From Jimgerdemannia flammicorona (taxonomy: Eukaryota > Mucoromycota > Endogonomycetes > Endogonales > Endogonaceae), in contig RBNI01000017.1 in the NCBI GenBank assembly GCA_003990745.1, positions 1 through 60,286 on the forward strand: DNA of 60,286 bases, in the 5' to 3' direction. Below, piece by piece: positions 1 to 60,286 of the stretch. The notes under the pieces were generated by a model, which was not told where the DNA came from, made no database searches, and worked only from the letters and a program-made list of their open reading frames with translations. The first letter of the stretch is position 1; each line of letters begins with the position of its first letter. Position numbers and translations under genes: made by a program.

Positions 1-463
1 GATTGGCATAGTCCCGGATGCTCTCCTTGGACTTAATTCGAAGATTGAATAGTTGCGCCTTTAAGTGGAATCTGTTTGACGCGGATGCCTATTGATGGTG
101 ATTGCGTAAAATCTCCCAGGCTTCATTCACCATCGTAGCATTGATTACCAGCTTCATTTGCGCATTCAAAAGGGTGAACGTAATCTCTCTTAGCACTTTG
201 TGATCTTTCGCGGCATCGTATGTCGTTACTTGTGCCTGTGGCTTCCAGTAGTCCTCCAAACCGCATTCTTCAAGGAGATTCTTCATATGATATGCCCATA
301 TGGCATAGTCCTTACCGTCAAAGACAGGAATCGTCCTCTTTACTGTTGATGTTGGCACCACTGCCGGAATGTTTGTCATCATGGAAGCGAAACCCGTTCC
401 GGCTGTGTTTGTGTTACCAGGACTTGGCGGCGCGCTGCTAGCACTGCTTGAACTAGTAGCCAT
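1..463 (-). pseudogene. Ty1/copia Gag, N-terminal part, interrupted and cut by the window edge
   Basis: The frame starts with ATG at 461-463 and gives 124 residues before a TAG at 89-91. After a Ser/Ala/Pro-rich leader of about 45 residues it shows the Ty1/copia Gag pattern (DUF4219/UBN2 type): IPVFDGKDYAIWAYHMKNLL, then a helical stretch ending VNEAWEILRNHH. The same frame stays open past the TAG to the window edge (FHLKAQLFNLRIKSKESIRD), which is the usual continuation of this Gag, so the TAG looks like a single nonsense change rather than the natural end. A short LTR lies upstream at 660-794. The protease, integrase and RT parts would lie left of the window. The family call is fairly secure; whether the element was active is unknown. 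Confidence 0.72.
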
Positions 464-659
464 TGTATAGCGTAGTGTAGCATATGTGTAAGAGGAGTGT
501 ATAGCCGCTAACCAGGGCTCATAACCTGTTGTGGAATGTGGATTTTTGGAGAGAGCAGTGAACTGTTTATTGCTAATTCTTACGTGCTTTTATGCATTGC
601 AATTAGTGATGTTTACATGATGACGTAGTCAAGGAAGGCTGCACCACCATATATCGAGT

Positions 660-794
660 TGTAACCTACATATTTCAATAGTTTGTGAAATAACTGCTAT
701 CTGGGCTATACTATATTTGGGAATTGGATTCAGGTACTACGATCAAATGTCTTATTCTCCTGATTCATGTTACTAATTCAGATCAACCATCACA
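660..794 (-). repeat. short LTR (probably 5' LTR of the copia element)
   Basis: On the minus strand this 135-bp block starts TGTGATGG and ends GGTTACA, so it has TG...CA ends. It lies about 200 bp upstream of the copia Gag start, a normal leader length. Its TGTGATGG side (about 115 bp) closely matches the same side of the 419-bp LTRs at 30023-30441 and 36197-36614, which belong to a Ty3/gypsy element. It could therefore be an internally deleted solo LTR of that family instead of the copia LTR. Confidence 0.5.
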
Positions 795-1806
795 ATATAT
801 ACTATATTTACTCAATAGAGTTTTACCACTTACTATATAAGGAGATAATATTATCATTATTAATATAATAAATAAAGTAAAATCTATAATATTTGATCTA
901 AATTAGTAATAAAAATCAGGAGAGATATTTGATTATAGTATCTGAATTAAATTTTTAAATATAATATAGTATGAATTATAGTATTAGTTATCTAATTTTA
1001 TAAATATAGAATTCTATAAGATTATAATCAAGAATAAGTATAATCTCCTAAAGATTGATAAACTACTCTATCAGATTTTTAAGATCAAGATATTCTCTCT
1101 ACTAGATCTATAAAATAGATATCTTCAGATCCTCATTGATGAGAATAATGTAAAGAATTTAGTCTTCAGAATATAGTTTGGATATTACTAATTCTAGATC
1201 ATATCTTTAAGTTTAACCAATATCTCTACAATCTTTCAAAATCTTATGAATAATATATATCCTCAAACTATTACTCAATATATGTATTCTTATATATATT
1301 AATAATATCTTTATCTATAGCAAAATAATTGAGTTATATAACTCTTACTTTAGAAGTATACTGATCTTATTATAAGAATACTAGCTCTATATTAAGATAT
1401 ATAAGTACAAGTTCAATTAAAATTAAATTTAATAATGAAAATATATTATCTCAGCTAATGGTATTAATATAGACCTCTGAAAGATATCAGTCTTGTAAGA
1501 TATTCTCACTTTTACTATTCTTAAGCTCCTTTAGTACTTTTTAGAGATTGCAGCTTCTACTATTAGTTTATTTAGAAATACTCAGTAATTACTACTCTAC
1601 TCATTAGTATAAAATAAAAGAGAGTTAATATCAAGACTAAATAAACCTCTATCTATATTGCTACTATAGAATACCTTAAGAGGCTACTTACTAGGGTCTC
1701 TGTACTAATTGCACCAGCCTCAATCAGACTTTTTATATTGACTATAGATATATTAGATATTTTTATTGAAACTATACTCAGCCAAAAGGACTATCTAGTA
1801 GCCTAC
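795..1806 (+). pseudogene. decayed Ty3/gypsy RT-RNase H remnant, left half
   Basis: AT-rich DNA with many stops. Near its right end the plus strand can be read as an RNase H start (pattern LFILTIDILDIF...ILSQKDYLVAY, compare the usual F-x-V-x-x-D-A-S ... L-x-Q ... P-V-A-Y). The matching next segment lies at 9840-9930, on the far side of the complete element at 1807-9835, which therefore inserted into this older one. From 795 to about 1500 only AT-rich sequence with no readable frame is visible. Confidence 0.5.
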
Positions 1807-2014
1807 TGTTACATAGTGATCACTGAGTCCTTCAAATATGCCAGATTCTCTTCAAGGTGTATCTCTTAGACTAACTCAAGTTTGTTATAAGTAAGTTCTT
1901 ATTGGAGTGCCTTCCCAAGATCTTATAGTCTTCAAACATCTTATCTTTAAACTGTCTTATTATCTCTTAGATTGCTTGCAAGGAAGTGTGTGTATTGCAC
2001 TGAGAGGAACTGAC

Positions 2015-2048
2015 TTTATTTCAGAGGAAATAAGAGGGGATATTTATA
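2015..2048 (-). promoter_or_regulatory. LTR core promoter and poly-A signal
   Basis: On the minus strand TATAAATA (2048-2041) is followed about 25 bp later by AATAAA (2020-2015), a compact promoter plus polyadenylation arrangement expected at the U3/R border. The same pair occurs in the other LTR (TATA box 8474-8467). The transcription start has not been measured; placing R near 2015 is inference from spacing. Confidence 0.55.
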
Positions 2049-2149
2049 CAAAATATAATTCAATAGTTGCTAAGATATAAAGCTAAATATAAATTTCAAT
2101 AACTAAAACTACTAAGTTCCAGGGTCAGTACTGATGGTTGTACAGGTTC

Positions 2150-2345
2150 AGGATGCTGGTATAATTCAGTATCACATCAGAATACTGGTGCTGGAACAAT
2201 TTCATATCACCTCAGAATGCCAGTGCTGGCATTATCCTGTTACATGAGAATACCAGTGCTGGAACAATTTTGTGTCACCTCAGAATGCTAGTGCTGGCAT
2301 TATCCAGTGTTACATGAGAATACCAGTACTGGCATTATCCAGTGT
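2150..2345. repeat. tandem repeat inside the LTR U3
   Basis: About three units of roughly 65-70 bp, each with CCAGTGCTGG-type blocks separated by a CACCTCAGAATGC or TTACATGAGAATAC segment. The array recurs at about 8575-8770 in the partner LTR. It lies between the U3 reading frame and the TATA box, where enhancer repeats sit in many LTRs; that role is inference. Confidence 0.7.
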
Positions 2346-2355
2346 AATAAAGAAC

Positions 2356-3165
2356 TTAGAGCTGAAAGTTCAGGACCATGGGGACTTCATCATCATCATC
2401 ATCATCACTGAAGGAGATGAGATCTGCAAATTTGTCGTTTTCATGTGCTTCAATGTCATGTGGGATGACATCATCACTAATGACATCATCACATTCAGCA
2501 GCAGAGAAATCAGGAATAAGATCTGGAGCTCTCCAGTCTATGAGGTTCTCTTCCACAAAATAGGGGACAAATGTGGGGTCTTGGAGAGATCTAACCCAGA
2601 TGCTTGGGCCTTGGAATACTGAGATCAACCCTTGCAGGAATTGGTCTGGGTTGTCTTGGAGGATGGAGTGCCAGAAGTCTTCTACTTCATCACTATTGAG
2701 AGTGATAGTGAACTGGGCTTCTGTAGCTACCCTGGCTTCTAGTGCATTGATACAATGGGATGATAGGTCTCTGAAATCTGAGACTCTAACATACTCCAAG
2801 TTGGGGATCAACTATGGTATATGCCTGAAGATCTGATAGATCTTCTTAGCTGTTCTTGTTTCACGTATATCCATAGGAGTGGCATCTTGAAGCTCTTGAG
2901 TGCTGGCCTGTGGGAACTCCCAGCAGAGGAGGTTTTCTATTTCATACTCCTGCCACATTTGGAGGTATTTGGTAGCAATGGTGATCCTTGTTTCCATTTT
3001 ACGGCAGTAGAGGATAAAGTGATAGGGGTCTGCAGTACCAAGATTGACACTAGGAGTCCTTCTTGAGTGGGTCCTCATGGCTCTTCTGATATCTTGGAAC
3101 ATTCTTTCTTCAACTGAGATATCTTGGTGGTTCCTTGACCTTGAGGTTTGGTGGGCAGCAGGCAT
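2356..3165 (-). pseudogene. LTR-internal reading frame (U3 ORF), unknown protein, copy in the 3' LTR
   Basis: An ATG at 3163-3165 opens a frame ending at TAA 2356-2358. It is 269 codons long if one TAG at 2812-2814 is ignored; the partner LTR has TGG (Trp) there, so the stop is a G to A change. The N-terminal third is basic (RRAMRTHSRR), the middle is neutral with many aromatic residues (MWQEYEIENLL, DFWHSILQDNPDQFL), and the C-terminal part is acidic and ends with six Asp before a short hydrophobic tail. No family is recognised. There is no obvious signal peptide or long membrane segment. It lies wholly in U3 on the element's coding strand, so in this copy it would be the last frame of a genomic transcript. 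See the homologous frames at 8784-9593, 37401-38110 and 44780-45420. Confidence 0.6.
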
Positions 3166-3407
3166 TTCATTTGTGGTAAGTCTTTAAGCTATTTTGGGAT
3201 TGGTGGTTCTTGTTAGTTACTGCTACTATAGTTCCTTGATCCTTCTTTTATATTCTTCAGGATGCTTATACTGTGGTCACAATGACTCACAGTTGTTCAT
3301 CATTACTCATCCCATATGCCATATGATCTTCTTGTGTTCCAATCTGGTGGCTTGCAAGGAAAGGCTGTCTCTTGTGCTGATGTCATCATTCTGGGGTCAC
3401 TGTTACA

Positions 3408-3420
3408 TCTTTCTCCTGAA
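3408..3420 (-). promoter_or_regulatory. polypurine tract of gypsy copy 1
   Basis: Read on the minus strand the LTR-adjacent sequence is TTCAGGAGAAAGA, purine-rich and directly against the 3' LTR, as needed to prime plus-strand DNA. The copy at 37159-46086 has AGGAGGAAGA in the same place (44474-44483). Confidence 0.7.
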
Positions 3421-3744
3421 TAAGGATCTTCCTGAGCATCCTTATTCATTGGTCCAGTCCTGAAAAATTTGCTGATCCCATAACCTCTGGGAAGGGATCA
3501 TAAAGTGGTGTTTATTGGCTGGCATCTTCCCTTTGTATTTTGGCATGATGGTGAAGGGTCACTCTCTTCATATAGAGCAAGGGCCTGATTCTGATCTTGA
3601 CCAATCAGTTGATGGTTCGAACTCCTCTGACTTCGAAAGTCTCACAGATGAGTAGTTGCCAGTGCCATATCCCTTAGAGAATGGTCCAGACAGATAGCCT
3701 GCTGGTCATGGGACATGCTGTTACAATTCACGGACTAGAACCTC

Positions 3745-5391
3745 ATGAGTGATCATCATGTTTTACTTCTTTTGTATAGGTTTGTGGTACTTCTTGAGTC
3801 TGTTCCTGTGTACTGTAGTAGGCAGTATGGTCCCTGAGATTTTTCTAAGCCAGAAGGTGGTTCCCTTGATATCTTACACATAGAAGGGTCCTTCCCATTT
3901 GGGCTCCAGTTTTCACAACCATGAGGCTTCTACTATATTTTGATACAGAAGAACCTTTTCTCTGATTCAGATGGATTCTAGGGCCTTGTGATTCTTTTCC
4001 ACATTCTTCCTTGTCAGTGCTTGTGACTTGGTGATGTAATCTTCAGTCTTCTTCCTGATTTGGTGTAGTCTCCAGATTTCTGCATCAACCTGTCTCCAAG
4101 TTAGGTCTAGATTTGTAGCTGAGGTTCCATCAGGATCTTCTTTTCTGAAGAGCAGCTCTCTTGGGGTAAAGTGTGTGCTCTGTGACCATATGTCTCATAG
4201 GGCAGAGAGGGGGGTTGGGAGATAATTATCCCAATTTTCATATGTCTCTGAGATCTCCACTAGGATGTTCTTGAGGGTCTTGTTGGTTCTCTCTGTCTGT
4301 CCATTTCCTTGAGAGTGGTACGCAGTGGTCTTGTTGTGCTGGATCTTATATTTCTGACACATTATCTCATGAAATCTATTGACAAATTCTGTTCTGCAGT
4401 CTGTTGTGATTTGCTTTGTTGTCTTGTAGTGGAGATGATTTCTCAGTGCAGGAAGTCGGCTATAGAGAGGGCATTGGTTTCTTGTAATGCTCCTGCCTCT
4501 ATCCATTTGGTGAAGAGGTCTACAATAACTATAATATAGCATTTTCTGATAGTGTTACTATTAGTGGTCCAATGATATCCATTGTGATGTGGTAGAAGGG
4601 GATAGGCTCAATTTTTGATGACTCAGATGCCTGGTCTTGCTGATCTTATTTCTGTTTTTGGCACTTATCACACCCTTTGACAAATTGGTGTAGGTCTTCT
4701 TCTATCTTGGGCCACCATATGGTTCTTCTTACCTTGTCGTATGTATTGGTTCCTCCAAAGTGTCCTTGCTCATGTACTTCCTTCATTACTTGATACTTCT
4801 TGTGTTCGGGTATTACTAGCTTTCCTCCTTTTCTAAGTGTAGTGTTGTCTAGTTCAAACTATTTCTAAGTCCAGTCGATGATGTTGATTGTCCAGGGTTC
4901 GAGGTGGTTAGGCATCTTCCACTGCCCAAGATAGCTGATTAATCCATAGTATAGCTCCTTATTCATGTTAAATAGTCTTGATGGGGGTGTTTCGGAGTAT
5001 CCTTGAGAGTGCATCAGCATTGGTGTTGGTCTTTCCTGAGTAGTGCTTGACAGTACAGTCATACTCTTGTAGCCTGTAGATCTATCTGGCATATATTTCT
5101 TTGGGGTTCAGAGTGTGGAATAGCCAGGCAAGAGCAGAGTGGTCTGTTTGAATGGTGAAGTGTTTCCTGGCTAGGTAGTAGTGGAACTTGTCTACTGCCT
5201 AAACTACTGCTAAGTATTCGAGCTTGCATGACTCATGGTTCTGTTCTGCTCCCTGGGTACCTCAGCTTGCATAGGAGATGACATATTCATGTCCATCTTT
5301 CTTCTGAGCTAGGACTGCTCCAAGTCCTATAGCACTTATGTCTGTCTGCAGGATGAATTCTAGGTTCCAGTCTGGTCTTCTGAGGATAGGT
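3745..5391 (-). pseudogene. RNase H and integrase part of Pol, copy 1
   Basis: After the RT deletion the coding strand resumes with RNase H (LEFILQTDISAIGLGAVLAQ near 5350, then YLARKHFTIQTDHSALAW near 5150). An integrase zinc-binding region follows at about 4780-4640 (HEQGHFGGTNTYDK ... CDKCQKQK). The catalytic core ITTDCRTEFVNRF ... AYHSQGNGQTERTNKTLK (4400-4230) has the second Asp and the Glu of the DDE triad. A C-terminal tail without a visible chromodomain runs to about 3745. Several frames and stops are needed to read it. Confidence 0.82.
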
Positions 5392-6349
5392 GCTTGGTAT
5401 CACCAGTGTCAACTTCGTGGTAGTACTTGGGTTCTTGATTGTGGATATCCCTGAAGTCTGTAGCAAGTACTCCTTCATTCTGGTGCAAGATCTTGAGAAG
5501 TTGTTCCTCTAGGGGAAAGTTTTCTCCAATGGTATATATGTGTTTGTTCTGGTCCTTGTCTTTCTTGTACTTGAGTTTGGTAATCTTGGTAGCAGCATAG
5601 GCTCCTCTTCCAGTAGATCCAAAGCCTTGTTCTTCTCTCTTGGTCTTGATAAGTTTGATGGCTTCAATGATCTTAGGCTTCTTGATTTCGTGGATCAGCA
5701 TCTGGCCGATCCTATCATGCTTCTTGACTTCGAAAGGGGTGGTGTGGTTGTGATTTCTGACTATGAGAAAGATCTCACCAGTGTTATCAGGGTCAATTAC
5801 TCCTCCTTCAACTGAGATTTCGCTTTTGGCCAGACTGCTCCTGGTCTTGATAATTCTGGCATGGTTCTCTGATAGCTTGACTCCAATTCCAGTGACAAGT
5901 AGGGTGGTGGTTTGTGGTTTGAGGGTAGCATCTTGAATGCTGGCAAGGTCTATTCCTATAGCTCCTTCAGTCTTGTATTCTGGGATCTTGGCTTCAGGGT
6001 GAAACTTCTTGACCTTGAGGGTGATGTCTGATTCTTGTTCCTCCTCTTCATCACTGTCAGCTTGAAGCTCTGGGGGCTGGTCATCTTCTTTGGCTTTCCT
6101 TTTTGCTTCAGTGGCTTCTTGCTTGTGTTTCTGTTGGCAGATTTTCCTGACTTCACTGATACAGGACCAGCAGTCATTCAGGTGTTCAGAGCAGTACATC
6201 CTAGTACTATGGGGGCATCTTTCTTGAGAGGCATAGCCATCAATGATCTTATTGTACCACTGCTTATCTGTGAGCTTGGGTGTCTTGTTCTTGTTCTTGT
6301 TCACCAAGTGCATGAAGACCTCTGTGTCTTCTTCATCTCCTTCCTCCAT
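5360..6349 (-). CDS. dUTPase domain segment of the gypsy polyprotein (open for 329 codons)
   Basis: This is the longest open frame in any of the elements. Residues about 1-100 are a linker with a His/Cys-containing patch (CPHSTRMYCSEHLNDCWSC) that may bind metal, then a Glu/Lys-rich stretch. Residues about 125-260 carry the trimeric dUTPase motifs in order: GAIGIDLAS (motif 1), KTRSSLAKSEI (motif 2), GGVIDPDNTGEI (motif 3, catalytic Asp present but the usual Tyr is Asn), KHDRIGQMLIH (motif 4) and EEQGFGSTGRG (motif 5). dUTPase hydrolyses dUTP to dUMP and so limits uracil in newly made cDNA. Next comes the start of RT (ENFPLEEQLLKILHQNEGVLATDF), which stops abruptly at the deletion junction 5392-5397. 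It is part of a polyprotein, not a separate gene; the ATG at 6347-6349 is internal. Confidence 0.85.
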   Translation of the reverse strand: MEEGDEEDTEVFMHLVNKNKNKTPKLTDKQWYNKIIDGYASQERCPHSTRMYCSEHLNDCWSCISEVRKICQQKHKQEATEAKRKAKEDDQPPELQADSDEEEEQESDITLKVKKFHPEAKIPEYKTEGAIGIDLASIQDATLKPQTTTLLVTGIGVKLSENHARIIKTRSSLAKSEISVEGGVIDPDNTGEIFLIVRNHNHTTPFEVKKHDRIGQMLIHEIKKPKIIEAIKLIKTKREEQGFGSTGRGAYAATKITKLKYKKDKDQNKHIYTIGENFPLEEQLLKILHQNEGVLATDFRDIHNQEPKYYHEVDTGDTKHLSSEDQTGT

Positions 6350-6385
6350 GTCTGATAGAACTCCTTTGTAGACATTGATAGAGAC

Positions 6386-6853
6386 TCATACCTTTCTTCC
6401 TCTATAGTTGATCTGCATCTTCTGGGCATTGAGGTCAATGATGACCTTGGCCTTGTGAAGCCATTGGTTGCCAATGAGGATGTCATAGTTGGTGGTACTT
6501 ATAACAATCATATCTACTAGGATGGTATCTCCTTCTATCTTGATGGGGACTTCTCGGATTTTGCCAAGGGAGATAGCTTGTATACCATCTGCTGTAACAT
6601 AGACCATCTTGGTGGACTCTTCAATGTCCCAGCCTAGGCAGTCAATTGCCTTCTTACTCATGAGGCATCCTCCAGCACCGGTATCAATGATGGCATCAAA
6701 GATACAGTCTTCGATCTGACATGGGGTATAGGCTGAAATCTTGCGCTGGTCTTTGGATTCTTCACCTGAGTTCTCAGATTCTTTCTGTGCATTGTGAGCT
6801 TCTACAATCTTGTACTCTTGATTCTTGGCAGTAGTTGTAAGTCCTACTCTCAA
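6386..6853 (-). pseudogene. retroviral-type aspartic protease domain, copy 1
   Basis: This open segment of 155 codons shows the catalytic triad and flap region of pepsin-like retroelement proteases: CIFDAIIDTGAGGCLMS (catalytic Asp in DTGA), a central VTADGIQAISLG, and NYDILIGNQWLHK near the end, the usual I-L-G-x-x-W/F block. It would cut the Gag-Pol polyprotein. It is joined in frame to Gag upstream and to the dUTPase segment downstream once the TGA near 6386 is read as the Gln seen in the copy at 40640. Confidence 0.88.
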
Positions 6854-6964
6854 CTGCTGTCTGAAGGCAGGGACTTCAGCTAGTTGTCTAAAAGTAGCAT
6901 TGACCTTCTGTTCCTTGAGGTCCTTGTAGATATAATACTGATGGATCTTGGTCTTGCGCAGCTT

Positions 6965-8113
6965 CTATTCCTTCTTGCTTTCGCTTTCTTCTGAAACTGG
7001 AGTAGTGCCTTCAATAATTTGGCAGGCAGCTTCATCTAACTCTATGTCTTGATCAATCTCCTCAGATTGGGTCTTGCTTTGAATAGTGACAGCTGGGGTC
7101 TTCTTTGGTCTTCCAACTAGCTTACTGTTGCTCTTTTTGTCATAGAGCTTGGGCTGGGTTCTGGTACCTTCAGTAGCAGGGTAGAATTCAAGCTCCTCAT
7201 AGTATTCTTCATCATCAGTGTCACTAATCTCCTCGATGACTACTGCATTTGTTTGTTCTCTGGTTCTGCTAGTATTGCTTGGTTGGGCTTTACATCTTGT
7301 TTCAGTCATGCAATTCTTTGCATAATGGCCTTCTTCTCCACATCTGAAGTATGTAATATTGTGTTCTTCTGTAGTGGCTGCAAAACTCTGCACTGGTCTC
7401 CTGTTGGCACTTCGGACTTCTCTAACAACATCACTAAGGTGTGCAGTCATCTTGGCGAACTGCTTGGCAAGTTCTTTCACTGGGTCAGCTTTGGCTGTCT
7501 TGGGGGTAGGTGGGATTGGTTGTCTGTTTACAACTGTGGAAGGTAAGATACTAGTTGGCTTTGATGGCTCTATCTTGATGTCAGTTATTTTCTCCATTGA
7601 GTGTTTGGCTGAGTGTCTGGCAGTCCAATATCTCTATGCAAAGACCACTTTCTGATCAAGGGTCAGTGCAGCAGGGGTAGATCAGATTGCTAGGGCAATT
7701 TCAGGGTGAACTCCTTTGAGGAAGGTTGAATCTGCTATTTGTTCCTTGAGGTGGTCATCATCGCTAGCCAAGACAATCTAGTGGCAGATTTGGGTATAGA
7801 ATGAGTTGGGATCTTCACCAAGTCCCTGGTAGATAGTATTGAGTTGATCCTTGAGAGCTTGCTTAATCTCTTTGGTATAATATGTTGTTCTGAGAAAGAC
7901 CTTCATGTTGGCAAGTTTGGCTGTATCAGCATTAGCAATATTGACTACATTGAACTTATCTCTGGCACGTCCTCTGAGGCTGACTGGTGGAAGAGCCAAT
8001 TGAGCATCCACACTAAGGGCTCATATGGAGGTGAATTGTTCAAAGTCTTCAATGAAGGTCAGGATTGACTCTTCAGTAGTATATCCATAGAATGTGGGGA
8101 GACATATTTCCAT
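6965..8113 (-). pseudogene. Ty3/gypsy Gag, copy 1
   Basis: Start is ATG at 8111-8113 (MEICLPTFYGYTTEES). A capsid-like helical region around 8010-7780 contains VSLRGRARDKF, FLRTTYYTKEIKQAL and LNTIYQGLGEDPNSFYTQI. A nucleocapsid knuckle, YFRCGEEGHYAKNC, lies near 7300; its first Cys is already Tyr, one base from Cys by G to A, so it is a damaged CCHC. Stops at about 8025, 7778 and 7680 correspond to sense codons in the copy at 38910 onward. The terminal TAG near 6965 is CAG in that copy, so Gag ran straight on into protease without a frame change. Confidence 0.85.
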
Positions 8114-8213
8114 CTTGTCTTAAATTCTTACAGAGGTGACTCTTGTAGTCAGGGTAGTTGTTGTGGAGATTGTTCATTTTTCAGCTTGAAAGTGAGGGAT
8201 TCATCTTGAATCA

Positions 8214-8230
8214 CCAGCCAATGGGCACCA
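8214..8230 (-). promoter_or_regulatory. primer binding site of gypsy copy 1
   Basis: Three bases inside the 5' LTR the coding strand reads TGGTGCCCATTGGCTGG, which starts with TGG and would pair with the 3' CCA end of a tRNA. The same site occurs in the element at 30023-36614 (36177-36193) and, mutated, in the copy at 37159-46086 (38792-38808). All three therefore use one primer tRNA, which cannot be named by eye. Confidence 0.75.
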
Positions 8231-8233
8231 AGT

Positions 8234-9835
8234 TGTCATGTAGTGGTCACTGAGTCCTTCAAATATGCCAGATTCTCTTCAAGATATATCTCTTTGACTA
8301 ATTCAAGTTTGTTATAAGCAAGTTCTTATTGGAGTACCTTCCCAAGGTCTTATAGTCCTCAAACTTCTTATCTTTAAACTATCTTGTTATCTCTTAGATT
8401 GCTTGCAAGGAAGTATGTGTATTGCACTGAGAGAAACTAACTTTATTTCAAAGGAAATAAGAGGGGTATTTATACAAAATATAATTCAATGGTTGCTAAG
8501 ATTTAAAGCTAAATATAAATTTCAATAACTAAAACTACTAAGTTCCAGGGTTGGCACTGATGGTTGTACAGATTCAGGATGCTGGTATAATTCAGTGTTA
8601 CATCAGAATACTAGTGCTGGAACAATTTTGCATCACCTCAGAATGTCAGTGCTGGCATTTTCCAGTATTACATGGGAATACCAGTGCTGGAACAATTTCG
8701 CATCACCTCAGAATGCCAGTGCTGGCATTATCTAGTGTTACATGAGAATACCAGTACTGGCATTATTCAGTATAACAAAGAACTTAGAGCAGGAAGTTCA
8801 GGACCATGGGGGCTTCATCATCATCATCATCATCACTGAAGGAGATGAGATCTGTGAATTCATCATTTTTGTTTACTTCAATGTCATGTGGGATGACGTC
8901 ATCACCAATGACATTATCACATTTGGTGGCGGGGAAATCAGGAACAAGATCTGGAGCTCTCCAGTCTATGAGGTTCTCTTCTACAAAATAGGGGACAAAT
9001 GTGGGGTCTTGGGGAGATCTAACCCAGATGCTTGGGCCTTAGAATACTGAGATCAACCCTTGCAGGAATTGGTCTGGGTTGTCTTGGAGGATGGGGTGCC
9101 AGAAGTCTTCTACTTCATCACTATTGAGGGTGATAGTAGACTGGGCTTCTATAGCCACCCTGGCTTCTAGTGCATTGATATGGCAGGATGACAGGTCTCT
9201 GAAATCTGAGACTCTAACATACTCAAAGTTGGGGATTGACCATGGTGCATGCCTGAAGATCTGATAGATCTTCTTAGCTATCCTTGTTTCACATATATCC
9301 ATGAGAGTAGCATCTTGTAGCTCTTGAGTTCTGGCCTGTGGGAACTCCCGGCAGAGGAGGTTTCCTATTTCATACTCCTGCCACATTTAGAGGCATTTGG
9401 TAGCAATAGTGATCCTTGTTTCCATTTCACAGTGGTAGAGGATAAAGTGATAGGGGTCTGCAGTACCCTGGTTGACACTAGGAGTTCTTCTTGAGCAGGT
9501 CCTCATGGCTCTTCTGATGTCTTAGAACATCCTTTCTTCAACTGAGATACCTTGGTGATTCCTTGACCTTGAGGTTTAGTGGGCAGCAGGAATTTCGTTT
9601 GTGGTAAGTCTTTGAGCTATTTTGAGATTAGTAGTTCTTATTGGTTACTGCTACTGAAGTTCCTTGATCCTTCTTTTATATTCTTCAGAATGCTTGTACT
9701 GTGGTCACAATGACTCACAGTTGGTCATCATTGCTCATCCCATATGCTGTATGATCTTCTTGTGTTCCGATTTAGTGGCTTATAAGGAAAGGCTGTCTCC
9801 TGTGCTGATGTCATCATTCTGGGGTCACCATTATA
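8234..9835 (-). repeat. 5' LTR of gypsy copy 1
   Basis: This is the partner of 1807-3407, with the same internal order: reading frame, tandem repeat, TATA box at 8467-8474, then R/U5. It starts TATAATGG where the partner has TGTAACAG, so its terminal dinucleotide is damaged by G to A changes. It ends in ACATGACA next to the primer binding site. Confidence 0.92.
8784..9593 (-). pseudogene. LTR-internal reading frame (U3 ORF), copy in the 5' LTR
   Basis: This is the same frame as at 2356-3165. Its start codon is ATT (9591-9593) instead of ATG. It has stops where the partner has Gln (CAA to TAA near 9387 and near 9037) and ends at TAA 8784-8786. The Trp lost in the 3' LTR is present here (FRHAPWSIPNFEYV). 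Because the nonsense changes differ between the two LTRs, the ancestral frame can be seen to have been open throughout. Confidence 0.55.
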
Positions 9836-11539
9836 CTACATACTTATCTCAGATACTCAAGCTAGTAGAAATATATTATACTATTTGTAAAAAGAAATTT
9901 CTGACCATAATAACTACCCTCTAAAAATAATCCTACTTTCTACTAATATTAGAAAAAAAAACTTCAGTTGATATTTACTAGTTCATATTAACAGCTATTA
10001 AGTTTGTATTATTTAATATAGTTTGAGATCAGCTATTTAGTTTATATAGCTATGTCTTCAAGAAAACAAATCTGTTAGTATCTACTAGTTCATATCTATA
10101 GTTATTCTAGTTTATATCATAAAATTATAGTTTATATATTGTGCTTTTCTGTCTATATTCTTAGTAATTTAGTTTATGAAATATGCAGAAATTTGAGACT
10201 TATTTCAGGACAGGCAAGTATGGCTATCTGTATAAGAAAAATAATAAACAAATAGAGAATATATCTATAACTCAACAATTCTGATTTCCCAAATGACCTC
10301 CTTAATGCTATTGATAAAATCTAGATGTTTATTACTATATAGGCAAGATGGAAAGAAATACAAATTATAACCAATAAAGGATTATTTTGTATAAGCAAAA
10401 CAGAAATAATACTATTACTACCTCTGGCTAGTAATGAAGAGTTCTATAATGATAGAGAAGAAACAAAAAGCTGGTATTAGTACTAAACAAAATCCTGAGG
10501 ACTAAAAGTAATTGTGACTTCTAAAAATAGCCAAATAGACTAATAAAGTCAATAAAACACTTCAACAAATTGGTGTTATCCTTAGATGAGCTCAAGATGT
10601 AGTTTTTGAATAAAACTCAGAGCTAAAGAACTCAACCAGAACATATTCTGAATTGTATAAATATTTCACCAATATTACCTCCAAGGATACTATTGTGGAA
10701 AATCATATATTTAGTAAAAAATCATGATATGGTAAACAAATTTAGTACAATATGACTGAGAAAGGATGAGAAATAGTAATTATCCCTCTAATCAAAAAGT
10801 ACCACCTTAACTTACTAGATGAGAAGAAGACCAAAAGTAAAACAATATAATCAAAGAAGTATGTTGGATTTATGATATAATATCTCATCTAATACCAAAC
10901 CAGATCTGTCTTCTACAAGGAGTAAGTAAATGTGATTTAACTTGAATATAAAAGGATGAGATATATTTATTATGCAAAATATATCTGTAATGAATCTGTA
11001 AACCTTACTATAAATACTACTATACTATAAACAATATAAATAATGAATATTATAAGTACTATATACAAAACTATATAAATCTCAACTTATGTCTATAAAG
11101 ATTAGGTTTCAATAATAATTTATGGACTCTTATTTATATATAATTTACTATTGAATATATACTCCTAATATCACTATATACTCCTTAAATGAAACCTAGT
11201 TACAATAGTAAGTAATACTAAGTTAGTATGATTGTATTTTTGATACATATATATACTTAGCTGTTTAATGAGAACTAGGATATTATCTTCTAAATTATAG
11301 AATCTATAGTTCTTTTTTATCAGTTTCTTAGCTCATATTCTTCTAATCTTGATTCTGTTATATCCTCTCTTGAGTGTATATACTATGATATCTTTGCTGA
11401 AATATATCTTCTTATATTAGCAGATTCAGTAATCTGGGTATTTTCTATAAAAGAAATATCTTATAACTTAAAAGTACTGTTTTTAGTTATCAATCTTTTA
11501 CTATCTTGATAATTGGTAATCTTCCCTATCATAGATAGG
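9836..11539 (+). other. right half of the split Ty3 RNase H relic, then AT-rich DNA without recognisable genes
   Basis: The first 90 bp continue the RNase H broken at 1806 (YLSQILKLVEIYYTICKKKFLTIITT, compare Y-x-S-R-x-L ... E-x-N-Y ... K-E-x-L-A-I). From about 9930 to 11540 the DNA is AT-rich, CpG-poor and full of stops on both strands. It looks like further mutated repeat, but no protein motif or terminal repeat could be read. Confidence 0.45.
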
Positions 11540-14500
11540 GGAAAGAGAAGATAGAGACTAAGGATGATTGAAATTCTGGCTTGATTTGATACTAAGAAGG
11601 TTAAGGAAGAGGAAGCAATTATAGAGTATGATCTGGATATGGCTAGAGAGGAGAAAAGTGTGAAATTATAAAGGGAGTGAGACTACTATAAAATATTACC
11701 TTTTTATAAATAGTATAACAATATTTTCTCACTAAATATAAATAGTCTGAGGGGTTCTGTAAGATATAGGAATATTTTTACATAGCTGAATAAGCTGGAG
11801 GTAGATTTTTTTCTATTACCAAATGTGTACTATAATGAGAAATTAGATAGATAGATGTGGACAAGGGAATGGAATAGTATAGTATAATAAAGGAGTAAGG
11901 TGGGAATTCTAATATAGAGTAACAAAGGAGATCTGTATAAGGTTAGAGAATGGAGTGATTGTTTAATTTGGAGAATGTGATAAAGATAGAGATAAGATAT
12001 AGTAATTGTGAGCTCTTACTATTGTTTGATAGTTAGGAGTAACTGAGTAGAGTAGCTGGATAGACTTTATTAGTATAGCATAATTGCTGAAGTGGGTGTG
12101 AATATGCTAAGAGAGAACTTTAATATGGTATAGAATGTGCTTTTGAATAGGACAGATAGAGGGAGATATACTATAAACTATAGTGGTAGCCTGAATATTT
12201 CAGAGAAAGTAGAGTATCTAGGTTCATTAGTAGATATTAGTAGGACAGTATATAGTACCCAGAGGATAATATATATTGAGTGAATGAACTTGAGATAAGG
12301 ATAGATTGAATACTGACAGCCAACTGCTTGGAGATAGATATCCAAGAGATTTTAGAGATAGAGTAGTACCCCTGGCCTAATAATTAGAAACTATTGAAGC
12401 ATAGATAGTTTGGAAGAGGAGTAATGGACCTAGATATTGACATCTTAATTCCTCATTATTAAAGGAGAAAAAATGGTAGAATAAATGAGTAGTAGATATT
12501 AGATTGAAGACTGTTCTCTAAAAAAGTAAGAGGTCCCTAGTAGGGCTCTGCTGGATGTAGTTGAATTAAGTTGTCAAGCTATATTGGGTGAGGCTAATAG
12601 ATTTAAAGAAGCTCAATAGAGATAGAGAGTGAGATAGACCTCTTACAGAATGGAGGAATTATAGATATAATGGGTATAAATATTAGTATAGAAGGATATA
12701 GAGGATTGGAGACTAGAGTAGGCCCAGCTAGAAGTAGAGAAGTTGTAGAGAATGTTGAGAAATGAGGAAGAGGCTCCTATATAGGATATAAAAGCTTGGC
12801 TATAATAGCAGAGACTTGAGAAAAGTGAGAGGTCAACTAAGTATCTATTTAGGCTTCATTAAATGAGAAGAGTGATATAGTAGTAGAATGGAGTACTTGA
12901 TAAGAAGGGCAATCTAATGAATAGGATACAGAGAATATTGAGTTCACTAAGTAGTAGTTAGAGAGATCTGTAGAGTAAAAAAGAGAGTAGAGCTAATGAG
13001 AGGGCGATTGAGTATTACTTAGAGGATTAGTATTCTTTAAATATTGATAGTTTTGAATATTTAGCTTAACCAGTCAGAGTGGAGGAAATTCTGAGTATTT
13101 TATTAGTTTAATACAGATCATAGCTCTTGGTAAAAATAGTCTATCTAGAGACTTTTAGAAAAAGATAATAGAGTCTCAAGGATCTTAGAGGAGATAATAA
13201 TATTATATAATTTAATTCTTATATCTAGAGAGTGAATCAGAAATCAGGATCTTAGTTAGGTAGTACTGCTCTTTAAAGACAAGAGCAGAAGAGAGAATTA
13301 AAATAACTAGAGGCCAATTATGCTCCTAGATATAGACAGGGAGTTGATCATGAAGGTAATTATTACAATACTATAAAGAGTGACTCAATAGATATTGGAG
13401 ATTAAGCAGAGAGACTTTGTTAGTAGTAAGCTGATTAGAGATAAGACAGTCTGAGTTTATAGTATAATTGAAAAGATAAGAGCTAGCAGACTAAAGAGTC
13501 AGTTGGTTTTCCTAGATCAGAAGTAGACCTATGACTGAGTATAATAAGTCAGGCTGGAAAGATATTTGAGCAGATTGGTATCTCTTACTGATTCTAGATA
13601 TTAATGATCAGTCTTTTGGAGAGAACCAAGATTGTAATCTTATACAATAGATATTATAGGATCTCATTCTTATTAGAAAGAAGTATTCTCTAAAGAGATC
13701 TGCTATCTTTTATTTTATATATATATACTTTTATTGAAGTCTTTGTTACATAGAATTCAGTATAGAATATCAGAACTATTAGTCTTAAAAGTAGTCTGGA
13801 AGATCAGGGTCTTCATAGATAATATGATGGTTGGGTTTAGCTCTGTTGCTGATATTGATAAGCTGAAGAATGCTATTAACCAATATGAGGAGTACTCTGG
13901 AAGTAAGCTTAACAGATATATATAAGTGTGAGATAATAGTATTGAAGAGTAGTTTTATAGATAGAGATATTGTGGATACTATTGTCTCTACAAAAGAGAT
14001 GATGTAGTATCTGAATATTTTCTTATCATTATATAAGTCAGTTTTGTTCAAAATCAGATAGAAGAGAAAAGTAACAGAAGAGAGAGATATTATAGAGTTG
14101 GGAGGAGGGGTATTATATTCCTCATATAGAGTAGATACCAATTATCAATATCTACTAATTGCTAAAGTTATAGTATTTGCTATATTACTTGAACTGTTTA
14201 GTTTGGGTAAGAAAGAGATTATTAAAGATAGTTAAGAACTAAATTTGGACTGAAAGACAGAGTCAGATTTATTGAAAGATCTTAGCAGCTCTAGTAAATA
14301 GGAGAGATTTGAGTCTAGTAGACTTTTCAAAGAGGTTATATTGTCTTTAAGTCTAGTAGATAAAGCAAGCTATTAAGTTAAGAGACAATAAGTAGATCTC
14401 TCTAATATAGAAGATCTGAGAGATACATTTCTTCCTCAGGAGATCTACTGGAGATCTATTGGCTATAGTTGAACTGAGAGATAGTAGATACTTACAGTTT

Positions 14501-15428
14501 AGAGATTGCTAGTAGAGAGTGGTAGAGAGGGCTCACTATATTAAGCTATATTAGTGAAATAATAAGAAGAAGATATAATAGAGATCTGTGATATAGAGGT
14601 GAGACAGGTTTCTATTAGATTGTTTCTCAGTATTAAACTTTGATATAGATACTGATATTAAATATTAATGGGAGGTGAATCAGGATTTATATTCAGTAGA
14701 CTAGTAATTATATAGTAGATATTAGAGAGATATAAGATGAGGTTAGGATCTGATCCTAGAGTATAATAGCTTTCTCCAAAGTTCTGAGTAATATAGTAGT
14801 TATGCTTAAGAAACAATATTGTACTGAACTTTAGATTAGACTACTTGATAAAAGGTGTTATAATATTAAGTAGAAGAGAGATACTATACAGATACTAGAA
14901 TATTGGTTGAGAGAGTACAAGATACTCAGCAACTTTGGATGGTAGTTGCAGATCACTTGATATGAGATAGTGATATAGTAGAAATAGAGAGAGATGAAAT
15001 ATTTTGAGAGAGAGATTGGTGAAGTATATTGATAATGAGTGATATATAGTTAAGTGGATATTAGTGATGTAGATAGGTCTGGCTGAATATTGACAGTATG
15101 TATTTGAGGATAAGAGATAAATAGCTTTAGAGAAAAAGATAGTAAGGTAGAAAGAGTTATTAATAGATATTCTGTTAGACTGGTGGAGAGAGTGGAGCCC
15201 TCAAGAGAGTCACTATTGATAACTAATAAAAGAGATTTATATGAGAAGTGGTAGCCAGATTGAGGTGATTAATGATCTGGTTATTTTTAAAAAGAAAGGA
15301 GTGGAGGAGAGGGAGTATGTTGGGATAGAGTAGGGTGAAGTTAAGTTGGAGCTACCAGTGTGGTAGGAGGACTATATATTTGTTATAGATTAGTTAATAA
15401 AGAGATTAGTGCTCATGGAAAAAAAAAA
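11540..15428 (+). mobile_element. decayed non-LTR (LINE) element with A-rich tail, plus strand
   Basis: A degraded element of about 3.9 kb ending in a run of A at 15419-15428. Around 13790-13920 the translation MVGFSSVADIDKLKNAINQY matches the RT palm of the better preserved element at 52005-54664 (DIVVGLESVADVKALKETVD) over the region just after the catalytic F-A-D-D, so the two belong to one family. Stops are dense and CpG is almost absent. The 5' boundary at about 11540 is where the composition becomes purine-rich on the plus strand and is uncertain. Confidence 0.65.
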
Positions 15429-15759
15429 CAAATTTAAAATAAAATAAATATATTTTTATTTTAGATAAAAATTAAGATGGTATTTCATATATGATTCGAT
15501 AATAGAACTTAATATAGTTATATTTTATTTTATAATATATACAATTTTGATTATTGTTTTAAGTCAGTATATTTTATTAATACAGATCTTGCAAATGAGA
15601 TATAATTCTTCTTATAATATACTATAATTTATTTATTTATTATAATAATTTGCATAGAGATCATCGTTATATATATATACACTGGCTGCGGTTTTGGAGT
15701 TGGGTTAGGAAATCGTAAGTAGTGACGTCTCCCTTTCGCTCTCTCTCTCTCACCCCAAC

Positions 15760-16761
15760 ATGGCCCGCAATAGAAGTCGTCGCAACAGTAACCAATACCA
15801 CCAACGCCTGTGGCACTCTCATTCCCCCTCTCAGCCCGAATCCCAGTCTCACTCTCAACTTCCCTCTCAATCGAAGTCTCAATCTCAACCTCGCTCCCAA
15901 CGCCAGTCCCTCTCTCAACACCGCTCCCAACGCCAGTCCCACTCTCTATCCAACTCACAACCTCAGTTCCACTCCCAGTCACGCGCCAACAATCGCCGCC
16001 GTAAGAATAACCGCCTTCGGAATACCCCCCCTCCGAATACCCGCCCTCGGAATACAATCCATCGGAAAACCCTCCCTCGCCATACCGGCCTTCCGAATAC
16101 CCGCCAATCAAATACCCAGTCTCGCGACAAACAAGTTGCCTCAGCTCCGCTAGTTATTGAAACGTCGCCGGAAGACTGGGAGTGGGCAGTGGAGACACTA
16201 CGTTCCGCCTCCGAAAGATTGGCGGAATTAACAAAATCGGAAGATAATAATAAGGTAAACGTACAGTTTTGTTGTTTATACAGATATATCTTAATGCAAT
16301 TTGATAGGGATGCATGTCTAAGTTGTGGACTTCGACCATATCACCAGTTGAAGGGGGAGAAAGACAAGATGGAGGAGAAGAACGAGACAGAGAAGGACGA
16401 GTTAGAGGAAGAGGAGGAGGAGGAGGAGGAGGAGAGTGAGGAGTACGAATTGGAGGAAGCAGATGAGGAGGAGGTGGACGAAATGGAGAGCGAGGAAGAG
16501 GGCGAGGAGGATGAGGAGGAAGTGGACGAATTGGAGGAGGAGGAGGATAAAGTAGAGGAGGATGAGTTGGAAGAGGATGAAGAGAAAAATGGTGATGAGC
16601 CTGTATGCAAAGTAGGTAGAATTTCCCATAGTTCTATCACACGTGCTCAACATCTTCTCCAAATCTCACCTCAATCTATCTATAATCATCAGCAGCCAAG
16701 TTGTGATCGAGAAGGTGGTCAATCCTCCATAACACAATTTGTGGTTGGCGTCGGGTACTAA
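15760..16761 (+). CDS. hypothetical low-complexity protein (Ser/Arg/Gln-rich N-terminus, Glu-rich C-terminus)
   Basis: An open frame of 333 codons. Residues about 1-75 are built from Ser-Gln, Arg-Ser-Gln and His repeats; 75-125 are basic with Asn/Arg/Pro-Arg-Asn repeats. Residues 130-160 form a short helical block (SPEDWEWAVETLRSASERLA), and 200-285 are almost all Glu/Asp. The N-terminal repeats are DNA repeats as well (CTCTCAA and CGGAATACCC units), which creates a Gly/Tyr/Ser-repeat frame on the other strand, taken to be a shadow. GTAAAC at 16255 followed by several AG sites could mark an intron, so the middle residues may not be coding. No family is recognised, and spurious ORF status cannot be excluded. 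Confidence 0.45.
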   Translation: MARNRSRRNSNQYHQRLWHSHSPSQPESQSHSQLPSQSKSQSQPRSQRQSLSQHRSQRQSHSLSNSQPQFHSQSRANNRRRKNNRLRNTPPPNTRPRNTIHRKTLPRHTGLPNTRQSNTQSRDKQVASAPLVIETSPEDWEWAVETLRSASERLAELTKSEDNNKVNVQFCCLYRYILMQFDRDACLSCGLRPYHQLKGEKDKMEEKNETEKDELEEEEEEEEEESEEYELEEADEEEVDEMESEEEGEEDEEEVDELEEEEDKVEEDELEEDEEKNGDEPVCKVGRISHSSITRAQHLLQISPQSIYNHQQPSCDREGGQSSITQFVVGVGY

Positions 16762-18640
16762 TACAATGGATCTATGACCACAATATGCATCGCTACCTGT
16801 AGGTCATTCCCATGAACTTCCCCATTTCAGCTCTTTTGATGTTAAATACGATACGTTCTATGAGTCCCATTTATGCCACCACGTCATGTCGACATTGCTT
16901 TCTGTATAATGCATAAATATATTTTATCTGCTGACCTGTTATCCACACCGCATAACTCCATAAAGCCAGTAAGTTAGTTTACGTAGTGATATTCATTGAA
17001 TATAAACACGTAACTAAAGGACAGTGAGTGGCACGAATGCAACGTGCGAAAGCTGTAATACGCGTTTGGTACCTTCTTCCTTCCCAAACAATTTACTATT
17101 TGGAGAACCTACTTGAGAAGCTGCTCAGACAGAATGTCCACGGATTACATTTAATTTATTGGATACAATTACTCATTATGAACCCCAAGTCGATCGGTCC
17201 ATCTGCACCTGTCCCGCCTGTGAATGTTATTATTCTTTTCCGCGTAATCAAGTTACAATTAGACAAAAGTGCATTTGTTTATAAAAAAAAAAAGGAGGGG
17301 AGGAGGGGGGTTATCTTTTTCAACTCGACATTTGCTCGCAATAGCCAATTCGTGGGGATACCATAATAAGGGCTATCGTGGTGGTGGTCATTTGACTTTT
17401 GATATTTTCAACACGATTTTGCCTCACCAATCCTATTCCATTTATTCGGTATTTGGCAATTAGGATGCTGGTCCGAGGTACTGAAATGTTAAATCTCCAA
17501 GACGAAAGTAATTGAATTAAATGTGTACACATGGGACAAAGCAACAGTAGTATATACCTAGAGTTAATGAAGATGTGGCTCTCATCCAAATTTTGTTGAA
17601 CACAAGCAACAACAATGACCCATCAGACCACTCCTATTATACAGTCGTCATTATCTTCAAGAGAATCGTCAAAATAAACGAACGATATCAATCTCCTCCT
17701 CTTCCACCATGTCCTCTTCATCATTAAAACCAAATCCGCTCCCCTCCACCTCTGCAGCCTCCATTACTAGGGTCCAAGTTCATCGCAATGTCATGAGCGG
17801 TAGCCATAGTATTGGGTAGCACGATCCCGTTTCGGGAGGAGAGACGTTGGCGTGGACGTGAGGACTGGCGGATGTGCGGAGGTTGTGTTAAGCTCCGATA
17901 CAAGCCCGGGCCTCGTGGTTGTTGCGGTCATGTGAGTTTTGGGCCAATTATCGTTGGTGCCCTGCAGTGCCGCGCGACCTGATTAATATCGACCCCCCGG
18001 ATATTGGAGAAGTAGCCCATGTATATACGCCCGTGGAGGTGGCCAGGTCTTTAAAGAGCGTATGTGCGCCCTAGTCTTAGCGGGCGAGCGGGGTAAGCCT
18101 TCTTGAGGAATGGGAAGATAATTGGAGAAGTCAGGTTGTGGTTTCACCATCTTTCGCCTGCCCTGGCCTTCCTCGCTGGTTCCGTCGGTCCACTCATCAC
18201 CCTCCTCTCTCCGCAGAAGGACTGACCATTGGCGTGGAACATGATGTGCTGCCGCTCAAGTGGGATTGGCCTGCCACTTACAGGCGTTAGTGGTTTGAGC
18301 AGGGATATCCTGTGGTTGGGTGAATTGAGTAAAAATGAAGAGGATAAGGAATATCGAAAATACACGTCGACACACCCCAAACATAATTCTTCGCGTTTCA
18401 AAATCACATCGCTCCCAATTCTAGTCTTGCGCATCACCTCTGTCATCTCATTCAGATTCCCAGCCCCAAGGTAAAGTCAGGAAAAAGCAATCCTGGTACT
18501 TGTACGGGCCCTGTCTCTACGTCATGAACACTGATGGATTGTTGATCACCAGTTTATGTTGTAATTGGAATATATGCCCGATTGCCGTTTCTACGAACCA
18601 TTTCACCGCGTGATCCATTCACATCTTGCCTTCTTCCTTC
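16762..18640. other. no recognisable gene
   Basis: Sequence of ordinary composition with only short frames on both strands. A run of 12 A followed by a G-rich patch lies near 17282-17310. No family, RNA gene or long repeat is recognised; probably decayed single-copy DNA. Confidence 0.4.
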
Positions 18641-18649
18641 AATCGAGCT

Positions 18650-19140
18650 TATAGGGCCTACACAGCTCGATTTCGAATGGGGTCGGAAGATGCGCCGCAT
18701 TATCATAATAAAAATCCAGTGGCATCCTTGTAGCGACGAGTAGTTGATTGCCAGGGATGAACGCTAATTTTCTGGCTGTAACTAATGGATCATCGGAATT
18801 GATGAAATCTAGGGTTATTTGAGGAGAGACCTGGTGGGCGGTTGGGATATTTTTCTCGATCGCAGCGAAATCGATGTGCTAGTTGGCTTCGTCTGAGGTT
18901 GCAATGACGTTATCGTTAAGTGGCCTAGTTGTTGACGTCGATGGCCTTGTTAGCATCGTTGGTGTCGTTCGCGGTCTGGTTACTCGATGGCTTTGTTGAT
19001 CGCCTCGCTGGCCTTGTTGGTGGTCTGGTAAGCGGCGGTCTCGATAACCTCGTTGCTGGTGTACTTGATCTTGTTATTTGTGTTGTCAATAAGCTTAACT
19101 GTTTCGTCCTCATTTCCTCTTCACCACTGTAAATTTAAAT
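18650..19140 (-). pseudogene. partial duplicate of the repetitive gene at 20424-21718
   Basis: About 490 bp match the block at about 20620-21600 in the same order and orientation: an AAHLPTPFEIELC-type segment (18660-18740), the linker with AAATCTAGGGTT, a few repeat units, then the KQLxxLTTQITRSSTPAT segment (about 19040-19110). Here the repeat region has only about three short units against roughly ten in the other copy. Stops and frameshifts are present. Confidence 0.6.
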
Positions 19141-19179
19141 TGTGTTTTATGGTTGACATCTGTGTAGGCACGTCATGCG

Positions 19180-20420
19180 CTAGTCGTCTAGGAAGTCGTG
19201 TAAGAAAGCCAAGATGAGCTCAAACGTCCTGACCCATGGGCGGTAATCGAGGCCTTCTAAGTCCTCGGTGGCCGCCAGGACGGTGTCACCAAGAAGGTTA
19301 TCGTTGTGCACGTTGCCGCCCATCTCACCCGCTGCGAAAAGGCCGGGGATAGGCTTTCCAGAGATGGAATCGACTCAGACTCGGGGGTGATATCGGCTCC
19401 ACCCTGTGAAGTGGAAGGTGGTTAGGAATAGTAATGTGGCAGTCCAGAAAGAAAATTTGAAATAAAAAAAAAAAGTACCATTGTTTAATGCAACAACGGG
19501 GTTCATAGAAATTGTCCGTTATCTAGATGGAGACATTTTGGAAGACGTCTTGCCCCAGGGATCCTTCTTTATCCCGTCCGATATCATTGTATTCCTTCAA
19601 CATCTTTTCGAGCTTCTTAGGGTTATTTCCTATTCTCGAATCTCATCAGCCCCTACCAGTACAAGCTTGTAGTGGCACTCATTCTCGCGGAGCTTTTTCT
19701 TATTCCTCTCGTCTATCACATTGTAGTGGTGACCGAATTCGTCGCAGTACTGGCAACCGTCCCCACCTACGCCGTAGAGCGCCTCTGCGGCAAGAAACTT
19801 CATCTTTGCGCCTGGCTCCTGGGTGAACTTGCACCGCCTCGAGGTCGATTATATTGGCCCCGATCGCCGCGGACATTTTGATGCCGTCGCCTGTGCAGTG
19901 CGCACCACTGGTGGTGAGAGGGGGGGGGGGTTAGTGCGCGGGACAAGCTCCAAAATAAAAACAACTAAAAATAGGTGATGCTAAACGAGAGAGTGTATAC
20001 GTACTGGTTCCTCGGCCCAGGCCTATGTTTCTTTACAACGACTGTTGGGTGAAATCTGTGGCATACTCACAAGTAGCCTTCACAATAGGTCGGGCATCCT
20101 TGAAAACCTGATATGGCTTCCCCGTGACGAACCACTCAAAGTCCACGACATCCTTGCTCGTGTCGATCATGACACCATCAGGGTGCTTCTCAGTCATCTC
20201 CAACGCTTCCATATTCGCGCGTCATTGCCATGCCGGGGAAACTTCTTCTCATGGTGGGTGCATGGGACACAGGCGATAGGTCAAGGCTGAATTTATCCTG
20301 AAGTCACTCGAACTCGACATCAGAAGGCGATTGTTACTTCAGGACCTTTAATGTCTCCAAGCGAAGCAGGTCGCGGGCGGACCAGGTGGGTGGAGTGGAA
20401 GATCTCGAGGAGTCGGCAAT
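19180..20420 (-). pseudogene. fumarate reductase-like flavoprotein (Osm1/FRD type), broken
   Basis: Read downward from 20420 the pieces follow the FAD-dependent fumarate reductase order: LQDKFSLDLSPVSHAPTMRR; AIMEALEMTEKHPD; ARPIVKATCEYATDFTQQSL; GAHCTGDGIKMSAAIGA with IIDLEAVQVHP; KMKFLAAEALYGVGG; NPKKLEKMLKEYNDIGRDK; GGADITPES; and SGKPIPGLFAAGEMGGNVH. Two candidate GT-AG introns fit the gaps: 20004 to 19908 (donor GTACGTAT) and about 19478 to 19413 (ending TTCACAG). The frame is broken by a shift after VQVHP, a TAG after DEIRE, a shift before NPKKL and a TGA before VDSIS. The expected N-terminal FAD-binding GxGxxG region is not found. The motif series is specific, so the family call is good. 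Confidence 0.8.
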
Positions 20421-20423
20421 GAC

Positions 20424-21718
20424 TTAATTGTTTTGCGTGCGTAACCATTTCAACTCGTGAGTAGTGCATGTCTTTCCCTCATCCTTCCACGGCGCTTCTA
20501 GAGCACACAGCCCGATTTCGTACGGGGTCGGGAGATGCGCCGCATTGTTACGATAAAAATCCAACGACATCCTTGTAGCGGCAATGAGTCGATTAGCAAG
20601 GTTGCGCGTTAGATTTTTTGTCGAGGTCGGGAGATGCGCTGCATTGCTACGAAAATAATCCAGCGGCATCCTTGTAGCGGCATTGAGTAGTTGATTAGAA
20701 AGAATGCGCGCTAGATTTTTGCTGTAACCAATGGATCGTCAAAATTGACAAAATCTAGGGTTGTGAAGAGACCTGGATGTTGGTTGGGATAATGGTCTGG
20801 ATCGCCGTAATATCGATAGGCTTGTTGGCTTCGTCGGTGGTTTCGAGGACCTTGTCGGTAATCTCAATGACCTTGTTGATGTCGTCGATGGCTGTGCGTG
20901 ATCTAGTTATTGGTGGTCTTGACGGCTTTGTTGATGACCTCGCTGGCCTCGTTGGTAATCTGGTTACGATGGCTTCGTTTGGCTACGTTGGTGGTCTGGT
21001 TAGCTGCGGTCTCGTTACCGCGTTGATCTCCTCGCTGACCCCGTTGGTGGTCTAGTTAGCGGCGGTCTCGATGGCTTCGTTGATCACCCCGCTGGCCCTC
21101 GTTTGTGGTTGGTGGTCTGGTTAGCGGCGGGTCTCGTTGGCTTCGTTGATCACCTCTCCTTGGCCACATTTGTGGTCTGGTTAGCGGCGATTTCGATGGC
21201 TTCGTTGGTGGTTTGGTTAGTGGTGATCTTGATGGCTTCGTTGTTCACCTTGTTTCCGTCGTTGGTGGTTTTGTTTTCGACGGTCTCTTTGGTCATCTCG
21301 CTGTCTTCGTTGGAGGTCTGATTAGCGGCGATCTCGATGGCTACGCTGATCACCTCGCTGGCCTCGTTGGTGGTCAGGTTAGCGGCGATCTCGACAGCTT
21401 CGTTGATCATCCCGCTGGCTTCGTTGGTGGTCTGGTTAGCGGCGGTCTTGATAGCTTCGTTGATCACATCACTGGCCTCGTTGGTGTTCTGGATAGCGGC
21501 GGACCCGATGAAATCGTTGCAGGTGTTCTTGGTCTTGTTATTTGTTTTGTCAGCTGGTATAACTGTTTCGTCCTCTTTTCCTCTTCTTTGAAATGCAAAA
21601 ATAATTCTGCAATACGATTCAAAAGCTGGACAGGTGTCCGAGTTGATGGTATTACTTTGGTAAAATCTTCTGGTGGCATTCTCTTGCGAGCTTCAGGGCC
21701 GAAGTTTCGACAGCACAC
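20424..21718 (-). pseudogene. repetitive gene with 20-residue T-N-E-A repeats, unknown function
   Basis: The minus strand reads in three parts. An N-terminal segment (21718-21560) has PEDFTKVIPSTRTPVQLL and a charged helix (LHFKEEEKRTKQLYQLTKQI). A repeat domain (about 21510-20880) has units like TNEASEMINEAVEIAANQT. A C-terminal segment (20669-20424) contains two similar blocks, (M)PLDYFRSNAAHLPT and SLDFYRNNAAHLPTPYEIGL. At least one frameshift separates the parts, so it is entered as a pseudogene, though a spliced gene is possible. It lies directly upstream of the fumarate reductase pseudogene on the same strand, and a partial duplicate lies on that pseudogene's other side. Confidence 0.5.
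20880..21510. repeat. 60-bp minisatellite within the T-N-E-A repeat gene
   Basis: About ten units of near 60 bp built on GGCTTCGTTGATCACCTCGC and CTCGTTGGTGGTCTGGTTAG on the plus strand. The period equals 20 codons, so unit number can change without shifting the frame. Units diverge from each other at several positions, more at the left end. Confidence 0.75.
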
Positions 21719-21959
21719 CTGCTAACCTGAATCTCCTTTTTCAGCCAAAAATTAGTTTACGCCATCAGAAACCTACTCCAGATTTGTAAGCGGTAAAATG
21801 TGAGAAAGGTAAAAAAGAAATTAATCAGATGGTGAGCACAGTAGGGCAGAAAGACTTCTTAAGACAATGGTAGTATACGATCAATACAACACTAGTTTTG
21901 GTCTCACTTCTAGTGAAGTGAAGCAATCGTCCGCACTTCTTCGATCCCACACACCCACC

Positions 21960-22710
21960 CGAAGAGAAAACCGAACTCGATGGAAATTAAACACACTCAA
22001 CGTTTCCATGTACTTTGCAGATTCGCAATTTACCAAGAGCATCGGAGTCTCGACCTTGTAGAAGCCACGCTCGTCTTCATATAATGTTCTTCGTAATTCA
22101 TCAAATACCAGCTGTTGTTCTGGAACTCGTCCGTTAGGTCGTGCAGCATGCCGCCGGCGAATTTGATGGCACTGCCCTCGATGATTTTACCCTCGCGCTC
22201 TTTTAGATTTGTTCCAACGTCAACCGGCGAAGGTGCTGCTGGACGAGAAAAAGCGGAGACCGAAACACCGCATCACGGAAGAGATCCTAAGAGGGAAAAG
22301 ATAGAGTTGTGGTCAGATGGGTGGTGATGGACATACACAATTTGTGAATAATAACAAACAGTCTGCATAAGTTATAAAAAACGACACACTCTATAATTAC
22401 GTTAACATATCGTGTATATAGAGCATAGAGGTTAAAATAGTACTCCCAGATATTGTTCGGAATATTCTCACAATCTGACAACACGCCTCCAGTGCTTCCG
22501 GCCTTAGTCTCCCGATTTCTAGCCCCCAACCCGTCACAATCTGATCGCTGGCCATCTCTTCAAGATGCCGGGTAATAATATCACGCACTCCCTGATAGAG
22601 CTTGCCGCCGCTTTTGTGCAGAACAATATTGTAGAGATGGCGGTACAGTTCCTCGTGTGCAGTGTCCTTGTGGAGGATGTTCCGAATCGCTTAGGCGATA
22701 CGCTCCGGTT
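21960..22710 (-). pseudogene. cullin (CUL3-like) N-terminal fragment, broken
   Basis: The best segment (22710-22390) reads AIRNILHKD, then EELYRHLYNIVLHKSGGKLY and QGVRDIITRHLEEMASD, the cullin N-terminal pattern A-I-R-x-I ... E-E-L-Y-R-x-x-Y-x-x-V-L-x-K-x-G-x-x-L-Y. After a probable intron ending CCTCTTAG (near 22290) come DLFRDAVFRSP, then EREGKIIEGSAIKFAGGMLH, then ERGFYKVETPMLL. These correspond to L-F-R-D-x-V, E-R-x-G-x-I-I-D-R-x-x-I-K-x-x-x-x-M-L and x-F-Y-x-x-E-S in cullins. A stop and frame changes lie between them, and the C-terminal cullin domain is missing. Cullins are scaffolds of ubiquitin ligases; this copy is a relic. Confidence 0.7.
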
Positions 22711-25640
22711 GGGGATGGACTGCGAGAAAGGATGAATGGGAGCGAAAGGTGGCGTGAGAAAGACCACAAAATCATCTTGAATGTTTTAAAGTATGTCAAA
22801 GCGATACATAATTTTCAAATCGCTGTGCCTTTTTCTGCTTTCCGTAATTTTTCCCAGCAATGTTAAGTATGGAAATTCGGAACCACGTACCATCCAGAGT
22901 TCATTTCTACTGCCCTCACCCTACGTAGGGAATTCTTGGTTGGCTTATTCCTCTCCCCCCCCGAAGGACAGCTGTTGGTTTTGTTTATTGCCGACGACGA
23001 CATTGGAAAGGAGTAGAGCCCACAAATAAAGTCACCTAACATAAGGATAATATTAGTTACAGACATGAGCTATAGCAACTCTCGTGAAGTCAAAAGGCGT
23101 CGGATTCCGTAACCAACGACAATTACTTTTCACCTACCGAGGAGCTTCGAAAATACACAAGGTTTGGGGTCACAGCGACCAGAGCTTTGAAGGCGATAAA
23201 ACGTCACGGACCATGATGTCATTTCATGTGAACTGTGAGGCAGCGAGAGGGAGAAGGCAAATACATTCCGTCAACTTCATTCTATTCAATGGTTACCTTT
23301 ATGGCGTCGATCAGGACGTTCCGTCCCAAGTTTTCATCTCGAATCTATGATGGTGACGGTGTGAAGGCTTAGTCAATAACCGAGCATTATGTGACGCCTT
23401 TTGGCGGACCAAGGTACTGACATTCCCACTTTAGGACTGTTCAGCTGGATAGTTTGCCTACAAGGTGCGACACGAAATAGATGGTACATTCATCCCGTTA
23501 CTTTTCCATGATTGTGATGCGCAAACACTTTTGGTACGGAGTATATATGCAATTTATGGTCGATTACATTTGGCCTAATATACCAGCTGCATAAAAGAGC
23601 ATCTATATTTTAAAATTCAATAATTTAATATCGCCGCCGCCTAATGTCGGCGTATTGAAGCCACTCGGGTCACTCCTACCACCGCTGAGCAGTGCGGTGA
23701 GGAAGCCCGGCGCTGTGGTATTGATCAGTCGTGCTAAGCCGCTGTCGCCAAAGCACAGAGCCATCAAATTAAACGAATGGTCATGGTATCGAAACCTCTG
23801 CTGCACGATGAGCGGCGCCGAAGTCATGCTGAAATATCTAATAAAGCTACGTAAGGAATCCTGATAGTGAGAGAAACAGAAACTGACAAAGCATCCTTAC
23901 TCAACATTCAACATTAAACAACCACCTGCTTCATAATTATATGGTTTGTGTATATCAGTTAATGTTATAAATGTTGGTATCATCTAATATTGCCTTCACC
24001 CAAATGACAAGCAACTTTCCATACTGGTTTCACCTCACCACGACCTTTCTCTCATCATTGCGCGTTTCCCTGTGTAAATAAGACCAATGACAAGCGTCTT
24101 CCTGGCACTCAAAAGGTGCGCTCCTTATGTGTTCCGCTGCAAATCATTGACATCCGTGTCGTCGAAGCCTCGTCGTCCAAGTTGTCAAAGACGTAGCGAA
24201 GAGGAGCGGTGGGGAAGAGGCATTGAAGATCTGTGTATGTGTTCGTGTCCAATATTTACCACTTAAAATAAAGTGGTGGGAATTTCAGCGACAATTCCTA
24301 TGTTACGAAAATGCTGAAATTTACCCATCCTAGTTTTTCAATCCCTTTTTGTAATACGGCAGTGCTGTATATTTGCACTTCAAAAAAGCGTCTCCAAGTT
24401 CTGAGTCATATTGTTCCAGGGGCTAATGTGTAAATGGTCTGACTAGAAGGGAAACGCGGCGGCGACAAGGCAGCACGATTAACATAAACGTGGTGAGTCA
24501 CAGCAACAAATGGAGAGAATGTTGATAGGATTTTTAAAAGACTTAAAATCAGAGTTAGCATATGTATTGCATACAGAGTAATCTCACCTGGAATTTGAAC
24601 CCACATCTGCCGCATTGCTGGGATAGAAGCCGTCTTTGCCTTGGATCAGCAAGATGGTTAGTATACATGCACGTGTTTGTTTACGTAAAAGCAAATTACC
24701 TGACTCCACAACGACGAATGAGATTATGCCTTAAAGTCATGGAGCACAGTGATTTTTTATTATCGGCGGCTTAACCGACAGCACTCAATGCCTGTTGAAG
24801 GATGACTGTGCCCAACAATTTTCCCCCTATTCCTGGTCGGTGAAAGGACACAGCCTCGAAGCTACCCAATATAAAATTTATAATAAAAATTACAATACTT
24901 CGGGCGTGTCAGCTAATGAGCCACCATTAACACTCAGAAGCGCACCGACCGTGGGGGAGACCTGCAGGGATGTAGGGGAAACAGAAAAAGGCTAACCAAT
25001 GAGCTCTGATCTTTGTCGATTCGAGACGCAGTGACATCACCGAATTAAGACGTCCACAATTACCAGGACCGCAGGAGGAATGTCTTGGGCTTCATTTTAT
25101 TAGGCACCGAACACCTTGAGTTTTAGGCGCTGGCGGATATAATCATGTTTCGTTTCAATTTGGAATTGTTGGGCACATATTTCATATTCGGCACTCCTTC
25201 AAGTTAGAGTAATCGATCCTCTTAGTTACCGCTTCGTTCGTATATACCTCTATGTACATTTGTGCCTTTATACGTGTGTATTCATATACATTTCGCACAC
25301 GCTTTCTACCACCCGCCCTCCCAACACATGTACATTCCAAAGGGCTGGGTTTTCTATCATGTGTTCCTCCCAAATACATTCACTTGAATCAGTTATTCTT
25401 GCAAGGTTACAGGATTTCCGGCTTCAGGCATTGTGTTAGTTGAACATTACAGCTAGAAATCCACTCAATTCAATACAGATCGCAGGAATGACTTCGCCAA
25501 AGTAAACGCTTAACCAATTTTTATAAATCGAGATATTTAAGCTATTCGATTTTTACAGTGACCAACCTATAAACCACATCATGAGACCATTATTTTGAAG
25601 ACCCTTGGTATGATGACGTCATCATGAAAATTTTCAAGAC
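22711..25640. other. low-copy DNA without recognisable genes
   Basis: Ordinary composition with short frames only; the longest, at 23084-23350 (+, 88 codons), resembles nothing known to me. A tRNA-like block lies at 24581-24655. No transposon termini or long repeats were noticed. The composition turns AT-rich just after 25620. Confidence 0.4.
24581..24655 (-). other. tRNA-like block, possibly a tRNA relic
   Basis: On the minus strand 75 nt begin ATCTTGC and end GTGAGAT, which can pair as a 7-bp acceptor stem with two G-U pairs. GGTTCAAATTCC matches the internal B box at the right distance, and TTGCTGATCCAAGG resembles an A box. D and anticodon stems do not form well and no anticodon can be assigned, so it is not called as a working tRNA gene. 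Confidence 0.25.
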
Positions 25641-28189
25641 ATTTTCATGTTTTTGAATGATAATAAGCCTTCTTCTTCTCCACAGAAATCTGGACTATCT
25701 CTATGATCTATTATAATACTAAAATGTGATTATATATATATTCTAGATAAGAATCTTGATCTGAGTTCAATTATCTTAATATTATTAATAATAAATAAGT
25801 GGGTTTATTAGAAATCATAAGTCAATAAATGCAGGAATATCCCAGATACTGTGTAGGAAGTATAAATTGTCTAATTGAGATATAAAGCAGACTATGTCTT
25901 AGATACTAGTATGCTCTCAATCTATATTAGCTAGAAAATAATCTATTGTATAAATCTATCATTTAATTATATTCTGTTTTTACTTATATACTTTATATAT
26001 ATATATATTTATTTTTTACTATAGTTCTGATAGTCAATTCCAATATTCTATATTTACCCAATCTCTCTAATATCTCTAATAATTAATATAAGCTAGACTC
26101 TCCTATCTATCTACTCTACAATAATATTCTAATTATAGAATACTTACTTTACTTTCTATAAGATAATTCTACAAAGATAATAATTTTAATACTAATAATA
26201 TCAAAACCTATCTCAGTAATCTATCTAAAGATATACCATCTATATTATGTACTTCTATATACTTTTACTAAAATAGCTAACAAAGCCTCTAATCAATCTA
26301 CTTTTCTAACTCTAGTAGTCAAACTTCTCTTTCAATTTAGCAAACCTTCTTTCTATTAATATATTCATCAAAGATAGAATTATGATATTATAAGAATATA
26401 CTATTGCTCAAGATTATTATTTTGATAATATTATCTCTCTTCTAATTTATATCCAGAATAACTTCTGACTACTACTGTATTCTATATATCTATTAAAGAT
26501 TAAGTCTTAATAATTAAAGTACTATTTTTTTCCTCTAGAGTTATAGTAACTATCTCCTAGTCTCTAACTCTAACTTGTTTCTAAATAAATTGAATCAAAT
26601 TGAAAGTTTAATTTAAATCAAATTGAACATCAATTTGAAATTCTCAGTAACTTATATTATGAGATAATCAGTTTTTTGTTTGAAAGATATATTACTTAAA
26701 ATTTACATATAAATATATAACTGAAATTCACATATAACTAAAATTTACACCTAATTAAAATTTATATATAACTGATATATATTTTTGAAATTCCTATATA
26801 TATATATAACTCTGGTTCGATTCTTGATCTCAGCCATATCTGGTCATAGCAGTAGCTATCTGGTAAGTATTATTATATGACCAATTTTTTAGCAAAAGAT
26901 AGAGATCAATGAATTAAGTTTTTGAAAGATTTTGAGAAGAGTATAATATAGTTTTCCATATTTTCTACAATTGTTATAGCTTGTATAAGATCAATCTTTA
27001 GTTTTTGGGATAGCAGCTTAGATAGCAGCTTGGGTAGTAGCTTGAGTAATAGCTTGGACTTAGGTAGTAGCTTGGGGGGTAGTAGTAACTTCAGTGGCAG
27101 CTTAGACTTGGGTGGTATCTTCAGAGGCCTCAGGAGTAGAGACTTCAGAGACAGTCTGAGGAGTGGCTTCAGATATAGTCCTTGAGATAAATTTTTTGAT
27201 TACTTCTTCAATCTTCTTCTTTTTTTTCTTATATTCATTATCAGTCTTAGTTTCTTCATTATCTAACTAGATGACAATCTTGTTGAAAGTATTGAAAGAT
27301 AATTAATATTGAAAAGTTTTTTTATAAGATAAGGTTATTTTTTGGTTTTTGGTTTTTAGTTTATTTTTTATTATTAAAGCCAGCTTATTTATATATATTT
27401 TATCTATACTTGTTATAATATATATCTAAAGCTCTCAACTTATGCTTTTTTCTTATAGGATTATAGACTTGTAGGCTTTTGTTGCTTATAGAATTATAGG
27501 CTTATACTTGTTATAATATTTGAAGCCCTCTGCTTACACTTATTGCTTACCGAATTGTGGGCTTGCAGACTTTTGTTGCTTGCAGAATTGTAGGCTTATA
27601 CTTGTTATAATATTTAAAACTCATAGTTAATACTTTGCTTATAAGATGGTTGGTTTGCTCTTATTATAATATTCAAAACTTTTGACTTATACTTATTACT
27701 CAAGAGAAGTTCTTGACTTATGCTTGTTATTTACAAGATTGTGAACTTACACTTATTGCAATATTCAAAGCTCTTAACTTATACTTATTACTTATAGAAT
27801 TGTAGACTTATGAGTTTATAAGTATAAGTATTTTAGATATAATAATTAAGTATATATAATATATATCCTTAAGCATTGAATATATTTGAAATTCTATATA
27901 TTATACTATTTATAGTACTTGTTATCTATCACTAGTGCTCCCAGACAGATATAATGATATCTTACTCATCTTATTGAGGTTGGAAATGACAGAAATTATA
28001 TTTGAATATAATAATTAAATATATATTTAGAAATTATATTCAGATATGATATATTCATAAGTTCTAGATCATACTTGTATAATATGATACCCAAGTACTA
28101 TATTTATTTGCTATTTCAAAATTTAACTATATTTGGAGATTTGGAATCAGCTATTGTTATTGAAATACTGGACTAATTGTTATACTATT
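25641..28189. other. AT-rich repeat-derived DNA
   Basis: No complete gene is visible. Around 26580-26660 there are repeated ATTTAAATCAAATTGAA-type words that recur near 46500-46740. At 26690-26790 there is a tandem of about 19 bp based on TATAACTGAAATTCACAT. At 26990-27180 the minus strand reads Thr/Gln/Ala-rich low-complexity protein (ATTQATTQAA-like), followed upstream by a Lys-rich patch. At 27410-27850 a roughly 70-bp unit containing AGGCTTATACTTGTTATAAT is repeated five or more times. Confidence 0.5.
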
Positions 28190-29228
28190 AAATATATATA
28201 TATATTCCCAAATTGGTTCTGGATCTAAAGCACCTCTTTTAGCTATTATAAGATCTTTACTACTTAAAAAATCTTTCTCAATTAAAGCATTTATTACTGG
28301 AATAACATGCCATTTTTATTAGATTTGAGAAATCTTTACTATGGCCCTAATATTTCCAATCAATTAAATCAATTAGATACTTAAATAATATTTTGAATTG
28401 ACCTAATTTAAATATGAATTCCCAACTTACTTGCTATTAAGATAATATATCAACTCTTGCTTAAAATTTAACAGTTTTACTTTTCAAATAAAATCTATCT
28501 TCTGCTTAAGATTTGTTATTTATTTTTGTCTTTTATTGAATATATATTCATATAGTATAGCATTGATATCATCTTCTACTTCTTTATAATCTTCAGAACT
28601 TGTTTGATTAATTAGTCTAAATAGAGGAGTATAGTTTTAATTAAAAACTATATAAAGTTTTTCTTTGGCCTCTTTAATCCAAATATCTTTCCAATTATAT
28701 AACAAATAATATTCTAGCTTAAACCTAAAATTGAGTACTGGTTTTTGTTAAAATGAATTAATAGTGGCCAATAAGTAAATTTTGAAATAGATTTATACTA
28801 TTTCTAATACTAAGTAAATTTCAAAATAGATTTATGCTGTCTCTGATATGATATGAATTTCAAAATATTTACTTACCAGTATTAATATAATAAATTAGAG
28901 TATTTGTTATTAAATAATATATTTTTAACTTAGTAATAACTATAGTTAGTATCAGATAAATGATATTCAGCTCTTCTATATGCTTTTAAAGTTCTTGATT
29001 ATTATTCTCCATTATATCTATTAAAAAGTTATAAATAGAAATAGTAGAATAAATTGTTTGATATTTATAATAATCTATAATATCTATTACTTATAAGTAC
29101 TTTAATATCTTTTAGCATTTACTCAGTATAGTCTTCTATAGTATATTTTTACAAATCTTTATCAGCTATAACTATTGAGATTAAAGACTTTTAACAAATT
29201 AATTTATTAGATTATTTGAGGAAAAAAC

Positions 29229-29268
<40 letters not shown>

Positions 29269-29650
29269 CAGCTTATCTTTGATAATTCTAAAACCTGTTC
29301 AACTATCAAATATGTTCCAAAATAAGTAATTTTGAATTGTAGACTCTAAAAGCTTTATATTATATAGTAAATTTCTATCAATATTATATATAATAATAAC
29401 TGAATCTTGATAATAATTAATTAGAGCTTTGAAAGAATAATCTTTACTCACATCATTATCAGTTTTTAAATTAACCAAAAAGACTTAAACAGCCAAATTA
29501 ATAATATGAGCTAGGCAGTATATATATTATATTCACTAATAGTTGAGACTAGTATAAATGAACTCTATTCTGATTATTTAAAAAATTATAGTATTGTTAG
29601 ATATAGTGTCCATTGTTATAGCTAATATCTAGAGTAAAAAATCAATAATT
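28190..29650 (-). pseudogene. hAT-type DNA transposase relic
   Basis: Three blocks in the right order on the minus strand mark a hAT transposase: CLAHIINLAV near 29490 (the R-C-x-A-H-x-x-N-L conserved block), NFRFKLEYYLLYNWKDIWI near 28720 (the D-P-R-x-K-x-x-Y-x-x-x-x-W block), and FLSSKDLIIAKRGALDPEPI near 28230 (the C-terminal dimerisation block, normally S-x-x-R-V-F-S-x-x-x-D-L-I-x-x-K-R). Many stops lie between. The N-terminal part is missing or lies beyond the repeats at 29660-30000. Terminal inverted repeats were not found. Confidence 0.7.
29232..29269. repeat. (TA)n microsatellite
   Basis: An uninterrupted TA run of 38 bp inside the hAT relic. Confidence 0.95.
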
Positions 29651-29659
29651 TGAATATAA

Positions 29660-30000
29660 GATATCTTTTTTCAAAAACATAATCTTTTTTTCTTTTTTGA
29701 GAACTCAATCTTTTGATCTTTTTTGAAAACTCAACTATTTTCAAAACATGCCCTTTTTTTTGAAATTCCAACCTTTTATAAAAATTGAATCTTTTTTAAA
29801 AACCCAACTTTTTTCAAAAACCCAACCTTTTTCAAAAACCCAACCTTTTTCAAAAATCTAACCTTTTTCAAAATCTGACTTTTTTTTTGAAAATTCAATC
29901 TTTTTTGAAAATCTCACCTATTTTGAAAATCAAACCTTTTTTAAAAACTCAAAAACCTGACCTTTTTCAAAAACTCAATCTTTTTAAAATATGATCTTTT
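29660..30000. repeat. tandem CCAACCTTTTTCAAAAAC array
   Basis: About 15 diverged units of near 18 bp, best conserved at 29800-29870. Left units have more T. It sits between the hAT relic and the LTR that begins at 30023. No coding role is seen. Confidence 0.75.
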
Positions 30001-30022
30001 GTAAGACTCATTCTTTATATAT

Positions 30023-30441
30023 TGTAACATAGCAGATGCTTAATCTTAAAAGTATGTCATATTTCTATAGCTTGAAAACTTGATCTTCTTTAACTCTGCA
30101 GAGTCCTCAGGATGTAGGGGTGGGTGAGTTCAATATGTATCTATCTGCAGGCTTATTAGTTCCTTTACTTTTCTCTTTGCTTTGAACTATTTTTATCTGA
30201 GGTTTATTCACTCTAAGATACTTGATTATTTATACAAGTTTGCTAGCTATAAGGTGGCTAAGTTATAACTATATTGTGAGTCACTTTTCACAAGTATGAA
30301 TTCTGAACATTTGTGAAAACTTCACATTTGTGAAATGACTGCTATTTATGAGACTATACTATAATAGGAATTGGGTTTAGACACTATAATCAAATGTCTA
30401 ATTTATCTGATTCTTATTCCTAATTTGGATCAACCATCACA
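30023..30441 (-). repeat. 3' LTR of the short-LTR gypsy element
   Basis: 419 bp; reads TGTGATGG ... GTTACA on the minus strand. It matches 36197-36614 from end to end. The outer ~115 bp of its TGTGATGG side also match 660-794. Confidence 0.9.
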
Positions 30442-31249
30442 ACTTCTTCCTGAATAGGTGATTCATCCCTAAAACATCCTGTTTATTTGAACTCCCAAGC
30501 TTCTACAATTTGTATCTCCTTGTACTGTGCAATTTGTGTCATTACCTTCTCCCAATGATATCTCTTGATGTGTCTGAAGTCTTCTGGAGCCATTTCTTAG
30601 AAATGGGCTAGGGCTGCCTTATTATCTTTGAACAGCTTATTAACTTATTTGGCAATTGTAATCCTAAGGTAGGAGAGCTGGCACTCTCTAATCCAGTCTT
30701 CTTTTCCCATCTCGGGCCATCAATTCAGTAACTGTCCTAACTTGAAGTATTCTTGAAGTTCTGTCTGATTCTTGTAGGTCTTAAAATACAAGATTCATGA
30801 CATATTAGTCTGTACTATACTTTGGATATTGTCAAAAGATTCCTCTATCATGGGTGGCTCAGTAGTATATTATTGTCTTTCTATGGCTTACTGTGCAGCA
30901 CTAGTGTTTTTAAGAGCTGTGGTCAGACTTTGTTGATTAGCCATAATACCTCTTGAGTCAGTTTCAATGAATAGTAGTAGGGATGATTGTGCTTAAGAGT
31001 TTTTGTAGCCAAAAGGTGATCCCTTTTATATCTTACACAAGGTAAGGTTCTTTTCACTTAGGCTCCAGTTTTTATAACCATGAAGCTTCCATCATATTCC
31101 AATACACCAGGACCTTATCTCCTATCTTAATAATCTCCAGAGACTTGTGAAGTTTTTCTGCATTATTCTGCTGTAGTGCCTGCACCTTGGTTATGTAATC
31201 CTCAGCCTTTTTTCTAATTTATTATAGTCTTATATTTCTCTATCCACTC

Positions 31250-34200
31250 TTCTCCATATAGCATCCCCATTGGATAATAGGGTTTCTTGAGAATTTTCTT
31301 CTTCAAACAATATTTCTCAAGGGGTGAAATGGGTACTTTGTGATTGAATATTCTAAAGAGGAGATAATGCTATTGACAAATAGTAATCTCAGTTTTCATA
31401 GTTATTACAGATCTTGGCAATAATATTCTTGAGGATCTTATTGGTCCTTTCTGCCTATCCAATTCCTTAAGGATAGTATGCTGTACTCTGAATGGGCTGG
31501 ATCTTATACTTCTTATCAAGAACCTCAAAGAACTGATTTATAAATTCTATTTCTCTGTAAGTACTTGTTTTGGGGTCTTGAACTGGCAGATAATTTCTTT
31601 GTAAAATAAATCAGCAATTAACTGTACATTGGCTTCCTTGAGGGGTCCTACCTCTATCCATTTAGTAAAAAGGTCTACAATGACAATGATGTATCAGTTG
31701 CCAGTCAAAGTCAAGAGTAAAGGGCCAATCACATCCATTATGATATAGGCAAATAGTACTAGTTCTATATATACTAATCCTGGAGAATTTTGTTAATCTT
31801 ATTTCTATTTCTAGCATTTGTCACAAGTCTTGATGAATCATCTGATATCTTCCTCCATTCCTGGTCACTATATTGTTCTTCTTGCTTTATTATATAGATT
31901 CATTTCTCCTAGATGGCCAAGTTTGTATACAGATTTCATTGCTTGCTCCTTCTTGTATTCTGGTATAACTAGTAGCTTTCCTTTCTTCAATGTTTCTTTA
32001 TCAGTTTTGAATTGTTTCCATATTTTGTTGATAATGCTTTGTATTTATTCTTCCAGATATTGGAGCATCTTTCACTGTCCTAGATATGTGATAATTCTAT
32101 AGTAGAGCTCCTTATTCATGATTGATTTGCTGGTTGGGAGGTCCTTCAGGATGTCCATGAGAGGGTATCTATATTAGCATTGGTTTATCCTGGGTGATAC
32201 ACAATGGTTACATCATATGCTTGTAACTTCATGATCCATCTGGCATAGATTCCTTTGGGTTGCCCAGTTGTCAGTAGTCAAGTGAGGACTGAGTAGTCTG
32301 TCTGAATGGTGAAGTGTCTTCTGGCAGATAGTAGTGAAACTTTTCTATAGCCCAGATAACTACAAGATATTCTAATTTGTAGGATTCATATTCTTTTTCA
32401 CCTCCTTGGGTTCCTCAGCTTAGGTATGTGATTATATACTCTACTTTGTCTTTCTTTTGAACTAGAACTGCTTTTAGTTCTTGGGTGCTTACATCTGTCT
32501 GCAGGATGAATTCTTGAGTCCAATAGGTCTTCTGAAAATAGGTGCCTGAGTCAGTCTGACCTTAAGCTCATCAAATGCTTTTTATTACCTGCCAGTCTAT
32601 TGGAACTTGGTATCCTTCTTATTAAGTTCATAGATTGGACCTATAATGTTGGAGAATCTTCTAATAAATCAGCAGGAATATGAGACTAGTCCCATAAAGA
32701 CTTGGGCTTCAGTAACTGTGATAGGCCTTAGATATGCTGCTACTGCTTAAATCTTGAGAAGCATGTATATTCCATATCAATTGATGATATGGCCAAGATA
32801 GATGATCTCAATTTCTATGAACTTGCACTTCTTGAGTTTGATGTAAAGACCATACTGTCTCAGCTTTTCCATTATCTGCTGGATGTGCTGCAGATGTTCT
32901 TTGGCTGTCCTGCTATAGATGATAATATCATCCATATAAACCATCATCTATCTTCTCATATCATAGTAGAAGATTTTATTCAACATTCACTAGAAGCTTG
33001 CAGGGGCATTACACATTCTAAATAGCATTCACAGGTAGACATAGATTCTATCTGGGGTAATAAAGATTGACCTTTCACTTGCTGCTTCAATGAGACTAAT
33101 TTAGTATAAGTCTAAGGTTCTGTAGTACTGTGCTTCATCTCCCAAAGTTATAAGGATATCACTGATGAGGAGTAGTGGTTAGTGATCCTTCTTAGTAACC
33201 AAGTTGAGCTTCCTGTAATCTGTGCAGATTATTGGGACAAATTCTCCTAGCTTGCTTCTTTTTTTTGAGGCTAGTATAACTGGTAAAGCCCAGGGGCTGC
33301 TGGCTTCTTTGATGATACTAGCTTCTTCTATCTGCTTGATTTCTTCTCTGAGCCATTCATGGTAGGCTGGTGGTATTGGCCTTGCTTTTTGGTAGATTGG
33401 TTCAGTGTCTCCTGTATCTATATCATAATGGTAGTGTGGGGTCTTTCCTTTGATATTCTTGAAATCTGTGGCTAGAATATTCTTGAATTTATAGAGTATC
33501 TTCTTGAGATCCTTCTTGAGTAAGAATTCATTTCCAATGGTATAACTATACTTGTTTATAGTTTCCTCATTCTTGTGATCCAGTTCAGTGATCTTGGTAC
33601 TAGTGAATACTTCTCTTCCTGTAGATACAAATCCTTTCTTTCCTCTTTCTGTTTTATTCAACTTGTTGACTTCCATAATCCTTAGCTGAAGAACTAAGAA
33701 GATCAACATCTGTATCAGTCAGTCCTTCTTCTTAATTAGAAATGGAATTGTAGGATTGTAATTCTCAGCAATAAGCAGTATTTCCCCAATGTAATCTGAA
33801 TCAATAACTCCCTCTTTAATGGTAATTTCGCTTTTAGCCAGACTGTTTCTTGTCTTGAGAATTCTGATATAGTTCTTTGGAATGGTCATCTCCAGACCAG
33901 TTGTAAGTAGGGTGGTTGTCTGGGGCTCTAGTACAGTTTCTTCTACTGTAGCAATATCAATTTCAGATGCATTTTCTGAATTATATTCTGGTAAGACTGC
34001 ATTAGGGTGAATTCTCCAAATCTTGACCTTGATTTCTTCTTCATCATCACTGTTCTCTAGGAGGGTTGGTGGTTTATCATCCTCTTCCTCTTCCTTTACC
34101 TGTTTTTTGGGAGTCTTCTGTCTTCTTTTCTGATAGATCTTCCTGATATCAATGCTACATTGGTAGCAGTCATTGATGTGCTCACTACAGTATATTTTGA

Positions 34201-36100
34201 TTCCATGGGGGCAAACTCTTTGTGGTGCATATCCTTCAGTGATCTTCTTACACCAGTCTTATTCACTGATTCATCTGACTTTCTTCTTCTTTCCTTAAGT
34301 AGTCACTATATAGGCTTCTTCTTGCTTACTTTCCTCTTTCTTCATCTCAGGTAGTACTTCTTTGTTGACATTGATGGGAATTCACATCTTCTGTCTGCAG
34401 TAGATGATCTGCATCTTCTGAGCATTCAGATCAATTATTGTCTTGGCTTTATGAAGCCATTGATTGCCAATGAGAATGTTATAGTTGGTTATATTGGTCA
34501 TAATTATATCTACTGGAATGTTTGCTCCTCTAAACTTAATGGAAATATCTCGGATCTTCTCCAGAGGTGTGGCTCTTATACCATCTGCTGTAACAATTAC
34601 CAATTTGGTTGCTTCTTCAACTTCTCAGCCTAGATGGTCTGCTGTTTTTTTGCTGAGAAGGTATCCTTCTACTCCTGTTTCAATAATAGCCTCAAGAACT
34701 CTATTCTCAATTTGATAAGTTATATAGGCAGAGATCTTATAGTTATTCTCACTTTCTTCTTCTGAATTCTCTTAAACATTATTGGTCTCAGTTATCTTCC
34801 ATCCTTATTCCTTGGTTGTTTCAGCAAGTCTGTATCTTATTTGCTGTCTGAATGTCAGTATTTCTGCTTGCTTACTAAAGGTTGCATTGACCTTTTGTTA
34901 AATGAGGTCCTTGAAGATATCATACTTGAAGGTCTTGGTTTTGTGAAGCTTCTTTTACTTTTCTCCTTTACTGGCTGGAGTGGTTTCTTGGATGATATCT
35001 TGAACAGCTTGATCTAGCTCCATATCTTGATCTGTTTCTTTAGCTTGACTTTCTGTAGTAGTTTCCATCTGCTTTTTCACTGAGTTCTTCTTGGATCTTC
35101 CTGGTGACCTCTGTAGAGTTTTTTTGCAAATATTCTTTTTAGTAGTCTGTACAGAATAGGGCTCTCACTTCTCTTCATCAGACTCTCCAATTTCTTTGAA
35201 GGTGATGATGTTGGCCTATTCCTTGTTTTGAGTAGCATTGCTTGGCTATACCTTGTACTTAGTTTCACTTATATATTCATATAAGTAGTGGTCCTCTTCT
35301 CTATAAGTATAGCAGGTACCTCTCTTTTTGTCTGAGGTGGCAGCAAACTTCTAAATAGGGTGGTAGTCTCTTTCTCTGATTTCCTTTATTACATCTCCTA
35401 GATGGATATTCATTTTGGCAAACTGCTTGGCAAGTTCCTCCATAGGGTCACTATTTCTCTATTGTTCAGTGGCTCTTAGTTGAGGTGTGTTTCGATTGAT
35501 CACTATGGTAGGGATCATACTGGTTGCCTTGAGAGCTTTGATTCTGACTCCAGTGACTCACTCCATTGTATGGTCTTGTAAGTGTCTGGTTATCCAGTAT
35601 TGCTGGATATAGGTGACCTTCTGTATTAGATCCAGAACTATTGGTGATGAGTGGATGATCAGGGCTATCTCTGGGTGGATTTCTTTTATGAAGGTTACTT
35701 TGGCTACTTGATCTCTGATGGTAGTAACATAATTTGTAAAGATTATCTGATATCAGATTCTGGTATAGAACATGTTTGGATCCTAACTCATTCCTTGGTA
35801 TATTATATTGAGCTGATCCTTCAATATCTGCTTGATCTCATCTATATAGTATGTGGCCTGAAGCCAGGTCTTCTATGCTGCTAGCATAGCATCATCATCA
35901 TTTCCTATATGGGTTGCAGCTGTGAATGCTGCTTATGCTAGTTCTTAAAAACTGAAGGACATGAGGGTTACTTGCTGCTTTACTGTCAGACTCCTTACAA
36001 TAGTATATATCCCAAAATCATCAATAAAGATAATGATTGATTTGTCTGAAGTATAACCATAGAATACTGGTAGTCTCATATCTATCTTGTCTAGATATCT
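31250..36100 (-). pseudogene. Gag-Pol of the short-LTR gypsy element (Gag, protease, dUTPase, RT, RNase H, integrase)
   Basis: Protease near 34600-34390 reads VTADGIRATPLE and NYNILIGNQWLHK; the catalytic DTGA is mutated (GAT ACT to GAA ACA region near 34680). The dUTPase keeps KTRNSLAKSEI and GVIDSDYIGEI, with both the catalytic Asp and the Tyr, but a stop follows KKKD in motif 4 and motif 5 reads KGFVSTGR instead of GFGSTG. RT starts ILATDFKNIKGKTPHYHYDI and has SPWALPVILASKK and DYRKLN (33300-33190); the catalytic box reads MVYMDDII near 32930. RNase H and integrase (zinc region about 31860-31810) follow. The open stretch 33179-33709 covers dUTPase motif 5 to the RT fingers. Confidence 0.85.
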
Positions 36101-36196
36101 TGATTTAATTTATATGTTTATTCAGATGGTAGTTGTTCATTGTTAAGCTTGAAAGTGAGAGATTCATCTTAAATCATCAGCCAATGGGCACCAAGT

Positions 36197-36614
36197 TATA
36201 ATGTAGCAGATGCTTAACCTTGGATATATATCAGATTTCTGGATCTTAAAAACTTGATCTTCTTTGACTCCACAGAGTCCTCGGGATATAGAGGTGGGTG
36301 AGTTTGAAGTATATCTGCCTGCAGGCTTACTAGTTCCTTTGCTTTTCTCTTTGCTTTGAACTATTTCGATCTGAGGTTTATTCACTCTAAGATACTGGGT
36401 TATTTATACAAGTTTTCTAGCTATAAGGTGGCTAATTATAACTATGTTGTGAGTCACTTTTCACAAGTGTGAATTCTAGACATTTGTGAAAACTTCATGT
36501 TTGTGAAATGATAGCTATTTATGAGGCTATACTATAATGGGAATTGGGTTTAGACATTATGATCAAATGTCTAATTCCCCTGATTCTTGTTCCTAATTTA
36601 GCTAAACCATCACA
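36197..36614 (-). repeat. 5' LTR of the short-LTR gypsy element
   Basis: 418 bp, partner of 30023-30441, beginning TGTGATGG on the minus strand and ending ATTATA where the other LTR has GTTACA (two C to T type changes). The primer binding site follows after 3 bp. Confidence 0.9.
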
Positions 36615-37158
36615 ATATCTTTATATATATGATAAAATCTTGAACATAGTTTATAAAGACACCAGTAAGATTTTTATCCAAATGGGATTCTAAAAGCTTA
36701 TCAAAATCAATCAACACATAGTTGAGTTGCTAATTTTGACATATTCAGTATATATTTATTCTAAGAAACATAAAGGATATTTGACTAGATATATTTTATT
36801 TTCAAATAAATAAATCAAAATAAGGTTAATTTAAAGCTATTTAACTTTAAAATATTCAATATTAAAATATTAAATCTTATTTGTAGTATAATTTTGATGA
36901 TATTATATTTTCAATAAAAGATGAGTCTAATTTTATTTTCTATAGTTCCAGTAGAAGAAATAGTAATATTAAGTTTCAGAAGGCAAAAAGGATCTTTTAG
37001 CTTCAAACCCCTAATAACTATAACAGGCTGGCTATTATAGATAATCTAGCAAATAAGTTTGTCTTAAAATAACTTTACAGAAAATCTTAACTATTTAGAG
37101 AATTATCAAGTTGTAATGAATTAATGATAAGAAAAGAAAAAAAAAGCAAACAAATTAT
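36615..37158. other. AT-rich spacer between two gypsy elements
   Basis: 544 bp with no readable protein beyond a 37-codon stretch on the minus strand. It may be the displaced part of whatever the element at 30023-36614 inserted into, possibly the hAT N-terminus, but no motif settles this. Confidence 0.35.
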
Positions 37159-38788
37159 TTTAATAGTAATCTTAGAATGGTGACATCATCACAGAAGCCA
37201 TTCTTTCCTTACAAGTCACCAGATTGGAGTACAAAAAGATCATATGATATGACTTACTCAGGCTACAAGATGAACAATAATGATAAATAATAAGTCATAA
37301 TGAATATCTTAAGGAATATAAGAAGGACCAAGAAACCACAGCAGTAGCAACTCAAACAAGACTTACAAAATTCTGAAATAGTTCATAAGACTCACTATAA
37401 ACAAATACTTACTACTCACAAAACCTCAAGATCTGGGAATCACCAAGGATTTTCAGTCTAAGAAAGAATATACTAAGTCATCAAAAGAGTCATGAGGACC
37501 AGCATCAGAAGGATTTCTAGCCTTAACTTGGATACTAGTATCTCTTACCACTTTATCCTCTATAGCTATGAAATGGAGATAAGAATTACTACTACTATTG
37601 AATATCTCTAGATATGGCAGAAATATGAAATAGGAAACCTCCTCTACCAAAAATTCCCTCAGGCCAGTCTCCAGGGGATTCAAGATATCATCTCTATAGA
37701 TATATAAGAATTGAGAGTCATCAAAAAGATTCTGCAGATCTTCAGACATATATCTTAATCAATCCCCAACTTAGAGTATACCAGAGTCTCAGACTTCAAG
37801 GAATTGTCAGCCTACCATATTGATATACTAGAGGCCATAGTGGTCACAGAAGCCCAATCCACTATCACTCTTAAAAGTAATAAAATAGAAGAGTTCTGGA
37901 ATCCCATCCTCCAGAATAATCTAGATTAATTCCTGCAAGAATTAATTTTAGTGTTCTAAGATCCCAGTATCCAGGTTAGACTCCCTTAAGATCTCATCTT
38001 TATCTTCTACTTTGTAGAGGAAAATGCCATAGATTGGAGAGCCTCTGACCTCTTTGCTCCCACTGCCACTAAATATAATGATGTCATTGCCAATGATGTC
38101 ATCCCACTAATCAATATATATAAAATAGGCAAAATATACAAAATATACAAAATGAACAAGATGCCTATAGAAATTTTTACTAATCTTATTTTCTTCAAAA
38201 ACATCCTATCTCTAACCTCTAGTCTTGATGATAGTGATAAAGATGATGTCTCCAGAATTCTGAACATTCTACTCTAAGTACTTTGTATAACTGTTGAAAT
38301 TATTCTGGCATTCTGATCTTGTGTAACTTTTAGAAATTTTTTCAGCATTCTGATCTTATATAACTAATTACACAGATACTCAAATTTGTACTTACAATCT
38401 GAAGTTTTCTGTTTTCAAATATCTTATTTAGTTATTGGAATCTATATTTAGTTTATAACTTAGCAACTATTGAATTATATTTTGTATAAATATCTCTCTT
38501 ATTATCTTTGAAATAAGGTCAGTATTGAAATACTCAGTATTAAAAAACACTCAAGCATTCAAGTACCCAACTACTTAAGAATTATAGAAGTTCCAGTTCT
38601 CTACTCAATTCTAAGTAAGCAAATCCAAGAGATAACAGAATAGTTTAAAGATAAGAAGTTTGAGGACTATGAGACCTTGGGAAGATACTCTAATAGAACT
38701 TGCTTATAAGAAACTTGTAGTTGATCTAAGTGGTATATCTTGAAGAGAATCTGATGTACTTGGAGAACTTAGTGACCACTGTATGACA
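37159..38788 (+). repeat. 5' LTR of gypsy copy 2
   Basis: Begins TTTAATAG where the first copy has TGTAACAG and ends GTATGACA. It contains a decayed form of the U3 reading frame at about 37401-38110. The primer binding site TGGTATCAATTGGCTGG follows at 38792-38808, two changes away from that of the first copy. Confidence 0.9.
37401..38110 (+). pseudogene. U3 reading frame relic in the 5' LTR of gypsy copy 2
   Basis: The translation follows the frame at 2356-3165 (for example TSRSGNHQ ... SVxER near 37410 and the MW/WQ-YEIGN-type segment near 37610) with numerous stops and small indels. It has no function now, but it shows the frame is part of the family's LTR. Confidence 0.55.
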
Positions 38789-38909
38789 ACTTGGTATCAA
38801 TTGGCTGGTGATATCATTAGGATCCTTCACTTTCAAGCTGAAAAATAAACAACTACCACAATAACTACCCTGACTACAAGAGTTACTCCCTGTAAGAAAT
38901 CAAGATAAG

Positions 38910-41900
38910 ATGAAATATATCTCCTACATTTTATAGATTTATTACCAAAGAGTTAATCCTGATCTTCATTGAAGACTTTGAACAATTTACTGCTGTACAA
39001 TCTCTCAATGTTGAAGTACAATTGGCCCTTCTATCTGTCAGCCTCAGAGGACCTGCCAGAGACAAGTTCAAAGAAGCCACCATTGCTAACACTGATGCAG
39101 CCAAATTCACCCACATAAAGAACTTCCTTAGAACTATATATATATACTATACTGAAGAGATCAAGCAAGCTCTCCTAGATCAACTCAATACTATCTGCCA
39201 AGGACTTGGTAAAGATCTCAACTCATTCTACACCTGAATCTGCCACCAGATTATCTCAGCTGGCTATGATAATGCTCTCATGGAACAGATAGCTGATTTA
39301 ACCTTTCTAAAAGAAGTCTACTATGAAATTGTCCAAGCAATCTGGTCTACCCCAGCTGCTCTAACTCTTGATTAGAAAGTGGTCTTTGCACAGAGATATT
39401 AGACTATCAGACACTCTGCTGAACACTCAATAGAAAGTATAACTGGCATCAAGATAGAGCTACCAAAGCCAATTAGTATCATACCCACCACAGTTATCAA
39501 TAGATAACTATCCTCACCTACCCTCAAGATGACCAAAGCTATTCTAGTGGAGAAACTTGCTCAGTAGTTTGCCAAGATAACTTAACATCTTGGTGATATT
39601 ATTAGAGAAGTATAAAGTGCCAACAGGAGATCAGTGCAGAAGTTTACAGCTATTATAGAGGAATGTACCATCATATACTTCAAATATAGAGAAGAAGATC
39701 ACTATGTAAAGAATTATATAACTGAAACAAGGTACAAAGCCCAACCAAGTGATGCTATCAGAACCAGAGAACAAAGCAATACTGTAGTAATCAAGGAAAT
39801 TGGTAATACTAATGATGAAGAATACTATGAGGAGTCTGAATTCTATTCTATTATTAAAGGTACCAGAATCCAGTCTAAGCCCAATGACAAGAAGGACAAC
39901 AGTAAGCCAGTTGGAAGACCAAAAAAGACCCAAATGATTATTATTCAAAGTAAGATCCAACTTAAAGAGACTGATCAAGATATAAAGTTAGATGAAGCTA
40001 CCTGCCAAATTATTGAAGGTATCACTCTAGTCACAGAAGAAAGTAAAAGTAAGAAAGAACAGAAGCTGTACAAGACCAAGATCTACCAGCATGATATCTA
40101 TAAGAATCTCAAGAAATAGAAGGTCAATACCACTTTTGGATAACTAGCAAAAGTCTCTGTCTTCAGACAGTAGTTTAGAGCAGAACTTGCAACCACTGTT
40201 AAGAACCAAGAGTACAAGATCATAGAAGCTCACAATATACATGAAGATGAATAAGAAGACTCAGATAAAGAATTTGAAGATCAGTACAAGACCTCAGTCT
40301 ATTCCTAATATCAGATTGAAGATTATATTTTTGATACTATCATTGATACTTATACTGGAGGATATCTTATAAGCAAGAAGGCAATTGACTGCCTAGGCTG
40401 AGATATTGAAGAATTCACCAAAATGGTATATGTCACAGCAGATGGTATATAAGCTATACCTCTAAGCAAGATCCAAGAAGTCTCCATCAAGATTGGAGAA
40501 GCTACCATCTCAGTAGATATGATCATTATAAGTGCCACCAACTATGATATCCTTATTAATAATCAATGGCTTCACAAGATCAAGGCTATTATTGACCTCA
40601 ATGTCCAGAAGATACAGATCAACTATACAGAAAGAAAAGTACAAGTCTCTATCAATGTCTACAAAGACGTACTACTAGATATGGAGGAGAGAGATGAAGA
40701 GAATACAGAAGTCTTCATATACTTGGTGTATAAGAATAAGAGTAAGACAACTAAGTCCACAGATGAGCAGTGGTACAACAAGATCATTGATGGCTATGCT
40801 TCTCAAGGAAGATACCCTCATAGTGCTGGAATGTACTATTTCAAATACCTAAATAACTACTGATCCTATATCAGTGAAGTTGGAAAAATCTGTCAACAAA
40901 GGTATGAGCAAGAAGTAGCTGAAGCAAAAATAGAAGCCAAAGAAGATCACCAGTCCCCAGAGCTTCAAGTTGATAGTAATGATGAGGAGGAATAAGAACC
41001 AGACATTACTCTCAAGATCAAGAAGTTTTACCCTAAAGCTAACATCCCAGAATACAAGACTGAAGAAGCTGTAGGAATAGACCTTATCAGCATTCAAGAT
41101 GCTATTCTTGAACTATAGACTACCACTCTACTTGCTACTGGAAATGGAGTCAAGTTACCAGAGAACTATATCAGAATTAAGAAGACCAGAAGTAGTCTGG
41201 CCAAGAGTGAAATCTCAGTTAAAGAAGAAGACATTGACTCTGATTACACTGATGAGATCTTCCTGATAGTCAGAAATTACAACCCCACCACTTCATTCAA
41301 AATCAAAAAGTATGATAGGATTGACCAGATACTGATTCATGATGTCAAGAAGCCTAAGATCACCAAATCCACCTAACTTATCAAGACTAAAAGAGAAGAA
41401 CAAGGCTTCAGATCTACTGGAAGAGGAGTCTATACTGCCACCAAGATTACTGAACTTAAGCACAAGAAAGACAAGAATCAGAACAAGCATATATATATAA
41501 TTGGAGAAAACTTTCCCCTAAAGGAACAACTTCTCAAAATCCTATACTAGAATGAAGAAGTACTTGCCACAGACTTCAGAGACATCTATAATCAAGAACT
41601 CAAATACTACCATAAAGTTGATACTGGTGATACCAAGCTCATCTACCAGAAAGCCAGACCTATATCACCTGCCTGACTGTGAGCAGAACTTAAGGAAATA
41701 GAAGAAGCTGATATCATCAAACAAGAGATCAGCCTCTGGGCTTCACTCATTATTCTCACCTCAAAGATAGAAAGTAAGCCTAGAGAGATTTTCCCAAGAC
41801 TCAGTATTAATTACAGAAAGCTCAATACAATTACTAAGAAGGATAGGTAGTCCTTACCAAATATTTAAAAAATTCTTACTACTTTTAGAAACAGAGCCAA

Positions 41901-44350
41901 ATACTATACTACCTTGGATCTGTTCTCAGGCTTCTATCAGATTGGTCTCACTCAAGATGTCAGTGAGAAATCAGTCTTCGTTACATCTAATGCTATCTAC
42001 ATATATCTACCTATGAATGTTATGTGGAATGTGCAATGCCCCAGTAAGTTTTTAGTGAATAATAAATAGAGTCTTTAGCAATATAATTGGAAAATAGCTC
42101 TTTGTCTATATTGATGATATGATCATCTTCAGTAACACTACATAGGAATGTATCAACCATATATAGCTAGCTATCAAGAAGCTCAAGGATTATGACCTCT
42201 ATATTAACAGAAGTATAAGTTTATAGCTCATGAAATTACCTATCCAGGACATATTATCAATCAGACTGAAATTCATAGAGACTCCAGAAATATTGAGGCT
42301 GTCGCAGCCTATCCAAGATCCAGAATAACTACAGAAGTTGTCTTTCTTAGACTGGCCTCCTACTATAGAAGATTTATCAAAGGATACTCCAATATTGCAG
42401 CACCTATCTATAAGCTACCAAAGAAGGAGATTAAATTTGAATAGACTATGGAATATCAGAAAACCTTCAACAAACTCAAGACTAGGTTTATCCAAGCACC
42501 CATCCTCAGAAAACCAGATTGGAACCTAGAGTTCATCCTGCAGACAGATGTAAGTACTATAGGACTTAAAGCAGTACTAGCTCAGAATAAAGATAAACAT
42601 AAATATGTCATCTCTTATGCAACCTGAGGTACCTATGAAGCAGAACAGAACTACAAGTTATACAAGCTTGAATACTTAGCAGTAGTCTGGGCAGTAGATA
42701 AGTTCCACTACTACCTTACCAGAAAATACTTCATCATTCAAACAGACCATACTGTTCTTACCTGGCTATTCCACACTCTGAACCCTAAAGGAATATATAC
42801 TAGATAGATCTACAGACTACAAGAGTATGACTGAATTGTCAAATACTGCTCAGGAAGAACTAATACCAATGCTGATATACTTTCAAAGACACTCCAAAAC
42901 ACCCCCATCAAGACTATTCAACATGAATAAGGAGCTATACTATAGATTAATCAGCTATCTTAGGCAGTGGAAGATGCCTAACCACCTTGAATCCTGGACT
43001 ATTACTATTATTAACTAGACTTAGAAATAATTCAAACTAGACAACACTATACTCAGAAAAGGAGGAAAGCTTATCATACCTAAATACAAGAAGTATCAAG
43101 TAATGAAGGATGTACATAACTAAGGATACTTAGGGAACAAATATATAAAATAAGACAAAAGAATAATGTGATGGCCTAAGATGGAAGAAGACCTGTACTA
43201 ATTTGTCATAGAGTGTGATAAGTGCTAAAACAGAAATAAGATCAGCAAGACAAGGTACCTGGGTCATCAAGAATCAAACCTATCTCCTTTTACTATATTG
43301 CAATAGATATCATTAGACTACTACTAGTAACTCTATTAGGAAACTGCTATATTATAGTTATTGGAGATCTCTTTACCAAATAGATAGAAGCAGGAGTATT
43401 ACAAGAAGTTAATACTCTCTCTATTGCTGACTTCCTGTCTCAAGAAATCATCTGCTGCTATAAGACATTAAGACAAATTACTACAGACTACAACATAGAA
43501 TTTATCAACAGATTTTATGAGATAATATATCAGAAATACCAGATTCAGTATATCAAGACTACTGTATATCATCTACAAGGAAATAGATAGATAGAAAGAA
43601 CCAATAAGACTCTTAAGAACATTCTGGTCAAGATTTCAGATATATATAAGAATTGAGATAACTACCTCCCAACTGCCCTCTTTATCCTTCAAGATATATA
43701 GTCACAGAGTACACACTTTACCCCAAGAGAACTGCTCTACAGAGAAGAAGATTCTAATAGAACCTCAGCTACAAATCTAGACCTAACTTGGTGATAAATT
43801 GACTCAGAAATCTGAAGACTATACCAAATCAGAAAGAAGGCAGAAGATTACATTATTAAGTCTTAAGCACTACTGAGAAAGAATACAGAAAAGAATCACA
43901 AGACTCTAGAACCTGTTCAAATTGGAGAAAAGATTCTATTATAGTGAAATATATATGATAGAAGCCTTATGGTCATGAAAACTGGAGCCTAAATGAGAAG
44001 GACTCTTTCATGTACAAAATATTAAGAGAACTATCTTCTAGCTTAGAAAACTCTCAGAGACTATACTGCCTACTTCAGTATATAGGAACAGACTCAAGAA
44101 GTACCATAAACCTATTTAAGAGAAGCAAAATATGATAACCACTCATGAGGATTTAGTCCACAAATTGTAACAGTATGTCCCATGCCCAGCAGGCAATCTG
44201 TTGAGACCATTCTCTAAGAGATATAGTACTGCAACTACTCATCCATGAGACTTTTGAAGTCAGAGGAGTTTGAACTATCAACTGATTGGTCAAAATCAGA
44301 ATCAGGCCCTTGCTCTATATGAATGGAGTGACTTTTTACTATTATGCTAA
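38910..44350 (+). pseudogene. Gag-Pol of gypsy copy 2 (Gag, protease, dUTPase, RT, RNase H, integrase)
   Basis: One frame from ATG 38910 can be followed for most of the length if stops are read through. Gag includes SLRGPARDKFKEATIANTD and a ruined zinc knuckle (YFKYREEDHYVKNY, each Cys now Tyr). The protease has YDILINNQWLHK. dUTPase (about 41050-41450) has KTRSSLAKSEI, DIDSDYTDEI (Asp and Tyr kept), KYDRIDQILIH and EEQGFRSTGRG. RT has YYTTLDLFSGFYQIGL, the catalytic LFVYIDDMI near 42110, then YRRFIKGYS-like thumb sequence. RNase H starts near 42530, integrase HHCC near 43100-43240 and core near 43490-43640. The Gag to protease link is in frame with no shift. Confidence 0.85.
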
Positions 44351-44483
44351 AATATATAAGGAAGGAATAAGTATATAAATAACACTTTTCAACTCCTTAT
44401 CAGAGGTTATAGAATCAGAAAAATTTCCAGACTAGACTATTAAAAAGAGATGTTTAAGAGAAGATTCTTATTCAGGAGGAAGA

Positions 44484-46086
44484 TGTAACAGTGATCTTAG
44501 AATGGTAATATTATCACAGCAGACAGTCTTTTCTTACAAGCTACCAGATCAGAGCTTGAAAAGATCATATGGTATGACTCACCTAGGCTATAAGATGAGC
44601 AATGATAACAAACTATGAGTTCTAATAACTACAAGATAGGTATCTCAAGAAATATAAGAAGGACCAAGAAACTACTTCAGAGCAACTCAAACAAGACTCA
44701 CAAAATCCTGAAATAGTTCAAAAGACTCACTATAAACAAATATCAGTTACTTTCCAAACCTTAAGGTCCAGGAACCACATAGAATTCTCAGTCCAAGAAT
44801 GATATTCCAAGACATCAGGAGAGCTATAAGGACCTGTACCAGAAGGATTCCTAGTCTTAACTTAGATACTGGTGTCTCTTACTACTTTATCCTCTACCAC
44901 TATGAAATGGAGACAAGGATCACAACTACTATTAAATATCTCTGGATGAGGCAGGAATATGAAATAGAAAACCTTCTCTATCAGGAATTCCCTCAAGCCA
45001 GTTCCTATAAGATATAAGATGTCATCTCTATAGATATATATAAATTAAGAGTAGCTAAAAAGATCAATTAGATCTTCAGTCATACACCTTGATCAATCTC
45101 TAACATAGAATATACCAGAGTCTCAGACTTTAAGAAATTGTTAGTCTGTCATACCAATGCACTAGAGGCCATAGTGGCCACAAAAGCCCTATCCACTATT
45201 ACTCTTAAAAGTAATGAGGTGGAAGTGTTCTGGAATTCCATTCTTGAGGACTATCTAGATCAATTCCTATAAGGATTAATCTCAGTATTCCAAGGCTCCA
45301 GTATCCAGGTTAGACCCTTTCAAGATCTCACCTTTTCTACTTTATAGAGAAAAATATTATAGATTGAAAAGCCCCTGATCTTCTTGCTCTCACTACTACT
45401 AAATATAATAATATTATTAGTAATAACATTATCTCATTAATAAATATATGAAACATATGAAATAAACAAAATGAACAAGACACTTATAGAAATATTTGCT
45501 GACTTTATTTCCTTTGAAGACTTCCTGTTCCTAATCTCTAGTCTTGATGATAGTGATGAAGATGAAGTCTTCAGAATTCTGAACATTCTGCTCAAAGTTC
45601 TTTATGCAACTATTCTTATATAACTATCAGAAATTATTTCAGCTTTCTGATCTTATATAACTAATTGAACTGAAACTTGAATTTGTACTTACAATCTGAA
45701 GTTTTCTGTATTTAAATGTCTTATTTAGTTATTGAGATTTATATTTAGTTTTATAACTTAGCAACTATTGAATTATATTTTATATAAATACCCCTCTCAT
45801 TTTCTTTGAAATAAAGTCAGTATTCAAACACTCAGTATTAAAAAACACTCCAGCATTCAAGTATCTACCTACTCAAGAAGTACAGAAGGTCCAGTTCTCT
45901 ACTTAATTCTAAGCAAGCAAATCTAAGAGAGAACAGAATAGTTTAAAGATAAGAAGTTTGAAGACTATAAGACCTTAGGAAGGTACTCTAATAGAACTTA
46001 CTTATAAGAAACTTATAGTTGGTCTAAGAGATATACCTTGAAGAGAATCTGATATACTTGGAGAACTTAGTACTCACTATATAACA
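44484..46086 (+). repeat. 3' LTR of gypsy copy 2
   Basis: Begins TGTAACAGTGATC directly after the purine tract AGGAGGAAGA and ends ATATAACA. It contains the U3 reading frame in damaged form from about 44780. Confidence 0.9.
44780..45420 (+). pseudogene. U3 reading frame relic in the 3' LTR of gypsy copy 2
   Basis: An open stretch of 72 codons (44799-45017) reads FQDIRRAIRT ... SLNLDTG ... FILYHYEMETRIT ... QEYEIENLLYQEFPQAS, an almost residue-by-residue match to the frame in the LTR at 1807-3407. After it the homology continues with stops and shifts to about 45420. Confidence 0.6.
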
Positions 46087-47614
46087 TTATATAAAAACCA
46101 TATTTTCAAAATAATAACTCTATTGCTCCTATTTGACAACTCTTATGAAATTTATTAAAATGTATTTTCAAATTTATTATTGAGCTACTAATAGTATATA
46201 ATATCTTATAATAATTATATTTAATTCTGATATTGCTATTTTTCTTATATTTCTTTATAAACTCCTTCTAAATACCAAATAACTATATTAATTTTTTTTT
46301 CTTTCTTAGATGAGATTATACTTATTGAAGCCAGACTTGTTGAAGTTAGACTTATTGAAACTATATCTGATACTGAGACTATTGTTATAGTATCCTCTAA
46401 AGAGAGTATAAAAGATATATCTGATATAATTACTTTGAGAGAGAATATGTATATATATATACATATATTGTGAGTTATATATATTAGATATATTTAGAAT
46501 TATCATATTTAGTTTCAAATTCAAATTTTGAATTTAATTTTAAATTCAAACTAAGAATCAAATTAGAATCTAATTTAAATCAATTTCATTTAAATTGGTC
46601 CTTATGTATTTTGATTTAACTTAAATTGAATTAAACTCTAATTTGAATTTATTCAAATTGAATTAGTTCTTAAATCAATTTAAATTATTTGAATTAGATT
46701 ATATAGAATCTAAATTTGATTCAATTTGATTTATTTCAAGTACTAACTATAGTCACTACTTTTAGTCTACTAGATAGTTATAGCTTTCTGAAGAATTCAT
46801 ATTGTGAGTCTTTACTATACTAACTACTTACTCAATAGCTCCTTTCTATATTATTATCTAAGATATCAATTTCTTCTTAAAGTATATATAGATCAATCAA
46901 TACCTCTTGGCTACTATAGTCAATAACTTTTTCTTTTATACTTTACTCAGTTATTTTCTAAAATATAATATCATCTTAAGTAGTACTCTTTCTAAGACTT
47001 ACTTTATAAAATCTCTTAACAAAACTAGTATGAGAGTCTTTATATAAAAGCCCTAAAGAACTTTCAAATATATTATCTTTTCTTTAGTACTTCTCACTTA
47101 TTTTGGTATATCCGACTTATTCAACTCTATTATTTATCTATACTGCTGATTTTATTTCCCAATTATTATTAGTGTTTTGATCTATCTTACTAGACTACTA
47201 TATTTTTTTTTATACTAAATATAATATAAAAATTATCAATAATAGAATATTACCTGAATAGTACTATATATAGGTATATTATAATTTTTATTTATATATT
47301 TTCATAGCTAATATCAGTGATCTTATCTCTTTTACCTAATAATTACTTTTTGAAGTCCAGTACAATATTCTAGAGATCCTCTCAGTAGTTATCAGTGAGT
47401 TATGATTCTATCAATTTTAAATTCTCCTTCAGTATCACTTATTATTAAATATATAATTCTTATAGTAGTATTCTAATCTATGATCTCTTTTTTAAGAAAT
47501 TCAGATATAACAAAAAAGATTATACATATTTTTACATTTGTTATCAATATTACAAAAAATGCCCCTAGTATCAATACTCTTATAATCTGCTCTAATATCT
47601 CTTAAAATCAATCT

Positions 47615-47615
<1 letters not shown>
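46087..47615. other. AT-rich DNA, no gene recognised
   Basis: Contains a repeat zone at about 46500-46740 made of words such as AATTCAAATTGAATTAG and their near complements, which could fold back locally. The same words occur near 26580-26660. The rest shows no readable frame. Confidence 0.45.
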
Positions 47616-47660
<45 letters not shown>

Positions 47661-50600
47661 TTTATTTTTTTTATAGTCTTTTTTAACTAATCTATATAAA
47701 ATATATAGTTCTTATACTATACTGATAGCTCCAACACAACTCTACTATAGTCTATTCTATCTTTATATACTCTCTCTCTCCCATCTCTAATCTCTTATAA
47801 ACCATTAGACTGTTAACTATTATAACCCACTAACTACTCTTCTTATATATTTCTTCTATCAGATATTGATATTAATTCTCTTGAGAGCCCCATCCCTTCT
47901 ATCAGGCTGATAGAATATCTATTATCAACTACTTTTATTCTATTATCCTTTTCACTAAAACTCTTTATCTCTTATTCTTAAATATATATAGATAGTATTC
48001 AGTTATCTCTATTTATACTACTAAAGCCCACTCAATAGTGAGCCACTCATTACTGATATACTCTATCAACTGCTTCTTCAAGTCATCTAACCTTCTTCTC
48101 TCTTCTATTTTTTATCTCTACTCTCAGACAACTATCAACTATTACTCAGAAGTTCCTAAGTATTTTACACTCATCTAGTCAATATCCAGATATCTGTAAA
48201 AATTCTCCATTCTACTTTATATTATAATATTTCTTATACTTGAAGACCCTACTATCTATCAGATATCTCAATTGAAAGTTTAATAGGATATTTCTCTATA
48301 AGATATATTATGATATAACTTAAAACTTTGCAAAAAGTCACCATTATTTCTCAGAACTTCAAGACCTGAGCCTAGTTCTATGTCTTGTCTATACCTGCTA
48401 ACTATCAGCTAAGTAGTCATAGTTTCTATTCTATCTCTTATTGATACTCTATATTAATATTTACACTGAAGTCCTCTAGTAGAGAACTATCTAATAAAAG
48501 TCTATTCTATTTCTTTATTATAGATTTCCATTATATGTATCTCTCTCTTATTACTATACTAATATTGACTAATAAGTAAGTACTATCTACTACTCTTTAC
48601 CAGAATTTCTTATACTAAAGTACCAACTATCACTCAGTCTAACCATTGATAACAAATATCTAAAGAGTCTCTAGAAGAGAATCTTACCTTATAGACCCTC
48701 TATATCAATAGTATCAACTTACTATACTGTAGCTCAATAGTCCTTCTCAACCACCAAGCTCTAAGATAATACAAATACTTCAGAAAGTCTACCAGATTTA
48801 AACCTCCTCTGTCTACTGATATTATTAATATCTCTCAATCTATTAGACTATATCTCTTAGCTCAGATCTAGTTCTTAGCTATCTTTAACAATCTCTTCAC
48901 TTCTTAAGCTAAGTTTAAGTAATATTCCAGATATCTTAACTTTAACAATCAGTATATATTAAGAATTAATATATATCTAGTATGAGAGATATAGTATCTC
49001 CCTCAATCTCAAGAACCTTCCTCTATTCTATTATCTTCTTTTTCTATTAAGTCTAGGTTGAGACTAATCTATATATAGATAAGAAAATATTCTAATACTA
49101 TATCACTACTATCTCTATCTAATAAACTATTCTTCAGTACTATTATCTCATACTTATACTAGTTAAGCTTTATCCCTAAGTTATTCTCATATTAGTTCAT
49201 AGTAGCTCTTAACTCATCAACATTATTAATAGAATCCAGACTAACTACCATATTATCAGCAAAAGCCCCTACATTTAAGACAATTCTGAAAACTGAAAGA
49301 CTTGAAATATTATAGCAAATCTTATATATCAATAGCTCTAATAATAAAGTATATAAAATAGAAGACAATGAGTCTCTATGAGAAATCTTTTTCTTTAATG
49401 AGAATAAAATACTATATATCTATTATATAAAATTACTACCCAGCTTCTCTCTAAAAAACCAATTGTTAATATCAGAAATAGTATAGAATACTAATTCTCT
49501 CTAAAATCTTCTCTAACTAGATATATATTCTAAACTCAATCATAGGCCTTCATCTGATCTAGAAAGTCAACTATCTATTTAGCTCTTAAGTACTCACTCT
49601 TTCAATTATATTGTGAACTAAGATCATTCTATCTCTTAAACTCCTCTGCCCAGTACCTAATATCTGTTGTGCAATTCTCTATATATCACTATAATTATCT
49701 TTATATCCAACTTCCTATCTATATCCTGGATATGTATAATCAGTCTCCAATTCTTCTAATTCTCTCTTCTGCTCTAGTAATAGTATTAGAACAAGGTTCT
49801 AATTCCTAACCTATACTTTAAACATAAGGATAAAGTTGCAAAGTACTGCTATCTCCTTCAATATCTCTGGGAAATCCACTATTTTCTTCCAAAAGTCTCA
49901 AGATAGACCATCCTTATCAGGAGCTATACTCTACTTTATAGCTGACTAGATACTCAGAATTCCATTCTTCTGGAATAATAGAACTAGTTCCTCAAGTCTA
50001 TTAACATATATAGAGTATTAATTCTCTAAAGAACACTCAATAGTCTCCTCATTCTTATCTTCTTCTTTCTTACTCTATAGAACTATTTATCAATTCTTTA
50101 AAGAACTTAAGATCTGTTATATTCTAGTTACTATAGTACTCTTCTTATTGAGTAATCTATCTTACTACTATCTTATTCTCCTTACTATAAGAAGTCTAGT
50201 CAGATACTTAGTAAATCTCTCACTCTCTTTAAGTCTCTATCACTATAGCTGAGCTGTCATATCCTATTTATGAGTATTCTCTTCAACTCCATCATCTTTT
50301 TTGAGCCTATCTGAGTCTATAGTCTTCTATTTTCTCCTGTTCTAATATATCTCCAACTACTCCAACTATAATCTTATCATTCTGCTAGAGGCCCATCAAA
50401 CTTGCTATCTATACTAAGCTTCTTTAAATCTGTCAGCCTCAGCCTAGTTTACTCTGATAGTCTCTTTCAGCTTTACTATATATATTCTCAATAGAGATCT
50501 CTCAAAGACTTAGTAAATATCTTCATCTCAATATCTGCTACTTAAGTATCCTATAACTTCTTTATTTTTAATAAGAAGAAATTGAGATATCAATATTCAG

Positions 50601-50790
50601 ATCAATCTTTATTCCCTACAAATAAGTTATATTCCAATTATCCTCAATAATTAGCTCATAGATACCATTTTACTTTTAGAGCAATCTAGATATCTATTTC
50701 TTTATAGTTTATAGCTTATATTCAATCGATCCTCATCTCAAAACCATTTACTAAATATGTATAAATTCTTTAGAAACCCCACACTATTCT
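47616..50790 (-). mobile_element. decayed non-LTR element with poly-A tail, minus strand
   Basis: A run of 43 T (47616-47658), the complement of a poly-A tail, opens a minus-strand element. Its 3' end (TAGATTAGTTAAAAAAGACTAT) matches the 3' ends near 15390-15420 and 51220-51250. The interior parallels the element at 52005-54664 in layout, including a segment near 49260-49150 corresponding to the RT palm. Stops are dense and CpG is absent. The 5' end is approximate. Confidence 0.65.
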
Positions 50791-50814
50791 GCTATTATTA
50801 ATGAAAGAATATAG

Positions 50815-51045
50815 ATTATTTTTTATCTTTTATTTTTTTTACAGTCATATAGACTTCTACTTTATTAATATTCCTTCTATATCTGGTTTAATTTACAATA
50901 TCTTCTGTCTTCTATTTAATACTCTGGATGAGTCTACTCATAATATCTTTTTAATTAAAAGTAACTATTCTCTTAATTGCCAAAATACTCTCCCTACTCT
51001 TCTTACAAATTCACTTCATAAGTCCATATGGGGGTTATTATAATT
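50815..51045 (-). mobile_element. 5'-truncated non-LTR fragment, minus strand
   Basis: Starts with an interrupted T run (50817-50840), then CAGTCATATAGACTTCTACTTTATTAAT, which aligns with the 3' end of the element at 52005-54664 (ATAGTCACTTGGACTCC ... TTTATTAA). Only about 230 bp of the 3' part remain. It abuts a plus-strand fragment of a related element. Confidence 0.5.
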
Positions 51046-51270
51046 ATTTAGTAGAAAAGATATATGAGAAGAGTAGTTGACAATTTGAGGTAGTTAATAT
51101 TTAGGTAGATTTTAAAAGAGAGACAATATGGAAAAGAGAGTATATTAATATAAAGTAGAGTAGAGATAAGCTAAGATTACTGGTATAGTATGAGAACCAT
51201 GTATTTATTGTAGATTAGTTAATAAAGGAGCCTAGATCTCATGAAAAATAAAAAAAAAATAAAAAATTAT
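51046..51270 (+). mobile_element. 5'-truncated non-LTR fragment, plus strand
   Basis: About 225 bp matching the 3' end of the element at 11540-15428 (GTAGATTAGTTAATAAAG followed by an A-rich tail, here 51243-51266). With the preceding fragment it makes a head-to-head pair whose truncated 5' ends meet near 51045. Confidence 0.55.
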
Positions 51271-51279
51271 AACTATAGT

Positions 51280-52002
51280 CTAATTTTAATACTCAAAAAT
51301 CTTTATTAAAAAGATTACAAAAGAAAAGAATTCAAATATTATCTTTTATCTAAAATTTTACAATAAGTTCAACTTTAAAGAGATCTATTGGAGAAGAGCT
51401 AAATAGAATAATAGAAAATATTATAATTATATATTTAAAGATCTTCAAAATATATTATCTATAATATTAAGTTCAATTAAATTAATACTTATTTAGAAAT
51501 TTGCAAGAAAGGCTTTTAGATATATAGATAACTACTAATTAGAATCTGCTGATCTAAAAATAGAAAAATATAAAGAAGTATGAGTTATATAGATAGATAT
51601 CTTTAAATTAGGTAGATTAAAATAATATACTATGTGAAAAGATATAATAACCATCTTTTAACCTATAGTAATAACTCTTACTTCTACCCCTCTCTTATCC
51701 TTTGGATAATTAGAGAAGTAAGACTATTACTTAGGGACTTAGTATACAATGTATACCAAGAAGCCTTCAGTTTGAGGAAGTGTTTCCTTGTAAGTAGTTA
51801 TAGTAGCAGTGCCTTCTATTTCAAAGGTCTTTCTCTGGTTTGCCCTATCTTTTAAGAGTCTTATTCTTTACTGTGCACAGACTAAATTTGCCTTAAAATT
51901 CAGGTTCAATAGGTTTACTTAAGTCTTTAGAGATTTATATACAGTCTCAGTTCTGGCAGAAGTTAGCTAGACTTCTCAGAAATACTAGAGTCACTTAGAT
52001 AT

Positions 52003-52004
<2 letters not shown>
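51280..52004. other. AT-rich DNA, no gene recognised
   Basis: No motif, tail or terminal repeat is visible apart from short frames. It forms the target flank of the poly-T run that starts at 52005. Confidence 0.4.
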
Positions 52005-52052
<48 letters not shown>

Positions 52053-54664
52053 GTCACTTGGACTCCATTCCTTTATTAACACCCATCTATCCCATATAAA
52101 TACAGTGATCCCACCCCCTATCTGATCCCCCTAGGGGGGCTCCCCCTCCCTACCCCTTTCCGATGAAATTCCACTTTGTCCAACACAATCTCCACCCTCC
52201 TGCCACTTTGCTCACATATCCTAGTTACCAAACTGTGCCATCTCTCTCCCAGAGGACCCCAACCAGCCCACCATCCAGTCAACAGATCCCCCAACAGCTC
52301 CTCCCACCGTGCCACCTTCTTCTGCAGTCCTATCTGCCTCCTTTCCTCAAATACAAAGAGCCAATGATCCACCAGTCCTACCCATACTGCCAACACCCAA
52401 CCAACAGTGAGCCAACTATCACTCACCCCCCCTACTAGCGGAGATTTCAAATCCTCCCAGCGGCCCCCCATACCAACCAGCCTCTGCTCCACATTGAGTC
52501 TATTCTTGATTACTACCCAAAAGTCCCCCAATACCTCACACTCTCCTAGCCAATGTTCTGGTGTCTGCACCAGACCCCAAGCCTGCCCTACATTGTAACA
52601 CTCCTTACACTCAAAGCGACCACCATCTACCAGATGCCCAGTTCAGAAATTCAACATGACATTCCTCTGCAGTATCTGCCACTATACTACCCAGTATTTA
52701 GGAGGAAGCCACTATTGCACCTCGGCACTCCAAGACCAGATACCTGCCCAGTCCCACTCCTCGCTGATCCCCGCTGCCTGCCAGCCACTCAGCCAAAGAT
52801 CTAGACCAAGATACTGCTGGTACTCTACTCTATCTCCAATATCAAATATTTCAAGTGGGGCACTCCTCAGGAGCAGCCTATCCCAACTCCACATACCGGG
52901 CCCCCACATCACCTCCCCCTCATTGCCCTGCCAACGCAGGTCAATTCTGTGCGCTCTCTCTACCACTCCCCACCAAAAGCCCTTAAATCACAGCCACCGA
53001 GCACCATTCAGCCCCACGATCTCCAGAGGACTCTCGAGGGGAGGATCTCATCTCCCACACCTTCTGCAGCAGAGGCACCCAACCCTCGCCCTGCAGTTCA
53101 GCAGCTCTCTTCAGCCACCAGGCTCGCAAACAGTACAACCGCTTGGAGAAATCCACAAGGCCTAGACCCCTCCTGACCACCAGTATAACCAAAGTATCCC
53201 AACTGACCTGGGCCCTCCTTACTGCCCAAATCCAAACTCTAGCCACCTTCGTCAGCCTCTTCACCACCCATGCTGAGAAGTCCAGGTAATAGGCCATGTA
53301 CCACAGCTTGGGGAATCAATATACATTCAGTATTATCACCTGTCCTGCCAGACAGATATGGTGGCCTCCCCAACCTCAAAGGGCCTCCCCACACATGATC
53401 ACTCTACTCTCCCACCACACTTGTGGCAGGACTGAGTCATACATAGAGAGGAAGATACTCAGATACCATACCACCTCATCAGTAGAGACAATTGTTCCAA
53501 TGATGTTCCCACCCACTAACCCATTCTCTAGCACCATCATCTCACACTTATTCCAGTTGAGCTTTGCTCCAGAGTGAGCCTCATACCAATCTACTGTCTC
53601 CTTCAGTGCCTTGACATCTGCCACAGACTCAAGTCCAACTACTATGTCATCAGCAAAGGCCCCCACCTTCACCCTATATCATATATGGAGAGCTCCATCA
53701 CCTTTCAGCAAATCCGATCCATCAACAGCTCCAGCGAAAGAGCATAGAGAATAGGGGACAAAGGATCTCCCTGAGGAACTCCTCTTCCAAAGGAAAACAC
53801 CAGACCATAGTGTCTATTGCACATTAACGATGCCTGACTACTCTCCAGCAGACTCAACAATGAGGCCTGAAATCTCGGAGGAATACCAATTCGATCTAAT
53901 ACCTTGCCCAGCCAAACCCATCATACCCAGTCATATGCCTTCTCCTGGTCCAAGAAAACCAATCTTCCATTGAGACCACAGGCCTGAGCCCCTTCAATGA
54001 TACCATGAACCTAAGCAGTCTTATCTCTTATAAGCCTGCCCCTAATAAAGCCCCGCTACTTCTCCCCCAGCACCTCTTGAGTAACTTTCTGCAGCCTAGC
54101 GACAATCATCTTATTCACCAATTTCCTGTCCATATCCAGGAGCATAATCAGCCTCCAATTCTTCTAGTCCTCACTTCTCTCTTTATCTTTATACAATAAG
54201 GCCACCAGCTCAAGGTCCTGCTCTCCAACCCACTCACCTCTCTGAATAATATGGTTACAGAGGGCAGCCATCTCACCCAAAACTCCAGGGACCTTCACCA
54301 TCTTTTTCCAGAAGTCCCACAGCAATCCATTCTCCTCTGGTGATGTTCCAAGTTTAGCCACTGCAAGGACACTCGGAATCTCCTCTCCTTGTACCAGTAA
54401 GATCAAGTCACCCAAATCAGCTACTTGTGGTGGCCCCCACTCCTCAAGTATATTGGCAATCGCCTCCTAATCTGTACCCCCTTCTTCCTCACTCCACAAA
54501 TCCTGCCATCACTCTTTCAAAACTCCTAAGATTCATTATGTGCCATGCACCATGTCCCCATCGGCATCTAGGGCCCCATCCCACTGATGTCGCACTCTCC
54601 TAGCATTGAGGAGTCTCAATAAATACCTAGTAGGCTGCTCACCCTCCTCAAGCCCCTGCCACCG
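52005..54664 (-). mobile_element. non-LTR element, 5'-truncated, less mutated, minus strand
   Basis: A run of 45 T (52005-52049) is the complement of the poly-A tail. The minus strand has RT blocks in order: an N-terminal block with SPEENGLLWDFWKKMV (near 54330), the catalytic block GAFADDIVVGLESVADVKAL (near 53660-53600) followed by AHSGAKLNWNKCEMM, and a C-terminal helical region. Stops split it into several open pieces (54164-54415, 53376-53672, 52983-53297, 52118-52570). It belongs to the same family as 11540-15428 and 47616-50790 but keeps far more C and G, so it escaped most mutation. Its 5' end is cut at 54664, exactly where telomere repeat begins. Confidence 0.8.
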
Positions 54665-54674
54665 TAGGGTTAGG
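54665..54674 (+). repeat. interstitial telomere repeat
   Basis: TAGGGTTAGG, about 1.7 units in the same orientation as the terminal tract, placed exactly between a truncated element on the left and the 3' end of the next element on the right. Confidence 0.8.
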
Positions 54675-57600
54675 CTTCAAGATAGGATTTATTCATTGTA
54701 GAGAAGATGAGGTACATCAGAGCAATAAAAACAAAAACTCCTAAGATAAGAAAAGCAAAACAAGGCCAGCGAAGTAAACAACTAGCTAAGAAGTACAAAA
54801 CAAAGGCCAGAGAGGTGACCACCCTATGGATGGGCTGGATAAACCATTTTGTCATGGCCGTAAGGATAATAAATGTAAGAAGCAAGAAAAGAAGGACTAA
54901 GGTATAATATACGTTCGCCCGGCACCAACTACAGGAACCGTACCGACAACCAACACCAAATGACTGACATGAGATGAATAACTCAATGCACTCTCAACAA
55001 CAGGAAACCAACCAGGCCAATAATGGGAAAGAAAGGAGTAAAGAAAATATGCGATCACTTGATCACCCAAGCATCTTCGTAATCTCAGTCAGGCAGAACC
55101 TGACCATGAGATGGCCACCAGAATTACACATGGCATCTATAGCATGGTAGGCAGTCTCATGAAGAGTGTGAAGAGAGTAGGCGTGAAGTTCCTCCTGCTA
55201 TTCATCACTGGTAAACCAATCAAGTTGTTCATCTCGATTAGAAGAACCTCAGAATGTGGAATAAGAACCGTCGAGAAGACCGCACCTGAAGAGATGGCCA
55301 CAATAAAACTGGTCTCCATAGGGGCAGGGGTGGGGTTGGCCAAAGTAGCCATAATGCCAGGCAAGTACAGAATGCACAAGCTGGGGGGGAAAGGAGAGGA
55401 TACGATTGGCGCCCCGCAACCGCAAGCAGCCTTTGGGGGTAATATACCAAACGAGAGCCTGAGAGGAGGAGGCCCATTCCCGAAGCAACTGATCTCGGAG
55501 GAAAGTCTGAAGGAAGGAGCAGAGTGAGCGAGTCTTGCGGACCTGGGGACGGAGGTCCCAGTACCAGTTGAGGAAGTCAAGCTAAGAGATCTAACGCCGG
55601 AACTTGTCAATGATAGAACCCAGGGGACGCGTGATAAAGCGCTCGCTGAGGGAGCCGATGGGGTTGTTGTCAGACTTGCTACACCAATCCCGATGGGCTT
55701 GGAATATGCAACAGAGGTCGGACATACGATGAAGGAAGGAAGGGAGGCCCAGAATCGAACTGCCAATCAAGGGATGGCCAGAAAACCTGACTGCCCAAGC
55801 GACAGAGTCATCAAAGACTTGCTCAGAATGCTTCAACACCTGAAGCCCCGTAGTAGTAGTCAGACAGGAAGCTCAAAGGAGGGGAAGGCCATACTCCAGG
55901 TGCGGCCTAATGAACATTCATACGATGGCCAGCTTGACCATTGGCAACCAGAGGGGACTACAGGTATGGCAGAACCCAAGAGTTCATTCCGCCCGCACCG
56001 CATTCTGCAACATAAGTTCAACAAAGTCAAACCCCTTGTTAGTATATGGCATGCCCAGGTACATGTAGGAGGGGGGGTGTGGGCAGGACTCACCTCCAAT
56101 CTGTACAGTACAGTCAGCAGGGCCAACATAACCGTACTTCTTGGGGTTAAGCTCTATACCATTTACCAGAAGCCAATCCTTGCAGAAATCAATCATCCTT
56201 TGCCCTTCCGCAGTAGTGTGGGGGGGTAAGGGCGATATCATCTGCAAAGAAAAACCCGAGGGGAAAGTCGTACTCCTTAAATTGCTTATCGAAGGAGGTG
56301 GCGAGGAGATCGATAAAGACATCAAAGAGCCAGGGGGAGTGGAGAGAGCCCTGAAAGAGGCTGCGCTCAGTGGGGACTGAAGGGGTGATGAGGCCATTAA
56401 CAATCACCTGATAGGAGCAGTGATTGAACAAGCTTTGGATAATGCTAAAGAGGGCTGCATCAGCACCTCGCGCCTCAAGGCGAGAAAGAATGAGCTTGAG
56501 AGAGACTCGATCATATGCCTGCCGGAGGTCGAGAAAGACATGGCAGCCCCACCCCTTGGCCCACATCTCATGTGAAAGCAAGATATGGGAGAGGGATGAG
56601 AAGCGGGTCCAGAAGCCATCTTGGCAGTACAACATTTCAGTCAGGTCACTTCGGCTTTTGACATATCCTTCCAGGCACTACTTAAAGAGTCTACGAAACA
56701 TTTCAGTCAGAGCAATAGGGCAAAACCCATCAATCATCCGCGAATCCTCCTTCTTAGGGATCGGGGTGAAGATGGCAGAATTCCAGTGATAGGGAGTGAG
56801 CCCCCAGACCATGTACATCTGAAAGAAGAAGAACAAGACTTTGGAGGGGCTACAGGAGGCATCCTTCTCGCTCACTATCACCCAAAGGATCGGGACGTGC
56901 AAGAAGTCAGCTCCACAGGCCTTCGAGAGGGAGTAGCTGTGGATAGCCCTCCAAACTACTGGCTGGTCAAACCAACCCTACAGTCCAAGAGCACCCATGC
57001 TGAGGGAGAAGACGTCCTCAGAGTTATCGAGATGGAGTGAGGCATTTGGCTGCCCAAAGATAGTGGTAAAGTAAGCAACCATATCGTCGAACACCAGAAC
57101 AGAGGGGGAGTGAGATTGGAGAGGAGCGAGAGGGGTGGAGTGATATGCCCACTTGAACCCATGAATGGTATCGGAGACCGAAGATGCACTGTGAAGGAGG
57201 TCCCGCCAAGGGAGCAGCACTGCCTTAATTTCTCTTACATTATACGAGCCAAGGATGTCCTCATAAACTGACTGCAGACCAGAGGTCAAAAGAGTGTCCA
57301 GAGAATCTATAAACTGCTGGCAATCTTCCACAGAGCAAAAGTCAGCCACATGGTCTCAGACAGAGTAGATGGACCTGACAATGGTATCGCAAATGATATC
57401 TGCTGATTTCCGAAGATGAGCTTGAATGACCGGATTGGTCAGGTATTTCGCAGAGTAATGGCAGACACCAGCCAAGATGGTAACTGGCAAGGGGGAGAAG
57501 GGGAAGGAGACAGTGAGGAGGGAGGGGTAGTTGGTAGTGACAGGAGGGGTGGAGTAAGTGAGGGACACATGGAGGGACGCAGTAGCAAATGCGTGATCAA

Positions 57601-57941
57601 CGCATGTAGAACCAGCCACCGGGGTCAAGTGATCCAATGACCTCATCATCATCGAGGTGTCGATGACATCCATCTGGTCCCGAGGATCAGAGGCGATGTC
57701 ACCAAGGCGGGCACTGAAGTGGGTGTTGATATCACCGATCAAAAGTGCCTTACCCGGAAAGGGACCAGACACAAGATCTCAGAAGCCACCAATAGGAAGA
57801 GAAGGAGTAGCGTAAACCTGGACCAAAGCCAGGCCCTGGAACGTGAGCCAGATATGGAAGGGGTCAGCAGAGGACCCAGAAATGAGAGGAGTGAAACGGT
57901 TTGACAGCTAAATGGGGAAATCACTTGAGTGGCTTGGGCTT
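54675..57941 (-). mobile_element. telomere-associated non-LTR retrotransposon, copy A
   Basis: About 3.27 kb. Its 3' end on the minus strand reads ATGAATAAATCC ... TTGAAGCC and continues directly into TAACCCTA, with no poly-A tail. Its 5' end is truncated within the endonuclease domain and joins telomere repeat at 57942. The second copy (57963-60105) aligns with it in the same orientation from the 3' end. CpG is kept and only scattered nonsense changes are seen. Confidence 0.88.
55070..57925 (-). pseudogene. ORF2 of copy A: AP-type endonuclease, reverse transcriptase, C-terminal zinc motif
   Basis: Endonuclease (57772-57356): ALLIGDINTHFSARLGD resembles the G-D-F-N block and TCVDHAFATASL the D-H block. 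The final S-D-H block reads TTNYPSLL, so Asp and His are lost by G to A and C to T changes. RT: WGLTPYHWNSAIFTPIPKKE, then a TAA in RLFK*CLEG, then HVFLDLRQAYDRVSLKLI, LFQGSLHSPWLFDVFI and FFFADDIAL (catalytic box). A C7 run at 56220-56226 shifts the frame just after it, and TGA replaces Cys after NAVRAE (near 56005). The C-terminus has PCPYGDQFYCGHLFRC, a C-x-C-x7-H-x3-C motif with the second Cys now Tyr. The tail end near 55070 is by analogy with copy B. Confidence 0.82.
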
Positions 57942-57962
57942 GGGTTAGGGTTAGGGTTAGGC
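57942..57962 (+). repeat. interstitial telomere repeat between copies A and B
   Basis: About 3.3 units of TTAGGG in the same orientation as the chromosome end, preceded by GGGCTTGGGCTT, which may be degenerate repeat or the last bases of copy A. Confidence 0.9.
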
Positions 57963-60105
57963 TTCAAGTAAGAGTTTATTCATTGTAGAGAAGATAAGGT
58001 ACATCGGAGCAACAAAAGACAAAGACTCCTAAGATGAGAAAAGCAGAACAAGGCCAGCGAAGTAAACAACTAGCTAAGAAGTATAAGACAAAGGCCAGAG
58101 AGGTGACCACCCTATGGATGGGCTGGATAAACCATTTTGTCACGGCCATAAGGATAATAAATGCGAAAAGCAAAAAAAAGAAAGGCTAAGATATAATACA
58201 CATCTGCCTGGTGCCAACTACAGGAACTGTATCAACACCCAAACACCAAACGACTGACATGAGATGAATAACTCAATGCGCTCTCAACAACAGGGGAACC
58301 AACTGGGCCAATGAGGGGAAAGAAAGAAATAAAGAAAATGTGCGATCACTCGATCACCCAAACATCTTCGTAATCTCGGCCAGGCAGAACTCGACCGTGA
58401 GATGGCCACCAGAATTATACATGGCATCTATAGTATGGTAGGCGGTCTCGTGAAGAGTATGAAGAGGGTAGGTGCGAAGTTCCTCCTGCCATTCGTCATT
58501 GGTAAACCAATTGAGTTGTTCATCTTGATCGGAAGAACCTTGGAATGTGGAATAGGAACCATCGAGAAGACTGCACCTGAGGAGATGGCCACGATGAAAC
58601 TTATCTCCACAGGGGCAGGGGTGGAGCGAGCGAGTCTCATGGACCTGGGGACGAAGGTCCCAGTACCAGTCAAGGAAGTCAAGCCAAGAGGTCCAACGCC
58701 AGAACTTGTCAATAATAGAACCTGGGGGATGCGTGACAAAGCGCTCACTAAGGGGGCCGATAGGATTGTTGCTGGACTTGCTACACTAATCCAGATGGGC
58801 TTGGAATATGCAGCAGAGGTCAGATATTCGACGAAGGAAGGAAGAGAGGCTGAGAATCGAGCTACCAAGCAGGGGACGGCCGGAAAATCCAACCGCCCAA
58901 GTGACAGCATCATCAAAGACCTTCTCGGGACACTTCAACACCTGAAGCCCCATAGTAGTAGCCGGACAGGAAGCTCGAAGGAGGGGAAGGCCATATTTCA
59001 GCTGAGGCCTAATGAATGTTTGTACGATGGCTAACTTGACCATTGGTGACCAGAGGGGACCACGAGCATGGCAGAACCCAAGAGTACATTCCGCCTTTGC
59101 CGTATTCTGCAATGCGAGTTCGGCAAAGTCGAACCCTTTGTTGGTGTACGGCACGCCCAGGTACATGTTAGAGGGGGGTCGCGGGCAGGGTTCGCCCCCA
59201 ATCTGCATGGTATAATCAGCAGGGCCGACATAACTGCACTTTGTGGGATTGAGCTCCATACCGTTCACCAGAAGCCAATCCTCACAAAAGTCAATCATCT
59301 TTTGGCCCTCTGCGACAGTACGGGGGGGTAAGGGCAATATCGTCAGCAAAGAAGAGCCTGAGGGGGAAGTCATACTTCTTGAACTGTTCATCAAAGGAGG
59401 CGGCGAGAGGATCAATAAAGATGTCAAAGAGCCAGGGGGAGAGGAGTGAGCTCTGGAAAAGGCCACGCTCAGTGAGGACCGAAGGGGTAATAAGGCCATT
59501 AACAACCACCTGATAAGAACAGTGATTGAACAGGCTATGAATAATATTAAGGAGGGCTATATCAGCACCTCGTACCTCAAGGCAAGAAAGTATAAGCTTG
59601 AGGGGGACTCGATCGTACGCCTGCCGGAGGTCAAGAAAGACATGGCAGCCCCATCTCTTGGCCCACGTCTTGTGCGAAAGCAAGACATGAGAGAGGGATG
59701 AGAAGTGGGTTCGGAAGCCACCTTGGCAGTGCGACATTTCTGTTAAGCCACTTCAGCTATGGACATATCCTTCCAAACACCGCTCAAAGAGTCTACGAAA
59801 CATTTCGGTCAGAGCAATAGGGCGAAATCCATCAATCGTCCTCAAGTCCTCCTTCTTCGGGATCGGGGTGATAATGGCGGAGTTCCAGCGGCATGGAGTG
59901 AGCCCCCAGACCACACACATCTGGAAGAAGAAGGACAAGGCTTTGGAGAGGCTACAGGGAGTGTCAACCTTGCCTGTCATCACTTGAAGGATCCAGACGT
60001 ACAGGGAATTGGCCCCACAGGCCTTTGAGAGGGGGTAGCTACGGATAGCCCTCCAAACCACCAGCTGGTCAAACCAACCCTGTAGTCCAAGAGCACCCAC
60101 ACCGA
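57963..60105 (-). mobile_element. telomere-associated non-LTR retrotransposon, copy B
   Basis: About 2.14 kb, head-to-tail with copy A and starting at the same 3' terminal bases (GCTTCAAG on the plus strand directly after TTAG). Its 5' end is truncated at 60105, equivalent to about 57003 in copy A, and runs straight into the terminal telomere tract. It lacks about 190 bp present in copy A (55334-55520), located near 58627. Confidence 0.9.
58354..60100 (-). pseudogene. ORF2 of copy B: reverse transcriptase and C-terminal zinc motif
   Basis: The endonuclease is lost by 5' truncation. RT blocks: WGLTPCRWNSAIITPIPKKE and TIDGFRPIALTEMFRRLFE (near 59870), then a TGA (CGA in copy A) near 59750. 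Next come HVFLDLRQAYDRVPLKLI, SLLSPWLFDIFIDPLA and FFADDIAL (catalytic box, near 59345). The C7 run at 59322-59328 then shifts the frame, after which 59318-58786 stays open (QKMIDFCEDWLLVNGMELN ... GGEPCPRPPSNMYLGVPY). A zinc motif HPCPCGDKFHRGHLLRC (C-x-C-x7-H-x3-C) is intact near 58610, and the frame ends with TGA at 58354-58356. About 390 bp of 3' UTR follow. Only two lesions separate it from an intact RT module. Confidence 0.82.
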
Positions 60106-60286
60106 GGGTTAGGGTTAGGGTTAGGGTTAGGGTTAGGGTTAGGGTTAGGTTAGGGGTTAGGGTTAGGGTTAGGGTTAGGGTTAGGGTTAGGGTTAGGGTT
60201 AGGGTTAGGGTTAGGGTTAGGGTTAGGGTTAGGGTTAGGGTTAGGGTTAGGGTTAGGGTTAGGGTTAGGGTTAGGGTTAGGGTTAG
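60106..60286 (+). repeat. telomere
   Basis: About 30 tandem TTAGGG units running to the window edge, G-rich strand reading outward, as expected at a right chromosome end. One irregular pair, TTAGG then TTAGGGG, lies at 60145-60156. Confidence 0.98.

What the first reader, a model, noticed from the sequence alone, without database searches (positions are those of the whole stretch)
2356..3165. A ~269-codon reading frame inside the U3 of a fungal Ty3/gypsy LTR
Seen: the same coding-strand frame occurs in all four LTRs of two element copies (2356-3165, 8784-9593, 37401-38110, 44780-45420). In the two LTRs of copy 1 the nonsense codons fall at different places and each is a RIP-type change, so the ancestral frame was open from end to end. 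Known: a few retroviruses carry an accessory gene overlapping the U3 of the 3' LTR (lentiviral nef, MMTV sag). Inference: this family gained an extra protein of unknown role. The composition is unusual: basic start, aromatic middle, poly-Asp end. The short-LTR relative at 30023-36614 lacks it, which fits a U3 gain in one lineage.
Basis: partly seen in the sequence, partly recalled or inferred. Interest (0 to 1): 0.87.

Follow-up and report, generated by a model that had tools for sequence, protein, structure and literature searches.

The report
Extra gene inside a retrotransposon's LTRs
A family of mobile elements in what is probably a fungal genome carries a real, selection-kept protein gene of unknown type inside each of its two terminal repeats, where normally only control signals sit; a comparable arrangement is known mainly from a few animal retroviruses.

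Summary
A frame of about 270 codons lies in the U3 of a Ty3/gypsy-type, dUTPase-bearing element, and it is a real gene. In two families (40 and 41 LTR copies), indels shared by several copies are multiples of three in 21 of 24 cases inside the frame and 0 of 8 upstream; private indels inside it, 15 of 49. Between families transversions are four times rarer at codon position 2, and transversion dN/dS is 0.45 in frame against 1.07-2.01 upstream. No window copy is intact, but 9 of 40 and 55 of 137 best-matching copies (overlapping samples) have no internal stop. The protein has a basic start, an acidic tail and no membrane segment; no Pfam, NCBIfam or PDB match reaches a cut-off. A conserved TATA box precedes its ATG; after its stop come dyad repeats, the usual TATA box and AATAAA. 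Each LTR therefore looks like a gene cassette. I propose an element-encoded nuclear regulator of its own LTR, like foamy-virus Tas in layout only. Expression and function are untested, and AlphaFold2 failed.

The parts
1807..3407 (-). 3' LTR of element 1 (about 1.6 kb)
   Evidence: LTR pair alignment 1814-3400 / 8241-9828 at 91.4%; TGTAACA ends read directly
8234..9835 (-). 5' LTR of element 1
   Evidence: outermost 7 nt on each side assigned by comparison with the 3' LTR
2356..3165 (-). U3 gene in the 3' LTR (269 codons; 1 internal stop in this copy)
   Evidence: frame conservation
8784..9593 (-). U3 gene in the 5' LTR (4 internal stops; start codon changed)
3241..3254 (-). TATA1 (AATATAAAAGAAGG), candidate own promoter of the U3 gene, about 85 nt before its ATG
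   Evidence: TATAAAA kept in 39 of 40 family-1 and 26 of 41 family-2 LTRs (TATAA in 36 of 41)
9669..9682 (-). TATA1 in the 5' LTR
   Evidence: same offset; row A_W1_5LTR
2154..2345 (-). 35/68-bp tandem repeats with dyads CCAGNNCTGG between the U3 gene and the element promoter
   Evidence: 72 dyad sites in 40 family-1 LTRs, all 3' of LTR nt 1020
2041..2050 (-). TATA2 (TGTATAAATA), presumed promoter of the full-length RNA; shared with the otherwise unrelated short LTR
2015..2020 (-). AATAAA, candidate poly(A) signal
6968..7633 (-). gag part with CCHC zinc knuckle
   Evidence: PF00098
6389..6964 (-). aspartic protease
   Evidence: PF08284
5363..6385 (-). dUTPase (and, by eye, the start of RT)
   Evidence: PF00692, 2.4e-25; relative P0007 has dUTPase and RT domains
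5265..5399 (-). RNase H piece; about 830 nt present in element 2 before it are missing here
4649..4858 (-). integrase zinc-binding domain
   Evidence: PF17921; the next piece, 4198-4554, gave no Pfam match
37405..38277 (+). U3 gene relic in the 5' LTR of element 2 (family 2, many stops)
44739..45593 (+). U3 gene relic in the 3' LTR of element 2 (frameshifts; start inferred)

Best explanation
The LTRs of this Ty3/gypsy family carry a genuine accessory gene in U3. Shown: the frame is kept by selection through transposition and decays in dead copies. Inferred, about 50%: it is transcribed from its own TATA box in the first 160 nt of the LTR and ends at the poly(A) signal near the U3/R border, so every LTR, 5', 3' or solo, is a small gene cassette and the gene does not depend on splicing of the genomic RNA. 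Inferred, about 30%: the soluble protein (basic first 45 residues, strongly acidic tail) works in the nucleus as a regulator of the element's own transcription, acting at the dyad repeats that lie between its stop codon and the gag-pol promoter, as foamy-virus Tas acts on its LTR and internal promoter.
For: Gene: counted without a reference copy, indels shared by several copies are multiples of 3 in 21 of 24 inside the frame, 0 of 8 upstream; private ones inside, 15 of 49 (p 1.6e-5 and 4.4e-6). Counted against one copy: 20 of 22, 0 of 6, 16 of 53. Transversions between the families per site at codon positions 1, 2, 3: 0.062, 0.015, 0.067; upstream 0.051. Transversion dN/dS 0.45 in frame, 0.71 and 4.95 in the two shifted frames, 1.48, 1.07 and 2.01 upstream. 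Open copies: 9 of 40, 7 of them with ATG; ATG in 34 of 40. 55 of 137 full-length matches without a stop, counted by hand in the list; one of the 55 is the query itself and some are also among the 40. Own promoter: TATAAAA in 39 of 40 and 26 of 41 LTRs; in the displayed rows 1-2-nt indels between families lie just upstream of the ATG, so the coding frame seems to begin there. Two-promoter layout: TATA1 then TATA2 in 32 of 38 and 27 of 39 fetched copies by regular expression (a few at odd distances), AATAA[AG]G after TATA2 in 29 of those 32 and 22 of those 27; TATA2 also in the unrelated short LTR. Regulator: in eight proteins pI 11.2-12.0 for residues 1-45 and 4.1 for the tail, no hydrophobic segment; CCAGNNCTGG 72 times in 40 family-1 LTRs, at least once in 38, none in the 40800 nt before LTR nt 1020. 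Foamy Tas activates its LTR and internal promoter (PMC6950176, passages).
Against: No RNA data. TATA1 is A/T only, so C-to-T decay spares it and its persistence is weaker evidence than it looks. The fold is unknown: AlphaFold2 mean pLDDT 32.7 and 35.7. No known DNA-binding domain. The dyads could bind a host factor and were counted in family 1 only. The snakehead retrovirus 3'ORF, once thought a transactivator, is reported not to be needed by its promoter (PMC12193657, title and abstract start in the listing), a warning against inference from position. Near-fixed transversions give only a modest signal (11:2:12, p 0.026), one shifted frame has a ratio not far from the true one (0.71), and the pairwise comparisons are not independent. 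Split by segment and counted against one copy, indels in the first 220 codons are multiples of three in only 1 of 5 (family 1) and 4 of 24 (family 2); the frame-keeping ones lie mostly in the tail, 13 of 17 and 17 of 31.
Confidence: 0.35

Rival explanations
1. It is an accessory protein expressed only from the 3' LTR through a spliced or internally initiated RNA, like lentiviral nef, and the TATA-like box is incidental.
For: Position overlaps U3 as nef does (recalled); the frame upstream of the ATG is open in several copies, which would suit a spliced leader.
Against: The only branch-point-like CTAAC before the ORF is in the window's 3' LTR and not in the other rows displayed (14 family-1 and 20 family-2 rows in all); the frame upstream of the ATG is not kept between families in those rows; TATAAAA is kept in most copies.
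Confidence: 0.25
2. It is a protein that limits or tunes retrotransposition by acting on Gag particles or RNA, like the internally initiated p22 of yeast Ty1 (recalled), not on transcription.
For: An own promoter would suit an independently expressed control protein; helix-rich prediction, but at useless confidence.
Against: No convincing similarity to the stop-to-stop segments of the three window elements: blastp best E 0.072, hmmsearch --max best E 0.63; p22 is a piece of Gag, this is not.
Confidence: 0.2
3. It counters host silencing or C-to-T mutation of repeats.
For: The family is heavily mutated (CpG observed/expected 0.10 in element 1, 0.01 in element 2) yet abundant (4409 first-look candidates, of which 142 were scored).
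Against: No match to any known protein family; heavy mutation shows that any such protection is incomplete.
Confidence: 0.1
4. It is a passenger: a captured host gene fragment or chance frame with no function for the element.
For: No relative of known function; 31 of 40 aligned copies are broken; indels in the first 220 codons are mostly not multiples of three.
Against: Transmitted indels keep the frame in both families, second codon positions are protected, and the frame survives although the copy-1 and copy-2 stretches are only 73-74% identical, decay included.
Confidence: 0.03

Closest known systems
Foamy virus Tas/Bel1 with internal promoter (PMC6950176, passages read)
   Same: An element-encoded regulator made from LTR-started and internally started RNAs, acting on the LTR and the internal promoter; bet/bel2 frame lies next to non-coding U3
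   Different: Tas/Bel genes begin upstream of the LTR in an env-bearing animal retrovirus (recalled); no sequence match was found; here the whole gene, with a candidate promoter, lies inside the LTR; function here is not shown
MMTV Sag, encoded by an unusually long (about 1.3 kb) LTR (PMC3026287, passages read)
   Same: Whole extra gene inside a long LTR, hence present twice per provirus; a second U3 promoter for it is recalled, not seen in a call
   Different: Sag is a membrane glycoprotein superantigen of a vertebrate virus (membrane nature recalled); this protein has no membrane segment
Lentiviral nef (recalled)
   Same: Accessory frame overlapping U3 of the 3' LTR
   Different: Nef is myristoylated, only partly in U3 and made from spliced RNA; this one starts MPAA and has a candidate own promoter
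Bat endogenous betaretroviruses with an ORF overlapping U3 (PMC3621094, passages read)
   Same: ORF overlapping U3 with no Pfam or BLAST hit
   Different: Coding not confirmed by the authors; vertebrate betaretroviruses
dUTPase-bearing Ty3/gypsy elements of fungi (PMC2864245, passages read), e.g. PosPlaTy3-5
   Same: dUTPase between protease and RT; [quoted passage not shown]
   Different: The main text holds no 'in the LTR' or 'within LTR'; the figure itself could not be seen, so a U3 gene there is not excluded
Extra ORF3 genes of bdelloid rotifer LTR retrotransposons (PMC5408684, passages read)
   Same: dUTPase between PR and RT and family-specific extra genes of varied origin
   Different: Described as a third ORF beside gag and pol; no passage found with 'within the LTR'
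brtn of Boty/BcGypsy1 in Botrytis (PMC8365987, passages read)
   Same: Fungal gypsy element with an additional gene outside gag-pol
   Different: brtn is antisense (title of the cited paper); here the gene is sense and inside the LTR

Membership tests
Ty3/gypsy LTR retrotransposon (Metaviridae) | LTR pair around gag, protease, RT, RNase H, integrase in that order | tested here: inconclusive
   CCHC, protease, dUTPase, RNase H, integrase zinc-binding domain in that order; RT core missing in element 1, not profile-tested in element 2, and the integrase-core piece 4198-4554 gave no Pfam match
Ty3/gypsy LTR retrotransposon (Metaviridae) | RT phylogeny inside Ty3/gypsy | not tested
   No RT tree was made
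Protein-coding gene kept by selection | Frame-preserving transmitted indels and codon-position bias | tested here: met
Lentiviral Nef | Sequence similarity or N-terminal myristoylation site | tested here: not met
   No Pfam match to it; N terminus MPAA
MMTV Sag | Membrane-anchored glycoprotein | tested here: not met
   Highest 19-residue hydropathy 0.83 in eight proteins examined
Foamy virus Tas | Sequence similarity to Tas | tested here: not met
   No Pfam or PDB match; Tas itself was not compared directly
Foamy virus Tas | Activates own LTR and an internal promoter | not testable with these tools
   Only layout and charge pattern support it
Ty1 p22-like control protein | Derived from the element's own Gag | tested here: not met
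   hmmsearch --max against 198 stop-to-stop segments (25 aa or more) of three window elements: best E 0.63; blastp best E 0.072
Self-contained gene cassette | Own promoter, frame and poly(A) signal within one LTR | tested here: inconclusive
   Motifs present and conserved, transcription not seen

The most novel reading that the evidence does not exclude
Each LTR of this family is itself a complete protein-coding gene: promoter, about 270-codon frame and poly(A) signal, so an element carries two copies, a solo LTR stays coding, and the genome holds many open copies of a regulator made by 'non-coding' repeats that can act in trans on every LTR of the family.
Probability: 0.4. Interest if true: 0.76.

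Novelty: new variant of a known kind. Interest (0 to 1): 0.63.

Why it matters
LTRs are usually treated as regulatory DNA. A selection-kept gene wholly inside the U3 of a Ty3/gypsy element would show that accessory genes of the kind known from complex retroviruses also arise in LTR retrotransposons in which no envelope gene was seen, and that each LTR, even a solo one, may go on making an element protein. My literature searches (open-access full text only, few phrases) listed no such gene in a fungal element; that is a limited search, not proof of absence, and one survey of fungal elements names an additional ORF whose place I could not see.

Tried and rejected
Homology: Pfam, NCBIfam and PDB by sequence and profile gave only matches below the curated cut-offs (ATG5 helical bundle, best E 0.0073, 4 of 29 members; SRE_fam, E 0.061, 1 of 3 proteins), taken as chance. 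The protein collection gave 5, then 6 metagenome relatives. A control with the element's own dUTPase region found 3 proteins, one of them close, so the collection covers this lineage poorly and the small number says little. A scan of viral contigs gave no relative.

Structure: two AlphaFold2 jobs (12 and 29 sequences) gave pLDDT 32.7 and 35.7; no fold search was run because it would be meaningless.

Gag origin: rejected. Splice-acceptor idea: disfavoured for lack of conservation in the rows displayed. Membrane or envelope role: rejected. Chance frame: rejected.

Indel counts went through three forms: all distinct events by segment, shared against private relative to one reference copy, and shared against private without a reference. 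The middle one counts the reference's own indels as shared, which is why I lead with the last; all three are told in the report. Solo LTRs: of 38 family-1 copies, 4 have no internal sequence found on either side (L017, which is truncated, L029, L030, L045) and 2 lack a downstream flank; target-site duplications were not established, so this stays a lead. Organism: one 5.8S match over the cut-off was read; no name was assigned.

Full report
What is there. Element 1 of the window lies on the minus strand between two LTRs of about 1.6 kb (1814-3400 and 8241-9828 align at 91.4%). Its interior encodes a Gag part with a CCHC knuckle, an aspartic protease, a dUTPase, an RNase H piece and an integrase zinc-binding domain; the piece where the integrase core is expected gave no Pfam match. 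About 830 nt present in element 2 between the dUTPase and the RNase H piece, where RT belongs, are missing. Element 2 (37.2-46.1 kb, plus strand) carries relics of the same frame, one of them frameshifted.

It is in U3. The LTR has a TATA box (TGTATAAATA, LTR nt 1351) followed by AATAAA (nt 1381), both after the frame. The short-LTR relative at 30030-36615 has a colinear interior and nearly the same sequence just after the 5' LTR, but an unrelated LTR apart from this TATA stretch. I take that box as the ordinary promoter of these elements, which places the frame upstream of it; the start of transcription itself was not observed.

It is a gene. I aligned 40 LTRs of family 1 (2 from the window, 38 fetched) and 41 of family 2 (2 from the window, 39 fetched). 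The fetched copies are the best-scoring DNA matches, not a random sample. Indels found in several copies at the same place, that is, passed on through transposition, are multiples of three in 9 of 9 (family 1) and 12 of 15 (family 2) inside the frame, and in 0 of 1 and 0 of 7 upstream. Private indels inside the frame are multiples of three in 6 of 11 and 9 of 38 (p 1.6e-5 for shared inside against shared upstream, 4.4e-6 for shared against private). Counted against a single reference copy the sums are 20 of 22, 0 of 6 and 16 of 53. Most frame-keeping indels are in the tail; in the first 220 codons, where indels are few, they are multiples of three in 1 of 5 and 4 of 24 distinct events. C-to-T decay makes only transitions, so I used transversions between the families: 0.062, 0.015 and 0.067 per site at codon positions 1, 2 and 3, against 0.051 upstream. 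Transversion dN/dS is 0.45 in frame, 0.71 and 4.95 in the shifted frames, and 1.48, 1.07 and 2.01 upstream. Near-fixed transversions by position are 11, 2 and 12 (p 0.026), which is modest. Columns of family 1 with transversions number 19, 8 and 18 by codon position. The two LTRs of copy 1 differ by 1, 2 and 5 transversions at positions 1, 2 and 3, too few to serve as a control.

Open copies exist. Of 40 aligned family-1 copies 9 run to the natural stop, 7 of them with ATG. A protein search of the genome scored 142 of 4409 first-look candidates; of 137 matches that cover the protein from end to end or nearly so I count 55 without an internal stop, the query among them. These are the best matches to an open query and so over-represent intact copies, and some are also among the 40. 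Queries with metagenome relatives show further subfamilies.

The protein. About 270 residues and 31-33 kDa in the eight open copies measured. Residues 1-45 are basic (pI 11.2-12.0), the tail is acidic (pI 4.1), and no segment is hydrophobic enough for a membrane. The 36 columns invariant among 29 aligned sequences lie in residues 142-213; two of the sequences begin only near residue 139, so earlier columns could not count. In family 1 most length change is in the tail (17 distinct events against 5). No match reaches a cut-off in Pfam or NCBIfam, and none at E up to 1 in PDB. Six metagenome proteins, at 61-89% identity over the parts that align, are the only relatives found; a control query shows that the collection covers this element lineage poorly. 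Two AlphaFold2 models are helix-rich but unusable.

How it may be expressed. About 85 nt before the ATG stands AATATAAAAGAAGG. TATAAAA is kept in 39 of 40 family-1 and 26 of 41 family-2 LTRs. It is A/T only, so the decay that strikes C and G would spare it; this lowers its weight. In the rows displayed, indels of 1-2 nt between families just upstream of the ATG suggest that coding begins there, although several copies are open further upstream. TATA1 and TATA2 occur in that order in 32 of 38 and 27 of 39 fetched copies. I therefore think the gene has its own promoter and uses the element's poly(A) signal, so that each LTR is a cassette. This is inference; no RNA was seen.

What it may do. Between its stop codon and TATA2 lies an array of 35/68-bp repeats with the dyad CCAGNNCTGG: 72 sites in 40 family-1 LTRs after LTR nt 1020 (at least one in 38 of 40) and none in the 40800 nt before it; family 2 was not counted. 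A basic start, an acidic tail and a dyad array in front of the main promoter suggest an element-encoded transcription regulator. Foamy-virus Tas, which acts on its LTR and its internal promoter (PMC6950176, passages), is the nearest working model. The snakehead retrovirus 3'ORF, proposed as a transactivator and then reported not to be needed by its promoter (PMC12193657, listing), is the warning. I give about 30% to the regulator, 20% to a Gag- or particle-level control protein and 10% to a counter-silencing protein.

Novelty. Extra genes in or overlapping U3 are known from MMTV (sag; PMC3026287, passages), lentiviruses (recalled) and, unproven, bat betaretroviruses (PMC3621094, passages). LTR retrotransposons with other extra genes are known: brtn in Botrytis (PMC8365987, passages), ORF3s in bdelloid rotifers (PMC5408684, passages), and an additional ORF of unknown function and unseen place in a survey of fungal elements (PMC2864245, passages). 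Full-text searches of open-access papers listed no gene wholly inside the U3 of a fungal or other Ty3/gypsy element. I rate it a new variant of a known kind.

Noticed in passing
window 5370-5397: Element 1 lacks about 830 nt of RT-region sequence that element 2 has; the two aligned blocks overlap by 28 nt in element 1, which fits deletion between short repeats.
   Followed up: partly
window 30030-36615: A related dUTPase-bearing element with a colinear interior but an entirely different, short (about 412 bp) LTR, as if LTRs had been replaced between lineages.
   Followed up: partly
window 26000-30000 and 46100-52000: AT-rich blocks (about 20-29% GC per kb) with CpG observed/expected 0.04 and 0.02, beside a 16-25 kb block at 0.97 and a 52-60 kb block at 0.39, a compartment pattern left by C-to-T mutation.
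   Followed up: no
window 54665-60286: Tandemly duplicated blocks (54665-55333 with 57952-58624; 55522-56997 with 58624-60099; 60105-60256 with 60135-60286); the frames tested there had no Pfam match.
   Followed up: no
window 18681-21692: Internally repeated region with a weak, below-cut-off match to a Gly/His repeat family.
   Followed up: no
window 92-589: A frame with a below-cut-off match to DUF4219 (E 3.4e-4), possibly another retroelement gag (recalled association).
   Followed up: no
L118 (genome contig C1485, 2381-2534): The only 5.8S rRNA match above cut-off among those scored; it looks divergent by eye, and six partial sub-threshold matches sit on one other contig.
   Followed up: no
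L029, L030, L045: Candidate solo LTRs carrying the U3 gene; target-site duplications not established.
   Followed up: partly
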